From NCBI GenBank assembly GCA_948567375.1, contig OX419755.1, positions 61,081,945 through 61,145,944 of the forward strand: 64,000 bases of DNA, in the 5' to 3' direction. The notes beneath the pieces were generated by a model. It was given only the letters and a program-made list of their open reading frames with translations. It was not told where the DNA came from and made no database searches. The translations under genes were made by a program, and so were the position numbers. Positions 1 through 64,000 of this stretch are shown here, piece after piece. Each line of letters opens with the position of its first letter. Position 1 is the stretch's first letter. This stretch comes from Lunularia cruciata. Lineage: Eukaryota; Streptophyta; Marchantiopsida; Lunulariales; Lunulariaceae.

Positions 1-1
1 A

Positions 2-127
2 AAGAAGAACAAGCAGCCTCCTACAAGTGGAACTCAAAAGAAGGTGCCAAAGAGAGCAAGGAGAAAACCTCATGTGGTCAAGAGTTCTTTGGATGAAGAG
101 GAAGGAGAAGACAAAGAAAAAAAATGA
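2..127 (+). pseudogene. partial Lys/Glu-rich reading frame at window edge, unknown
   Basis: An open frame enters from the left edge and stops at TGA at about 125-127. The peptide is very basic and then acidic (KKVPKRARRKPH, later DEEEGED), like a nuclear or nucleic-acid-binding tail. No family is recognised. It may belong to the same dead coding region as the coiled-coil remnant at 814-1344, but the frames are not joined. The upstream part lies outside the window. Confidence 0.25.
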
Positions 128-372
128 GGAAGACATAGTAGAAGAGCTTACTTTGCAAGGGATCAAGTCAATTTTGGAGTAGTAGAGGAGAAGATCATGC
201 AGAGGCAATTTCAGTCCCTCAGAAGAAGTTCAACTTGAAGGGGGAAAGTTGTGGCCAAAGAACAAGAGGATATTTGGCCCAAAGAACCTAGGATTCCAAC
301 TCAAGTGGGACCAAGTCACACAATATAGGACAAAGACCAGGTGGATGGTGAAGGTGATGTACAAAGGAATTC

Positions 373-795
373 ACCTACATGTCATCAAGAAGAGGAGGGA
401 AGACAAAGCCTTGTCACCAAAGTAGTTTAGCACACCTTGTAGTAAATGGAGTAGACTTCATAATCCTTTTAATAAGAGTCACTCTTAGGTTCTTGTAGAT
501 GTTTCTCTCTAGAGAAGAACATAGAAGAATAGCTCAATGCAATGGATTGCAATTTACTAGTGAAGTGCTTGCACATAAAATAGTACCTACATCTCAACAA
601 GAAGAGGAAGGAAGATAGAGCCTTATCACCAAAGTAGTTTAGCATTCCTTGTAGTAGATTGATTAGACTTCATAATCAATTCAATAGGACTAACTCTTAG
701 GTTTTTTTAGATGCTTCTCCCTTGGTATAGAGAAGAATGGCTTAATGCAATGGATTGAAGTTTGCTAGTGAAGTGCTTGTAGATAAACTAGTATG
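373..795. repeat. two-copy tandem duplication, period about 212 bp
   Basis: The stretch from 373 (ACCTACATGTCATCAAGAAG) recurs from 585 (ACCTACATCTCAACAAGAAG), and similarity continues through both units. They share CACCAAAGTAGTTTAGCA, GACTTCATAAT, ACTCTTAGGTT, AATGCAATGGATTG and CTAGTGAAGTGCTTG. The copies differ by scattered substitutions and small indels, so the duplication is not recent. Confidence 0.75.
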
Positions 796-813
796 AAGCA
801 AAGGTGAAGATAA

Positions 814-1344
814 AAAAAGGGCAAGGAGGATTTGGACAAGGTCATAGGTTTATACCCTTTTATAAGCATCGTAGATAAGTGCAAGAAGGTGAGCACTCTA
901 AAACAAGAGAATAATGAATTCAAGAAGCATAAGCCTCATTAGTGCTAGAGTAAAAGACATAGCTATGAAGAAGAAATTTAAAGCATGTAGAGCAAGTTGA
1001 GAGCTCTTCAGATGGAAGGAAGGCAAAGGCAATGGGAATAAAAGGAGCAGCTATAGAAGAAAGAAGAAGAGAAGACACTCATCCAAGGACAATTGGCAAA
1101 TGAGAGAGTCAACATTGTCACTCAAGAATTGCATATGGCTAAATACTGAAAGGGAGTAGCAATCTAGCTTGAGGCTCTACAGGAATAACTTTAAAAGTAG
1201 TAATATGATTGAGCTACTATTAGAGCCAAGATGATGGATGAAATTACTAGTGAAATAAGTGGAGCTTTTAATTGTGTGAAAGAGGGAATAGTTAAGGATA
1301 CCAAGAACTTAAAGGATATTAGAGACAAGATGCTAGGTTCTTAA
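814..1344 (+). pseudogene. decayed coiled-coil protein-coding remnant, unknown family
   Basis: A single plus-strand frame can be followed for about 175 codons to a TAA at 1342-1344. It is interrupted by about a dozen TAA, TAG or TGA codons, each one C-to-T change from CAA, CAG or CGA. The translation is rich in Glu, Lys, Gln and Leu (for example EEEKTLIQGQLANERVNIV), typical of a coiled coil. It could be an old retroelement structural gene or a host pseudogene; no diagnostic motif is seen. No splice sites are needed to follow the frame, which favours an intronless origin. Confidence 0.45.
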
Positions 1345-3213
1345 TGAGGTGGAGGACGCATTGGTCACTAGAAATAGGATGGGCATTAGTTGAATCTTGA
1401 GAAGGAGTGTTATAAGCAATTTTTCTGATCCAATCCTCCAGTTCACCAATCATAACTTGAGATTGTTGTCCACCTATCAACATAAGCATGTAGATTGATG
1501 AAACATAGCATATATATAACAATGTATATGCAAAAAAATAGGTGATAACTTTTCTTGGTCTTATCTTGAGCCTAGAACCTTTAGTTCATATTTTGTATTT
1601 TTTATTTTTTGTTATGTAGTCATTTTTTATTTACTTATATTTGCTTTGCTACTTTGTTTTATTGAATGTTTCTTCACTTGCATTTGAAAATTTCTTCACC
1701 ATTGTAGTTGCTTGTGAAAATCAACACTTCTTATTCTTGTATCAAAGATTATGTCTTGCATCAAGCATTTGTGTAATCCACCTCTTATTTATGGTTGTGC
1801 TTGAGTCCAATTTTCATATGCACAATAATATATGGTAAAAATAATAGTATTATACACTCCATTTGAGACCTTATTTTATTATGAATTTTGAGGCTTGATT
1901 TTGTTGGTACCTACAAATATATGATTCAAGTGATCCTCCTTTATTAGTTCTTTAATTACTAAGATTTTGAGTTTGAGTATTCATTGGGTTGGGCAACATG
2001 ATTATTCAAAATATCAACCAAGAATGATCTCCACACAACTACAATTTTTGCATCTTGTATTTAACACAATCAGACTTGATAGAACATGGTTCAATGAGCT
2101 TGGATTCCCACTTCCACTTTATATGTACATAAATTGGTTAATAATTTCAAGCATATTATAGATTCAAAGTAATCAAGCATAAGATTTTGCTAAACCATAT
2201 GGCTAATAGATGTGAAAGTGGATTTTATGCTTTACATTGACCAAAAGGTTTTGAAATACATAATGTAGCAATTTAGTGACCAACCATTTACTAACCATGA
2301 CTATAATTCAAAGTAGGTGCTCTTGGGTGGAGAAATGATGATGGAAGTAGATAAACTTATAGTAGCTACCAATGGACAAAGAGTATCAAGATAAGCACCA
2401 AGATTGTATGTGTTTCATGAACTATATTTATGTCTTTTTATGTAAGGTCTATTTTATGTAAGGAAAACTTTGCAAGTATCATCTCTTTAACAACATGTAA
2501 AATGAAACTCAAGCTTGAAATTTCTATCATTTTATGAAATTCACAACCTACACATATTTACACTTATTACAATAATTTGGCATATTATGAAGCATTCATC
2601 TTGCAAGAATTTTCTTTATAATGCCTTAGGTTAAAAAGTCCATCACATTTCACTACAATCAAGTAATTAAACAACATAAAAATTTATAGATCAAAGAGAA
2701 CAAAAGAAAATATACAAGCATATACTTGAGAACTAGCAAATTAGCAACAATATAAAGGAGAGCTAAGAGAGAAGGTTAAAAAATTCCATTACATTTCACT
2801 AGAAATAATTGGACAGCATGAAAATATATAGATCAAGGAGAAAAAAAGAGAATATTACAAGCACATACTTGAGAACTAAAAAATTATGGTAAATTTGGAA
2901 AAGATATTGAAATTACCAACAAGACAAAGGAGAGCTAAGAGAAGGAACTATATTTTCAAGATAAACTAAAGAATTTGGATTTGTGGTTGTTAGTGGATAG
3001 TTCAAGTATAAAAATGGAGAAACTCATATACAAGAGATGTATACTTTATCTCTTTAGTGCTAGTGGCTACCCTTAATATCACATTCTTCATTATGGATAC
3101 AAAATCTGAATGGATTCTAAGTTTGTTACCTTTTTTATAATTTTTGGCATTAAAATCCATTGCTTCATCCAACATTCAACATACCACACTTAAAAATTCT
3201 AAATCTATTATAG
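1345..3213. other. AT-rich intergenic sequence, no gene seen
   Basis: Only short random frames are present. The stretch around 2640-2960 has two loosely similar segments (CATCACATTTCACTACAAT / CATTACATTTCACTAGAAA followed by matching text), suggesting an old duplication. No RNA gene or recognised protein domain was found. Confidence 0.5.
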
Positions 3214-3647
3214 GCATAAAAGATTGAGGAGAGAAATAGGAGAATGAAAGATCTTATTGGGACTCTTGAATGAGAGAAACTTTGAAAATGCCTTGCATGA
3301 GCTTGGGCTATGGCATTTATGGGGGAAATAAAAGCTTCTCAAAAAGCTTTCTAAAAACTACATTCTTTGAGTGCAAGTCAAGTTAATTGAGAAGCTTCTT
3401 AAGAAGTTTCTTTCTAGAAGTTGCATACTTGGCATGCAAGCTAAGCTAGTCAGGAAGTTTCCCAAGAAGCCAAGTTTCCAAAGCCAAGCCAAGTTTCCCA
3501 AGTTCCTTCTACAAGCCACCTACTTGGGCGTGCAAGCTAAGCTACTTCCAAATATTTCTAGGAGAGTCTTATAATTATTGGCTAATTTGGCCTATTTCTT
3601 ACTTCATTAGTCTCAACTAACTCATATATAAACTCTGTATTGTTACA
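3214..3647 (-). repeat. 3' LTR of the chromovirus
   Basis: Aligns end to end with 8632-9065 in the same orientation. Shared blocks include GACTCTTGAATGAGA, TTCTTTGAGTGCAAG, GCATGCAAGCTAAGCTAG, and near the end CTTCATTAGTCTCAACTAAC. On the minus strand it begins TGTAACAATA; the opposite terminus is decayed. The copies differ at many sites, so the insertion is old. It contains repeated GAAGCTTCTTAAGAAG-like palindromic blocks. Confidence 0.88.
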
Positions 3648-3701
3648 TATTCCCCCACCACTAGTTGGTGATATCTTTGTCACCATGGAAGCTTCAAACT
3701 C

Positions 3702-4226
3702 CTAGATAGCCATTTGTGCATTTTGGAGATGAGAAAGAGGTTCCCAAATGGCATAATGAAAGGGATACCTTTTTTGAAGGACTTTATACTCAATATGTTG
3801 TTGGTGGCTACATTGAAAGTGGCAACATGCAAGGATATGATCAACTTCATACTGCTCATGATCATTGATAAGGATGGGAAGAGGAGGAGGTTGGACATGA
3901 GAGGAAAAAGAATATGGATTAGAAACAAAGGGTTTCAACTTGGAAATATGAAAGACAAGATGGATTTGTATATGACAAGGCAAGGCAAATTGGTAAGCAA
4001 TTGGAGAAATGATTTGGGTGACATCAAATAGAACTATCCAATTAGGAGCAAGTTTACAAAATTGGGTATCAAGTAGGAGGGGTTGGTTACTGGAAGAAAG
4101 AATGACCTTATTATCAAGTTGAAAGGTGAGATCACGACAATATTGGTCCATGTATTGTCTTAGACAATTTTGAGCAACAAGGAGACGAGATTTGGCTTCT
4201 TGTAGAAATTGGGATATTATGGTCAA
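3702..4226 (-). pseudogene. gypsy polyprotein C-terminus with chromodomain
   Basis: An uninterrupted 174-codon stretch reads from 4226 down to 3702. The first two thirds look like the gypsy integrase C-terminal linker, including a PIAYQFALP-type motif before HPVFHVS-like text (LVFHISKLK). The last 50 or so residues form a chromodomain: an acidic start near YEVDHIL, a central EYKVLQK, then IWEPLSHLQNAQ. Chromodomains of this kind are thought to guide integration to modified histones. In place of the usual aromatic-rich KWKGY block this copy has KVLQKRY, so methyl-lysine binding is doubtful. It is a module of the dead element, not a host gene. Confidence 0.8.
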
Positions 4227-4229
4227 GAG

Positions 4230-4990
4230 GGTGGAAATATGAGGGATATGAGATGGAGGAAGAGCAAGAATTGATCTGGGACAAGTGGATCTTGCCCAAA
4301 ATTAAGGAAGAAAAGAGAGAATCTGGTACTTGTTTGTTTGGAACCATTGTAAATAAACTCAGTAATTGTAAAACATTTATCCTAGTTGGTATGATGAATG
4401 TTGAGAAAGGCATGAAGCTTATCATCTAAGGTGCAATTTTCACATTTGGTTTGTCCATTAATTTGAGGATGATAGGCCTTGGATAAAATAAGCTTGGTGC
4501 CAAGTATCTAATAGAGTGCTTGCCAAAATTTTCCAATGAAATGAGGATCACGGTTGGAGATGAGTACCCAATGCATCTCATGATACTTGAAGATATTGTT
4601 GAAGTAGATTTGGGCCAACGTTGGAGCATTGACTATATCAAAGGCTGGTTCAAAATGGATTTTCTTACTAAACTTATCCACAAACAACATGATTTTTGTG
4701 TGACCTTGCTTTGTCTTGGGCAAGAAGGTGATGAGATCTAAGCTCATGTGTTCACATCAAGAAGATGGGATGGGAAGTGGTTGAAGTAGGCCACTTGGTT
4801 CTTGGTTGCTAGTCTTGTTGCATTGGCAACTCTCACAAGATTAGACAAACTCTTGAACATCTTGTGCCATGCTGGGCCACCACCATTGGTGGGGACCCAA
4901 GGTCTTGTCCATACCCACGTGACCAATGATTGGTAAATCATGGGCTTCTTGAAGGTGCACAAGTTATAGATCACCCTTGGTTAGAACATA
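4230..4990 (-). pseudogene. integrase remnant of the chromovirus
   Basis: On the minus strand the zinc-binding segment shows CESC near 4822-4845. The catalytic core follows at about 4747-4508 with the first Asp in SLDLITFLPKTKQGH, FVDKFSKKIHF, and a second Asp in ISNRDPHFIGKFWQAL. These are hallmark motifs of Ty3/gypsy integrases (DDE transferase fold). Frames break before and after the core, so no active enzyme can be made. Confidence 0.85.
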
Positions 4991-5199
4991 GATCCAGTTT
5001 TCATAAAATAAAAGGCCATCCTTGAAGAAAATGGTGTTGTATTCCTTATCATGTGTTACAAGATGACCTTGTATCATCCAAAAGAAGGGTTCTTCTTGTA
5101 AAATGATCTTAAACTCAATTTGGACTTTTGAGTCAATTAACACTATCATAATTGCCATAGTGATGAGAGGAAGAGTCTTCAAATCAAATGGTCATGATA

Positions 5200-6800
5200 G
5201 TTCATATAGAGATGACTTGGAACCTATTGGGTTTGTACTCAAGTTTGATGTTTATCAATTGTAGTTGTTCCTCCCATCGATAATGTCTACTCTTCATGTG
5301 ATCCAAATGTAATGTTTGCAACAAGGGTTTGTGATCAATTTGCATGATCACTTTTCCCCCAAAAGGAATAAGGCCTCCATACCTTGGTGGTATATACCAT
5401 TGCTAGTTGTTCTTCATCTCAAGTAGAGTAATTCCTTTATGCATTATTTGGTTGGCAAGACACAAAGGGAATAGGATGTAACACATTTGGAAATTCCTAA
5501 TACAACACAACTCAATGGCAAAGTTAGAAGTATAAAAGTCAACCACACAAGATAGTTGATGATCATATGGTTGAAGAATGGGTCTTGAAGACACCATATA
5601 TTTCAACTTTTAGAATGTTTCTTTGTGCTTGGTGGTCCACTTAAAGCTTGAGGACTTCTCCAAGAGGTTGATCAATGGTGCACCGGTCTACTTGGGGTTT
5701 TATAAGGGTGGTGTAAAGCTATCTTGTACACATGATAGCTGTGCCAAAAAGTATCACGGTATGCTGAAAGGATTTTGACAGGACCCGGTCTGCTTCCCAG
5801 CGTGGTCACACGTCCTGGGAAGTCAGAGGATCCATATGACCTGCCTACTGTTAACGCAGCCGGCAAGGGTACTCCTTGCGGTAATAAGAAACTTCCCGTC
5901 CTATGGCTCCTTGCATCCCATCGAGCTAGTTACATGAACATACTAGTGGATAAATCATTGGTAAAAACTTGCCAATCCATTAAATGCCCACACTTCTATG
6001 GCATCCTTTGGAGTAGGCCAATCAATAATGGCCTTGATTTTCTCCTCTTCCATCTTGATCCTCTTTGATGAGACCTTATGACCCAAGAAGGTAACTTCCT
6101 TTTGCCAAAAGGCACACTTTGACTTCTTGTTGTAGAACTTCTATCGACTTAGTTGTCTTATGAATTTTTGCACATGATTTGCATATTCTACTTCTATCTT
6201 GCTATAGATTAGATTATCATTCAATAACACCACCATATACCAATCCAATAGCCCATCTAATACTTGATGCATCCAATCTATGAAGATAGTTGGAGCATTA
6301 ATGAGCTCAAAAGGTAGAACTCTGCATTCAAAATGGCCATAACTTGTATGAAAGGAAGTCTTTTGCACATCCTCTCTATCAATAGGAATAGGAGTTTACC
6401 ACTAGCACTTTGAAATTCCGACTTGGAGAAATATCATGCTCCACTCAATTGATCTAGCAAGTCATCAATTCAAGGCAAGGGATATGCATTCTTCATTATT
6501 TGTTTATTGTGGCCATGGCAATCAATACAAAAGCAAAGTCCTCCATCCTTCTTTGGGATAAATAGTATTGGTGTTCCCCAAGGAGATTTACTATGTTGTG
6601 TGAAATCCTTCTACAACAACTCTGTTAATGTTTTTCAAAGGTCATCCAACTCCTTTGGTGAGAACCAATAGATTGGTCTTCTCACTAGAATACTTCTTAG
6701 GAATAATTCAATCTTGAAGGTCATATCACAATTGGAGGTAATCTCTTTGATAGATCATCTTGAAACACATCTACAAACTCCTAAACTGTTTGATCAACCA
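5200..6800 (-). pseudogene. reverse transcriptase and RNase H remnant of the chromovirus
   Basis: The RT fingers and palm are visible on the minus strand at about 6590-6450 (SPWGTPILFIPKKDGG, then ID near the first catalytic Asp). They continue at 6368-6141 (FRVLPF-like CRVLPFELINAPTIF, then LLNDNLIYSK). The normally invariant YxDD-type box is changed to LLND at about 6219-6227, so the active site is lost. The connection and RNase H part starts near 6030 (IDWPTPKDAIEVW), is split by an unrelated insert at about 5684-5930, and resumes with APLINLLEKSSSFKW. The purpose of the enzyme is copying the element's RNA into DNA. Confidence 0.87.
5684..5930. mobile_element. unidentified ~250-bp insert inside the dead chromovirus
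   Basis: The RT/RNase H reading breaks off at about 5930 and resumes at about 5684 on the minus strand. The sequence between is GC-richer and lacks the AT-shifted look of its surroundings (for example GACCCGGTCTGCTTCCCAGC). It contains a small hairpin, CTATC...GATAG, near 5722-5740. Exact ends, terminal repeats and target-site duplication could not be fixed. It could be a short non-autonomous element or a fragment of another LTR. Frames across it are open on both strands but unrecognised. Confidence 0.45.
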
Positions 6801-6979
6801 TTGCTTGATGATTGTTTTGGTCCTCATCAAATACTCCATGGGCAATCTGCTTGATACACACCACAAAAATATACTTATCTTCTTCCAAAGTTTGGTCTAT
6901 GTCTACTTTATTGACAAACTTCTCTCCTTGGGATTGACTATTCTTAGGTGTCTTACTTAAAGGTGCCAAATAACCTAGT

Positions 6980-7540
6980 CAATAGTTCCCACCTTGGTGT
7001 TTTACTTGAATTTTTTGTTGGGTCCAATTAAATTGAAACTTATGATGTTCAAGCCAAGGTAAACCTATAATGACATCATAATGTAGAGGTTCCACTACAA
7101 ACCTCATTTTACTCCAAATACTCCTTCCTAATCTTGAATATAATAGGATGTGAGGTATGGAATGTAGAACACTTTTTACCATCCACCATCATCAATCTAT
7201 TTCCAATTACTGGCTTGATAGAAATATTTAATTCCTTAGTTAATTACATGGATATGTAACTCTTTAAACTTCCAATATCAACCAAAATCTTACAACCACA
7301 ATCATATATCATACCTTGCAAGTGAAACAAACTTGTATAGGTCAAGCTTTTAATCTTATTGGAGCTAATCAAGTTTTCAATAGGTGGTTTGAGTTCTCTT
7401 ATTAATTCCTTGTTTTCTTGATGATCGCTCTCCATGAGCTCCATTTGGGCAATTTGTTGATGTTGTCCATTCTTGAGTGGACATTCTACAAAGCAATGCA
7501 CAATTTGGTGATAATAAAAGCAATTACTATTTTTTTGCAA
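6980..7540 (-). pseudogene. zinc knuckle and protease remnant of the chromovirus
   Basis: Reading down from 7540, the gag CCHC zinc knuckle is at about 7522-7481. Its second Cys has become Tyr (CFYYHQIVHCFVEC), so it no longer binds zinc normally. The aspartic protease follows at about 7310-7250 with ILVDIGSLKSYIS, where the catalytic DSG or DTG triplet reads DIG. The second half of the protease is at 7182-6979 with YDVIIGLPWLEHH, matching the usual flap and hydrophobic ILG motif. Confidence 0.82.
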
Positions 7541-7599
7541 TCTTTTCCTATTTGTTGGACCAAGTGGTTTCTATTGGATGGCATTGATCTCCATTGGTA

Positions 7600-8250
7600 T
7601 TGGCTACTCTACTTGTGTGTAGTTTTTGGGCAGGTTCTATGAAGGTCAAGGTCAGGACTAAGTTTTCACAACCAAAGAATCAAAGCGCTTAGCCAGTTGT
7701 ATGGTTTCCTCCAAGTGTTTAGGCTCCCACATAGTCATTTCCAATTTGGTATGTGACTTCAAGCCCCTCACAAATTGATCTAGAGCTTCAACTTCTGATA
7801 TATCTAGAATTTACATTATGGTGTTCTTAAATTGAGTGATGTAGCTTCTTATAGAACCAATTTGCTTCAATTCTTCCAACCTTTCTTGTGCGGCTCTTGT
7901 GGTATTTATAACTTGGAATTGCCCAATTATTGTGCTCTTAAACTCTTCCAATGTTGAGATTGGTGCAACAAATTGTTGTTTAGCTTAATCTACTCAAAAT
8001 TGCCACCATAGTTTTGCCACTCCATCCAATTGGTTTGAAGCCAAGAGAATCCACTCAGAATTGACACCATAGTTTTCCACTCCGTCCAATTGGTTCAAGG
8101 ACAAGAGAATCAGTCTCCATTCATCTTGAGGATTTGTAGCTATAAAACATTATTCACAATCAAACACAAAATTCTCCATTGTGACTAGAAGTGTCTTGCC
8201 TTCAAATACTTTGGGCTTCAAAAATCAATTTTTCTCTTCTCCTTCTTGAA
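7600..8250 (-). pseudogene. gag remnant of the chromovirus
   Basis: The minus strand at about 7790-7670 encodes VEALDQFVRGLKSHTKLEM followed by EPKHLEETIQLAKRFD. This is the conserved capsid motif of plant gypsy Gag proteins. The frame is interrupted elsewhere. A small local duplication at about 7990-8095 (GCCACCATAGTTTTGCCACTCC / GACACCATAGTTTTCCACTCC) also disturbs it. The product would form the virus-like particle. Confidence 0.75.
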
Positions 8251-8631
8251 ATGGTGCTCTCTATACATGCTCTTGTTGTTGATGATCTTGTTCTCCCAAA
8301 AATCAAGTAAGGTGTTTGATTTGTTGCTACATTGCAATAATAACTTTGGGCATTACCGCCATAGCTACTACTCTATCAAAATACCTACAATTTTTATAAG
8401 TTAACACATAAATGTAACACATCCACAGTTCTCCATAAGCTACAATCTGAAGTACCAAGGGTTCATCAGACAATGTGATTCTATTCAAAAAAATTCTACC
8501 CAAAGTGTGAGATAATGATCTACATGAAATGATGCTTGGGTATTACATGGATACAAAAATCCCAATGGTTTGGTGGAAATAGATTTGGTGATCCATAAAT
8601 TCCATCTATCTCATTCTTGATCTAATGCCAA

Positions 8632-9065
8632 TGTAAAAGACCAAAGAGAGAAATAAGAGAATGGAAGATTGGAATGAAAGATCACATTACAACTCTTGAA
8701 TGAGAAAATCTCCAAAAATGCCTAGCATGAGCTTTGGCTAGGTATTTACAGATAACATACAAGGCTCTTGAGAAGCTTCTCAAGAGCTTCCTAAAAGCTA
8801 TTTTCTTTGAGTGCAAGCCAAGTTAACCAAGAAGCTTCCTTTTAGAAGTTACTTACTTGGTATGCAAGCTAAGCTAGCTAGGAAGATTCTAAAGAAGCTT
8901 ATTCTAGAAGTTATCACTTGATATGCATATTAGCCAATACTTGGTAGGTACCACCAAGTAGCTTCCTATATATTTCTAGAAAATTCTTATAATTCTTGAC
9001 TAATTTGGCCTTTTTGCTACTTCATTAGTCTCAACTAACTCATCTATAAACTCCATATTGTTACA
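8632..9065 (-). repeat. 5' LTR of the chromovirus
   Basis: A 434-bp LTR with clean TG...CA ends (TGTAAAAGACC at 8632 and ATTGTTACA ending at 9065 on the plus strand). The minus-strand neighbour inside the element, TTGGCATTAGATCAAGA, serves as primer-binding site. Comparison with the other LTR at 3214-3647 defines both ends. Confidence 0.9.
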
Positions 9066-9070
9066 ATAGT

Positions 9071-9072
<2 letters not shown>

Positions 9073-9168
<96 letters not shown>

Positions 9169-9183
9169 TTATTTATTTATTTA
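9073..9183. repeat. (TA)n microsatellite followed by (ATTT)n
   Basis: About 45 TA units run to about 9163, then several ATTT units. It lies directly outside the chromovirus LTR. A short (TA) run of about 20 bp also occurs at 9619-9639. Confidence 0.97.
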
Positions 9184-12100
9184 CTTCCTTGCCTCATATT
9201 GTAGAATCTAACTCCTTAAAACACATCAACATATAATCTCTACATTTGTGTTTGATGTCTAAATCCAACATACATTACACACATCCAAACACCTTTGACT
9301 AGTCATCAATGAATACTAAGTCCAAATCCATTGCACAAATTCTCATACTAGAATGCATACCAATATTATATAATATAAGTAAAAAATATAATCCTTTCAA
9401 AATTTTAAAATATTTCTCCTTATCTTTAGATTTGGATTCTAGATCCATAATTTTCACTAAATGCACATGGATACAAAGTCCACTTTTTTTTGAAGTAAAT
9501 CTCACAAGATCTAGAATAGTGCTTTCTTATATCATTAAACATCACTAATCATATGATGTAATTCTTGAGGATAACTCTTTGATGCCAAATCATGGAGATA
9601 GTAGAAGGTCTTTAGAAACTATATATATATATATATAGGCTTTCAACAAGATCAAGCAAGGATAAGACATCAAACAACAAGATCAATTGCATAAGGATAT
9701 AAGAAGAAAGAGGGCACTCATATCTAAAAATTAATGATAATAGAAAGCTTGAGGTAATTCTAATGTGTGGATGCAATATTGGACTATTAAAACTCTATAA
9801 CCAAGATTATGGAATTTTTAGCTCAAGATTACATTCTCAAGTGATATTTAAAAAAAAATCCAATTATGATGCAAGAGATGGGTATAATTTTTTTTGCAAG
9901 AGATAAAAAAAGTGCATTCAATAAAACATAATAAAAACAACATCCATTTATGACCTAAGAGATGCATATAAATTTTTTGGAAGAGATGAAAAAAGTGTAC
10001 TGATACTTAAAGCAAACAATATGTTTAAAGAGAACTTAGTATTACAAGGGAGTTTTGGACAATCAATCAATCATTCCTTCAAGTCCAAAAACTTATGATA
10101 TAATCTCTTTCATTGACTTATCTTTGTCAATATGCCTATATATTAGAAATATGATACATGAACCTTTAAAATTGGTCTTTGTAAATGAGCATAAATTATG
10201 GATAGTTGATGGAAAACCTTTTGCAACTAATACAAACAACTTACCCTTTGCAAGTGCCAAACAAACCAAACACCAAATTTCTAGATCAAAATATTCAGAA
10301 TGGTGCTATTGCACATTGTGCTCAATTTAAAAACCTATAGGGTTCTTAGACATTAATTTATTTGCAATTAACACATAAGTTCTTCTATTCTAGATGATTT
10401 TGGAGTCTCTCTTTGTTTGCAAATTTATGTAAGTGACTAAACCTTAGAAAACAATATATGACAACAAATCTAGAGCAAATAGAAGGGATTCAATTTAATG
10501 TATTGGTTCTGAGAATATCATTTTTTCTCTCAATGTGTTTTCCATGAACATCTCCAACAATCACACTTCCTTTCAAATAAGGAGTTTTGGTTATAGATAT
10601 TATATTAACAATGACAAGTTGAGCATACAAAGGATAAATGGTTGAGGAAAAAGTCCAATACTTCATCCCAAAACCATACATAAGAGTCTTGCTAATGACT
10701 ATGTGTAATATTAAGGATGGAAGACTCTATATGAAATCCATATATTGTATCAATTTGTTCAATACATTTTCTTGTATAAACTTGTATATGATCCATAAAT
10801 TTTAGCTTCTTCCAAAGGCATTTTTCACTTTTTCCTAGGTAGTTTTATAGATTGTCCAAATAGCTAATAGATTGGAAGTTTGGCAAGTGTGCATTGATAT
10901 GAATTTGACAAAAGAAGAAGTTGATTTCTTAGAAAGAATGATCTTAAACCAATTGTTGTGATCTACTCCAAAATACATCTGTATTCTTTACCTCTCAAAA
11001 TAGATATGGACTTATTTTTAGAAGTTCTAAACCAAGTGGGTAATCTGACTGTCATTGTACAATAATATTTTTTATAAAGAAAAATCATGGATCTTATCAA
11101 GTGTGGAATAATTTTCAAGAGAAATGACAATGGACTTAAATTTTGTTTTATATAAATATCAAGATCAAGTTATGCTGCAGAGTTATCTAGTCCATTTTTC
11201 TAGTTATCATTCTTACTTCTACATGGAGTTCATGAGATACTTAGGTGCTAAGAAGTCAAATCTTCCACTTAAATATATGGACCATGTCTATTTAGACATA
11301 TCAGTCATATTTTAATTAAGATTTGGTTCATCAACCAAAATATCAAGTGTAGAGTTGAGTCTAATCCTTTAAAAGTATCTAATTATAGATTCTTTAATAA
11401 AGGAAGTATTGATCATTGGAATAAAATACATAAATATGACTTTGGTTTTTAGTATATATATATTCCACTACATTTCACCAATTGATGGATTACACCTAAA
11501 TTTATGACCATTGATCTTGTGCCTAAGCCTAAAAGATAAATGATATGATAAATGCCAAAATAAATAGTTCCATTCTATTATCCTTTACACTTTTTAACTC
11601 CAAGTTCCTTTATTTTGAATCTGCCATCTGAACCAATAAATTTAGTTTGCATTATAGGTTTAAAACAAGATAGTGGAAGGATTAAGGGTTTTGGGATATA
11701 GATCTATCTATGTAGAGTTAAGTGATGTAGTTCTAATTTGAAAGTCATGCACTTTGTATGAGTAATTGTAGGCTAGATTGAGTGGGAGTGAGGAATCTTG
11801 ATGCATGAACGTGAGTGAGGGAAGTCATTTGTGTGGAACTAGAATGTGCAACTCTCGTGGCTTTGCAGTTCAAGAACAATATAAAGATAGGTCACCACTC
11901 ACCTAGAGTATCATAAGTAACACCAATCTGTAAGATTCAACAACATAGTCATTCAAGAATCTTGTGATGTCATGCCTTTGGAGAAGGAGATAATGTTATG
12001 CCACAATCATATTTGTCAAAGTGAGTGGATCCTTGTGAGATCTTACTCTTTGTTAGTTTGCATGTTCAAAGACACTATTCATGAGACACCTTAATAATAT

Positions 12101-12553
12101 CAATTTTGTATGACCTGAACATCATAATGTGAGTGCAAATAGTAATACTTATGATTGCTTCAATGATAGTTGTTAGGAATTCAGCCAAGCAATAGTGAAG
12201 GTCTTGAAATTTTGAGGTGAAGTGACCTTTGTCACAAATGAACCATCACAATCAAGAATCCTCTAGATTAAATCTATTGTGAGTGTGATTATTGGTAGTT
12301 CTCTCTTTTTTTAGTGCACTAGAGGTGAAGACTCTACTCTCTTCTGGGAGTGGTTCATACCCAAGAGGTTAAATAAGCAAGAATACACAACTTATGACCT
12401 TATGACACTTTATCTTCATTTCTAGTTTCTAACCTATATCCTCAAGGGAACAACCTGTTCTTACCTATTATATTATAGTAATTTGAGATGGAATCACCAT
12501 AATACTTCATTGTCTTAGTTTTTCTTAGTTCATGTAGAAAATTTGAGGGATAG
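9184..12553. other. AT-rich intergenic sequence, no gene recognised
   Basis: Longest plus-strand frame is 10055-10330, a 91-codon stretch without a recognised motif. AT content is very high and homopolymer runs are common. An old retroelement body could be hidden here, but no RT, integrase or gag motif was found on either strand. Confidence 0.45.
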
Positions 12554-12958
12554 CATAATAATATTGAGTGGGTGAAGTTTATGAGTTAGTAAAATAAGCT
12601 AAATATAGCAAAAAGGATGTAAAACTAACATATGTCTAGTAATTATAAGAATGTTATAGAAGCACCTAAGAAGCTTCTTTGTGAGAAGCTTCTAGGAACT
12701 TTCCAAAGATGAAGTAACTTGTATGGTAAGTAGAAAAACTAGCTTAGCTTGTATGCCAAGTAGACTACTAGCTTGGCTTGCACTCCAAGAAAGGTGGAAT
12801 ATTCTAGAAGGAAACTTCTTTGAAAGCTTATTGGGAGGCTTGTACTTAGCTTCTCTATAAAGACCAAACCCAAGCTCTTGCTAAGCATTCAAAGTTTTCT
12901 ACATTGAGAGTCCCAGTGTGATCTTCTATTCTCTTATTTCTCTTTGTAGTCTTTTATA
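12554..12958 (+). mobile_element. solo LTR of the chromovirus family
   Basis: This 405-bp segment matches the reverse complement of the LTRs at 3214-3647 and 8632-9065. It has the same order of blocks: the start aligned to TGTAACAATATGGAG, GCAAAAAGG, AATTATAAGAAT, the GAAGCTTC palindromes, CTTGGCTTGCACTC, then TCTTATTTCTCTTTG and CTTTTATA at the end. It is flanked by GATAG at 12549-12553 and TATAG at 12959-12963, a plausible 5-bp duplication with one difference. No internal domain adjoins it, so it is a solo LTR left by LTR-LTR recombination. Confidence 0.82.
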
Positions 12959-15847
12959 TATAGTCTTTGTCCTTAGATCTTTATGAGTAGATATCCTACT
13001 TCAAAATTTAGAGCAGGTTTCTCTCCTTACAATTATAGAATAAGACTTCACATCCTAGAGTTAAAGACAATCTTTTTCCTCAAGTCTCCATGCCAAAACT
13101 TCAAAACTTCAAAACTCCCTTTATGGTTTGAAGTTGGCCCATACATCTTTTTGCATTGGGTTTGAAACCAAAATTTGTAATCTCTTCAATTTCTATGACA
13201 AAAGATGTGAGAATATAACTAACTAGAGGTTAACAATCTACTCAAAATTGTAGTGTCCTGATTTTTGGTCTCATTTGCCTTTATGAGACTCAAGAGTATA
13301 GATCTCAAGTTTTTAATATCTCATCATCTTAAAGGAATATAACATAATTTATGTCCTTCATTTCCTTATCAAGTCTTTGGAAACCTAGTTGAGTAAGATG
13401 ATTCATGGTTTTTCTGAAAATATATTTTTAGGCTCTTTGGAAGTGAAATTCTTTAGGTACAATTACTAAATTGTAGTGGTATATTGAGATTTCAAGGTCA
13501 AGATTAATTGCAAACTTTTCTACTAAGAGTTTGTAGCAATGGATGAATCTCAAGGTATATTTCCAAGGAAGTTTGTTAGTTATTCAAAGTTCCAAATTGG
13601 ATTTCCTTCATTGTTAGTAGTTAATAATAGCAATCTATTAAATTTGGACAATTTATCTTGATTTTTCAGTTGGCTACTAATAACTATTAAAGACATATGC
13701 ACCTCATGGTACACATTGAGAGTCTACACAAGGAATTTTCCTTGGATATTACTAACTTATAATAATGGTCTTTTAAAAATGTAGAGTCTAAGAAGATTGC
13801 TTAAACTTATTGCTAACATATTTGTCTCAAGGATAGCCATAATGGTCTTAAAATAGTAAAGAATTTGGGAAGTTTGCTCAATGTTACTATTAACATATTT
13901 GTCTTAATGGTTTTACAGTTTTTACGAGGATCACTCAAACTTCTCATTAATACTTTTGCCTAAAGTGCATTCCTTGAGGCCTTTAAAGGTAGATTTCCTT
14001 AATGGTTAGTAACTAGCAATGGCATGCTCTAAACTTTGGCTTGACAATCCAACTTTAACTGAATAACTTACTTAGGCAATTTTGCTTCAAGGATACATTT
14101 CAAGCCCTTCCAAGATAGATTATTGTGATATTTATGGATTTCTTCAATATTTTTTATTAGAGCTCAAAAATCATAATATAGGTCAACTTTGAAATAACAT
14201 AAATCTCACTACAGTTTTATATGTCTTATAGAATGAAATACAGGTATAAATTACTTTAAAGCAATCAAAAGTTGTGGACTAGAAATCAATTTGTAAATTA
14301 GTATTGTCAATCATTTGCTATATCTTAAAGCTTTAAAATTTTCAAAATTAATACTGTCAATGTAGAACTCATAATAGAAAATTTGTTCTACACACTTTAA
14401 AAAAACAAGCTCTCTTATGAATTTCTATCCTAATCAATATATTTTGGGCCTTTTGGTCTTTTAGGATGAAAGGATAAAATTATGATAAAGTCATGTGCTA
14501 TCTAGAACAATTATGATGGACTCATCTTCTTATCTAATCTAAGGCATACAACTTATTCCCAAAATAATAATCCCTTTGCATATACTAGTGTCTTTGACTT
14601 TTGGTTTCTCAAGGAATAATCAAATTTTGCATGTTTTTTGATGAAGTAATAAAAAAATCCAGTTGAGTAGTATCACTCTTTATCCACCTTAATGAAAATA
14701 AAAAAATAATTTAAATTAATTCTATATTTATTTTAAATATTGTAAAATTATGAGCTATCTTCAATAGGTTGTTCTTTTCTTTTATCTACTCTAATGAAAG
14801 TAGAACATGCTTCTCCAAATTTTACAATTTTTAAATCATGTACCGTTCCCAACATTTAAGGTAAAATCCTAACAAATTTTCTTCCTCAAAGGAAGGAACA
14901 TCAATTAGTTGGAAATAAAAGGAATAACAATTAGTTGTTTGTGTGATATGTATGAGTCAAATTTTGGTGAATAAACATCTTTGTAAACGAGTTAAATCTT
15001 ATACAATTTGATGAATAAATATTTCACCAAAATATTGTCTATTAAGGACTCGATTAGGTATGAAATATCTTGTGAAATCATCTTATGCATAGAATATTCC
15101 TCTTATCTTCCATAAGAAACTCTATATTCCATCTGATATGCTTCATTGATTATAACCAGAATGAACAATATAATAATTCTGAATTACACAACAGATGGTG
15201 AAATTATTATAGCGTTAATGATATAAGTAGATGTCATTTACTTAATCATACTTTGTTTTAGTATGGGTATGAAGCTAAATATAAGTGAACAAACAACTCA
15301 AATTCCTTGATTTAAGAAGAGCTATTACATCGACCTCAAAGTTTAATGAAATTTCTAAAAATTAAAGTTGATTGGTATTTTCAATTTCAGGGATTTCCTA
15401 TCTTTCGTGACTTGAGTTGGAAGATAATATCTATCTCTTGTTTTCATATTCCTGAACTGATGGTGTAAAAGAAGTCCTTTATTTGCATGAAAGGAATTAT
15501 TTTCATAGTATCCAGAGTTTAAAAGAAAGGAAAACCATTTTTCAAGTAGTAGAATATTTGAGATCTCTTTGGTCATTCCTCTCGTGGAGGAATGAGACAT
15601 GAAAGACGTTGCTTGCAGTAGACGAGGAAAATGCTTCTAGTACCCACCATAAAAGTCCCTATGAACGTTTTTGTGACTTTTATGGAAATATCTGTGATAA
15701 ATTTGCATTTGGAACTTGACCTCTTGCTATCAAGTAACATTAGATCAGACGTGAATTTGACTTAGATAGGTAAATAGTCATGTTCCAATTCAGTTGTCGA
15801 TCTTAGATTCGTTATTGTTTGCTTGATTTTCTTCTGTTTCCTAATAG
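12959..15847. other. AT-rich intergenic sequence, no gene seen
   Basis: Only short random frames. The stretch 13370-14110 has loose repeated phrasing around TTGTCTCAAGGATAG and TCTTAATGGTT, perhaps very old tandem duplications. Nothing else was recognised. Confidence 0.45.
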
Positions 15848-16568
15848 TTCGACAAGTTACATGACGACCTGGTTCAAAACGTACATCTTGTCTCTTGGCG
15901 GCAGGAAGACTCTTACATAAGTTTGTTGATTCGGGAGAAGAGTGTCGTCCTCAATCGTGAAAAAGCAGAGCAGACGTTTGAAACATGCGGTTGGTCACAT
16001 ATGCTTAGAGGAAGATGACCTCTACCCGAGAGCTATTTCAACGGAGTGGTGGCACAAAACTCTTGGAACGAACTCTATCAGAACTGATAAAGTTCAGAAG
16101 CAATCCCTCATCTCTGCTAACTTCCAGTAGGTCACATTTCATAGCGACAGCGACTGTTAGGGGTGGCAACTTGACCCTTAGGGACCATTCATGGTGACTA
16201 CCATACTTCAATCACGACATATATATAACCTAGGCTATACCAAGGACAAGTACTACTATAGCAACTACAAACTGCTCCAACGACGTACTAAAGTGCAGCA
16301 ATGTAATCTCCAGGTGAACTACGAGAAGAATTCACTTTAGATAGAAACTTGTTAAGAACGACTTCTGGACATCGAGAACGAACGAAATGATCTCATTTTG
16401 AACCTGCCGTACCGAGTCCTGGATAGATTCGATGGTAAGGTGAAAGTGGTATCCACTTAAAGTTGTTTCAACACAATGATCTCGGGCCATCATGAATCTT
16501 TTCAACCGAAGACGATCCTTGAAGTAAAACTTTCCAACTGCCTATCAAAATGGTCCTCTGTTGTCTAA
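15848..16568 (+). pseudogene. exon-like remnant of an unidentified gene (part 1)
   Basis: A pyrimidine-rich tract ending in CCTAATAG precedes 15848, a good 3' splice site. From there frame 2 is open to a TGA at 16016, encoding a charged peptide beginning FDKLHDDLVQNVHLVSWRQE. After a gap, frame 3 can be followed from about 16185 to 16568 (YNLGYTKDKYYYSNYKLLQ, later ERLLDIENERNDLILNL). It is broken only by TAG, TAA and TAA, each one C-to-T step from a Gln codon. The amino-acid texture is that of a real helical, partly coiled-coil protein. I do not recognise the family. It is either a pseudogene, or a live gene whose intron structure I have misread. Confidence 0.4.
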
Positions 16569-17877
16569 TGATACGTGGACTTTCTTATGAGACATGCAGT
16601 GTTGATAAGTGAACTGAAGAAAATCTAATTGGGAGAGTACAAAATAAAGGTTTTGTGTGATGGAGAAAATAATTATTTAATACTGCGGGTTAATCATAGA
16701 TGCTCGATTTTCAAAAAAAAAATAAAAAAAAAATAAAATAAAATAAAATAAAAATATATATGAGTTGCAATCTGAGAAACTATCGTACCGTATGTTTAGT
16801 GAATGAAACGATTATCATAATTGTAAAATCCATAAACATAATCTAAGAAAATAAAATAAAATTCATAAATCTACTTATGTACAATTTCCAAAAATCAAGA
16901 TCAAGTTATTAAAAAAAAAAAAGAGCTACCAGAACTAGCCTCAATCTCACAACATCTTTTGGGTATCTTCGCACACATCGTTTAAAAATTTTCATAGGAC
17001 CATGTATAGGATTTATTCCGGTTTCCTTTTGAATTCCGTAACAGGCGAATTGAACAAGGTAGAAACACTATCTGATTAAGTTTATTTGAGAATCACTTCT
17101 TAGTCTGGAGTAGTGTTGTCGGTCAATCACGAGAGTTGACGAAACTTCTCTTCATTTGGTCAGACTGAGGAATGAAGTTTCGAGTCTTGATGCATTTCGA
17201 GTCCATCTTGGGTCTACTCCATTTTCCTCATACACGGCCAGTGCATGTGGAGAAACCGACGAAATTATTAGGACAAAGTAAGGTATCAATTGAATAGAAT
17301 CAACTGTCGCACATATGCATGCGAAGTGACTAAATATTATATTCAAAGTATGTGAATGAAAGATGACAAAAAGCATCTTAAATATATACATTTTATACAT
17401 AGGAAAGATGACTTATTCAGGGGTCCAGTTAGAAAAGAGACTGCAAAATGAACAAAAGTCCGTTACTTTAATATGTTTGGTATAACGCTCATGTTCAGAA
17501 ACGACTTTATGTTTCACATACAATTATAATTATACTCTGGATAGATTTGATGTACATGGATGATCATGATCAATTCACCTACTATAATTCAACAAGATTC
17601 AGGTGGAGCTATTTGATCCTTATCATTCATGACATGTCATATTCATGCGCGAAAAGAATATCCTTACTCGAAACCGAGACTAAGTGTATGAGGAAAATGT
17701 AAAAATAATAATTAGAAGTAGCATAGTCCAACAAAGATTAGGAACGGGATTTAGTATATGTCGAACTAAAACGAACGAGAATGTGCTTCGAGCATGCGAA
17801 AGTCCTCGTATCACTGAAGGTAGACTCCACATGAATGATAATTGCACACCCATAAATCTTAAAACATTTTGCAGTAG
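16569..17877. other. no gene seen; A-rich run at 16709-16757
   Basis: Contains a poly(A)/(AAAAT)n stretch at 16709-16757 and otherwise low-complexity AT-rich sequence. It may be intron or intergenic sequence between the exon-like remnants on either side. Confidence 0.4.
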
Positions 17878-17988
17878 CTTTTCCTGTGGGCTCCTCTTTC
17901 GGTGGAGATGTTGGGCTCCTTTCTCGTTCGATGGTACGACCAGGACACACCTCTCATTAGAAGAGCCTTTGAAAATAATGAACGATGA
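17878..17988 (+). pseudogene. exon-like remnant of an unidentified gene (part 2)
   Basis: After TTTTGCAGTAG, a tandem acceptor, frame 1 is open for 36 codons to TGA at 17986-17988. The peptide (LFLWAPLSVEMLGSFLVRWY then DQDTPLIRRAFENNE) has natural composition. Other long frames overlap it on both strands, so the coding call is weak. It could be an exon of the same lost gene as 15848-16568. Confidence 0.25.
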
Positions 17989-18396
17989 AGCTCTTAGAAA
18001 GTACTGCTGTAAACTTTCCATACAAACCCTACCGTAACTTTTTAGAAGTTTCTATTTCTGTCTCTTAACGTCTATGGTCGTATATAGATAGGACTTGCAT
18101 TGGTTTATATTTACGGTCAAGCTGGAACTATTCAATCTGAAATATCCACAAATGCTTTCTATAGATACGACGGATGAATAGTCGTACCATGACGGGCGAA
18201 ATAATTATCTGTTATGCATATCTCTCTCGTTCCTCGCCCACTGTACGTGAGTTTTGTAGTTTTGTATGCACTGCACAAATTCTATGTTGTGAAATTAATG
18301 TAAATGTGTTATCTTAAAGATTATACCATTTTACATATATCTACTAGCTTTCCTAGTTTGAATATTCATAATTGAACGTTTTGATTAAGTTATAGG

Positions 18397-18663
18397 ATGC
18401 TGCGGGATATTGTCGAAATACAGAATGATAATACTCGACGGGAAATCACCCATAAGAAGTCAGTGAACGGAATAATAGGGAAGACTAGTGAGAACATTCT
18501 CCTTCGCCGCAGAGTTTTACCTCCTACCGACAGAGACATATCCATCCACCGCAAAGGCAAACGCTCATGATCCGATGTAGATCCTCCGATCAAAGATCGT
18601 CCGGATGACCTCCACGTGATAGTCCTAGGAGGATCCAGTAAGATAAGGTGCGTAGGCCGGTAA
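18397..18663 (+). pseudogene. exon-like remnant of an unidentified gene (part 3)
   Basis: Frame 1 from the ATG at 18397 runs 88 codons to TAA at 18661-18663, with one internal TGA at 18568 explicable as a C-to-T change of CGA. The peptide is rich in charged residues (MLRDIVEIQNDNTRREITHK, later PPIKDRPDDLHVIVLGG). A likely acceptor, AAGTTATAG, lies just before 18396. A longer uninterrupted frame exists on the minus strand here (18845-18390), but its composition is less protein-like. No family recognised. Confidence 0.3.
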
Positions 18664-19325
18664 AATAAAATTCCCGGGGAAGGTAGCACAGAAGCCGCAT
18701 GACCACGTTCAGGCGGAAAACATGTAAGAAGGTAACTAGAATATGAAGGGAAGTTGGCTCTACCATGCCAGCTGTGCGTGGTACCATCATTCTTCATGAT
18801 CTGTAATGTCGACTGATGGATTACAACTTTCTGTATAAGAACCAACTGTCATGCACGCCTGCAAGGATGCAGTGGAGGCCACTAGTTCTTGTATCGAGAA
18901 AGGGAAATCTGTTGTTACACGCTGGTTCTCCAGCTTTATATAGAATGCTCAAAAACTGGGGCTTTCCCCCTTCCATCCGTTTAGCATAGCATCATCCAGT
19001 ACAAATTGTTGAGATTGACCTCAGGTCCGACCAATGTGTTCACGTTAGACCTCCGTGGGTAGCATCATCCAGTGCATGGTCGATTAGATTAACCTCGGGT
19101 TAGAGGACTGTCTGCAGGTTAGACCTCGAAACCTATTTACTGGAGTTAAGCCGAATTTCGTGTGGAGCGATAAAATGCAGAAATATTCTAAGGAACGCCA
19201 AAAGCCAAGGCAGCTTTCCGGGTTCTTTAACTGACGCTGAAGCGCGAAAGCATTGGGAGCAAACGGGATTGATAGCAAGAAACGGTGGTGTAAATTTTGG
19301 TTAAGGTTCGAACCTGTCAACGCCA
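18664..19325. other. no confident gene; weak coding-like plus-strand frames
   Basis: Two short plus-strand stretches look mildly coding-like: 18663-18730 (FPGKVAQKPHDHVQAENM) and 19139-19230 (GVKPNFVWSDKMQKYSKE). Two segments, 18985-19000 and 19061-19076, share GCATCATCCAGT, so a small duplication is present. Function unknown. Confidence 0.3.
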
Positions 19326-19451
19326 GTGTAAGGAACCGGTCATATGAATTTACATTGTAATGTAAAGGCAGTTGTAGTTATCATACCAGTGTAAGGAACT
19401 GGTCATATAAATTTACATTGTAATGTAAAGGCAGTTGTAGTTATCATACCA
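19326..19451. repeat. two-copy 63-bp tandem duplication
   Basis: Units 19326-19388 and 19389-19451 are nearly identical. Each contains the near-palindrome TTACATTGTAATGTAA (7-bp arms). The second unit runs into the first ten bases of the solo LTR, so duplication and LTR insertion overlap at this boundary. Confidence 0.88.
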
Positions 19452-19982
19452 TTTGTAGTGTTACATTTAGATTATTTGAACACGGGAGTTGCAGTGATAG
19501 TAGTTAGAGGTATTTTAATAATTTTCTCTAGATTACTTTCTAGCGGTTAGATTTCATGTTTGGAGTATTGATTTCATGGTGAGGCACATCGTCACTTTGC
19601 ACCATTCTCACCTCGAGTGTGCCATCAGTGAAACTATTAGGGTTTCAAATTTAGCTTGAGTCTTGGGGTATATTTTCAAAGTGTAGCTCCAAAGAGTTCA
19701 CTTCTATGATGTTGAGTATTCGAGTTCCTGACTATGATGGATAGAAGCCAACGAGCATCATCTGGATTCTCTTAAATAGAGTGAGTGTGTCTTGAATGTA
19801 ATTAGTATACAATTGTTTACAGTTTATAGAGTGACAGATGAAATATTGATCTGAGTTGAATTGATTCGAGAGTGATAAATAATCTGATTATTGTAACACT
19901 TTAGAATCTATGTGAATTGTGCATTATAATGTATGATGTTGTGAATGATATATATTGTGTAACGATGTATATACGCACGACA
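19442..19982 (+). mobile_element. solo LTR of the PHD-gypsy family
   Basis: The 541-bp sequence aligns throughout with the LTRs at 36529-36965 and 45875-46421. Common blocks include CCATTTGTAGTGT, GGAGTTGCA, TTTCATGGTG, GTGCAGCTCCAAAGAGCTCAC-like text, CTGGATTCTCTTA and the terminus GTATATACGCACGACA. TAGT at 19438-19441 and 19983-19986 suggests a target-site duplication. No internal sequence is present. Confidence 0.85.
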
Positions 19983-20013
19983 TAGTTTAAGAAAAATGAC
20001 TCTCACCAAAATG

Positions 20014-20111
20014 AGAAAAGGGCGACAGTGTAGAAAACAAGAAGGATGGGAAGACCCGTCAAGCCATACAAGAGAGAGACTAAAAAGGTAAAATGGGGCT
20101 AAGCTCCATTA
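20014..20111 (-). mobile_element. small retroposon-like repeat, copy a
   Basis: A 98-bp copy in minus orientation, flanked by GACTCTCACCAAAATG (19998-20013) and GAGTCTCACCAACATG (20112-20127), a 16-bp target-site duplication with two differences. Sense-strand landmarks are a GAGCTTAGCCCC hairpin, TATGGCTTGACGGGTCTTCC, and a pyrimidine-rich end CGCCCTTTTCT. Confidence 0.75.
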
Positions 20112-20978
20112 GAGTCTCACCAACATGGATAGTGGGATAGTCTAAACCAAGATTGCGGTACCTCAGTTCAGCAGGTTCTGCAAGAGAACGATATTGTTTG
20201 CAGTATAAGTCCCTATCACGTGGACTTTGAGATTGTTTTACAGGCTAGGAATGAGGATGTGAAGTTTTCATTGCAAGCTATTCTAAGTCTGTAATGAAAT
20301 TGAACTCGGTTTAAGATCTGATGAACTCCCATGGTTGAGGGTTTTGTTCCATATTTGACACAGGAGTTTGTATACCATATTTTGACAGAGTGTGACCTTC
20401 CTAATGATTAGGAAAGCTTTTCATCTGAAATCTAAACATTGTCCATGTACCGCTTCTTTTGTTTTCAGTTTCTGCTCTGGTTCCATGGAAGAGCTTTCAC
20501 AGCACTTTTTTCGGAATGCGAATTACTATTTGGTTACCAGGTTCTATAATGGTGGATAATCCATCTCCACTTTTTATCCAGAATTCATCATCAAATAATC
20601 CTCCAAAGTAACTGCTGAACTAGATTAGACTACTTGGAAATCTTCGTTCGACTGCTTTCCTCCCATGTGGGACCTATTAAACTGAACGTAACCACAAACT
20701 TCCCCACAAAATTTTGCCGTTCCGAATCCTTTAAAATAGACTGTAACTTATATTTAGAAGTGTTACTTTTGATCAGGTTAGCAACCATGAGATACGAGAT
20801 GTATTGATGGGGCTAAAATAGAAAGGTGAAAGTATATATCAATCCGGGTAGGCATCAGGCAATGCTCGGTTTCAAATTATTGCCTCAACTCAGAAACATC
20901 GGGTTTAGATTGCTAGCATTTTAGGTTGGTGGCAACAAAGTTGATTGGTCCCAACAATACATGTCCGTCTCCAAAGGA

Positions 20979-21046
20979 GGGCTTAGCCCCATTTTACCTT
21001 GTACGGCTTGAAGGGAGGTATTCCCATCCTTCGCGGTCATCTCTTT
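20979..21046 (+). mobile_element. small retroposon-like repeat, copy b
   Basis: A copy starting at the GGGCTTAGCCCC hairpin, with CTTGTACGGCTTGAAGGG, TTCCCATCCTTCGCGGTC and a pyrimidine tail. It lacks the spacer between the hairpin and CTTGTACGG seen in copies c and d. No clear target-site duplication. Confidence 0.65.
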
Positions 21047-21083
21047 CTATCCTTTAAACATATTCACCATTCCGACTAATCAG

Positions 21084-21200
21084 ATTTCTCGTATAGACTT
21101 TATTGGGCTTAGCCCCATGTTATCTTTTTTGTTTTTCTCTCCCTTGTACGACTTGATGGGTCTTCCCATCCTTCGTTTTTCCTACGCGGTCGCCCCTTTC
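21084..21200 (+). mobile_element. small retroposon-like repeat, copy c
   Basis: A 117-bp copy with 9-bp perfect flanks ACTAATCAG at 21075-21083 and 21201-21209. It contains TTGGGCTTAGCCCC, a T-rich spacer, CTTGTACGACTTGATGGG, TCTTCCCATCCTTCG and CGCGGTCGCCCCTTTC. Confidence 0.78.
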
Positions 21201-21209
21201 ACTAATCAG

Positions 21210-22342
21210 CCAGGAATGTTGCTTGAATCTTCCGGAAAGAACCGCTCTCTACGGGTATTTTGTGCGTGAGCGTCTAGATTTGGGGTTGGGTGCCCAGATA
21301 TAGCCTGTGGGTAAGCGATCAGGTGAGTAAATGCTACAGGACTGTACTTGGTATGTTTCTTGGGGCCTCCGAGTATGGAACGTTCGATGACTTCCAGGTC
21401 ACAAACCATTAAGCCAGCTCTAAGTCAACTCTCAATGAGAACTGAAACATTTATTCCTAGTTCTTTTCGCTACTGGTATATTCGCACTTCGGTAGAAAGC
21501 ACACTTAAGAAAGAAGATTGATTTCCCTAGATAAAATGAGGAGCAAAGTTTTGTGGTGATATAACTGCGTCTGGCTTGGATTTTGATGTTTCTTTCCTAG
21601 TTTGTCTGGATTGCCCTCTGTTCTTGTTCAACAACGTTTCAAATGCATTGAAGACAACTCAAACTAGCCGAACACTCCTCGTGAACTCGAGGATGAGTTT
21701 CGTTTCACTCCCTTCCAAGACCTAATCAAACTCCTAGAATCACGTTGGGGATCCCTCACTGTAAAAGGTCCATGAAAGTTTGGACTCGACCTACATTTTT
21801 TCCAAACCTGAAGTAGAGAATCGGGTATCTCTCCTTTGGGTAAATAGGATATAGATCTCTCCCTTGGGGCTTCTGGAATTCAGTATAGTTCGTTCCAGGA
21901 GAATCTGAGCCGGTTAATATACAAGAACAAACAAAAAACAAACTACAAACAAAAACAAACAAACAAAAAATCTCGAACATAGCCAATTCCTGGTAACTCG
22001 CCTGTCATTAGGTAAGAATATATTTAACCCCAAACACTCGTTTTAAATTTCACTCGTTCAGTGAAACATCACCCCAAACACCGAAAAGAGTTAAATTCTA
22101 CCGAGCTTGTACTGCATTGTAACGAAATTACCAGCTGCAGACAGCTCTAGAAAGGAGTGTGACGGAAAGGAAAGGACTGACAGTAAAAGGGGCTGGGTGG
22201 AGTTGTGATTCTGTCAGATAAGTCTTTTTGACTGGGGTAAAGGGAGGTAAAATAGGGTAGATCGCAACCACGAGTGGAGGGTAGGAGGAGAATGGAAACC
22301 CGAGTTTATTAACCACATATTTATTAGGTTTCTAGTGAATGC
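21210..22342. other. intergenic region upstream of methionine synthase
   Basis: No gene recognised. Contains an ACAAA-rich stretch at about 21925-21972. The last few hundred bases presumably hold the promoter of the methionine synthase gene. Confidence 0.5.
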
Positions 22343-23106
22343 TTTTTATAACTGGCACCTTCTGTCAGAACCCCCAGCTTTGCCAGTACCACTGTTGTTG
22401 TTACTCGTCGCGTTCTCAGGCTCTGGGTCCTTTATCAGCAGCGGGGAGATCGACATCAACTCCTCTATCACTTATTCTTTCGACCACCATCCGTTCCTTG
22501 CAAGCGGATCTAACGACCTGTACTTCACATCCCGCTTAGGCAAGTGTGGTGACAGCTTTCGTTCTGTTCTTGCCGTTTTTCACTGGCATTTTGATCATTG
22601 TTTTGGTCACAGCATTGCGTTAGGTTTTCTGATTCGATCAGGTATGCAGGGAGGAATGAGGATCCACGTCCAGCTGCCTGATCTCTTTGCTACGAGCTGT
22701 TGATCATGCTTTGGATGGAATGCATTGCGTATCTTGGGTTTGGCTGTTGGATTTGGTTTGCTTTGAACGGGGCCGCGCTGGATTGTACGATCTAGCAACT
22801 CTTGTCTGTTTTGTGCTACCGGAGTTCGATACGTACCCGGAGCTGGGCTAGACTCCCATTGACACGATTAGAGTCGGACTCTAATCTCGAGCTGCAGCTG
22901 AGGATCCTCAGCTGCAGCTCGTATGTTCTGGTTTGTTGAGGAACCTTGTTCTTCTGTCACTAGATCGTTAAGCTTAGTTTCTGGATAGCGTGCTCATCTT
23001 GGATTGTGGGCCTCCGCAATGCCGATGCATCCTGTAAGACTCTTCGTGGATATATTCTGGCATTGCGACATTAGTACTGAGGTTGTTGTCTTCTGACTAT
23101 GTGCAG
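22343..23106 (+). promoter_or_regulatory. likely core promoter, leader exon and leader intron of methionine synthase
   Basis: A TATA-like TTTTTATAA lies at about 22343-22351, followed by a C/T-rich leader. The start codon exon has a clear 3' splice site 17 bp before the ATG (GTGCAG ending at 23106), so the 5' UTR is spliced. The donor is not certain: CAG|GTATGC at 22642 is the best candidate, and GCAAG|TGTGG-like text near 22543 is weaker. Leader introns are common in highly expressed plant genes. A 122-codon frame at 22335-22703 lies within the leader and is probably not translated. Confidence 0.5.
22866..22921. repeat. 21-bp hairpin next to a 34-bp perfect palindrome in the leader intron
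   Basis: 22866-22886 has 10-bp arms GATTAGAGTC / GACTCTAATC around one G. Directly after a single T, 22888-22921 is a perfect 34-bp palindrome centred on GGATCC, with arms containing CTGCAGCTGAG. Both would form stable cruciform or RNA stem structures. Origin and role unknown. Confidence 0.95.
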
Positions 23107-23123
23107 GACTTTCCTCGAGCAAC

Positions 23124-26100
23124 ATGGCCCACATTGTCGGATACCCCCGCATGGGCCCCAAGAGGGAGCTCAAGTTTGCGCTTGAGTCCTTCTGGGATGG
23201 AAAGTCTTCAGCTGAGGATTTGAAGCAGGTCGCGAAGAACTTGAGAGCCTCAATCTGGAACCAGCAGAAAACTGCCGGAGTCGCATTGATTCCCAGCAAC
23301 ACCTTCTCTTATTATGACCACGTTTTGGACACCACTGCCTTGGTTGGAGCTGTGCCCGAGCGATACGGATGGACCGGACCGACCGTCGAGTTCGACACCT
23401 ACTTCTCAATGGCCCGTGGAAACAAGACTCTACCCGCCATGGAGATGACCAAGTGGTTCGACACTAATTAGTAAGTACTCCTTCTCCTCGGGATTGCGGA
23501 TCGTGCACTGGAGAGTCGTCTGCCCCGAAAGATTTACGTCTTAACCATCGTTAACGATGTTTTGGACATTGTGCAGCCACTACATTGTACCCGAGCTCGG
23601 TCCCAGCACTAAGTTCGCTCTGTCATCCCGCAAGTCTGTGGATGAGTACAAGGAAGCGCTCGAGGTGAGAATGCCACCCTCCCGAGATATCCCGCATCCT
23701 GAATGGCTTACGGACAACTCATCTGCTTATTCCTCTGTGTTGTTAACTCGTCGTTCTGCGGCTTACAGCTCGGAATCAAGACTGTCCCCGTCTTTGTCGG
23801 TCCCGTATCATACTTGTTGATGTCCAAGGCAAGCAAGGATGCACCCAAGAGCTTCGACACCCTGTCCCTGTTGGATTCGATTCTCCCCGTATACAAGTAA
23901 GTGAAGCAGCTTCTCCATCCGCCCCCCACCCCTCCCGATTTCTGCTAGTGGCAAATGTTTTACTCCTTGTTTAGCAGCTCATTTTTGATGTTGGATGACT
24001 GTTTGATTACTTACTAGTTCTGCATTGTCGTAAACAACATGTGCGGGCATGTGCTTCGGTGATTCCTGACTCTGTTATGTTATTCTTAGGGAGATTCTTG
24101 CTGAGCTGAAGGCCGCAGGCGCTGAGAACGTTCAATTCGACGAGCCCCAACTTGTTCTTGACCTCGAGTCAAGCAAGTACGAAGCCTTCAAGAAGGCCTA
24201 CGACTTCCTAGGCTCAGATTTCGGCCACGGTATCATAATCGAGACCTACTTCGCTGATCTGCCAGTTGAGGCCTACAAGTAAGTTTCGAATTGCATTGTG
24301 ATTTACCTGAGAGTTGTTCGCATTTTGACGTCTTTGCTCCTAGACAACTTGCCGCTAAGGCCTGGTTGTACTGGTGGCCTTCAGATTACTCTGTTCTGCG
24401 TTTTCTGGTTTTAGCCGTCTCGTTGGTCGTCCGTTGCTCTTTTTCCTGTTTGCTAGCGAAAATGGATTTGCCCCGGGAAATTACAGTGTGGCACACCAGC
24501 TTGTCGTCGTGTTCAATTTGATTTGATCTCTCGTTGGTATCTTCGTTCAAGCCGGAAGACGATGTCTCATTTGAAGTTGCTCCCTGACGCAGAACTCTTA
24601 TCGGTCTTGAGAGCGTATCTGGTATCGGAATCGATCTCGTGCGTGGTACCAAGACCTTGGAGTTGGTAAAGACGCTTGGTTTGCCCGCCGGAAAGAAGCT
24701 TTTTGCCGGAGTTGTAGATGGGCGTAACATCTGGGCCAACGATTTGGCGGCTTCTCTGACTCTTCTTGAGGGCTTGGTTGCCGATCTTGGGAAGGGTAAG
24801 TCTCCATCTGCTCAGTTCCCATCTGGGAAGATTAGTTCAACTGCAGATCACGATTCAAGCATGGAGCCTCACATACGAGACTGAACTCGGTGCCTCTGAC
24901 TTTATTTGCAGACAACGTCGTGGTCTCCACTTCCTGCTCTCTTCTCCACACCGCCGTCGACCTTGCAAATGAGGGTAAGCTCGATGCCGAGATGAAGTCG
25001 TGGATGGCATTCGCTGCTCAGAAGCTTCATGAGGTCGTTGCCTTGGCTAACGCCCTCAATGGCAACAAGGATGAGGTGACGTCCCGTTACCCGTTGAATT
25101 GGTTGCATACTGCATGCAACCGTAGTCTTTCGCTTTCCTGACCATTGAATTAAAGTAATCGATAGGCCGATAACTTGTCGCTCCAAATATATAACACCCT
25201 TTTGTGCTCCTATAGAAACCTATTTTGCTCGTAGACTTCCCCTGAAAATAGATTTGGCCTTTCCCCAATCCGGTATTAAACTGCGGTGAAACTTCTAAAA
25301 TTGCTTCGGCTGAGGATCATATGTGAGTTTGTTTTCCAGTGGACACTCATGAGGTTGCCTCCTGTTTAACCTTAAATCTGTGCTGCAGGCATTCTTCGCC
25401 GAGAACTTCAAGGCCCAGGAATCCAGGAGGAACTCTCCCCGAGTACACAATACCGTTGTCAAGGAAGCCGTAAGTTCCTCTTACTACTAGTACACTCAGA
25501 GGTCTTGTTTCCAGTTGTATCTGCGTTCTGCGTAATCCGGGAGATTTCGATCAGCGTTTACTCACGAGGGTTTTCGTGTTTACAGATTAAGAGCTTGGAG
25601 GATTCTGCGCACCGTAGAGCTACCCCAGTGGTGAACCGCCTCGAGGAACAGCAAAAGAAGTTGAACCTTCCGATTCTTCCCACCACAACCATCGGATCTT
25701 TCCCCCAGACCCCAGAGCTTCGCCGAGTACGACGAGAGGTCAAGAGCAAGAAGTAAGCCTACTATCTACACTAGAGAAAGGGTTTGTCTTTGACTTTTGG
25801 TCCGTCATACTGAATCGACCGAATTGTGTTTAGTTTGCTGATGTCCATTGCTGTCCAATTCCACCAGGATTACCGAGGAGGAGTACATCAAGGCTATCCA
25901 GACTGAGATTCAGAATGTCGTGAAGCTTCAGGAGGACCTTGACCTTGATGTCCTCGTGCACGGAGAGCCAGAGGTGCGTTTATTTCCGTTTGCTGCTGGG
26001 AGTTCCTCTTATCACCTTTGTATAGTTTTGGAAATATCCACCTGACTGTCACCTCTCTGTAATTTGCTCTGCAGAGGAACGATATGGTAGAGTACTTCGG

Positions 26101-27196
26101 AGAACAGCTCCAAGGTTTTGTTTTCACGGCCAATGGTTGGGTCCAATCTTATGGATCTCGTTGCGTGAAGCCACCAGTTATTTTTGGTGATGTAAGCCGC
26201 CCAACAAGCATGACAGTTTACTGGTCTAAGTACGCCCAGAGTCTCACCTCCCGACCAATGAAAGGAATGCTCACCGGGCCAGTGACTATTCTGAACTGGT
26301 CTTTCGTGAGAAATGACCAGCCCAGATCTGCCACTTGCCTGCAGATTGCCCTCGCAATCAAGGAAGAGGTCGAAGACCTCGAGGCCAACGGCATCACCGT
26401 AAGTTCCACCAGATTGTCGTGCTATGCATAGTCATACTGCAGAGATGATTCGCCTTCATATGGTGAAGTTGTGAGTCTTTGTTGTAAGTATCTCACGTTC
26501 TATGTTTCTGCGTACAATCAGGTCATCCAAATTGATGAGGCCGCTTTAAGAGAAGGTCTGCCACTCCGCAAGTCCGAGCAAGCATCTTACCAAGACTGGG
26601 CCGTCCACAGTTTCCGAATCACCACTTGCGGAGTGAAGGACACCACTCAAATTCACACCCACATGTGCTACTCCAACTTTAACGACATCATCCACTCTAT
26701 CATCGACATGGACGCCGATGTCATCACTATTGAGAACTCGCGATCTGACGAGAAGCTGCTCTCTGTCTTCCGTGAAGGAGTGAAGTACGCTGCCGGAATC
26801 GGTCCAGGAGTCTACGACATTCACTCCCCACGTATCCCACCCACCGAAGAAATGGCTGACCGTGCTCGCAAGGTCAGCAGTCTTACAGATTTTACTTTAC
26901 GACCTTCTGAATTTTGTGTATGAAACGGTGTACATGTATACATGTTACTAGCGTCATTTGTTTGAGTCGCGCTGGATTGTTTTGCGAGTTGGATCGTCTG
27001 ATAGACTCGTAGTGATTCTTTCCTAAGGAGGTGGTGATCGCATGCGCAGATGTTGGCCGTGTTGGAATCCAAGGTACTTTGGATTAACCCCGACTGTGGT
27101 TTGAAAACAAGGAAGTATGCTGAAGTTGTCCCGGCTCTTACTAACTTGGTTGCTGCCACCAAGCAATTGCGTGCGGAGTTGGCTGCCGCCAAGTAA
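23124..27196 (+). CDS. metE: cobalamin-independent methionine synthase (5-methyltetrahydropteroyltriglutamate-homocysteine methyltransferase)
   Basis: This enzyme makes methionine by moving the methyl group of 5-methyltetrahydropteroyl-triglutamate to homocysteine with a zinc site. Coding exons: 23124-23470, 23577-23664, 23769-23896, 24090-24278, 24593-24795, 24912-25075, 25389-25469, 25586-25752, 25868-25973, 26075-26398, 26522-26872, 27050-27196. They total 2295 nt, or 764 residues, with all introns GT-AG and all phases consistent; plant cytosolic MetE is about 765. The N-terminal half starts [17 protein letters not shown] and has no transit peptide, so a cytosolic form is likely. The C-terminal catalytic half carries [19 protein letters not shown]-type [12 protein letters not shown] and the zinc ligands His646, Cys648, Glu670 and Cys732 ([20 protein letters not shown]). 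All key residues are present, with no stops or frameshifts. Plants call this gene MS1 or METS; metE is the bacterial symbol. Identity is very secure; the 5' leader is less so. Confidence 0.97.
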
Positions 27197-27708
27197 AGTT
27201 CGCAGGCTGACGTAAATTGAGGGTCCTTTGAGGTGCCCGTTTTAACATCATTCATGAGTTTAGAGGTCTAATATCCACTACGGTAGTTTAGCTTAGTTAA
27301 CAAAGTGGGCCTGGGGTACACCAGTGCCTGGTTGTGGTGTGGTGGTGGATGATGGTTAGTGATTCCCAGAATCGCCTCTTCCTTAACCACATGTCGACAG
27401 GTGATATTATAGCCCCTTGAAAAGGGAACCATTCTTGTTTTAGATAGGTTCGTATGGCAGCCTGACATACTACCACGAAGCATATTCACGACTGAACGTT
27501 TGTAACGAATTTCATTCATGGCTCTTCGCCTTCAAGAAAAATCTATCACATCTTAATCATCATCTCCACTTGGTAGTGTTCCACTTTGATTCTTGATCGC
27601 ATGAAATTGGGGATGGTAGAGTTGCTTGAAGGATAGGCAAGCGGAACCTTCTTTGATTTTTTTCCAAGATGTCTCTATTGGTAAATTGGTAAAGGATTGA
27701 ATGTGTGA
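27197..27708. other. 3' UTR of methionine synthase and short intergenic gap
   Basis: Follows the TAA at 27194-27196. The 3' end of the transcript was not fixed. No other gene seen. Confidence 0.5.
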
Positions 27709-27716
27709 AGTGAGTG

Positions 27717-27831
27717 ATTCCTTTTTTCGATACTATTGGGGCTTAGCGCCGATTTACCCTCTTCTTTTCCTTGTACGGCTTGATGGAGTTTTCCCATCCT
27801 TCTGGTTTTCACACGCGGTCGTGTTTCTCTC
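27717..27831 (+). mobile_element. small retroposon-like repeat, copy d
   Basis: A 115-bp copy flanked by AGTGAGTG (27709-27716) and AGTAAGTG (27832-27839), a probable 8-bp duplication with one change. Contains CGATACTATTGGGGCTTAGC, CTTGTACGGCTTGATGG, TTTTCCCATCCTTC and CGCGGTCGTG. Confidence 0.7.
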
Positions 27832-28107
27832 AGTAAGTGAAATGCGACGGAATGAACAGAGTAATAACATTCCAGGACAAGAGGAAACCCAGCACGAACG
27901 TCGTAAAGAGAACTGTGTACGGAACCTAATGGAAAACCAGTATAGAACAAGAGCATTAAGGACATAATCAGAGTTCTGTTTACGGGCAGCTTGAACATGC
28001 ATCATATGAAATCCTAATGTGGCCCAGTGTTCTTACTTAGCGTTGTCTATTCCGCTTTAGTGTGCAGTTTTTCTCTTCTGAAACGCATCCTTAGTGGTTG
28101 TAACAAG

Positions 28108-28161
28108 GAGGCGACCACGTGTGATACCAAAAATGATAGGAAGACCCCATCAAGCCGTACT
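28108..28161 (-). mobile_element. small retroposon-like repeat, copy e (short)
   Basis: A 5'-truncated copy in minus orientation: sense strand GTACGGCTTGATGGGGTC, TTCCTATCATTTTTGG, GTGGTCGCC. TTGTAA occurs on both sides (28098-28103 and downstream near 28172-28177) but is too short to prove a target-site duplication. Confidence 0.55.
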
Positions 28162-28292
28162 GTACGTGAGCTTGTAAGTTCCGTACAACTTGACTTCTGT
28201 CTTTGCCAAATTTAGCTTCCTTTAACGGATAATCGATTCGCAGTGGAATTGAAGAGAATAGCCAATTTACATCCAGGTGAGACTTACATATT

Positions 28293-28353
28293 AAGAAAAG
28301 GGCGATCGTGTAGAAAACACGAAGGAGGGGAAGACCCCATCAAGCCGCACAAG
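28293..28353 (-). mobile_element. small retroposon-like repeat, copy f (short)
   Basis: A 61-bp, 5'-truncated copy in minus orientation. It is bounded by GGTGAGACTTACATATT (28276-28292) and GGTGACTTACATATT (28354-28368), a 15-17 bp target-site duplication with one 2-bp indel. Sense strand runs CCTTGTGCGGCTTGATGGGG to CGCCCTTTTCTT. Confidence 0.78.
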
Positions 28354-29435
28354 GGTGACTTACATATTGAAGATGATGCAAGTTTTAATCTCGTGGCTTG
28401 AACTATGAAAGAAAGAAAGCAGTAGACCCTGAAATCAAATGCTTTCGATGTGATGTCAACTTTCAGTGCATAGACATTACAAATCAAAGATTGTGTTTCT
28501 TCAATATCCGGAGTGAAATGATCAAAGAAAATTCAAGGCGACAGGGTTCTTGCAAAGGATATCTATAGGCGGTTCTTTACTGCTAATCCCTCTAGGACGC
28601 ACATAAGCATCCGATTCCGAGTCAAATCTTCACTCCCTGGATTCTGAACACGAATTGGAGCACGGAAAGATTGAATCAGACGAAGGCACTAATTGCTCCT
28701 TCCTCAAATTGAAGAGCGAGAGAGGATTAGACTATGTACGCTGCGCCTCCATAGCTAAACATAGCCTGTCGGATTAGCAATCTGAATAAACGATCTAGGA
28801 AGCAACTGTACGATACGAGCATGAGTCCCATCTATGCAGACTGTGTAAACAAGGACTATTTAGCATGTAGAGAACTACTTACTCAAGGCTGATCAGGATG
28901 GATATGGGAAGAATTTACATTAGGAATTCCTGATTGTAATTTGAGGATATCGGATTTAAGAAATTCTTGAACTTGGGGAAAAGCGTCTGAGCTGGAGTAT
29001 GTGAACGAGGAAGAGCGTATGCAAAGAGTGAATTAACATTTTAAGAAAATTTTACATTCTCAAAATCATTCTGTATTTTCACAATATTATTTTGTAACAC
29101 AATATTTTGTAGTATATTTAGTCCATCATCTTAATTATACTGGTGATAAAAAAACAAAACAAAACCTGAAAATATGACGAGAGAAAAATAAAAGGATGCA
29201 GATCAGATAAGAGAGCAAACAAGAAAAAAGAGAAAAAAGAGAAAAAAATCGAGAAACAGAGGGAGATGATCCAAAAGCAGAAAATAAAGATAATAAAAGG
29301 AGAATGAGAAACAAAGGGGAAAATGTACACTAACATGATATATATTCTTCTTGGAAAACTACAAAAATAAATGTACTATGATATATATATTTGAAGACAT
29401 TATATAAACATTACAAGAGCAGATTTAGCTCTACA

Positions 29436-29437
<2 letters not shown>

Positions 29438-29499
<62 letters not shown>
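29438..29499. repeat. (TA)n microsatellite
   Basis: About 31 uninterrupted TA units. Confidence 0.97.
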
Positions 29500-29502
<3 letters not shown>

Positions 29503-30906
29503 AAACAAATCGGGATGTGGTTTTTCATAAAACATAGTAGAGAATTAAGAGACACTGATTCTATGTTTTAAAATGAAAATTAAAAAAAACCTGAAATTAA
29601 GAGTTATCTTGAATTTATCTTGTTTTATGCTGAGTGTGGAACAAAAATTGTCAGATATTAAGTATTTATCAAAGTATTTGTAAAGTATGGTTCATCTTGT
29701 CCAAGACCGTACTCTTTTAAGGTGGTCCTTGATTGTAAATTTCTACATTTGAATTTAAATTCAAATTTAAGTACCTCAAAATTCAAATATCAGGTTCAAA
29801 TTAAAAATTAAAAATTCAAAATAATAATGTCCAGAAGAGCACATTCAATTTAAAATTTGAAACAAAATCTACACACTACCGTTTCAAGATCTTCAGCTGA
29901 GCGCTCTTTGCAAAACGTTAAAATAATAAATATAATAATAAAACACCATAAAACATAAAGATAGAGATTCTAAGGCGTGTAGTGAAGAATTAGGACACAT
30001 GGTTTCTTAATTTGCTCGCACTCCGTGCGTAGGTCGGAAGATTCACATCAGGTTACATATCTCGGATCTCCTGATTTTTAGTCCGTAAAATATTTCATGG
30101 GTACTAGAGAGAATATTCGATTAGTAAATGAAACTTCCCATAAGATTATAGAGTGAGTGAAAATATTTCAAATTTAATTATAAAAATTCACGGATCACTT
30201 CTTAGATTTTTTATAAATTACTTTATGAACATGAAATTTACTAATAATAACAATGTTTTAGAAATAGTTTTGACTGATATCTACGGGATAAATAACAAAC
30301 TTTGTAACTATTTTTAGTGAACTCTGTAGGGAAATGAGGTGCTAACAAATGAGTACCCCATATATTATCTGATAGGATATTTGGTGCAAGTTGCATTCAT
30401 TTCTAAAAATCAGGTGCTCTATTAAGCATATTTAGAATTATTGTATTGAAATAAATGATTGTCAAAAGAAGTGATGTGGCATTTTGAGAGGGTTTCCACA
30501 TTTTAGTAGATGATTTTTGAAACTTTTTGGCAGATCCAAAATGCCACTCTCAACTATTCTAACTCAAATTCACCATGTATGCAAATGCACCTATCAATAA
30601 ACTAAACGGCGGGTTTTATAGTTTTGCATTGGTGTGGTGGTTCCTTTCCGTAGATTAGTGCAACAAGGGAGATAACACAAGTTATGGAAAATGATCCACG
30701 CCACCCTACGGCAATCAAGAAATTGAGTGAGGGTCAAAGAATTTTACTCCATACGTGCGATATCGAACGACTATGGGTGACTAGAATTGAACATGGCCAT
30801 GAAAGGTATTATAAAAAATTTCAAGAAATGAAAAAGCACAATTGAAAGAAGAATACAACATACAAAAATGAATTAAATAACGTAAATTTTTATTGATAAT
30901 CTCAAG

Positions 30907-30907
<1 letters not shown>

Positions 30908-30969
<62 letters not shown>
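30908..30969. repeat. (TA)n microsatellite
   Basis: About 31 uninterrupted TA units. The minus-strand frame that reads through it as Ile-Tyr repeats is an artefact. Confidence 0.97.
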
Positions 30970-30972
<3 letters not shown>

Positions 30973-33605
30973 AAATAGAATAGAAATTGAATGGAAATTG
31001 TTTGAAGAATAAGGAATCATGATCCTATTAAAATTGCATATGCGTATATAAAGAAAATGGATAATTGTAATGAAATGATAGGATTAACAAAACAAGTAAC
31101 TAAAAGCAACATGCAGAAAGTAGATGATATGTACCGTGCAGGACAGACTCAAAACAAAGCTATTCGTGCACATTTACTTCATGTGGGACTCTTTCCCACC
31201 CGCACCATCGAAGTAAGATAAAGGGTATCAATTCTTTTAAGATGAAGACAAAGATAATTCAGCAATATTGGATTCAGGTAACGGAACGGTTTCACATCGT
31301 TCGGATTTATCATGGTGCTCCAATCTATGTTCTATAAATTGAAAATAATCAAAAGTTATTTTGTTGTAAAAAAAACCTAGAACATTCAGTCGAAAGAGTT
31401 TGAATAAATAAATAATGTATCCGAAGAGCTCGACCAAAGAATATTTGCGATTTGCAATGAGGCAAAGGTCAGATCTAGGATAAGATAACAATGGCAAAAA
31501 TTAGAAGATTGCAGAAGATTTATTGCAATGTACAAGTTAAAAATAATCAAAAGCATTTCGTTTCAAGACATTAGAAATCTTCGTCCGGACGGGTCCAGCA
31601 AATAATGGTTGAATCCCAAAGCTTTGACTTGACAAACATGACTTTGCGAATGGTTGAAATAGAAAAAATTTAGTGAAAAGATAAAAAAAATTGATCTGAG
31701 GATAAAAGACCTGAAGAAAGTCTTGTTAAGAAAAGGGTAATCGACGCATTGAAAGGACTCGAAATGCAGAGTAACACTATAGATCAAAATAAAGGTAAAC
31801 CCCGAGATAGCGGCTGCGCCATCAAGCAGCAATCCGCGCCTACCAACGCTTTCCATGGTATCCTATTATCCGTGGCCAAAGCTCATCCAACTGACGGGTT
31901 CATTTGCCTTTGGGTTTTATCTTGCGGCAGGCGACCTTCGCAGTATTCGCAGAGACAGTTCAATGGCAAAATTGGGGTACATCAAGTCAAGTCCAGAGTA
32001 AATCCATCACAGTTAAAAGTCAAAGTTCAAAACCATTAAGTCAGTCTCACAAGTAGGGATCGCTTCGTGTTTCGGGTCATTGTCGTTTATTGGTTCCATC
32101 ACGATATTCTGTTTTGGAGAAACCTATCTAGATGGTACGTATTATGTCCATGCCTGTCTTACCAAAGATTGTAAATTTTTCTCACTCTATGAATGAGTGA
32201 TTTTTTATATATGTCATTTGCGCATGGGCATTGAGTCCCTGATTTTGAGAGAAGAATACCAAAAAAAAGTCTTACAGGTCTGCAAAGAATAACACTCGAA
32301 GTGTGGCCCTTGAGAGTGACTTACAAGGTTTTTCTCAATCCAGGTTTAGATATCGTGCAGTTGGCCAGGAAGGGCATGTCAAAAATACTGACTAGCTAGG
32401 GTCAGGGCCAAGAATCTGAATTGATACGTTGGCCATTTCCGGCCAAAGGATCCGTAAAGCCAAAGAAGCACGTAGTGTCTGTAAAGGCAAAGAAGGGCCG
32501 AAGGGTTCGACATGAAGACCCAATAGGGAAGAGGCCGATACCCGTTGGTCGCCTGTTTTATTCATCCCCGGGGCGATGAAATTAATTAAAGATGTGGCCC
32601 AAGTAATCTCCATATACGACTTCCCTTGGGTCGGGGTCGAACCATTACTTTAAAATCGCATGAAAAACTAGTTTCTCAACTTCGTTAAACTTCAGCAGCT
32701 CTCCGTCTGATGGAATTGACATGTTAATGCCAAACATTTTGCATCGAAATTGAAAAATATACATGATTATTTTCCTTACTACTAGGGAGAATACACTGAG
32801 GACCAAAACGTTACAAAATCATCATGAAAACAGACAAAGATATGGGCTCCGGGTGCAACTCCCTCCTTCCAAGCTGCACCCATTCTTCCCAATCCGTAGT
32901 CAATATCTCATTCTTGTACATCTCGTGATGTTCTTGCACAGAATCAACATGAAAACATGACAACGATATGGGCTATGGACACCACTCCCCTTCCTTCCAC
33001 CCCGCACCCATTCTTCTCTATTTGCAGTCAATTTCTCGTTCTCATTTCTCAGTCTTTGTACATTTTGCCACTCATCTTCCTTCCAACCTCCACCCATTCT
33101 TCCCAACCCGCACCCATTCTTCGCTAGTCGTAATCAATTTCTTGTTTTCATTTCTCAGTCTTGTACATTTCGTGATGTTCTCGCACATCTACCGAAGAAT
33201 CATTTTCCCCTTTTCCTCGGGTAACCAGATTCACCTTAAATCGGACATTTTATTATCCCATTTTATTAATTAATATATTATGGTAAGACAATGGAATCAA
33301 TATCTCTTATATATTACTCCCGATACTGAAATCTACGGTCGAGGCCATCCTAAGTGCGATGACAATGACAGTTCCACGATGATTACATTTCCCCCGAACT
33401 CGTCTATAGTTTCCGACGCAATGGGGGAATTCCCAAAATCTGATCAGATGTTGATCATGTTTTATCGAGAGGGAACAAGAATCTGTCCTTTAGTTTGTCA
33501 AGATCAGCTGTTCGTTGGACTAAATGTATATGAACTTCTTTGTTGTATAATACATACTGAATTGAATCCTCATTGTCTTCTCTATTTGTGTCTACACATT
33601 CTAAA

Positions 33606-33985
33606 GACTTGCGTTCTGGACCCAGATCATACTGGTTACGAATTTCCCTATCTGAATCCTCTCCGTTCCCAAAGATGCAGTCTATCTTAGGTTGCAGTAG
33701 GGCAGATTTCGCGTATCGATACTGTTGGGGTTTAGTCTCATTTTACCTCTAATGTTTTATCCTCGTAAGGCTTGATGGGGGACTTCCTATCCTTCTTCTT
33801 ATCCTTCGCGGTCGCTTCTTCTTTTCTTTTCTATTCCCAAAGGCCGGCGGGGCTTGCAATCCAGTTTGTCCCAACTGATCTAGACTTGTGTTCTGGACCG
33901 AGATCATAAAGTCTACGAATTTCTCTATCTGAATCCCCTCTATTTCCGAAGGCTGGCGGGGCTTGCACTCCTGTTTGTCTGAAGT
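33606..33985. repeat. two-copy ~109-bp tandem repeat, first unit interrupted by a retroposon copy
   Basis: Unit one is 33606-33674 plus 33843-33882, with GACTTGCGTTCTGGAC, GATCAT, CTATCTGAATCC and, after the interruption, GGCCGGCGGGGCTTGCAAT. Unit two, 33883-33985, carries the same order without interruption: GACTTGTGTTCTGGAC, CTATCTGAATCC, TTTCCGAAGGCTGGCGGGG. The uninterrupted unit therefore shows what the locus looked like before insertion. Confidence 0.8.
33675..33833 (+). mobile_element. small retroposon-like repeat, copy g (longest)
   Basis: A 159-bp insert with perfect 9-bp flanks TTCCCAAAG at 33666-33674 and 33834-33842. It contains CGATACTGTTGGGGTTTAG, AAGGCTTGATGGGGGAC, TTCCTATCCTTC, TTCGCGGTCGC and a long pyrimidine tail CTTCTTCTTTTCTTTTC. 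It extends about 60 bp further 5' than the other copies and may be the most complete. Confidence 0.82.
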
Positions 33986-34019
33986 GAGGTGAGGTGACAA
34001 GCCTAGGTGAGGTTTAATC

Positions 34020-34357
34020 ATGGCGGAGATGAGCGGAAGGAAGATACTGCAGCTTTTCTGTCAGCTGCTGCAACTAGGCAATAATCTGCATAAAGGCAAA
34101 CCGGATTTGGTAAAAAGTACCATCGCAACTGAAAATTCCTCCGAAGTCGCCTGTACTTGTCCATGGTTGACAACCAATATGGTACTCTTGACGATCATCA
34201 TGTTTGCGCGAAGTTGAAGAAAGCAAAAGGACTGCTGGAGAAACGGAGTCCATGCGGCATCTATCCGACTTCAATAGTTAGAGGACGCACTTTTGGAAGC
34301 ATAGACCTACGGGGATTTGGCTACATGGGGTTCTTGGAAGTAACGGGTGTTTTTTAA
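34020..34357 (+). CDS. possible small gene or gene fragment, unrecognised
   Basis: Two overlapping plus-strand frames have natural composition. 34020-34217 starts in good context (AATCATGGCGG) and reads MAEMSGRKILQLFCQLLQLG followed by a Lys/Asn-rich part. 34157-34357 reads MSMVDNQYGTLDDHHVCAKL and ends in a Gly/Phe-rich tail. They are in different frames and could be joined by a short intron or a frameshift. No family recognised and no promoter identified, so either or both may be spurious. Confidence 0.22.
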
Positions 34358-36528
34358 TTTAATAAATAGAATATTGATTTTGTTTCTAACTTTAATTTCC
34401 TTAGTAATTTAAAATCCAAGTTCTGACATTTTATCTAACGACGAGTGTGTTTATAGTTTTATACAGGTTATCAATTTTGTTAAGGCAAGAATTTCTTTTA
34501 TTCTAATCTTTGGTTCTTTTCCGGTAGGTCTTACTAGTTTGAACACGGATCTGGTTTGAACAATATAAAGATGAGAGATATGCATATAGGTGATGAAAAT
34601 GTGGGTGTTTTAATTTAGAGAGTCTCAGCAGTTAGTATCTAATCATATGGAGTTGGTTGTTAGTAGGTTATGAAATAAAATAATTGGTTGTAAGTAGGTT
34701 ATTAAACTATTTGTGAAACACCATGTTTGTATGTTACATGGGAGTTTCACAAACTAGTATCTATTCATATAATATTGGTTGTCAGTAGGTTATGAAGTGG
34801 AGTGTAGTATCATTCGATATTATTGTTCTCTTTATCCTAGCTTGAGATTCACTTAACTTGAGGGTCGTCTAAAATAATGTGCGATATGCCATGTTTGTAT
34901 GTCACATTTGAACTATTTAGGATATCCATGTAAGGAACAAGATCAGAGCTAGATATCCAAGATCGATTACACAGGTGTCATCCATTTTATTTTTGATTTT
35001 TCTTTCCCACATATTGATTGAGTTGTGTAAGCGGTTTATTGATTGAGTTGTCCAAGTGGGTTTTAACCTAAATACCTCACATTTGAGGATTATCGAAGAT
35101 ATGTTTTTGGATCTGTGATTTTCCTAAATTTTCCATGCGCTTTCATGGTGATGTTAATCTAAGACAAATTTTTCGTTTAACACTCCATTGATTGATATGC
35201 GATCTTATAAATAAACTATTATTTCTCTGATTCTTCTTATAATATCTTTGTTATACTTAAGTAATGGAAGGAATAAGGAAGAGAATTATGATTCTAAAGC
35301 TTTTGAGCTAGGTTTAACCATAACTTGACCTAAATTTCCTAATAAAGGAATCCTAGATCCATTAGCTTTTATATGTTTTTTTTGCCTTATGTGCATCCTT
35401 TTTATATGCTTGAAAGACTAATTTTTTAAGAATGTAAAATTATCTATTCTTTTAAGATTATAAACTACTCCACAGTCTTCATATGTCAAGTCAATGCTAC
35501 CTATTTTGAGATTCATTCATCGTCAAAGTTCAACCAATACAAATTTTTCCCTTCTATATACCAAGCCAAATTGATATGCAAAGTCCAAGGTGGAGTTCTT
35601 ACAATGATGTAATTGAGAATTTCATTTTGGGTTCTCTTACTATTGTTGCATTGATTTTTAGAGCTTTCTTCTTATCTAGCCATATAATTTAGAAAGGAAT
35701 ACCTCTTACTTAGTTATTGCTAAACTTGGGTAGTTGTAACTAACTCCAACCTACCTAAAAAAATTTAGTATAGTATTGGGCTTAGGTTTAGGTTATTAGG
35801 GTTAAACTTCACTCTAGAGTAAGGGTACTCTAGAGTGTTAGAATTTAGGTAGCTAACACACACAAATCCATGGTTAATCAAATATCACTAGCAATACTTA
35901 CTTGGAACGTTTGCATGTTTATGCCTTAGCTTTTCTGGCTAAACACACAAGTAGCTAAGTATTCTACTCAAAACATCACCTACTCAAAACATGTAAATGT
36001 AAATCTTCACCGTTCTTCATAGGTTCCTTAAAATTCCCTATGGTTGATTTGCAATTGGATTTGACCTAAGTATATCACTAAGGTACTCAATACTAGCTAA
36101 GTAAGACCACCTTCAAGCCCCAAGATAAAGAAAGCTTAAGTTAGTTATAGTTTACCAAGGCTAATGCACTTTTCATAACAATTGCTTATCACTTCCTTTT
36201 ACCCTAAATAATCAAATCTTGTAATTTTCTATCTTCAAGGTAAACCTATTAATTTTATTTACAACATTAGGAAAAATCACACGTATGAGTGAATCCATTC
36301 CCTTAAAGAAATGACTATAGAAAATAATAAAAGGTCTGAAAAGTGGAAGTTCAAAATATAGGGTGTTAAATCATTAGATGTTCAGCAAAATCTAGCATGG
36401 AAAGATGATAAGGACCAAGTCTGGAAAAGGAGAAATTGGGCTTCTTTATTGTTTATATTTTCTTAAACACGTTGATACTATATATGATGGTCCAATTCTT
36501 GTTTAATAATTAATGATGATGGAAAAAT
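34358..36528. other. AT-rich intergenic sequence, no gene seen
   Basis: Contains a diverged duplication at about 34627-34800: TAGTATCTAATCATAT and TTGTTAGTAGGTTATGAA recur near 34752 with changes. Otherwise nothing was recognised. Confidence 0.45.
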
Positions 36529-36965
36529 TGTCATGCCATTTGTAGTGTCACTTCTAGATTGCTCGGACATTGGAGTTGCAGTGATAAAAGCTAGAGATAT
36601 TTTAGTAGTTACCTGTAGACTACTTTCTGACGGACAGATTTCATGTGTTGGGGACTGATTTCATGGTGGGGCCCATCATCACTTTGCTCCGTTGGGTGTG
36701 TTGTTAGCAAGACAGTTAGGGTTTTAGCCCCAACTCGAGTCCAAGTGTATACTTTTGAAGTGCAGCTCCAAAGAACTCACTGCTCTGATGTTGAGCCTTC
36801 GAGTTCTTGGCTATGGTGAATAGAGGCCGGCGAGCGTCACCTGGATTCTCTTAGCTAGAGTGGGTGTGGCTTGACTATAACTAGTGCCCAATTGTTGGCA
36901 GTTTATGGAGTGACAGACCAAGTCTTGATTTGAGTTGAGTTAATTCGAGTGATGTAAAAAAATTG
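36529..36965 (+). repeat. 5' LTR of the PHD-gypsy element, 3' end missing
   Basis: Starts TGTCATGCCATTTGTAGTG and matches 45875-46310 and 19442-19880. The last ~105 bp of the LTR (the block ending GACGTATATAC...GACA in the other copies) is absent, and with it any recognisable primer-binding site. Confidence 0.82.
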
Positions 36966-38159
36966 GTTACATCAAAGAAGTGAGGTCAAGAGGAAATCGG
37001 GTGCAGGAACCGTGAGTGTAGGTAGTATCTCCAAGCTCGATGGATTTTTGGTAGCTCAATCAAATTTCAAGTTTTCTGTTGTGTGCAAAAGGTTGTTGAT
37101 TGATGCAGATTTAGCAGTGAGGTAGATGGTGTGCGGAAGCGTTGGCCAAATTTTGAGCAAAGAGAAGTAATTTTTGAGTAGTGGTTGTGATTTTGAGCTC
37201 AAGAGGTGAAAGCAAGACCAATTTTTTGCAAGTTGGGCTCAAAAGGTTAAATTGAAGATGCAGTCGGAAACCTATCCTTGTGAATTTGTGATTTGGAGAA
37301 ACCCATTTTTTCAATTTGGCTCAAGTGAAGAGTTAGTAGAGGATTTGGCCGTCAACCAACTTTAGATTTTATGTCAGATTTTTGCTAAAGTTTATGTCAG
37401 ATTTTAGCCAAATTTGGAGGAGTTTTGTAGATTTGGAGGTGTTTTGCCAGATTTGGAAAGGGTTCGATGTGGCAAGAAGAAATGCCTCATTTGGTGTTTA
37501 AAGGCTTCAAGGCATAGGGCTGTGGGTTATGAGAGGCTACGAAAGCCTAGAAGGGTTTGCAAGCTAGCTTGTTGGCGTGATGCTAGCTAGTTTAGAGTAG
37601 ATCTTGGTCATTGTTTGGCAAAATCTGCCTATCTTGCTAGATAGTGTGCAACATGGTTTGACTCCTAGATCTTTGGTTCCTAGATTGGTGCCCTAGCCAA
37701 CTAGTCCACACTCTCTTGTTGTCATAATGACTGTTATGCTGTTATCTATACACCTGTAGCTTTGGCTAGGAGAGGCAGTTTGATCCATTCTTGGTGATCT
37801 TGATAGCTCATGACGTAGATAGGAACTCCTATTATGTCAAATGCCAAATGGTGGTAGAGTCAGCCCCGTATTGCTTTATGAGATGGAGGGTTTTTGCTTA
37901 GATTTCTTGTGATTGGACCTTCTCCATTCTCTACTTCCCATTTGTGCACCACGTTTGTGTGAGGTGCACTAAATTTAGAGCATTGGTGCTCTGGTGTGCT
38001 CTCAATGGTGAGGTTGGAGTGATGACCAGTCAAACTATTTTTGTTTCTCTCTGGTGAGGCAAGAAGTAATGACTTGTAGACCGTGAGCGTGCGTGTTGTG
38101 ATGGTAGATCACATGTTGCCATTTCCCCTAGTGTAATTGTCTTAGTTAGAGTTACATTA

Positions 38160-39370
38160 GTGGGTAGTGTTTTGTTGGTATTGGCACTTGGTGGTGCTCA
38201 CTTGGTATTGGTACTTGGTAGTGTTTGGTTGGTGGTGTTGGTTCTTGGTGGGGTACTTGTGATTGCGGTTGCGGTTGGTGATTTGTGGTTACTTTGTCAT
38301 GATGAAGTTCTTTGGGGATTCAAGAGACATAGTTTATTTGTCGAGTTTCTTGCAGGTGGTCTAGACCGAGTCCAAAGGACCCGGATGGGAGATAGCCCTA
38401 CAATACGCAATAGGTTTACTTGGAATGGTGCTCAAAATCAGCTTGTATCTCATATCCCAATGAGAGGTGAAATTGAATCTAAGTTGGAGTTTGATACAAG
38501 AGCTGATCTAGTTGAGAATGCCCTTGGTGTATTCGCACCGTTGTTGTAGGACATGACACGATTTATGGGGCCTCCAAAGGCCCTAAGCGTTAGTTTGGTA
38601 TAGTGGGTATCATTGAGTCGGATGACTTCATCCAAGAGTTCAATAGTTGGTATGATCTACAATAGATGCGGAACTTGACTTTGTTCCCACTCTTCATGGC
38701 ATGGAAAGGCTTGTTCAACATTTGGAGGGTTTGCTGATGGACTACTACCATGAGTTTAGGAGAGCTCACTTGGAGGAGATTGAGTTATGGAGACAATATT
38801 GGTCTACAAATTATGTCTCTATCACTTCAAGCTTGGTTGCCAAGGGTAGATTGGATGTACCCATGAGTTCTAGCTTGAGTAGTGTTGGTGGAGCTAGTGG
38901 AGGTGCACTAGTTGGAGATAGTGCTACTACGAGTGGAGGTACCACTATAAGAGGTGGTGTATTACTGGGGTTTAACCCCTTGGTGGAGTTCTTTTGGTGT
39001 TTGAGGCAGAACTACTAGGGAGTGCGGATTGACAAGCTGAGTAGCTTGCAAGAGTTCCAATGGAATCCTGGAGAGAGTCTACGCAAGGCATATACTCATA
39101 TGAGGCGGTTGATCAGTTTTGCTCAAGGAGTTATTGAGGCCTAAGTAGTCAAGTGTTGGTATGGGATACTAGATAGGGAGTTACAATGTAGAGTTTGTGA
39201 TGCTACGTTGTTACAAGCTACTTTGCCTACTTTGGCGGTGGTCTTTGGTTTGGCTGAGCGTATTGAGCTCAACATGGTAGAGGAAAGAGTGGCAACATCT
39301 AGATTTGGTAGGGAGACCTCATCTATAGTTGTGGCACTTCTTCTAGAGTGCAACAGAGTGCACCATGCCT
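38160..39370 (+). pseudogene. gag remnant of the PHD-gypsy element
   Basis: Frames broken by several stops encode Gag-like text: 38701-39018 begins MERLVQHLEGLLMDYYHEFR and continues with a Ser/Gly-rich linker (SSSLSSVGGASGG). 39030-39130 encodes FQWNPGESLRKAYTHMRRLI, similar to plant gypsy capsid motifs. A further stretch to 39353 is Leu/Glu-rich. Assignment rests on position before the zinc knuckles as much as on motifs. Confidence 0.65.
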
Positions 39371-39490
39371 AGCTGGTTTTTGAGGACAAGTGGACAGCCT
39401 TGATCTTATGGAGCGAGTGGAGGGTCTAGTCGAGCTAGACCCTTACCTTCATTTTTGGGTCAACATCATCCAATGAGTGGTGGTGTTTCT

Positions 39491-39625
39491 TGTTGGACTT
39501 GTCGTGGATCTCACCACAGGGGAGAGTGTATTGAAAGCAACGGACCCGATACCTTTAGTGTATCACAACCGATATAGAGGCAATGTGAACATTGTCATAG
39601 ATATGGTCACTCTAGTGACCAATGC
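39491..39625 (+). pseudogene. two gag zinc knuckles
   Basis: Both are in the same frame. The first, CWTCRGSHHRGEC (39491-39529), has CX2CX3HX4C spacing. The second, CEHCHRYGHSSDQC (39584-39625), is the canonical CX2CX4HX4C knuckle. Such knuckles bind the element's RNA during packaging. All metal ligands are still present although the surrounding frame is broken. Confidence 0.85.
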
Positions 39626-40509
39626 TTTGATCTACACCCAAAGTTACGGAGTGGTAGGGCTGCTATGGCAGGTAGTAGAGGAGCACCAGTTCATGGAGGA
39701 TGAGTTGGTGGTAGAAGATCCACACCTAGTAGGGGTGCAATACTTGCCCTTACTTTTGATATAGCCATGACTACTTGGATGGAGCAGTTGGAGTAGAGAT
39801 TGGCTAGTATGGCCATTGTGCAAAGGAGATTAGATTTGGGTGTTGAAGTTTCCATCTCATATATTGGTGATAGAGATGCTTTGGATTTCATGTGCAGAGC
39901 AACACATGTGGATGCATCTGTAGTAGTGATTAGGAGTGCGGTACGTGCTCCAGAGCCTAGAGGAGCATCAATGGAGTTGGATCCACATAGAGGAGAGGTT
40001 GGGAGATAGGTCAAACTTCCCCAGTCTTTCATGCTTCTCTAAGACTCTATAGATGTCATCCATGGCTCCTAAACGTCTTAGTGCAAGTGTGGTAGGTGGT
40101 GATGAGGTGCATGATGGACTACCCACTAGTCAACCACTTGCTACTACACAAATTGAGTCTAACACAATGTTGGGGGCAGCTCAATTGATTATGCGCTATC
40201 ATTTGTTTTCAGCCTATGACATGTTCATATTGGGAGTTGACCCAACTCTAATGTTCTGATTGACTGCATGCTTTGTGAGAGTAGGGATGATCTGGTCCCT
40301 ACTACTAGAGTAGAGGTGGTTGATAGTGAAGTTGACTTGGTTGAGGAGCATAGGATTTGTTCATTGACCAATGGTTTATGGCATGCAACAACGGCTAGAT
40401 TGGAGAAGTTGCTAGCTAAACCAGCCTTTGAGAGAGCGTGGTTCACACTTGGTGTTGTCCTATTGCATAAACAGAGGGGAATTTTCCATTTGGTGCGACC
40501 TTCAGGGAA

Positions 40510-41050
40510 GGTCTATACACCTCAGTGAGTCTTATTAGACTCTGGTGCGCAACCCCTTATGTTGGGGAAGGCTATAGTTATCGATCTAGGGTTACGAAAG
40601 ACCCATGTGTAAAGCTGTCCATTTCAGATCCATACATCTCTAGGAGGTGGTTAGACCCAATACATCACACATGGAGAGCTAGTTGTTCAGATTCAGCCTG
40701 GTCATCCAATTGATAGCTCGGTGGTGAGAGCTCAGGCTATTGCGACAATAGTTGAGTCATATGATGTGCTAGTTGAGGGAGTAGTTTTATACCCCATGGG
40801 TTTCAGTATTGACTATTGGGAGGAGACAACCTCATATAGACCAGGTTGGTAGTCTGGTGAGGGATGAGTATGTTGGCTACCTATACGTTTCAATAGTGGC
40901 AATCTTGGCTCACTACAGTCCAAGACCATAGCAACATCAATTTCAGCTTTTAATGGCACAGTTACTTGGCCTGGTGATTTATTGGAGGGGAATAACCATG
41001 CATAGGATACTCTTATACCAAAGGAGATCACTCAAATTTGGAGTACGAGT
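40510..41050 (+). pseudogene. aspartic protease remnant
   Basis: The catalytic triplet is intact: VLLDSGAQPLMLGKA, with DSGA at 40538-40549. A TGA lies just before it, one base from a CGA codon. Downstream text to about 40850 (ELVVQIQPGHP, VVLYPMGFSIDYW) fits a gypsy protease with broken frames. Confidence 0.78.
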
Positions 41051-42779
41051 GGAATTGTTCCATCTACCTTGGATGTTCCATTGTGGAGTTCAAAGGAGGC
41101 ATTGTAGAAACATGCATATCGGTTGGTGCAAAAGGCTTGGAGTGAAGCCTTTGTACCACTAGGAGATGAGTGTGAGGATGAGCCTCTAGAGTCGATTACC
41201 TTGATACCTCTGGATACCACACTCATTGCGTGGTAGTATCCCATAGAGGGAGTATGTCTATTGGAGTTGATTGGTGGGATTAGCACTAGATAGCTCACTA
41301 CAGGCGGGTATAAACGTACAAAGGTACTTGTATATGGAGAGGGATGAGATTGCTAGGCAAGTCTCTATACATCATGTGACACACTTGGCTTATTGGTATC
41401 TTGAGTTATTATCAATGTCAACAATTAGGGGTTACCGGAAGGCCCTACGAGTAGATATTTCCTTACTAGGGGCGCATGATATGGAGAGACATGGGCTTGT
41501 TCATTTGGTGATTTTGGGAGGGCCATGTTAGAGACATATACGTGCTGGCCAAATTTTGGGTCTTGAAGATCCCCGTTTTAGTATATTTTGGGAGATGTTA
41601 CGGACACTACAACATCTCTATGTTCATCAGTATGTTTCTCCAGCTTATATTTTGGAGAACATCCCTTTGATGGGTGATTCTTGCATCCGGGTGGTGGTGA
41701 GTACACATCATGCCCATTCTTGGATGGGACTTGTTGTCTTGTTAGATGCAGCCAGAGTGGGATCACAGGCTCATTGTCTTCATCTCTGGTGGACAAACCT
41801 CTTACCTAAAAAGGTTTTACAATGCTCTTATGACGGGATTCAACAACTAGACTACATCATTGTTGATGACATCTTGGATGTTGGGTGTGTCAAATGGTGG
41901 TAGTGGTTGATAGGTCACATATGCAGTGGTGAACCTAGTTGGACAGCCGAGAGCCACTTTTCCCACACTCATGATTTTCCCAAGTTCTCATGCTTTTTGA
42001 GAAGGAGGTCTAGGATTGGTTTGGGACTCACAATTATAGTAGTTGGTAGAGCCCAACGCCAATGAGAGAGAGCGGGTGATGGGTTTTTTCATTGGTATTA
42101 TTGCTGTTCCAGTAATGTTAGATGCATCTAGGCGTTAGGTGTTAAGGTCAGGCTATGGACTTGAATTGTTTGACCTAGATTGTGAGCCTTGGCTTGGCAG
42201 AGTAGCGTAGGATGCACTTGATAGGCATCACCACTTGGACACTTGTGAGCCTTGTGCCTATCAAGACAATTCAGGCACATGTTGGGGGCAATGGACCGAG
42301 TGGTCATTGTATTCTTGGGACACAACAAGTAGCTAGTAGGGAGAGTGTTCTACTTGGAGTCCATCCAAGTGAGCGTGGTCTACTTGGATTACACCCTTGG
42401 TCTACTTGGGATGTAGCTAGAGGATGTATGGAGCTTGCAGCCAAATCAAAGGGATTTTTTCACACTGAGGTTTGGAACTCTAGTGGTTGGGAGCATGATA
42501 TTACTGCTCCCAAGGATCCAGTGTAGCAGCCAGTCAGTATGTCTTCCTCTCCTATGACAATTATAGAGGATACTTAGGAGCCAGATCTTGGACCCAAGCT
42601 TACAAAAGAGGAAAGATAGAGAGTTTGGAGGTTCTTGAGGAGCTACACGAGTTGTTTTACCTTTAATATGAAGGATTTGGGTGCTTTGAAGGGACTTGGT
42701 ATAAAGATTGAGCTGACTAGCAATACACCAGATTTCCAATGTCCTTAGTAACATAGTGATATGGACATTGATTCAAAGT

Positions 42780-43400
42780 TGGAGTAGTGCTCTTTTTGAG
42801 GCTGGTTTGGTGGAGATTCCACATGGAGAGTATGCATCAGGTACAATGATGCCAGCCAAGAAGGATATGCATGGCAACTGCACAGATAGGCGGATGTGTG
42901 GAGATTACCATCCTATCAACCAATAGACTAGGGTTGATTGGTATACCATGCCTACACCAAAGGAGATCTTTGATGCAATTGGGCATGCAAAGGTCTTTAG
43001 TACTTTGGATCTTCAAGCAAGATATCATCAATTGTCAATCAAAGAGGAGGATAAGTCCAAGATAGTATTCTAGGCATTGATCCTCACGGCAGAGATGTGT
43101 TATATTAGTAGAGGTTCTTACTATTTAGATTAAAGAATGCTCCTGCTAAGTTCCAAAGGGTCATGGATAGGATCCTAGCTAGATTGGATTTTGCTCGGTG
43201 CTATATTGATGGCATTTTGGTCTATAGCACTATTGTGGTGGAGCATGAGAGATATTTGTTGGAGGTGTTTGAGAGGTTGAGATCTCATGGACTCAAGTTA
43301 CATCTTGGGAAGTGTAGGTTCTTCCATGAGCAAGTTGAGTATTTGGGTCACACTATCTACCCTAGAGGACTTGGTGTTTAGAAGACCAAGGTGGAGGCTA
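42780..43400 (+). pseudogene. reverse transcriptase remnant
   Basis: Recognisable blocks are CGDYHPIN at about 42898-42921, FSTLDLQARYHQLSIKEED (first catalytic Asp) near 43000, and a clean 72-codon stretch 43163-43381 beginning MDRILARLDFARCYIDG. The YxDD active-site box reads YIDG at 43202-43213, so the second catalytic Asp is lost. KLHLGKCRFFHEQVEYLGH is typical of gypsy RT ends. Confidence 0.92.
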
Positions 43401-44010
43401 TTGCACGCATTCCTTGACCTACAGATGTGAGCAAAGTGTGAGCATTCCTTGGGGATGCAAAATTTTATTGCCACTATGTTAGAGGATTTAGTGCCATTGC
43501 TAAGGCCTTGACAAAGCTGACCAAGCTTACATAAGAGTGGTGTTGGGAAGATGACTAGGAAAGAGCTTTTGTAGAGCTCAAGGAGAAGTTGACATCTACT
43601 CCAATTTTGAGGAGACAAATTAGAGGATGACCATTTTAGGTTCACATTGATTGGAGTATGTTGGGGCTTGGAGCAATGCTCACGCAACATGATGATGAGG
43701 GAAAGGAGTTTATGGTGGCCTATGCTAGTCGCTCCAACAATTAAGTAGAGCAAAAGTATAGTTCATATGAGAGGAAGTGCTTAGCAACAATTTGGGCAAT
43801 AACACATTTCCAATGTTACCTATTTGGTAACCCCTTTACTCTCATCATTGATCATCAACCACTCAAGTGGTTGATGGAGTCTAAAAAGCTTTTAGGGGAA
43901 GCTTGCACGATGGGCTTTGATTTTACAAGAGTATGATTTTATAGTTATTCATAGACCTGGAGTGGTGGTTTGTGATGCAAATGGGTTGAGTAGAAACCCA
44001 TGTCCTAGCC
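43400..44010 (+). pseudogene. connection domain and RNase H remnant
   Basis: After RT the text RIP...PTDVSKV, AFLGDAKFYCHYVRGFSAIA and DWSMLGLGAMLTQHDDEGKE follows, then VAYASRSNN and DHQPLKWLMES, all in one main frame with stops. These are the standard gypsy RNase H landmarks. It ends in YDFIVIHRPGVVVCDANGLS near 43930-43990. Confidence 0.88.
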
Positions 44011-44379
44011 AGCAGGATCAGATCAGAGCATGTTGGCATGGTGAGACAGATGAGGAGATAGTGCTCGGTTGGCATGCATCTACCTTTCTCTGTATATTAT
44101 CTGAGATTTTGGTGATATCTCTCTCAACGCACATAGGAGGAGTTATTGAGGTCATAGATCCAAAGAGTGAAGATATTGGTATAGTTCAACGAGTCATTCA
44201 TGATGATGTCTTAGTGATGGATTATCTTTGCATTAGTGTTGTGAGTTGCACAGTTGGGGCCAAGGAGAGAGACCATGTTCTTCAACAAGCTAGACGGTTT
44301 ACATTGGAGGGCTGATACCTTTTGCATGTATGGGAGGATGGTAGAGTGAGAGTAGTACCACTTCCATCTTAGAGGTAAT

Positions 44380-45250
44380 AGTTTACATGCTCATGAGGAG
44401 CTAGTACATTTTGGAGTAAAGCGTACATATAGCTTACTCTAGAGTTATTATTGGTGATATGGTATGCAGATTGATGTACACCAATTTGTTGGGAGATGTG
44501 TGGTTTGTGACCAAGTTAGAGCATCATTTAATGCTTTTACACCATAATTACACCCATTACCTATCATGGGATTGGGTTATTGTTGGAGTTTGGACTTTGT
44601 TAAACCTTTACCATTGATTATGAGACATCATCCATATGTTTTGGTGATGGTAGAGCACTTCTCCAATTGGATTGAGTTGGTGGCACTTCTTGACAAGTCC
44701 AATAAAGGGATGGCTTATTTGTTCCTGGATCGGGTTCTTAGTCATTTTGGTGCACCAATTGAGGGTTTGACTAATCAAGGTATACAGTTCTTGGGGGATT
44801 TTCAAGTCTTGTGTGACAAGGCTTTGATTGATCATTTTACTACCTCCTAAGATCACCCTAAGGTAGATGGCTTAGTAGAGAGAGTGGTTCAGACGGTGAA
44901 GAGAGGATTGTAAAAGTATGGTTTGCAAAGAGGCCACTTGGGAGATTGGGATTTCCAGTTACCTTGGTTGGCCATGGGCTATCGGTTCAGCCGGCAACCC
45001 TCCTTAGCATCTTTCTCTCCTTACTTTCTACTCTACTAGATCCAGATTTACCTACAACCATTTGTTGAGATGCTACTTCAGTTTTGGACTTGGATGATCC
45101 AAATGTATGGATGAGCACATGTTCTCAATGGGTAGAGATCTTTCAAAGAGAGATGCCAATGACCTTTGAGAACTTGGCAATTGCTCAACATAGAGATACC
45201 TTACGCTATGCTACTATTTGAGGAGGAGGTTATAGACCCTTGATCCGGCA
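44380..45250 (+). pseudogene. integrase remnant
   Basis: The zinc-binding part shows HFGVKRTYSLL and CVVCDQVRASF (44405-44535). The catalytic core has its first Asp at 44593-44595 (WSLDFVKPLP) and its Glu at 44878-44880 (DGLVERVVQT). The second catalytic residue is Asn (LTNQG, 44773-44775), one G-to-A change from Asp. A TAA at 44848 and others break the frame. Confidence 0.9.
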
Positions 45251-45442
45251 ATTTCATCCAAGAGACTAAGTATATCTACAACAGACAACACCAATGACAC
45301 TTGATGTTTCTAAAAGCTGCACTATCTTGAGAGTGCATGAGGTTTTGCCATCTGGAGTCCTTGTGTTGGAAGGACATGATGGAGTTGTTTGGAAGTATCA
45401 TGTGCGCAATTGTGTGTCATGCCACCATTGATGTAATTATGG

Positions 45443-45478
45443 ACCTCAAGCTTGCATGTACAAGTGCAAGCTTGAGGT
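45443..45478. repeat. 14-bp inverted repeat with 8-bp spacer
   Basis: Perfect arms ACCTCAAGCTTGCA (45443-45456) and TGCAAGCTTGAGGT (45465-45478), spacer TGTACAAG. It sits exactly between the integrase tail and the PHD finger. Confidence 0.95.
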
Positions 45479-45617
45479 GTATGTTATGTGGCTCTTCAAG
45501 TGCAGATGCTACTATGTTAGTCTGTAATAGCTGTTCAAGAAGATGGCATATGGCATGTATGACTCCTCCCTCATGGTAGTTCCTAAGGGATAGTGGTTAT
45601 GTCTTAGATGTACTTGA
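45478..45617 (+). pseudogene. PHD-type zinc finger closing the gypsy polyprotein
   Basis: In one frame: CMLC (Cys at 45478 and 45487), 11 residues, CNSC (45523 and 45532), four residues including Trp, His at 45547, Cys at 45556, then MTPPS. After a one-base frameshift near 45568-45572, the next frame reads MVVPKG, a TAG, then WLCLRCT and TGA at 45615-45617, giving the last C-x2-C (45600, 45609). This is the complete Cys4-His-Cys3 pattern of a PHD finger, with the usual Trp two residues before Cys7. PHD fingers in host proteins read the histone H3 tail. Here it occupies the place a chromodomain has in chromoviruses, so a targeting role is a reasonable inference. The copy is dead. Confidence 0.83.
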
Positions 45618-45786
45618 CCTATAGCTAGTTCATCCTTTATATAGTATAAATTGTAGGCATGTGATTAATGATGTGGCTCGATAGCAGCCATCCTCCTGAT
45701 CTTTGCCCATCATAGGGTATACTATATACTTGGGGTAGATGGCTATCTGGAGTTAGAGGGACCTACTCGCTCGCTAGGGGGGCGAT

Positions 45787-45872
45787 TGTGGCACTTTAGA
45801 GTCTATGTATGACTTATGTGTGAGTTATGTGTCTATACTATATGTTGTGTAGTGATATATATATGCACAACA
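45787..45872 (+). repeat. extra copy of the LTR terminal block
   Basis: TGTGGCACTTTAGAGTCTAT and following match 46317-46421, the last block of the 3' LTR, and lie directly after the purine tract. See the 3' LTR entry for what this implies about LTR limits. Confidence 0.85.
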
Positions 45873-45874
45873 AC

Positions 45875-46421
45875 TATCACACCATTTGTAGTGTCACATC
45901 TAGATTGCTCAAACACTGGAGTTGCAATGATAATAGTAAGAGGTATTTTAAGTTACACGTAGGCTATTTTCTGACGGTCAGATTTCGTGTTTGGGGTACT
46001 GACTTCATGGTGGGACCTATTGTCCCTTTGCACCGTTGGGTGTGCCATTAGCGGGACCGTTAGGGTTTCAGATCTAGTTCGAGTCCAGGGGTATATTTTC
46101 AAAGTGCAGCTCCAAAGAGCTCACTTCTCTGATGTTGAGCCTTTGAGTTTCTAGCTATGGTGGACAGAGGCCGGCCTGGATTCTCTTAACTAGAGTGGGT
46201 GTGATTCACTGATTACTTGACTGTAATCAGTGTCCAATTGTTTGTAGTTCATGGAATGACATATCAAGTATTGATCTAAGTTGAGTTGGTTCGAGTGACG
46301 TAAACAAACTGACTATTGTGACACTTTAGAGTCTATGTATGATTTATGTGTGAGTTATGTGTCTATACTATATGATGTTGACAACAATGTATATTGTGTA
46401 GTGATGTATATACATACGACA
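45875..46421 (+). repeat. 3' LTR of the PHD-gypsy element
   Basis: Aligned with the solo LTR 19442-19982 along its whole length, ending CATACGACA. Because a purine tract lies at 45776-45785 and a second copy of the terminal block at 45787-45872, the true LTR could instead begin at 45787 (TGTGGCAC), giving 635 bp with a direct repeat at each end. I cannot decide from one element. Confidence 0.82.
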
Positions 46422-47356
46422 AACTAGTTCATGGAATCTTAGCCAAATAAAGCATGAGATTGTTTTAATTTATGAGTAGAACGGTAATGCATTATCTTAA
46501 TTTATGAGTAGAACAGTAATGCGTTATCTGTTGACCATGAAGATCTGGAATTAATAGAGTAAAAAAAGATTCACCAAATCTTTTATAAAACAATCGCAAG
46601 TCTCTCCTACTTTTGAGTCTCTATGACTTTAATTGCCATGCTTTATCAACCTTGATATTTGAGCTTATTCCCAAAATAGATCGAGTTCCAAACTCACAAT
46701 CCTTCATGAGGAACATTATGTAAGGAATGAGGGCAGAATTGATTATAAAATATGTGTAACGATACAACTATTTGATGTTTTGGTTGCAGCTAGAATCTTT
46801 TATTGTATAGATGCGACTTTTTCGTTTAAGGCTTTTGAGCGTTTGACTCTTTTCATAGTCCCAGTCTTCAGTAGAGTCTCCTTACATTGTTGTTCTAAAC
46901 CTTGATTCGTTTCTTAAGACTCCCTACAACAGAAACAACTTATGTGGAAATGTCGCAACGGACAAGACTGTAGGCGCAAATTTGAAGCTAATCATGGAGG
47001 TTATTTACGTTAGTGACTATTCCTTCAATAATCCGCACGTGAGGTTGTTGGAACTTCTTCTCAAATAAAGTCCTCATCTCTGAACTAAAAATGATCCGGC
47101 ATTCTTCATAAAGAGTCAAGTCAAACACCTTTCCACTACATAATCTAAGACATATGTCTTCTTGTGGAAATTCGCAAGACGTGGTTGCCACTTGGCGTCC
47201 ATACTTTTGTTCTGGCTTGAAAATAGATCATTCTAAACGTAAACCCTATGCTCAAAAGGTCAATGTCTCTACTCCATTGACTCTGAATACGATTTGTTTT
47301 TGTCAAGCTTAATCAGTTGACTTTAAGAGCAAACTCGCTGATTGATACTTTGGAGA

Positions 47357-47376
47357 GTCAGTCAGTCAGTCAGTCA
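47357..47376. repeat. (GTCA)5 microsatellite
   Basis: Five uninterrupted GTCA units. Confidence 0.95.
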
Positions 47377-48616
47377 GGCTTGAGGCATAGAATCCTGGGC
47401 TTGACGAGGTCATACAGAAGAGAAGAGACGTAACAGTTGTCCTTTTGTGGACTGTGGTTAGCTGTCTGTACTGTGGTAAGCTTTCGTACCCTCCTCATGA
47501 AGTTATGCACGAATCCGGTATTCTCGCCTTATCGATCCTTAGAACGTGAAGAATAAGATGTTCTTCTCTACGAGTTTTCTTCATCAAGACACCAACTAAA
47601 GCAAAAGCTCGTTCAGTACAAAACTAACTGAATTGCACATGATCACGGTTTGCCAGTTCAATACGAATTGATCGTATGATAATGAAGTATGGGATGCTTC
47701 ATACAGTATATTTCTAAGAAGATATCGGTAGAGTGAAAATACAGCTCACGTGTCGGGAAGGAAGTCAAGGTGGACGGACGGTGGCTTCTGCCTTACAAGT
47801 CGTTCTTCCATGTTCGAATTGCTCTAGTTACTGGAATTGATAGTTGATGATATGATTGAAGGGAGGAGCGGACGATGAGACGATGGCTACAGAAAAAATG
47901 TGGTGGTGGTAAGGCAGTCGCGTGGACCGCATCCATCCAATAAATGAAGCGAGAAAAGGGATCGATGGATGGAAGGATTGGGGCAATATGGGAAAAGTAC
48001 GTGGTGAAGGGATTTGGAGCCTTTTCAGCCTTTCATGTTGGGAAAGCTAAGCAAAGCAGTGCAAGGATGGGATGCAAATTCTTCTTCGCCTCGGTCCGTC
48101 GTGGAGTTCAAGAGTGTAGCGTGATTTATTCCAAGGTAGAGGACGTGCACGTCAGTGTCATGTCTACTGTGTTGTCCTCCCTCATCCTCTTGTTAACACT
48201 CGCTCCTCTCGTCTGAACTTTGAGGCGAAGCAGAATTCCGACATCGAGCACCTTTTATCGTGGTGGAGGGATCGGCTTCACGCCTCCGCTCGTTAGTGCA
48301 TTTATTAAACCTAGGCTTTTCTATATAAGAAGAAAAGGAAAGGGGATCTACGCAATGTGAGACCTATGATTGCAAAGTCAGATCTGACATCACACTTGCT
48401 GCTGGGAAGCAAGCGAGTGTGCGTCCTATCTCTGGAGGTTCTCATGAATAAATTACTGTTGTAATGCTGGAGAAGAAGGTAGCCATTCCAGGTCGTCAGA
48501 TTAGCATAAGTAAGTTATAGCACCAGTTGTAGTAGGGGCACTGTAGGTGTAAGTCGTACTGTCATTTGCCTCATTCAGGATCTTAAATCGACTGTGTTCC
48601 CAAGCCAGCGGGGCGA

Positions 48617-48635
48617 GGGGGGGGGGGGGGGGGGG
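48617..48635. repeat. poly(G) run of 19, followed by CGCGCGC
   Basis: Nineteen consecutive G, an unusual homopolymer for nuclear DNA and prone to sequencing-length error or quadruplex formation. Confidence 0.9.
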
Positions 48636-51600
48636 CGCGCGATGGAGTCAGCGCCTACAACTTGAACACATGAACACATAAGCCAAGCAGAGGAAGCATC
48701 AGAACTGTAGTCCATTAGTGCTTTCTCTCTGATGCAATTCCAATGTAACCATTTCCCCTATACCGCGACGGCGCATCACATCCTATCCCACCCACAGCCA
48801 AAAGTCATGCCAACCGAATGGCAGCTACATTACGTAGGTCCACCAGCGCAGCAACGTTCACTCCCAGCTGTAGCTTCGATCAAGCACGTGTATGTCGTAG
48901 TAGTCGTCCCGTCCTAGCATCCTGCTGTGATCACTGTGGACCATGTCCAAATCGGGGCAAGCGGTCAGGAGCTATCCTATGATACTATCCACCGCCTTTC
49001 TACTTCACCTTTTCCACGTAAGAGCTCCTTCGCTCTCTTCCCCTGCAGTGCAATACACTACCCTACAATCCATGTTGTTGTAACACAGTAATAGTTTTCC
49101 GAAACTATTACTAGGTTGGAACTTAACAATCGTTGTGAAAGTGCGTGGATCGATTGCTGACGATGTCCTTGGACGCCCAGCACTACCAAAGCCACGGCTC
49201 CCGCTCTTCAACCTCTAAACATTTCTCCGTCTTCCACTCCATATTCATTCTCCCCTGCTTTCTTCACACACACATTTCTCCTAGTGTGACCCCACCCCAC
49301 ACCTCCTCGTCGCAGGCACGGCAGGGCAGAAACAGCGGGAGACCTGGCGAAACCCCACTCACGACCCGGTCCACGATCCCAAGTCCTTGGGACGGGCCTG
49401 GGACCTGGTCGACGTTCCCGGAGCTACATCTGTCTCCATTTTCGACCGCTATCTCATCCCCTCGTTACTTATCCTCTCCGGGCATCTAGTGTACGTTCAC
49501 CAGCCTGGCCATACATCCATCCATTCCCATAAGTGGGACCCGTCTCAATTGCTGTAGTTGTTTGTCATGATCCTGTCCTTGACCCCTGCCCCCTGAAATG
49601 TCTTACCTCTCCTCTACCGTATACTGTAGCCTGCTTCTTTTAGAAACCAAACCATTACTCCTCTTCAGTTGGCTAGTTGAAATAGCAGCATGAGGATTAA
49701 GGGAGAGCTTAAGTTAATCACAATTCAGAAGCTTCAAAGACAGAGTAAACGCACAAGGAAGTCATCAAGTCATACAGGAATACAAGCGTTAGTTTCAATA
49801 GCATCGGAATGAGAAATATTACATCTAAATATATCAGGAGCTCTAAAGTAAATATCTATCGAGTTTGTAAAATTAGATTTCAGAATATAATAAATTTATT
49901 AGTATTAAAGAGGATGCTTGTTTACCATTTGATGTGCCTCTGGGTGAGCTCCGCACTACAAATTCTCCTAGGTAGGCTGATGCAATACCTACTATCCATC
50001 TCGCCCCGGTGTACTTTTGGTGCCTATTAGGTTCGAGTTTTTCTTCATAGAGTAAAAGGATATTTAGAAAAATTAAATTTAACTTCCACACATTCTAAGG
50101 ATTTTCAAAGAACACAGCAAATGCAAGATTTGATTTGTTGATTGGGAACTATTTTGGACGCGGAATGAAAATTGAACTCCATGACTGCAGATATGCATTT
50201 TTCCTCTGTTACCCACACCGTTTCTGGATTTTAACGGATCTTGTCTTCTTACCGGGGCAGTTTAGTTAAACTTAAACGCCGTGATACTTTTTTGCATCAC
50301 TCATTGCTTGACAGAAATCTTTAAGGCCAAATATCTTGCCCACTTTACCAATTCCTCAAGCACAACATGCCACTGAGGAAAGACCTTTTGTTCAAAGTAT
50401 GGGAACCGTACAAAATGTGGGTTCCTCCAGCGAACTCTACCATTAGTAAGATTGGCCATTTCGAATTGGGAAACTGTAAACCCACCTCACCTTTTGTTCT
50501 CATCCACCTCACCTTTCCTTTCGTAACATTTCGAGCCAATCAGATTCATTAACCGTGTGAAATTGATCGTTGTCGTGACATGGTCATAGGATTTCTACAT
50601 CGGTTTCTAGCATTGTAGCCAAGTGCATAGCATAGCGAGAGTGATTCGATTGGTTTATTTGCATCTGTATAGTATCCGTAGAGGGGTGAGGTCGATGAAT
50701 AGGAGGTGAGATGGGTTTACAATTTCCCTTTCAAATGATCTCCAGGCATTGAATTTTCTGCTAAATAAAAAGGTGATGTGTGACTCCACTATAGTTATTC
50801 AAATTAACAAAAAAACGGAAGCTTGAGGATGAGGAATTAAGACGAAGGTATTGTTAGCTTGTTAGACCTCAAGCACGTTGTTGAGCGAGGGCAACGTAAG
50901 ATTTATTCTTTGAATCTTGAGTTAGGCAAGATGTTGTATGAGTCTTGATTAAAGTTTGTGTGATAGTTTCTTCAAATATTTACTTAAATATTCATTGAGA
51001 AGAATAACGTTTTTATTCTATTTATCAAAATATTTGTGAATAGAATTTATTTGACTCATATAAAAAAGAAAATTACATGATATAGTTCATAAGAACCCAA
51101 GTGAACTGTGAGTTGAAGGTGATTAAAATTTAATCAGTTGTTTGTTGGAGCAAGTGCTCAGACATCTATCCACGTTGCTCTTTTAAACAGCTACACTATA
51201 TCAAATTATATCAAACTATACCATATCAAATTGTCTAATAGTATCATACTGGAAAATAACACTATATATATTGGATGTTGTGTAACCTTTGAGTGCTGTT
51301 TCCTGTACTATCTATTCCCCCATATAAACAGGTTTCTCTAGGACGTAATAAAGTGAAGTGAAAAAAAATAAAATTAATAAGTGATATTCTACATACGTTT
51401 GTTTGGATATAATGAGTGTCATTTCACGTTAAATGTTTCTCTCAAAAATTACACGTATTATAGGTTAAAGAAAGTCTAATTGTTGGTCAAAATATATACT
51501 CAATCCATCTTTTATTGATGTAGAACAAATAACCACATACTTAAAAAGTTTGATAAAGAATGCATAGTGGCGCAGAACGATGCTTTTTCATAATTGTGTA

Positions 51601-53496
51601 GAAAGAACTTACCCGGTCTCGGAAAAGATCCTGCTACAATTTTCTAATAAAAAAGGACCAATGTCGTGGATTACATTTCTTGAGGTGTCCTGCGCTATAA
51701 ACCGGACATACTTCTGAATTTTGTGGAATATGATGCAACTTGATTAGAAATTCAGATTTTTCTGCTTACTTTTCATTTAAGAAAACGAATATGTTCATCG
51801 TCCATTCAGTGCAACGGTCGAAAGTATAGCACGTTTACACATCTGTGTGAACCAAATTATACTCTAAATAAGTGCAATAGATCCCTATAACACATTCAGT
51901 AGGGACAATTCCGGAGAAGAGTTCTTAAATATTTGCTTATAAAGTATCTATAGTGAAAATATCTCCAAAGCGGTTTCGCTGCTATGTATAGTTTATACAA
52001 ATTCAGGGACATTTTTCATTAGTCTTCGACTAAGTGACCTGGGTTTCTCCCATAAGTTCAATGATCGTTATCATAAACTGACAATCAGGTTACTTGGTGA
52101 TATCTATGGCGTTTATAAAAGGATGTCGTGTTTTCTTCACCAGTTATCTAGCTTGTATTAATTTTAATTTCCCGTATTGAATATATAACTTGCAATTATT
52201 CGTATCTTTTATCCCGAGCTGTAAAATCTAGTGTATGCACATACATACTATACTTCTCGCTTGAATAATCCAACCTTTAATTTAAAGACAATGCAACCAA
52301 AGAGTTTCTAAGAAAGCTTAACTTGCATAATTGCTTATCTCGAGACGAGGGACGGACTGTATCATCAAATTCGTGAACATGAAAATTAAGCATCTGATGT
52401 TTGTATGCAAATGAAAGTTTTTCTCGGACTTCCTTGATGAACTACAGTAGATGAAACTCGAAACGAATGAACTGAGATGCAATGGTAGGTCACCGAATCT
52501 CTCATGATCTCAAGTAAGACGTGCGGGTAAATGAACAGTCTGAGGTAATGTACCTTGGTTGGTAGGTTAAGGCCGTCATGTGGCTATCCAGTTGTCAAAC
52601 GATGTGCATATTTTAATGCCCACACGAACCGTGGTGAAGGTCAGAGGTTGACTTGGGTCGGGTTGGAATTATTAGTAATGGATGAAGAGAAACCGGGACC
52701 GGATACCGGTACAGCGTGGACGGAGCGGAGGAGTCCGTCACAAGGGGCAAAGAACGAGGCGGTAGGGGAAGACGAAGGGGAGGGGAAGAGACCACCCGGA
52801 ACCAAATCTGGTGTGAATCGAGTCGGGAGAAAGAGAAATTCTATGGCGCGAACATTTATGGAGCAGATCGAGTACAGATTTGCCTCATACACCCTTGTAT
52901 TACAGAGATCAGTCTGGCGGAGCGGGTGTGAAGGGCTGCGATGATTGCAGGAGTTGTAGCGAAGTGGACATGAGCAAGAAATGTTGGAATGATGTCAATC
53001 GAGTAGCGAAATCAATCTGTCAACCAATCGTGAATTGCTTCGCTGCTGCTGGTCACGGTTCGCGAAGAAGGTGGGGGGTCTTTCGGATGTGATGGTGGTG
53101 GAATGCTCGAAGCCTTGGTAAGCAGCGCTTCTACAGATCACGTGGTATGAAATTCCTTGTCACTGCGTCGTCCTGAATAATATTATGTCTGGCTGTGCTG
53201 AGGCTGATGGATGGATGGGCAAATGTACACCTGGAGAATAAAAATGATAGTAATACTGTACACCATACCTTCTTGCTCATGCAATCTCATCCACGCCGAC
53301 GAGTAAGTGAGAAACAGGCTATGTTCTTCTTCCATAAGGGCTTTTATGGGGAGGACGCCAATCTTCTCTTTTGGCATGCGCGCAGGTCAGAAGGAATGAA
53401 GAGGGGGGAATGGGTACACTAACAAATATCAGTCCTTCTGTCTAATTTGAGTATTGCCAGAGCGTTCCAAGGATTTATGATACGCAGATCTGGAGA

Positions 53497-53540
53497 GGAG
53501 AAGAAGAGGAAGGAGAAGAAGAAGAAGAAGAAGAAGAAAA
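53497..53540. repeat. (GAA)n purine tract upstream of the DUF3133 gene
   Basis: Interrupted GAGGAGAAGAAG then pure GAA units, about 230 bp upstream of the start codon. A similar CTT-rich tract is at about 53966-53990 inside intron 1. GAA/CTT tracts are common near plant 5' UTRs. Confidence 0.9.
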
Positions 53541-53765
53541 TGAGGAGGGGATAGAGCAATCTCTCGGGGCTTAAATCGAGACGTAGAAAGATGGATGGCT
53601 AGATAGATAGGCTGGATGACTGGCTGGTTCTCATCAACAGATTTTGAGTGAGTGGAACATTGAATTGACGACGCGCATGTGGTGCTTGCATCCTTCAGGG
53701 AGGAGTTGGGCATGAGACATAAGAACTCCATCTCTAGGACCGAGCAACAAAAACCGGGTTTCACA

Positions 53766-56700
53766 ATGCCCGCCAGGATTGTTCAGTGCCCGAAATGCAG
53801 AGCTCTACTCCAAGAACCACCTCCGGGCAACCCCTATTACCAATGCGGGAACTGCTCCACAACCCTTCAAGGTTCGTTCAGTTTACTTTTACTTCATTCA
53901 CCACACGGTTCTGCACGTTTATTCGTCGTGGACGACGAATAAACGAGGAAGAATCATGTCTTGTTGTGCTTCTTCTTCTTCTTCTTTTTCGTCGCGTCAG
54001 GATTTTGTCAGAAAGAGCCGCTACCGTAACTTAACTTACATACTGTTTGCGCTGTACGGTTTCACTTGGGGGAGGGAGGACTTTTCTCTAAGACAGTGTA
54101 CTGTAGTCGTCATAGTTTATATTAATACCGCCAGTGGGGTATGCATCTGTTCGCCTCGAATGAGTTCCTTCTTCTGTGGAGATCGATCCTTCCCAATCCA
54201 GTCCACGTGGTCGATTCTGATATACATATACGATACGTTCGTTCGTTTGTGACGTGAACGGAACAGCTAAGCATGCCACAGTCGACTCTTCCTCTGCTTC
54301 GGTGGTGGATGAGCGGACGAGGGGAAGTAGTAGCAGAAGTTCTACTACTACCAAGTCGGAATCGTCGTCGGGAGAAATGAATGAGAGAGTTGTGGATGAT
54401 GACGGGTCTACATCAGCAGCGTCATGGTCGCCTAGTAGGAAAGATTCTTTGTGTTGTGGTAGTAAAGGAGGAAGAGGAGTGCCCGAAAGACTTCCACAAC
54501 GACGACGTGGAGGAGGAGTATGTGAAACAATTGTGAAGCAAATAAGCTCTGGTGCTGCTGCTGAGATGCAATCTGATCAGGGAGGAGGATACAACAACAC
54601 TAGTGGTAGTAGTAGTAATATTAGGGATCGTCGAGGAGGAGGAGGAGGGCCTCCGGTGGTGCAGCACTCACACGACGATAAAATACTGTCGTACATGCAG
54701 TTGATGAGAAACGAGGACCTGGATTCGACGCAGGTTGCGTTAGAAAGTTCCTCGGGAGCTGATTACATCAGTAGAAGAGGTTCGAAGCATCAGCAGGAGG
54801 CCGCGGTACCGCCTGGAGGAGGAGGAAGGTGGTCTTCCCCCGGGGGAGGAGGAGGAGGAGCCGCAGCAGATTCTTCATTCGATGGATACAGTCACCAACA
54901 GCGCCCGCCGGGTAGAGCAAACCATAATGGAAGCGATGTAGCTTTCCGACCTCAGCCGGGTAATTCCATCTTGAAAGGAGGAGAGTTTCAAAGACAGCAG
55001 TCGAGTTCACAGCTCACACAACAAAGTAGTATATATGAGACGAAGGAGGTACCTGACATGACTAGTACTACTATTACTCCTCCTGCTTCAGCATCAGGGA
55101 GAATTATGAAGCTCAGGTGGGAAACACGTCCAGAAAGTGTAGAAGAGCATCAAATTTCCGCGGGGGCAGAAGTAATGAACAGGGGAGGAACAGGTAACGA
55201 GGATCGACCTCATGAAGATCGCCAATCCATGAAGGAAACAACTTCCACGGAGAGAAACTGGAGGGTGCTTGGTAGTCGACGGCAGGACAGACGGAATAGT
55301 GATGAGAGGAATGTACAGTTTCACCTTTCACGCACTCAGTCAGACGGGTCCGAAAAAAGCTGTGACATGTATGACAATCCTGCCTATACCGGAGACTACG
55401 AGAAGAGCGAAACCTCGTCGACCATGGACGATGTGGATACCAGTGAGGGAGTGGGCGGGGGCCGCTTTTCGCCTCCTCCTGATTTGCGTCTACCGCGGGA
55501 TCTGCGCGCAGGCATTGCCAAATCTCGTCCCAATCTGCCAAGGTCAAATCCCCCAGGCACTAGCGGAAGAAGTAACAGTAGTGTCTATTCTGAGGAGAGC
55601 AATCCTCGCACCGCTCAGACGCCGACAGAACTGGACACTTTGGACAACAATCCTCCACTCCAATTCGAGAATCTAACTCGCGATAGTCGGAGGCAGAGTA
55701 GCTTTGATGCTGCCCAACTCAATGGACCACGGGGTGGTGGTTTTGGAAGTACCAGCAGCGCCAATAGCTCTCCCGGTGTTCCGGCCCCGGAGCCAGGTTC
55801 GTTGCGGAAATCATCTAGTGGTGATTTTATGGGCATGACCGCAGAGCATGGGCAGATGCACAACAGGGGCTCATCTGATCCTGGGACCAGCTTGCAGCAA
55901 GCCAATGCTCGCCCCCCACCCCAGCAGCTACCCTACCAACAACAACAACAGTGGGTAAACAGGCTTGTGCAACAACAAACTTTAAGTCCTTCGGGTTCTT
56001 TCTCAAAGAGCTCTCCAAGTGCTCGCCCACCAACGCACGTACCGTGGTCTCAAAATACATCGGGATCGAACCTACCCTCTCAAGTAGAAGCTCCCAATTC
56101 TTCTCGGCCTCCATACGGTAACTCTTTTTCAGTACAACAATCAAACCATCCTCCGACGAACGAAATGCTAGATTCAGCAAGCGCACTGACCCAAGTCCCA
56201 CCTAAACAGGGAATTTATCCTTCTTTGCCTCCACCGGGTTCTCTGCCACATGTGTCGTGCCAATATTGCCGAACACTACTTGCCGTGCCACCCAACCTTC
56301 CAGCTCCAAAGAAAAATTTGCAGAAGATACGATGCGGGGCGTGTAATAGGATCTTGACATTTTCCGTCCCACAGCCTTTGGATTCGTCTATTTCTAGGTC
56401 TGAGGTTCAGCAGCTAGGACAGTCTTTGTTTGCTTCCAGTCCCGACGCTCAAATAGATATCAATCCAGGTTACAGGGCGCGTGGGAGATCCATGAGCTCT
56501 GCCTCTGATGAACCGAGAAGAAGTGGACGCAGGTTCTCAGATTTATCTGATAGGAGTCACACCATCACGAGAAACGACTCCCTGGGTAGCAGTGAAATGC
56601 CCTCAGATGACGAGCTAGTGGAGAGAGCCCGATTGATGAAACTTGATTCCTTTTCTACGCCGAGTTCTGATACAGCAAGCTACTCCGAAGGATCACCATC

Positions 56701-58510
56701 ACGTTTTGGGCGCTCGTCACCTGGTCCTCTGTACCCAAAAGCTGCAGGCTCTTGCAGACTCCAACCAGAGGAGAGAACTCGTTTTGCGAATCACCTAGGA
56801 CCAGGGGTTAAGCGCCTCGAAGACCATGTTACAAGCAGTGACTCCGAGAGCGAGTCACTTCATCACCATTTGCCATCCGTCAGGTCCCCTACGATGGAAG
56901 GACTTCATCATCATGGGCACAGCAATTCTCCTACTAGAAATTTAAATTCTCCGCCAACACATTTGAATTCGCCCTCCTCTGTTCATGTCACGGGAGAGCA
57001 CAAAGAGGCGGTGCACGAGCAACCGAAGCTTCTGAACATCGCTATGAAGGGGATCAGCAAGATCCGAGAGCTCACTCACAAGACCCGAAGCAAAGTTAAT
57101 GTAAATGGCATCGCGATCGCGGAACCAGTTGTGAAGAAGGCAGAACTACAGGCGGGGCCCATCCAACCGGGCCACTACTGGTAAGCACCGTTTGCCTGTA
57201 CTCTGAGAGCTACTTTTAGCAGATCCCTCTTATCATCCTAGTTGTTTCATGTTCATATGTCCCTTGCAATCTCACAACTTATGTATTACACCATAGACAA
57301 CCATTGGAAGCACCTTGCTGCTAACCCCTGTATGAAGAAATAGGCATGCTTACCTCTCTATGTAACGGACAGTTATGAGAATTTTCACTGTGTTACTGTC
57401 CAATGTCAGAGTCAATACGGTCAGACTTGGGTATGGAACTGGGTTGTTTACAACGGATTCTATATTCTATTACTCAATATGTTTCCTGCAATCTCACATC
57501 ATTGAACAAATCTGAGTCGGGAATGTCACCTGACTGTCGTGTACCTTGTGCACTTTCTCCTTTCCTCAGGTATGACAGTCAAGCCGGATTCTGGGGTGTA
57601 GCTGGAGGACCATGTCTTGGCATCATACCTGTGAGTGATGATTTTTGGGGGTTGAGCTTCTTGTGTATGTATAAGAACACAGCCAAGAACATATATCTTT
57701 TTAGTCATAGGCTGTGTCGTTCCTAAAGTTATGCATTGTGGTTCTGCAGCCCTTTATCGAGGAGCTGAATTTTCCAATGCCAAAAGATTGTGCTTGTGGT
57801 AAAACTGGCATCTTAGTGAATGGAAGGGAGCTTCACAATAAGGACCTTGAAATACTGGTACAGCGTGGACTTCCTACCCAACCAGGGAGGGCCTACAGGA
57901 TAGAGATAGATGGAAAAGTTGTGGATGAACAAGGGACAGTGATCAAATCTCTCGGACGACTCGCGCCTACGTAAGATGCCTCTAACTCCGTTCTCTTAGA
58001 TTTATTAATAAACGAAATACTTGTGAAAAAGCTGAGAAAGTAACTGTTCTATCTACTCTTTTTAGAATCTGACAACTTCCCGTTCGTCAAGCTTCATTTC
58101 ACGTCTCCCTTTCCGGTTCCTTGCATCATAATCATAAACTGAATGGCAAAGTCTTTCGGAACTCTTTCCTCTCTGCATTGGTCTCTTCTATTCGCCGCAC
58201 CGCTTGCACAAGCGCTTACATTTTCTCTTTATGCTTGTCCTTGTTATTGGCGGTCGAAAATTAGTTGTTTGAGATTGTTCGTATTTTTCATAAAAGGAAA
58301 CTTAGTAGTTATAGCTTGTCCTAGTTAGTTGCAGAATATACTTTAAGTGGATATCCCTGCAAAATTTGCTGCAGGCTGCAGTAACGCCTATTAAGAGACT
58401 TCGAAGGCACAGTTGTCCGTAGTGCATCATCTGACACTTGCTTGTATAACTTTTTTATCATCAGGTTAGAGGAAAGAGGACGTGGAGGAGGCATGTACCC
58501 GAGAGCTTGA
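53766..58510 (+). CDS. DUF3133 zinc-ribbon / extra-large-G-like protein (EDR4 superfamily)
   Basis: Exons: 53766-53871, 54267-57180, 57570-57630, 57750-57970, 58465-58510; 3348 nt, 1115 residues, phases agree. The N-terminus (MPARIVQCPKCRALLQEPPP) is a zinc ribbon with Cys8, Cys11, Cys27 and Cys30, as at the start of Arabidopsis EDR4-like proteins. Residues 40-690 are low-complexity Ser, Gly, Gln, Pro and are probably disordered. The DUF3133 zinc ribbon follows with Cys700, Cys703, Cys725 and Cys728 (CQYC, CGAC). The C-terminal ~110 residues hold GHYWYDSQAGFWG, GPCLGIIPPFIEE and VNGREL, the block shared with the N-terminal half of extra-large G proteins. From memory, Arabidopsis At3g61670 and At2g46380 carry the extra-large G-like label. 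EDR4 acts in defence and membrane traffic; the role here is inferred only. No stops or frameshifts. The 2.9-kb second exon is striking. Start chosen for the conserved MxxxxVxCPKC opening. Confidence 0.9.
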
Positions 58511-58734
58511 CAGGAGCTGGAACAGAAGCTAGTACTTGATACACTTTAGGATTCAAGCACAGCCTTCCCAGCTTGCCGCGATTGTGCGGCTACTTTATGT
58601 ACTTATAGGCTGGACTTGAAATGGTGATGAGCATTAAAGAGGGATTTTATTACACATAACGTGTCGTTCTACCACCAAGCAGTAGACAATAGATGAAATT
58701 GTTCCGCTAACTTCCACTCTTATGTTTGAGTACC

Positions 58735-59956
58735 ATGGCCCAGTCGATTCCTAATAGACGAAATCCACGAGCTTCAAGACTACCACGTTACCTCGTCGTA
58801 GGGTCCATGTGAGTTCCTTTTTGCCTACCATCTCCAGTTTCCTGCGTCTCTTACCATCAAACTCTTAGGTTCTGCTCAGAAACGCCGAGAACGAACTCTG
58901 CCAGTGTTGACAACGGTAAAGGTGTGACGATCCAGCGGCTCTACTCATTTCAATATACTAGTATTTGGGAACAAGGCTTTCTGCTCGATATGTAAATGTC
59001 CAGCATTTGAGTCTTCGAGTGTAAAGATCACAAGGGTCCAGAGGCACTACTCAATCCAGTCTACCAAGTCTTTTGAAGCGAGGTTTCCTGCCAGTAGTCA
59101 CTATATGTGAATGACCAAAATTGTAGTCTTGGAGCGTAGGAATATAATGACTGTCTGTGAATCGTGGTGCAACCACTTACATATACTAACTCTACGGATT
59201 TTCGTTTGCAGGTAGGACTCTTCTTTTGACGCCGCCGCAGAGCGACAATTTGCATAAAAGCAAGTCTTTCTTCAGGGCTTGGATTTAAGGTTGACCTGAT
59301 CACGAGTTCTGAGTCAGGCCATGAGTGAAGATGGATTTAGCTTGAAAAGGTCGAGTGAAGTCTATCTTGAACAGGCTATCTAGTATTTCTTGCGTAATCG
59401 AAGCTTTTGGTACCACCCCCATGTTTGTTCCCACTAAAAATAAGTCAGCGTTTTACCACCATCTGCAGTGCTAGAGTACTGTCCTTCGTGTTTGCTGAAC
59501 ATGAGAGTCGTTGTTACACATCGCCTGATTTCTTATGCATAAGATGCAAAGGGAAAGAGCTGTATAACAGGCTGAAGTCGTTTGGTCTTTCACATGGCGA
59601 AGAAGCTCCGAATAAAGAAATTGGTTTTCGCATCAAGTTGTCTCATGGCACCCACTTGACAAAAGTACAGTGATTTGGCCTGCATTACTAGTGTTAGCTG
59701 TTCCTTTCCTTATGTCACAATTGTATGGCAATTAATGGGTTATTCTTCGCAGGATCTGCTGCAGCGGATTTCGCTAGTGATGGGGAAAGAGAGTAGCTGG
59801 TTTATTTTGCGCACCACTGATTTGGAAATCGTGAACTTTGGGCGTAAGAAAATTTTTTATCGCGCAGAAACTCCGATTGCGTCTCACCACTTGCTCTACA
59901 CGCGTAATCCACACGCGTTGAAGGCCCGTGGTTGTTTTGTGAACAGGGCGTCTTGA
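58735..59956 (+). CDS. unrecognised multi-exon gene, possible organelle-targeted product
   Basis: The ATG at 58735 is in strong context (ACCATGGCC). Exon 1 is 58735-58808 (donor GTGAGT), and 58869-58915 is a likely exon 2. Together they begin MAQSIPNRRNPRASRLPRYL, rich in Arg and Ser and poor in acidic residues, like a mitochondrial or plastid presequence. The last two exons are well supported: 59469-59664 (after CATCTGCAG, donor GTACAG) and 59753-59956 (after TTCTTCGCAG, ending TGA). Their joined frame gives 132 residues including GFRIKLSHGTHLTK|DLLQRI, then HHLLYTRNPHALKARGCFVN. Exons between 58916 and 59468 are not resolved; one may begin at 59218. I do not recognise the family. It starts 225 bp after the DUF3133 stop on the same strand. 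Confidence 0.5.
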
Positions 59957-60058
59957 TCTCAAATGAGTTTTCATACACGTAAACATTTCATATGAAGTCT
60001 GAAGCATTTGTTCGTTCAAAATGTTGAAGCCATCTTCATTTGCTATCTCGAATATGAG

Positions 60059-60929
60059 GATGAAGCTTGGCTGTCACGAAACCAATGGACGATGTTGGAG
60101 ACGTCTATAAGGTTTTGTGGTTCATCGGTGACATCAATTGTGTTCATTATTCACATTAGTGGACAAATTGTTTTCACCATCTCATACATCACTTCCATTT
60201 ACATTTTATTCATCATCATGGGTTGTTTGTTTTTGGTCAAGTTTTTTAGTTTTACTTAGCAGAAGTGCACAAATACACGAATATATAATATAATATGGTT
60301 ATTTATTATTTCAAATAACATTGTTAATATGGTTATTTATTATTTCAAGTAACATTGTTGGAAGCAACCATATATAATATAGTATGGTTGTTTATTATTT
60401 CAAGTTGCGTTGTTGGAAGCAACCGAGTTTGCCTTGGTACTCATGAGTTTTTGAACAGAAACTTGGGACGAGGAGTATTGATAATTGTTCAGCTACTTCG
60501 GCACTGCGTGAGGCACATATGAAGTCGTTGGTGGTAATTGTTCAGCTACTTCGGCACTGCATGAGGCACAGATGAAGTCATTGGTGTTATCATTGTCAAT
60601 ACTCCTCGTATCGAGTTTCTGTTCTAAAACTCATGAGTGCCAAGGCAAACTCTGTTGCTTCCAACAGCGCTACTTGAAGTAATAAATATCCATATTATAT
60701 TATATATGCGTCTATTTGGGCACTTCTGCTGTGTAAAATTGAAAAACTTGACCAGTAGCAAGCATCTCCAGATGATGAATAAAGTGTAAATGGAGGTGAA
60801 GTATGAGATGGTGAAAACAATTTGTACACTGATGGGAATAATGAGCACACTTGATGTGACTAGTGAATCACAAAACCTTTTAGATGTCTCCAACATCGTC
60901 CACTCGTTTCGTGAAAGCCAAGCTTCATC
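60059..60929. mobile_element. foldback (long inverted-repeat) element
   Basis: Left arm 60059-60482 is matched in reverse by 60596-60929, with a loop of about 113 bp. Matching words include GATGAAGCTTGGCT, GGACGATGTTGGAGAC, TTGTTTTCACCATCTCATAC, GTTGGAAGCAAC and ATGAGTTTT. The left arm is about 90 bp longer owing to extra copies of a TTATTTATTATTTCAA unit (60295-60405). The arms differ at roughly one base in ten. Frames in it are incidental. It could be a Foldback-type DNA transposon or a locus that makes hairpin RNA. Confidence 0.85.
60482..60587. repeat. two-copy 53-bp tandem repeat in the foldback loop
   Basis: TAATTGTTCAGCTACTTCGG starts at 60482 and at 60535. The tail of the unit, TGAGGCACAGATGAAGTC and TTGGTGTTATC, occurs again twice outside the right arm at about 60954-60980 and 60991-61020. 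Confidence 0.9.
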
Positions 60930-61190
60930 TGTGCCTCACGACTTCATTTGTTGTGAGGCACATATGAAGTCATTGGTGTTATCAAGTCGAGTGAGGCACC
61001 GATAAAGTCGTTGGTGTTATCGTGGAGGTTTACTATGGCCGCCTTTTGCTTCCTTCAGTTGTTAGTGTCTCCGGACTCCAAAGTCCATAGCATTGGGTGT
61101 GATATACTTTATATATCTTGTCCTCTTATGCTTCGCTCTAGTTACACTTCTACATTTAGATCCGTTTCTGCAACCACATCCTTCGAGCAT

Positions 61191-61380
61191 TCTTGTTTTG
61201 TTCCATTCCCCTACTATTTCACTCCCTAGTCTTTTCCCTTCGATCTCGGACTCTACTATTTCACTCCCTAGTCTTTTTCTTGTTTTGTTCCATTCCCCTA
61301 CTATTTCACTCCCTAGTCTTTTCCCTTCGATCTCGGACTCTACTATTTCACTCCCTAGTCTTTTTCTTCCGATCTCTGAC
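61191..61380. repeat. 87-bp minisatellite, two full units and a partial third
   Basis: TCTTGTTTTGTTCCATTCCC begins at 61191 and again at 61278. Each unit itself holds two copies of CTACTATTTCACTCCCTAGT. As 87 is a multiple of three, the repeat stays open in several frames, on both strands: a 223-codon plus frame (61093-61764) and a 133-codon minus frame. Neither is recognised as a gene. Confidence 0.9.
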
Positions 61381-61764
61381 TGCTTCCTGCCTCGACCTCT
61401 AGTGTTTACTATGTTCCTACCCAACTCCATCCCACGTTCTTCATCTTCATCCATGCACTGCATCCTGGTGGGCTCTCACAGCAAGTTTCCTATTCCTCTC
61501 GCTTCATCCACGCACTGCATCCTGGCAGGCTCTTACAGCACACAAGCCTGTTTTCTATGCCTCTCGCTATCGGTTGCATTGCTGCTCTCGATTTCATTTT
61601 TACGGGTGAACTCTTCAGCAAGCTTTCTATGCCTCGCTAATGTTTGCATTGCTGTTCTCGATTTCACGTTCTTAACTGTCCATTGGCAATACGGTATTCA
61701 CAATTTTGTGCGCTTATGCCTTTGCTGCAGATTCCTTGCTATGAATTTTACATTAAAGCTTTAA

Positions 61765-64000
61765 TACTACTCTAGTATTGTGATTCCAGTACATGTATGT
61801 GCACTTCATGAGATCTGGATAACCCGTTCCCAGAACGGCTTATGCTCTCATATACCAACATATAATTAACCTACCATTCCTGGAATGAAATCATACACCT
61901 CACACCCTGGTTGGACTTTCTAAGAAATGCGTTCCGTACCGGATCAGAACAAGTGAAGAAACGTCAAAATGAGTGTGGATACTGTACAATACGGTGGATG
62001 ATTACGTTTCTTTGTGGTTGAGGCCTTCTTCCATGTTGCTTAGTACCTCCTGCCCTTTACTTGAGTGTGACCCCATCCTACTCTCCTCGTACTGTTCATT
62101 AATCACATTTCCTGTCGTTTTTCACTAGTTCCTCTCCCGAACATGGACTTCATCCCGAAAGCTTTCATTGAAGCATGGATCCACACATATACTGCGTAAC
62201 CCGATACAACGCGTCAAAGTTTTTCTACCGCAGTCGATCAGTCGAAGGCGTTACATCGCTGCCCCTGGGCTAAAGCAAGTGAAAACTACTGACGTTGATT
62301 CCATCCCTTGACCGTGGCTATGGACAAATCTCGCTTTAGTACGAGGAACGTGGGTACTGGACAGATCAACAAGTCCTCAAAAGGACTGGTAACCAAATAA
62401 TTATGGCGAGGAAGGGCTACTTTTACAAGTCCTATCCGTAATTCATGTGGGAATTCTTGTGGGTGCTTGAAATCCTGTAGAATTGACATCAGAAGACCTA
62501 GGTCGTGCCCAAAGCTTATTCACCATGTTGTAGTCTTCATTCTCGTCTGCAAGTTAGAGTACTGGGCAGAAGCAGTTACCGTACACCTATCTACAAGAAG
62601 GTCTTAAGTTGAATGACGAAATCTTCCTTGATCAACCTTAATATCTCTAGGCCGCGAGAAGATAAGTGTAAGTTCGTTTGACTTATGTCTCATCGAGAAG
62701 CATATATTTCTACCATGCATAGCTCTTTGCTCGCAATTCGTTATGTTGTGACTGTGCTTTTTCCTCGATTATCTTCGTAACCCCCGCCAATTATTTGGCA
62801 TGGCCTACCAATTTACGTTAGAGGGCGTGCATCGCCCTACTTGTGCCTTTAGTTTTTGCGAAAGTCTCTCTTCCGATAATCTCTTTCTGTTTTTTCCTGT
62901 CTACAGCATGGAATTGTATTGCTTAGCGTGTTCCTTCTTTTCATGGAGTAGGATGTCGCATCCATCTCAACTGACCTGTGTGCAGAAAAAGCCCGACCAA
63001 CCACCTGCCAATCCTGCAACCCTCTTAACTTCTCTAGGTATCTGGGTTGGAGCACGTCCCTATCTCCAGCTTGGCTTTCATCGTTCAGTTCGACCGTCGT
63101 TTACTTTCTTATGCAGGCCGATCTTTCCTCCTTCAGTTTAGAGTAAGCGGGTTCCTATCATCCGGACGACCGCTCTTGTTCTCGAAAGCTTTTCGGCATG
63201 GATTGCTGAAGGTAGTTGAAATTCTAAGGGAAGGGTGAATGCAAAAGCAAATCAGCAAATCCAATTCAGCTCTGTCGATAGAGAGTTTAAGCATAACCAA
63301 AACGCATACATACGTTGGGTGAAGGGTCATAATCTAGAATGCATATTACATCCGGAGATGGAAAAATCGAAAAATTTACAAATTACGTTTACGAGCTGCT
63401 AATAAAGCAATAACTAATGGCCCTGATGCAACTTATTAAGCCAGAACAGTAAGCTGTGCAATAACTTCTAAGTTCATTCTGGTATATATAGCGCACGTTC
63501 GACTGGATGCTGTAGACTGGCATGTTTCGTTTCTGAATTCCTTCTAGGCATCAAATACGAAATAGATCAGTGCTTTGTTCTAAAGCTTGTACGCAAATTA
63601 GCGGACCAATTACTCTCGGTATACAATCTGTATTACGCGTCTTTTACATGCGCCTGTTGAGCTTTGAGAAGTGGCGCTCATGTTCAGAAGTAGAGTGGCC
63701 TGCCCTTCGCACGTATTCAATGGAAGTACTTTTGATACATATGAGAGTCACTTTCAACTTCTTTTCTGTTGAGCAGCGTTCATCTTTACAGATTATGAGA
63801 TTGGTCACTGCACTGGCTTGAGTAATTGCTTCAACTTTACTCAAACACATTGAGACTACTTCCCTGAGTGGACTAGCCGTGTACACGAGTAAGAGCATCA
63901 GTTTAGCCATGCCAGAAGTTTTTCCTCAAAGTGGAATGGCCTACACCTCGGACTCTTGGGGGTTTTGCAAGAGATCCAATACATTCTCCCCTTCCCCCAT
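61765..64000. other. no gene recognised to the window end
   Basis: Mixed composition with frames under 115 codons. 61440-61660 still shows small tandem duplications around GCACTGCATCCTGG and TGCATTGCTG. Parts of 62.8-63.9 kb could hold exons of an unseen gene, but no motif supports this. Confidence 0.4.

Follow-up and report, generated by a model that had tools for sequence, protein, structure and literature searches.

A decayed Ty3/gypsy polyprotein ends in a degraded Cys4-His-Cys3 PHD finger, encoded at positions 45478-45617 of the 64,000-nucleotide stretch of DNA analysed here (the window). The finding is real and broader than one locus, and in bryophytes, Klebsormidium and a chlorophyte a PHD finger follows immediately on the C-terminal domain of the integrase, its zinc ligands conserved and its linker of near-fixed length. 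Judged from sequence, the segment would be an integrase C-terminal PHD finger that binds histone H3 and could thereby target insertion, in a Ty3/gypsy lineage shared by green algae and early land plants, and we give this reading a probability of about 0.6. The lineage is apparently related to KnitGypsy-Dnmt3.

The PHD finger and its reading frames

The first six ligands of the finger (45478..45558, plus strand) comprise CMLC from 45478, CNSC from 45523, a His at 45547 and a Cys at 45556, and the single stop-free frame that contains them spans 45331-45579, with its closing stop at 45577. The Pfam PHD family (PF00628) matches this unbroken part alone, its end missing, at E 6.1e-7 (29.8 bits against a cut-off of 24), and Cys4-His-Cys3 spacing was recognized in the window piece by Pfam. 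The open reading frame is 62% identical to P0001 and 55% identical to P0002. The last C-x2-C belongs to a segment in the next frame (45594..45617, plus strand), which reads WLCLRCT and then stops. There, W-L-C-L-R-C occupies 45594-45611 and the C-x2-C itself 45600-45611, with one stop at 45591 directly before it in the same frame and another at 45615, one residue after. An earlier note on this DNA, made from the letters alone, had placed a PHD pattern at 45478..45617 with a one-base shift before the last C-x2-C and had proposed a profile search; frames and profile match alike bear it out. Across all six frames, the window contains the half motif a single time, and 0/100 first-order Markov windows contain it, by which a chance motif was ruled out.

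The coding frame of the element is broken twice, between integrase and PHD finger and again inside the finger. The integrase C-terminal domain, read in the frame of 45243, meets a stop at 45429, and the PHD finger lies in a different frame; from the C-x-x-C-H that ends this domain to the first PHD Cys there are 52 nt, against 20 residues in 42/47 relatives. The window finger also has an Asn where its relatives carry Asp, as well as an Arg two residues before the His, and many further stops occur in the copy. The window copy is dead.

Anatomy, terminal repeats and decay of the element

The domains upstream of the finger follow the Ty3/gypsy order on the plus strand. A reverse transcriptase (RT) piece at 43112..43381 (Pfam RVT_1, E 1.1e-15) precedes an RNase H piece at 43745..43936 (RT_RNaseH, E 6.2e-15) and a zinc-binding plus catalytic integrase core at 44386..45036 that holds several stops. 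Pfam rve on 44548-44850 reached E 2.9e-7 and 31.1 bits, below the cut-off of 32.6, and tblastn over 217 aa found P0037 80% and P0004 77% identical to the window. The integrase C-terminal SH3-like domain (45243..45428, plus strand, with an internal stop at 45267) was read in the raw frame; it matches P0002 and P0003, and the corresponding stretch of P0004 is modelled as beta strands. Where chromoviruses have a chromodomain after the integrase, the PHD finger stands instead. The C-x-x-C-H of the window integrase lies at 45411-45425; its C, C and H occur together in 72/122 relatives, and it might constitute a further metal site beside the finger.

The terminal repeats are arranged in the order A-coding-B-A-B, all on the plus strand, with A1 (36523..36965) alone at the 5′ end and B1 (45785..45868), A2 (45869..46311) and B2 (46315..46422, its end point set by eye) at the 3′ end. 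A1 and A2 are identical at 360/431 ungapped positions, and B1 and B2 at 85/92, with gaps of 19 and 1 nt. Beside A1, B sequence gave matches of chance length only. An ordinary pair of LTRs of the same structure was rejected, since A1 stands at one end and B1-A2-B2 at the other. At 45785-46422, B1 and B2 are 92% identical, versus 84% for A1 and A2 (ungapped positions), a contrast that may reflect a difference in age or gene conversion between the closely spaced B repeats.

A solo A-B remnant of a second copy was found at 19442..19978 (plus strand, right end by eye), with 453/547 ungapped positions identical to A2-B2 in an alignment that extends to 20016. No B1 precedes this remnant, and a solo A-B would be the product expected from recombination between A1 and A2. 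At 19323-19451, a 63-bp tandem unit takes in the opening bases of the solo repeat, which looks like a duplication of the flank together with the start of the repeat after insertion.

The element copy looks old, because A1 and A2 are only 84% identical and CpG stands at 0.28 of expectation, compared with about 0.8 in the gene-bearing regions 21000-28000 and 52000-60000. Low CpG is not peculiar to the element, as positions 1-19000 of the window are equally low (0.27).

Other features of the window

The window also carries a decayed chromovirus on the minus strand (3242-9065), bounded by an LTR-like pair at 3242-3647 and 8672-9065 that is 73% identical, with integrase-type similarity at about 4250-4954. 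Its ORF at 3702-4301 (minus) matches SH3_Tf2-1 at E 4e-11 and, weakly and under the cut-off, a chromodomain at E 0.0025. This weak match occupies the position equivalent to that of the PHD finger in the A-coding-B-A-B element.

Host sequence is represented by a methionine synthase catalytic-domain exon at 26432-26923 (plus strand; PF01717, E 1e-52) and by a 987-aa ORF at 54221-57184 (plus strand) in which Pfam recognizes an EDR4 zinc ribbon (PF11331, E 2e-10). The ORF is probably a plant gene exon, and, zinc ribbons of the EDR4 type being known as plant-specific, it points to a land plant. Inverted repeats at 60059-60929, with 267 bp arms at 85% identity and a palindrome-like stretch at 60369-60708, are perhaps a foldback element, and a 92-bp tandem repeat follows at 61190-61368.

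Relatives with an integrase-PHD fusion

An 82-residue query retrieved two short proteins, one of which, P0002, contains the C-terminal domain of the integrase followed by a complete PHD finger. An X-padded query led to P0003 of Sphagnum fallax (rve and PHD), the sole one of 27 candidates to pass, and P0003 as query found 318 proteins, from which the counts below cover the 120 listed, P0003 included. Both rve and PHD were called in one predicted protein in 48 of these 120 and PHD without an rve call in 30 more, while a chromodomain (PF00385) was called in 0 of 120. The named hosts with a PHD finger are Sphagnum fallax, Calypogeia fissa, Marchantia polymorpha and Klebsormidium nitens, and Chromochloris zofingiensis is the host of P0108, going by its label Chrzof1. 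Both domains are present in P0023 and P0074 of K. nitens. The listed Marchantia proteins with a PHD finger have no rve call; P0026 and P0028 start inside the integrase, and P0017 joins part of it. Riccia P0086 stops short of the PHD position. Searches of viral contigs with P0002, the window RT piece, A5, A6 and A7, and of genome contigs with P0002, yielded no relative.

In a joint alignment (n=122), all eight ligands are present in 58 proteins and at least six in 81. The DDE residues and all eight ligands stand together in one predicted protein in 21/122, so that the intact relatives, to which the earlier note had looked for missing ligands or an intervening stop, speak for the fusion. P0004 (591 aa) and P0032 (638 aa) are two such proteins, and P0032 carries RNase H, H2C2, rve and PHD in a single ORF. 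Comparison with P0004 suggests that gene models like that of P0003 leave out portions of the integrase, and ‘one protein’ there denotes a prediction. The suggestion that the finger belongs to the integrase, at the position of the chromoviral chromodomain, agrees with the 48 listed fusions and with the chromovirus of the same window.

The fusion is not called in every relative: 48 of the 120 listed carry it, and 42 have no PHD call, 28 of which end earlier. In the alignment, 28/122 proteins have no letters in the PHD columns. Eleven have letters in the C-x-x-C-H columns of the integrase and fewer than five PHD ligands; their tails end at once or within the finger (P0022, P0024), have a frame-shifted look (P0038, P0103, P0118) or are misaligned (P0086). 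P0095 stops some 30 residues past the integrase domain with no PHD finger, and may truly be without one.

The spacing between the two domains is nearly fixed, with 20 residues from the C-x-P-C-H to the first PHD Cys in 42/47 pattern-fitting proteins. In 36/47, the protein ends at most 15 residues after the last PHD Cys, and in 8/47 it continues for at least 95. These eight (P0080, P0087, P0097, P0098, P0108, P0110, P0112 and P0116) have 95-316 residues after the finger, in which no Pfam family was found at cut-off; UPF0167 overlaps the finger of P0097, just under the cut-off. Distances in the integrase core and in the finger are correlated (30/122 proteins, rho 0.415, 0/999 permutations), as they are in a stricter set of 19 proteins (rho 0.478, 0/999). 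A looser set of 52, which includes frame-shifted rows, gave a weak correlation (rho 0.18, 14/999).

An integrase tree of 90/122 proteins and the window piece, built with no outgroup, places the window close to P0037, with bryophyte sequences around it, though this position has no starred support. The Klebsormidium proteins form two groups, with P0023 and P0074 included in the tree, and Chromochloris groups with other long-branched rows. The tree points to a bryophyte or a near relative as the source of the window.

For structure prediction, 110/122 proteins were aligned. The AlphaFold2 model of P0004 made with these 110 rows has a mean pLDDT of 71, with block means of 84-90 over the PHD stretch (541-590), and the rest of the model matches integrases, those of PFV and Ty3 among them, in the Foldseek and VIA rows listed. 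A model of P0003 made with 3 rows was of no use (pLDDT 32).

What the finger would read

A profile built from 17 hand-picked fingers was compared with solved structures. The nearest, among the best 60 of 122 matches, are fingers of CHD4, KMT2C/D, WSTF, KDM5, ATXR5 and KAT6A, along with PHF12, DPF, BAZ2, PHF21A, UHRF1/2 and AIRE. Many of them are binders of H3 that lacks methylation at K4 or R2. In readers of H3K4me3, a cage Trp sits two residues before the His; the element fingers have a Gly there in 70/73 relatives, and the Asp of M-L-(L/V)-C-D is present in 69/73. Some K4me0 readers use an acidic residue before the first Cys, and such a residue is not obvious here. In the literature on PHD fingers, CHD4, BHC80 (PHF21A) and UHRF1 appear in reference titles as binders of H3 unmethylated at K4 or R2, aromatic cages are linked to K4me3 and polar pockets to unmodified tails, and the VEL PHD fingers of plants are described as binding no H3 (PMC9640981). 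Because of the Asp and the Gly, the residues of the finger resemble those of unmodified-H3-tail readers more than those of H3K4me3 readers, and the H3K4me-marked chromatin suggested by the earlier note is an unlikely target.

In living copies, the finger would bind the H3 N-terminal tail, preferably with K4 unmethylated, and this contact could tie the intasome to nucleosomes without the marks of active promoters. The finger would then do the work that the chromodomain does in chromoviruses. Should the element also supply its own Dnmt3-like enzyme, new copies might conceivably land in unmarked chromatin and be methylated early, a weaker suggestion.

A probable Dnmt3-like methyltransferase

Two further segments precede the RT on the plus strand. 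The upstream one (40532..40850; LLDSGA ... ESYDVLVEGVVLYPMGF), read in raw frames and broken, we take to be protease-like from its DSGA motif; it ends in sequence similar to the N-terminus of Marchantia P0017, and the piece at 40655-40852 had no Pfam match at cut-off. Between this motif and the RT lies a probable Dnmt3-like C5 cytosine methyltransferase (41249..41900), its reading frame interrupted by a stop at 41529 and by a frame change. Its raw frames contain the series GGIST, GGPC, ENIP and AHCLHLWWTNLLP, read as the C5-methyltransferase motifs I, IV, VI and VIII, in Dnmt3 order.

Smith-Waterman comparison of two window pieces with human DNMT3A gave z 2.4 (reached by 57/2000 shuffles) and z 3.4 (22/2000), and the window RT piece scores as high against DNMT3A as the better of the two. 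The Marchantia homologue P0017 gave z 8.2 (0/2000 shuffles). No Pfam family was found at cut-off in the methyltransferase pieces, and a PDB search with the two window pieces returned no DNMT (one unrelated glycoprotein at E 1.1 for one piece, none for the other). The matching piece of P0017 had 10/10 PDB matches to DNMT3A, all at E 0.65 or worse. On the sum of this evidence, the segment is a probable degraded Dnmt3-like methyltransferase.

Alternative explanations

The broken frames between integrase and finger in the window would be consistent with a host PHD exon or gene fragment that came to adjoin the integrase by chance, but the same fusion recurs in 48 of the 120 listed proteins and in several hosts, and P0032 encodes everything from RNase H to PHD in one ORF; a stray host finger was rejected, and its probability is negligible. 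A different doubt concerns the methyltransferase, namely that the PHD anatomy is right and 41249-41900 has been misread, the element being a plain Ty3/gypsy element with a PHD finger. The lack of a Pfam match, the lack of any DNMT in the PDB search from window pieces, the modest z values of the single pieces and the equal score of the RT piece all argue for such a misreading. Against it stand the motif order in raw frames, the z of P0017 and its DNMT3A matches in the PDB (for all their poor E values), and A-B-A-B repeats like those of KnitGypsy-Dnmt3, and we regard it as unlikely.

Two other alternatives accept the fusion and concern what the finger does. The PHD class does include readers of H3K4me3, RAG2 being one (PMC3520747), and a finger of that type would lead insertions to active promoters. 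With Gly at the cage Trp position in nearly all relatives and no such reader among the best 60 of 122 profile matches, an H3K4me3 reader was rejected as very improbable. It is also conceivable, though rather doubtful, that the finger reads no histone and serves a structural role, or a contact with protein or nucleic acid, inside the intasome. The short fixed linker would suit such a role, as would the plant PHD class described as binding negatively charged polymers and not H3 (PMC9640981), but the residues of the finger closely follow those of H3-tail readers. The reading preferred here is still that of an H3-binding integrase tail.

Known elements compared and significance

The closest parallel is KnitGypsy-Dnmt3 of Klebsormidium nitens, described as having Gypsy domains and a Dnmt3 in its Pol ORF (de Mendoza 2018, PMC5890265). 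In the same paper, whose main text has 0 mentions of PHD, the A-coding-B-A-B arrangement is ascribed to DIRS and, by a legend, to KnitGypsy-Dnmt3; the window element shares both this arrangement and the Gypsy domains. A tyrosine recombinase is a mark of DIRS elements. The window element has a DDE-type integrase. KnitGypsy-Dnmt3 is algal, whereas the window element comes from a land plant, and the presence of a Dnmt3 in it is no more than probable. Compared by description, the window element can be read as a KnitGypsy-Dnmt3-like kind that has a PHD finger and occurs in a land plant.

Chromoviruses (Chlamyvir, Tcn1, CRM, Tekay, Reina and Galadriel) likewise carry a domain of chromatin-reader type at the integrase C-terminus (Neumann 2019, PMC6317226), but theirs is a chromodomain, where the window element has a PHD finger; PHD has 0 mentions in the main text of that paper. 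Ginger1-9_HM resembles the window element in having a PHD finger C-terminal to a Gypsy-type integrase, but is described as a Hydra DNA transposon with Ulp1 plus PHD (PMC2836005). PHD fingers are also described in CR1/L2 LINE retrotransposons, with a proposed role in helping to target the host genome, but these elements are non-LTR and the finger is mostly in ORF1 (PMC4120745). In RAG2, a contact between PHD and H3 steers a recombinase complex, but there the finger is of the H3K4me3 type and on a separate protein (PMC3520747). No report of a PHD finger at the end of a Ty3/gypsy integrase was found among the titles and abstract openings listed by searches of the open-licence PMC literature.

The steering of integration by the finger is plausible, and the PHD tail is probably an old device for choosing insertion sites. 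The ADD domain of host Dnmt3 reads H3K4me0. A bolder proposal, which we offer tentatively as possible rather than probable, is that the lineage, from chlorophytes to bryophytes, combines a Dnmt3-type methyltransferase and an H3K4me0-reading integrase tail in one polyprotein, together with DIRS-like repeats and a DDE integrase, and so would have rebuilt the logic of host Dnmt3 by separate capture in order to enter and seal silent chromatin.

Transposons encoding DNA methylases have been stated to be absent from land plants such as tracheophytes (PMC6338049). Relatives of the window element exist in Marchantia and Klebsormidium, and Marchantia P0017 and the land-plant window together suggest that methylase-encoding transposons reached at least the bryophytes. 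If true, plant LTR retrotransposons would have in the PHD tail a second and separate means of guiding integration by chromatin.
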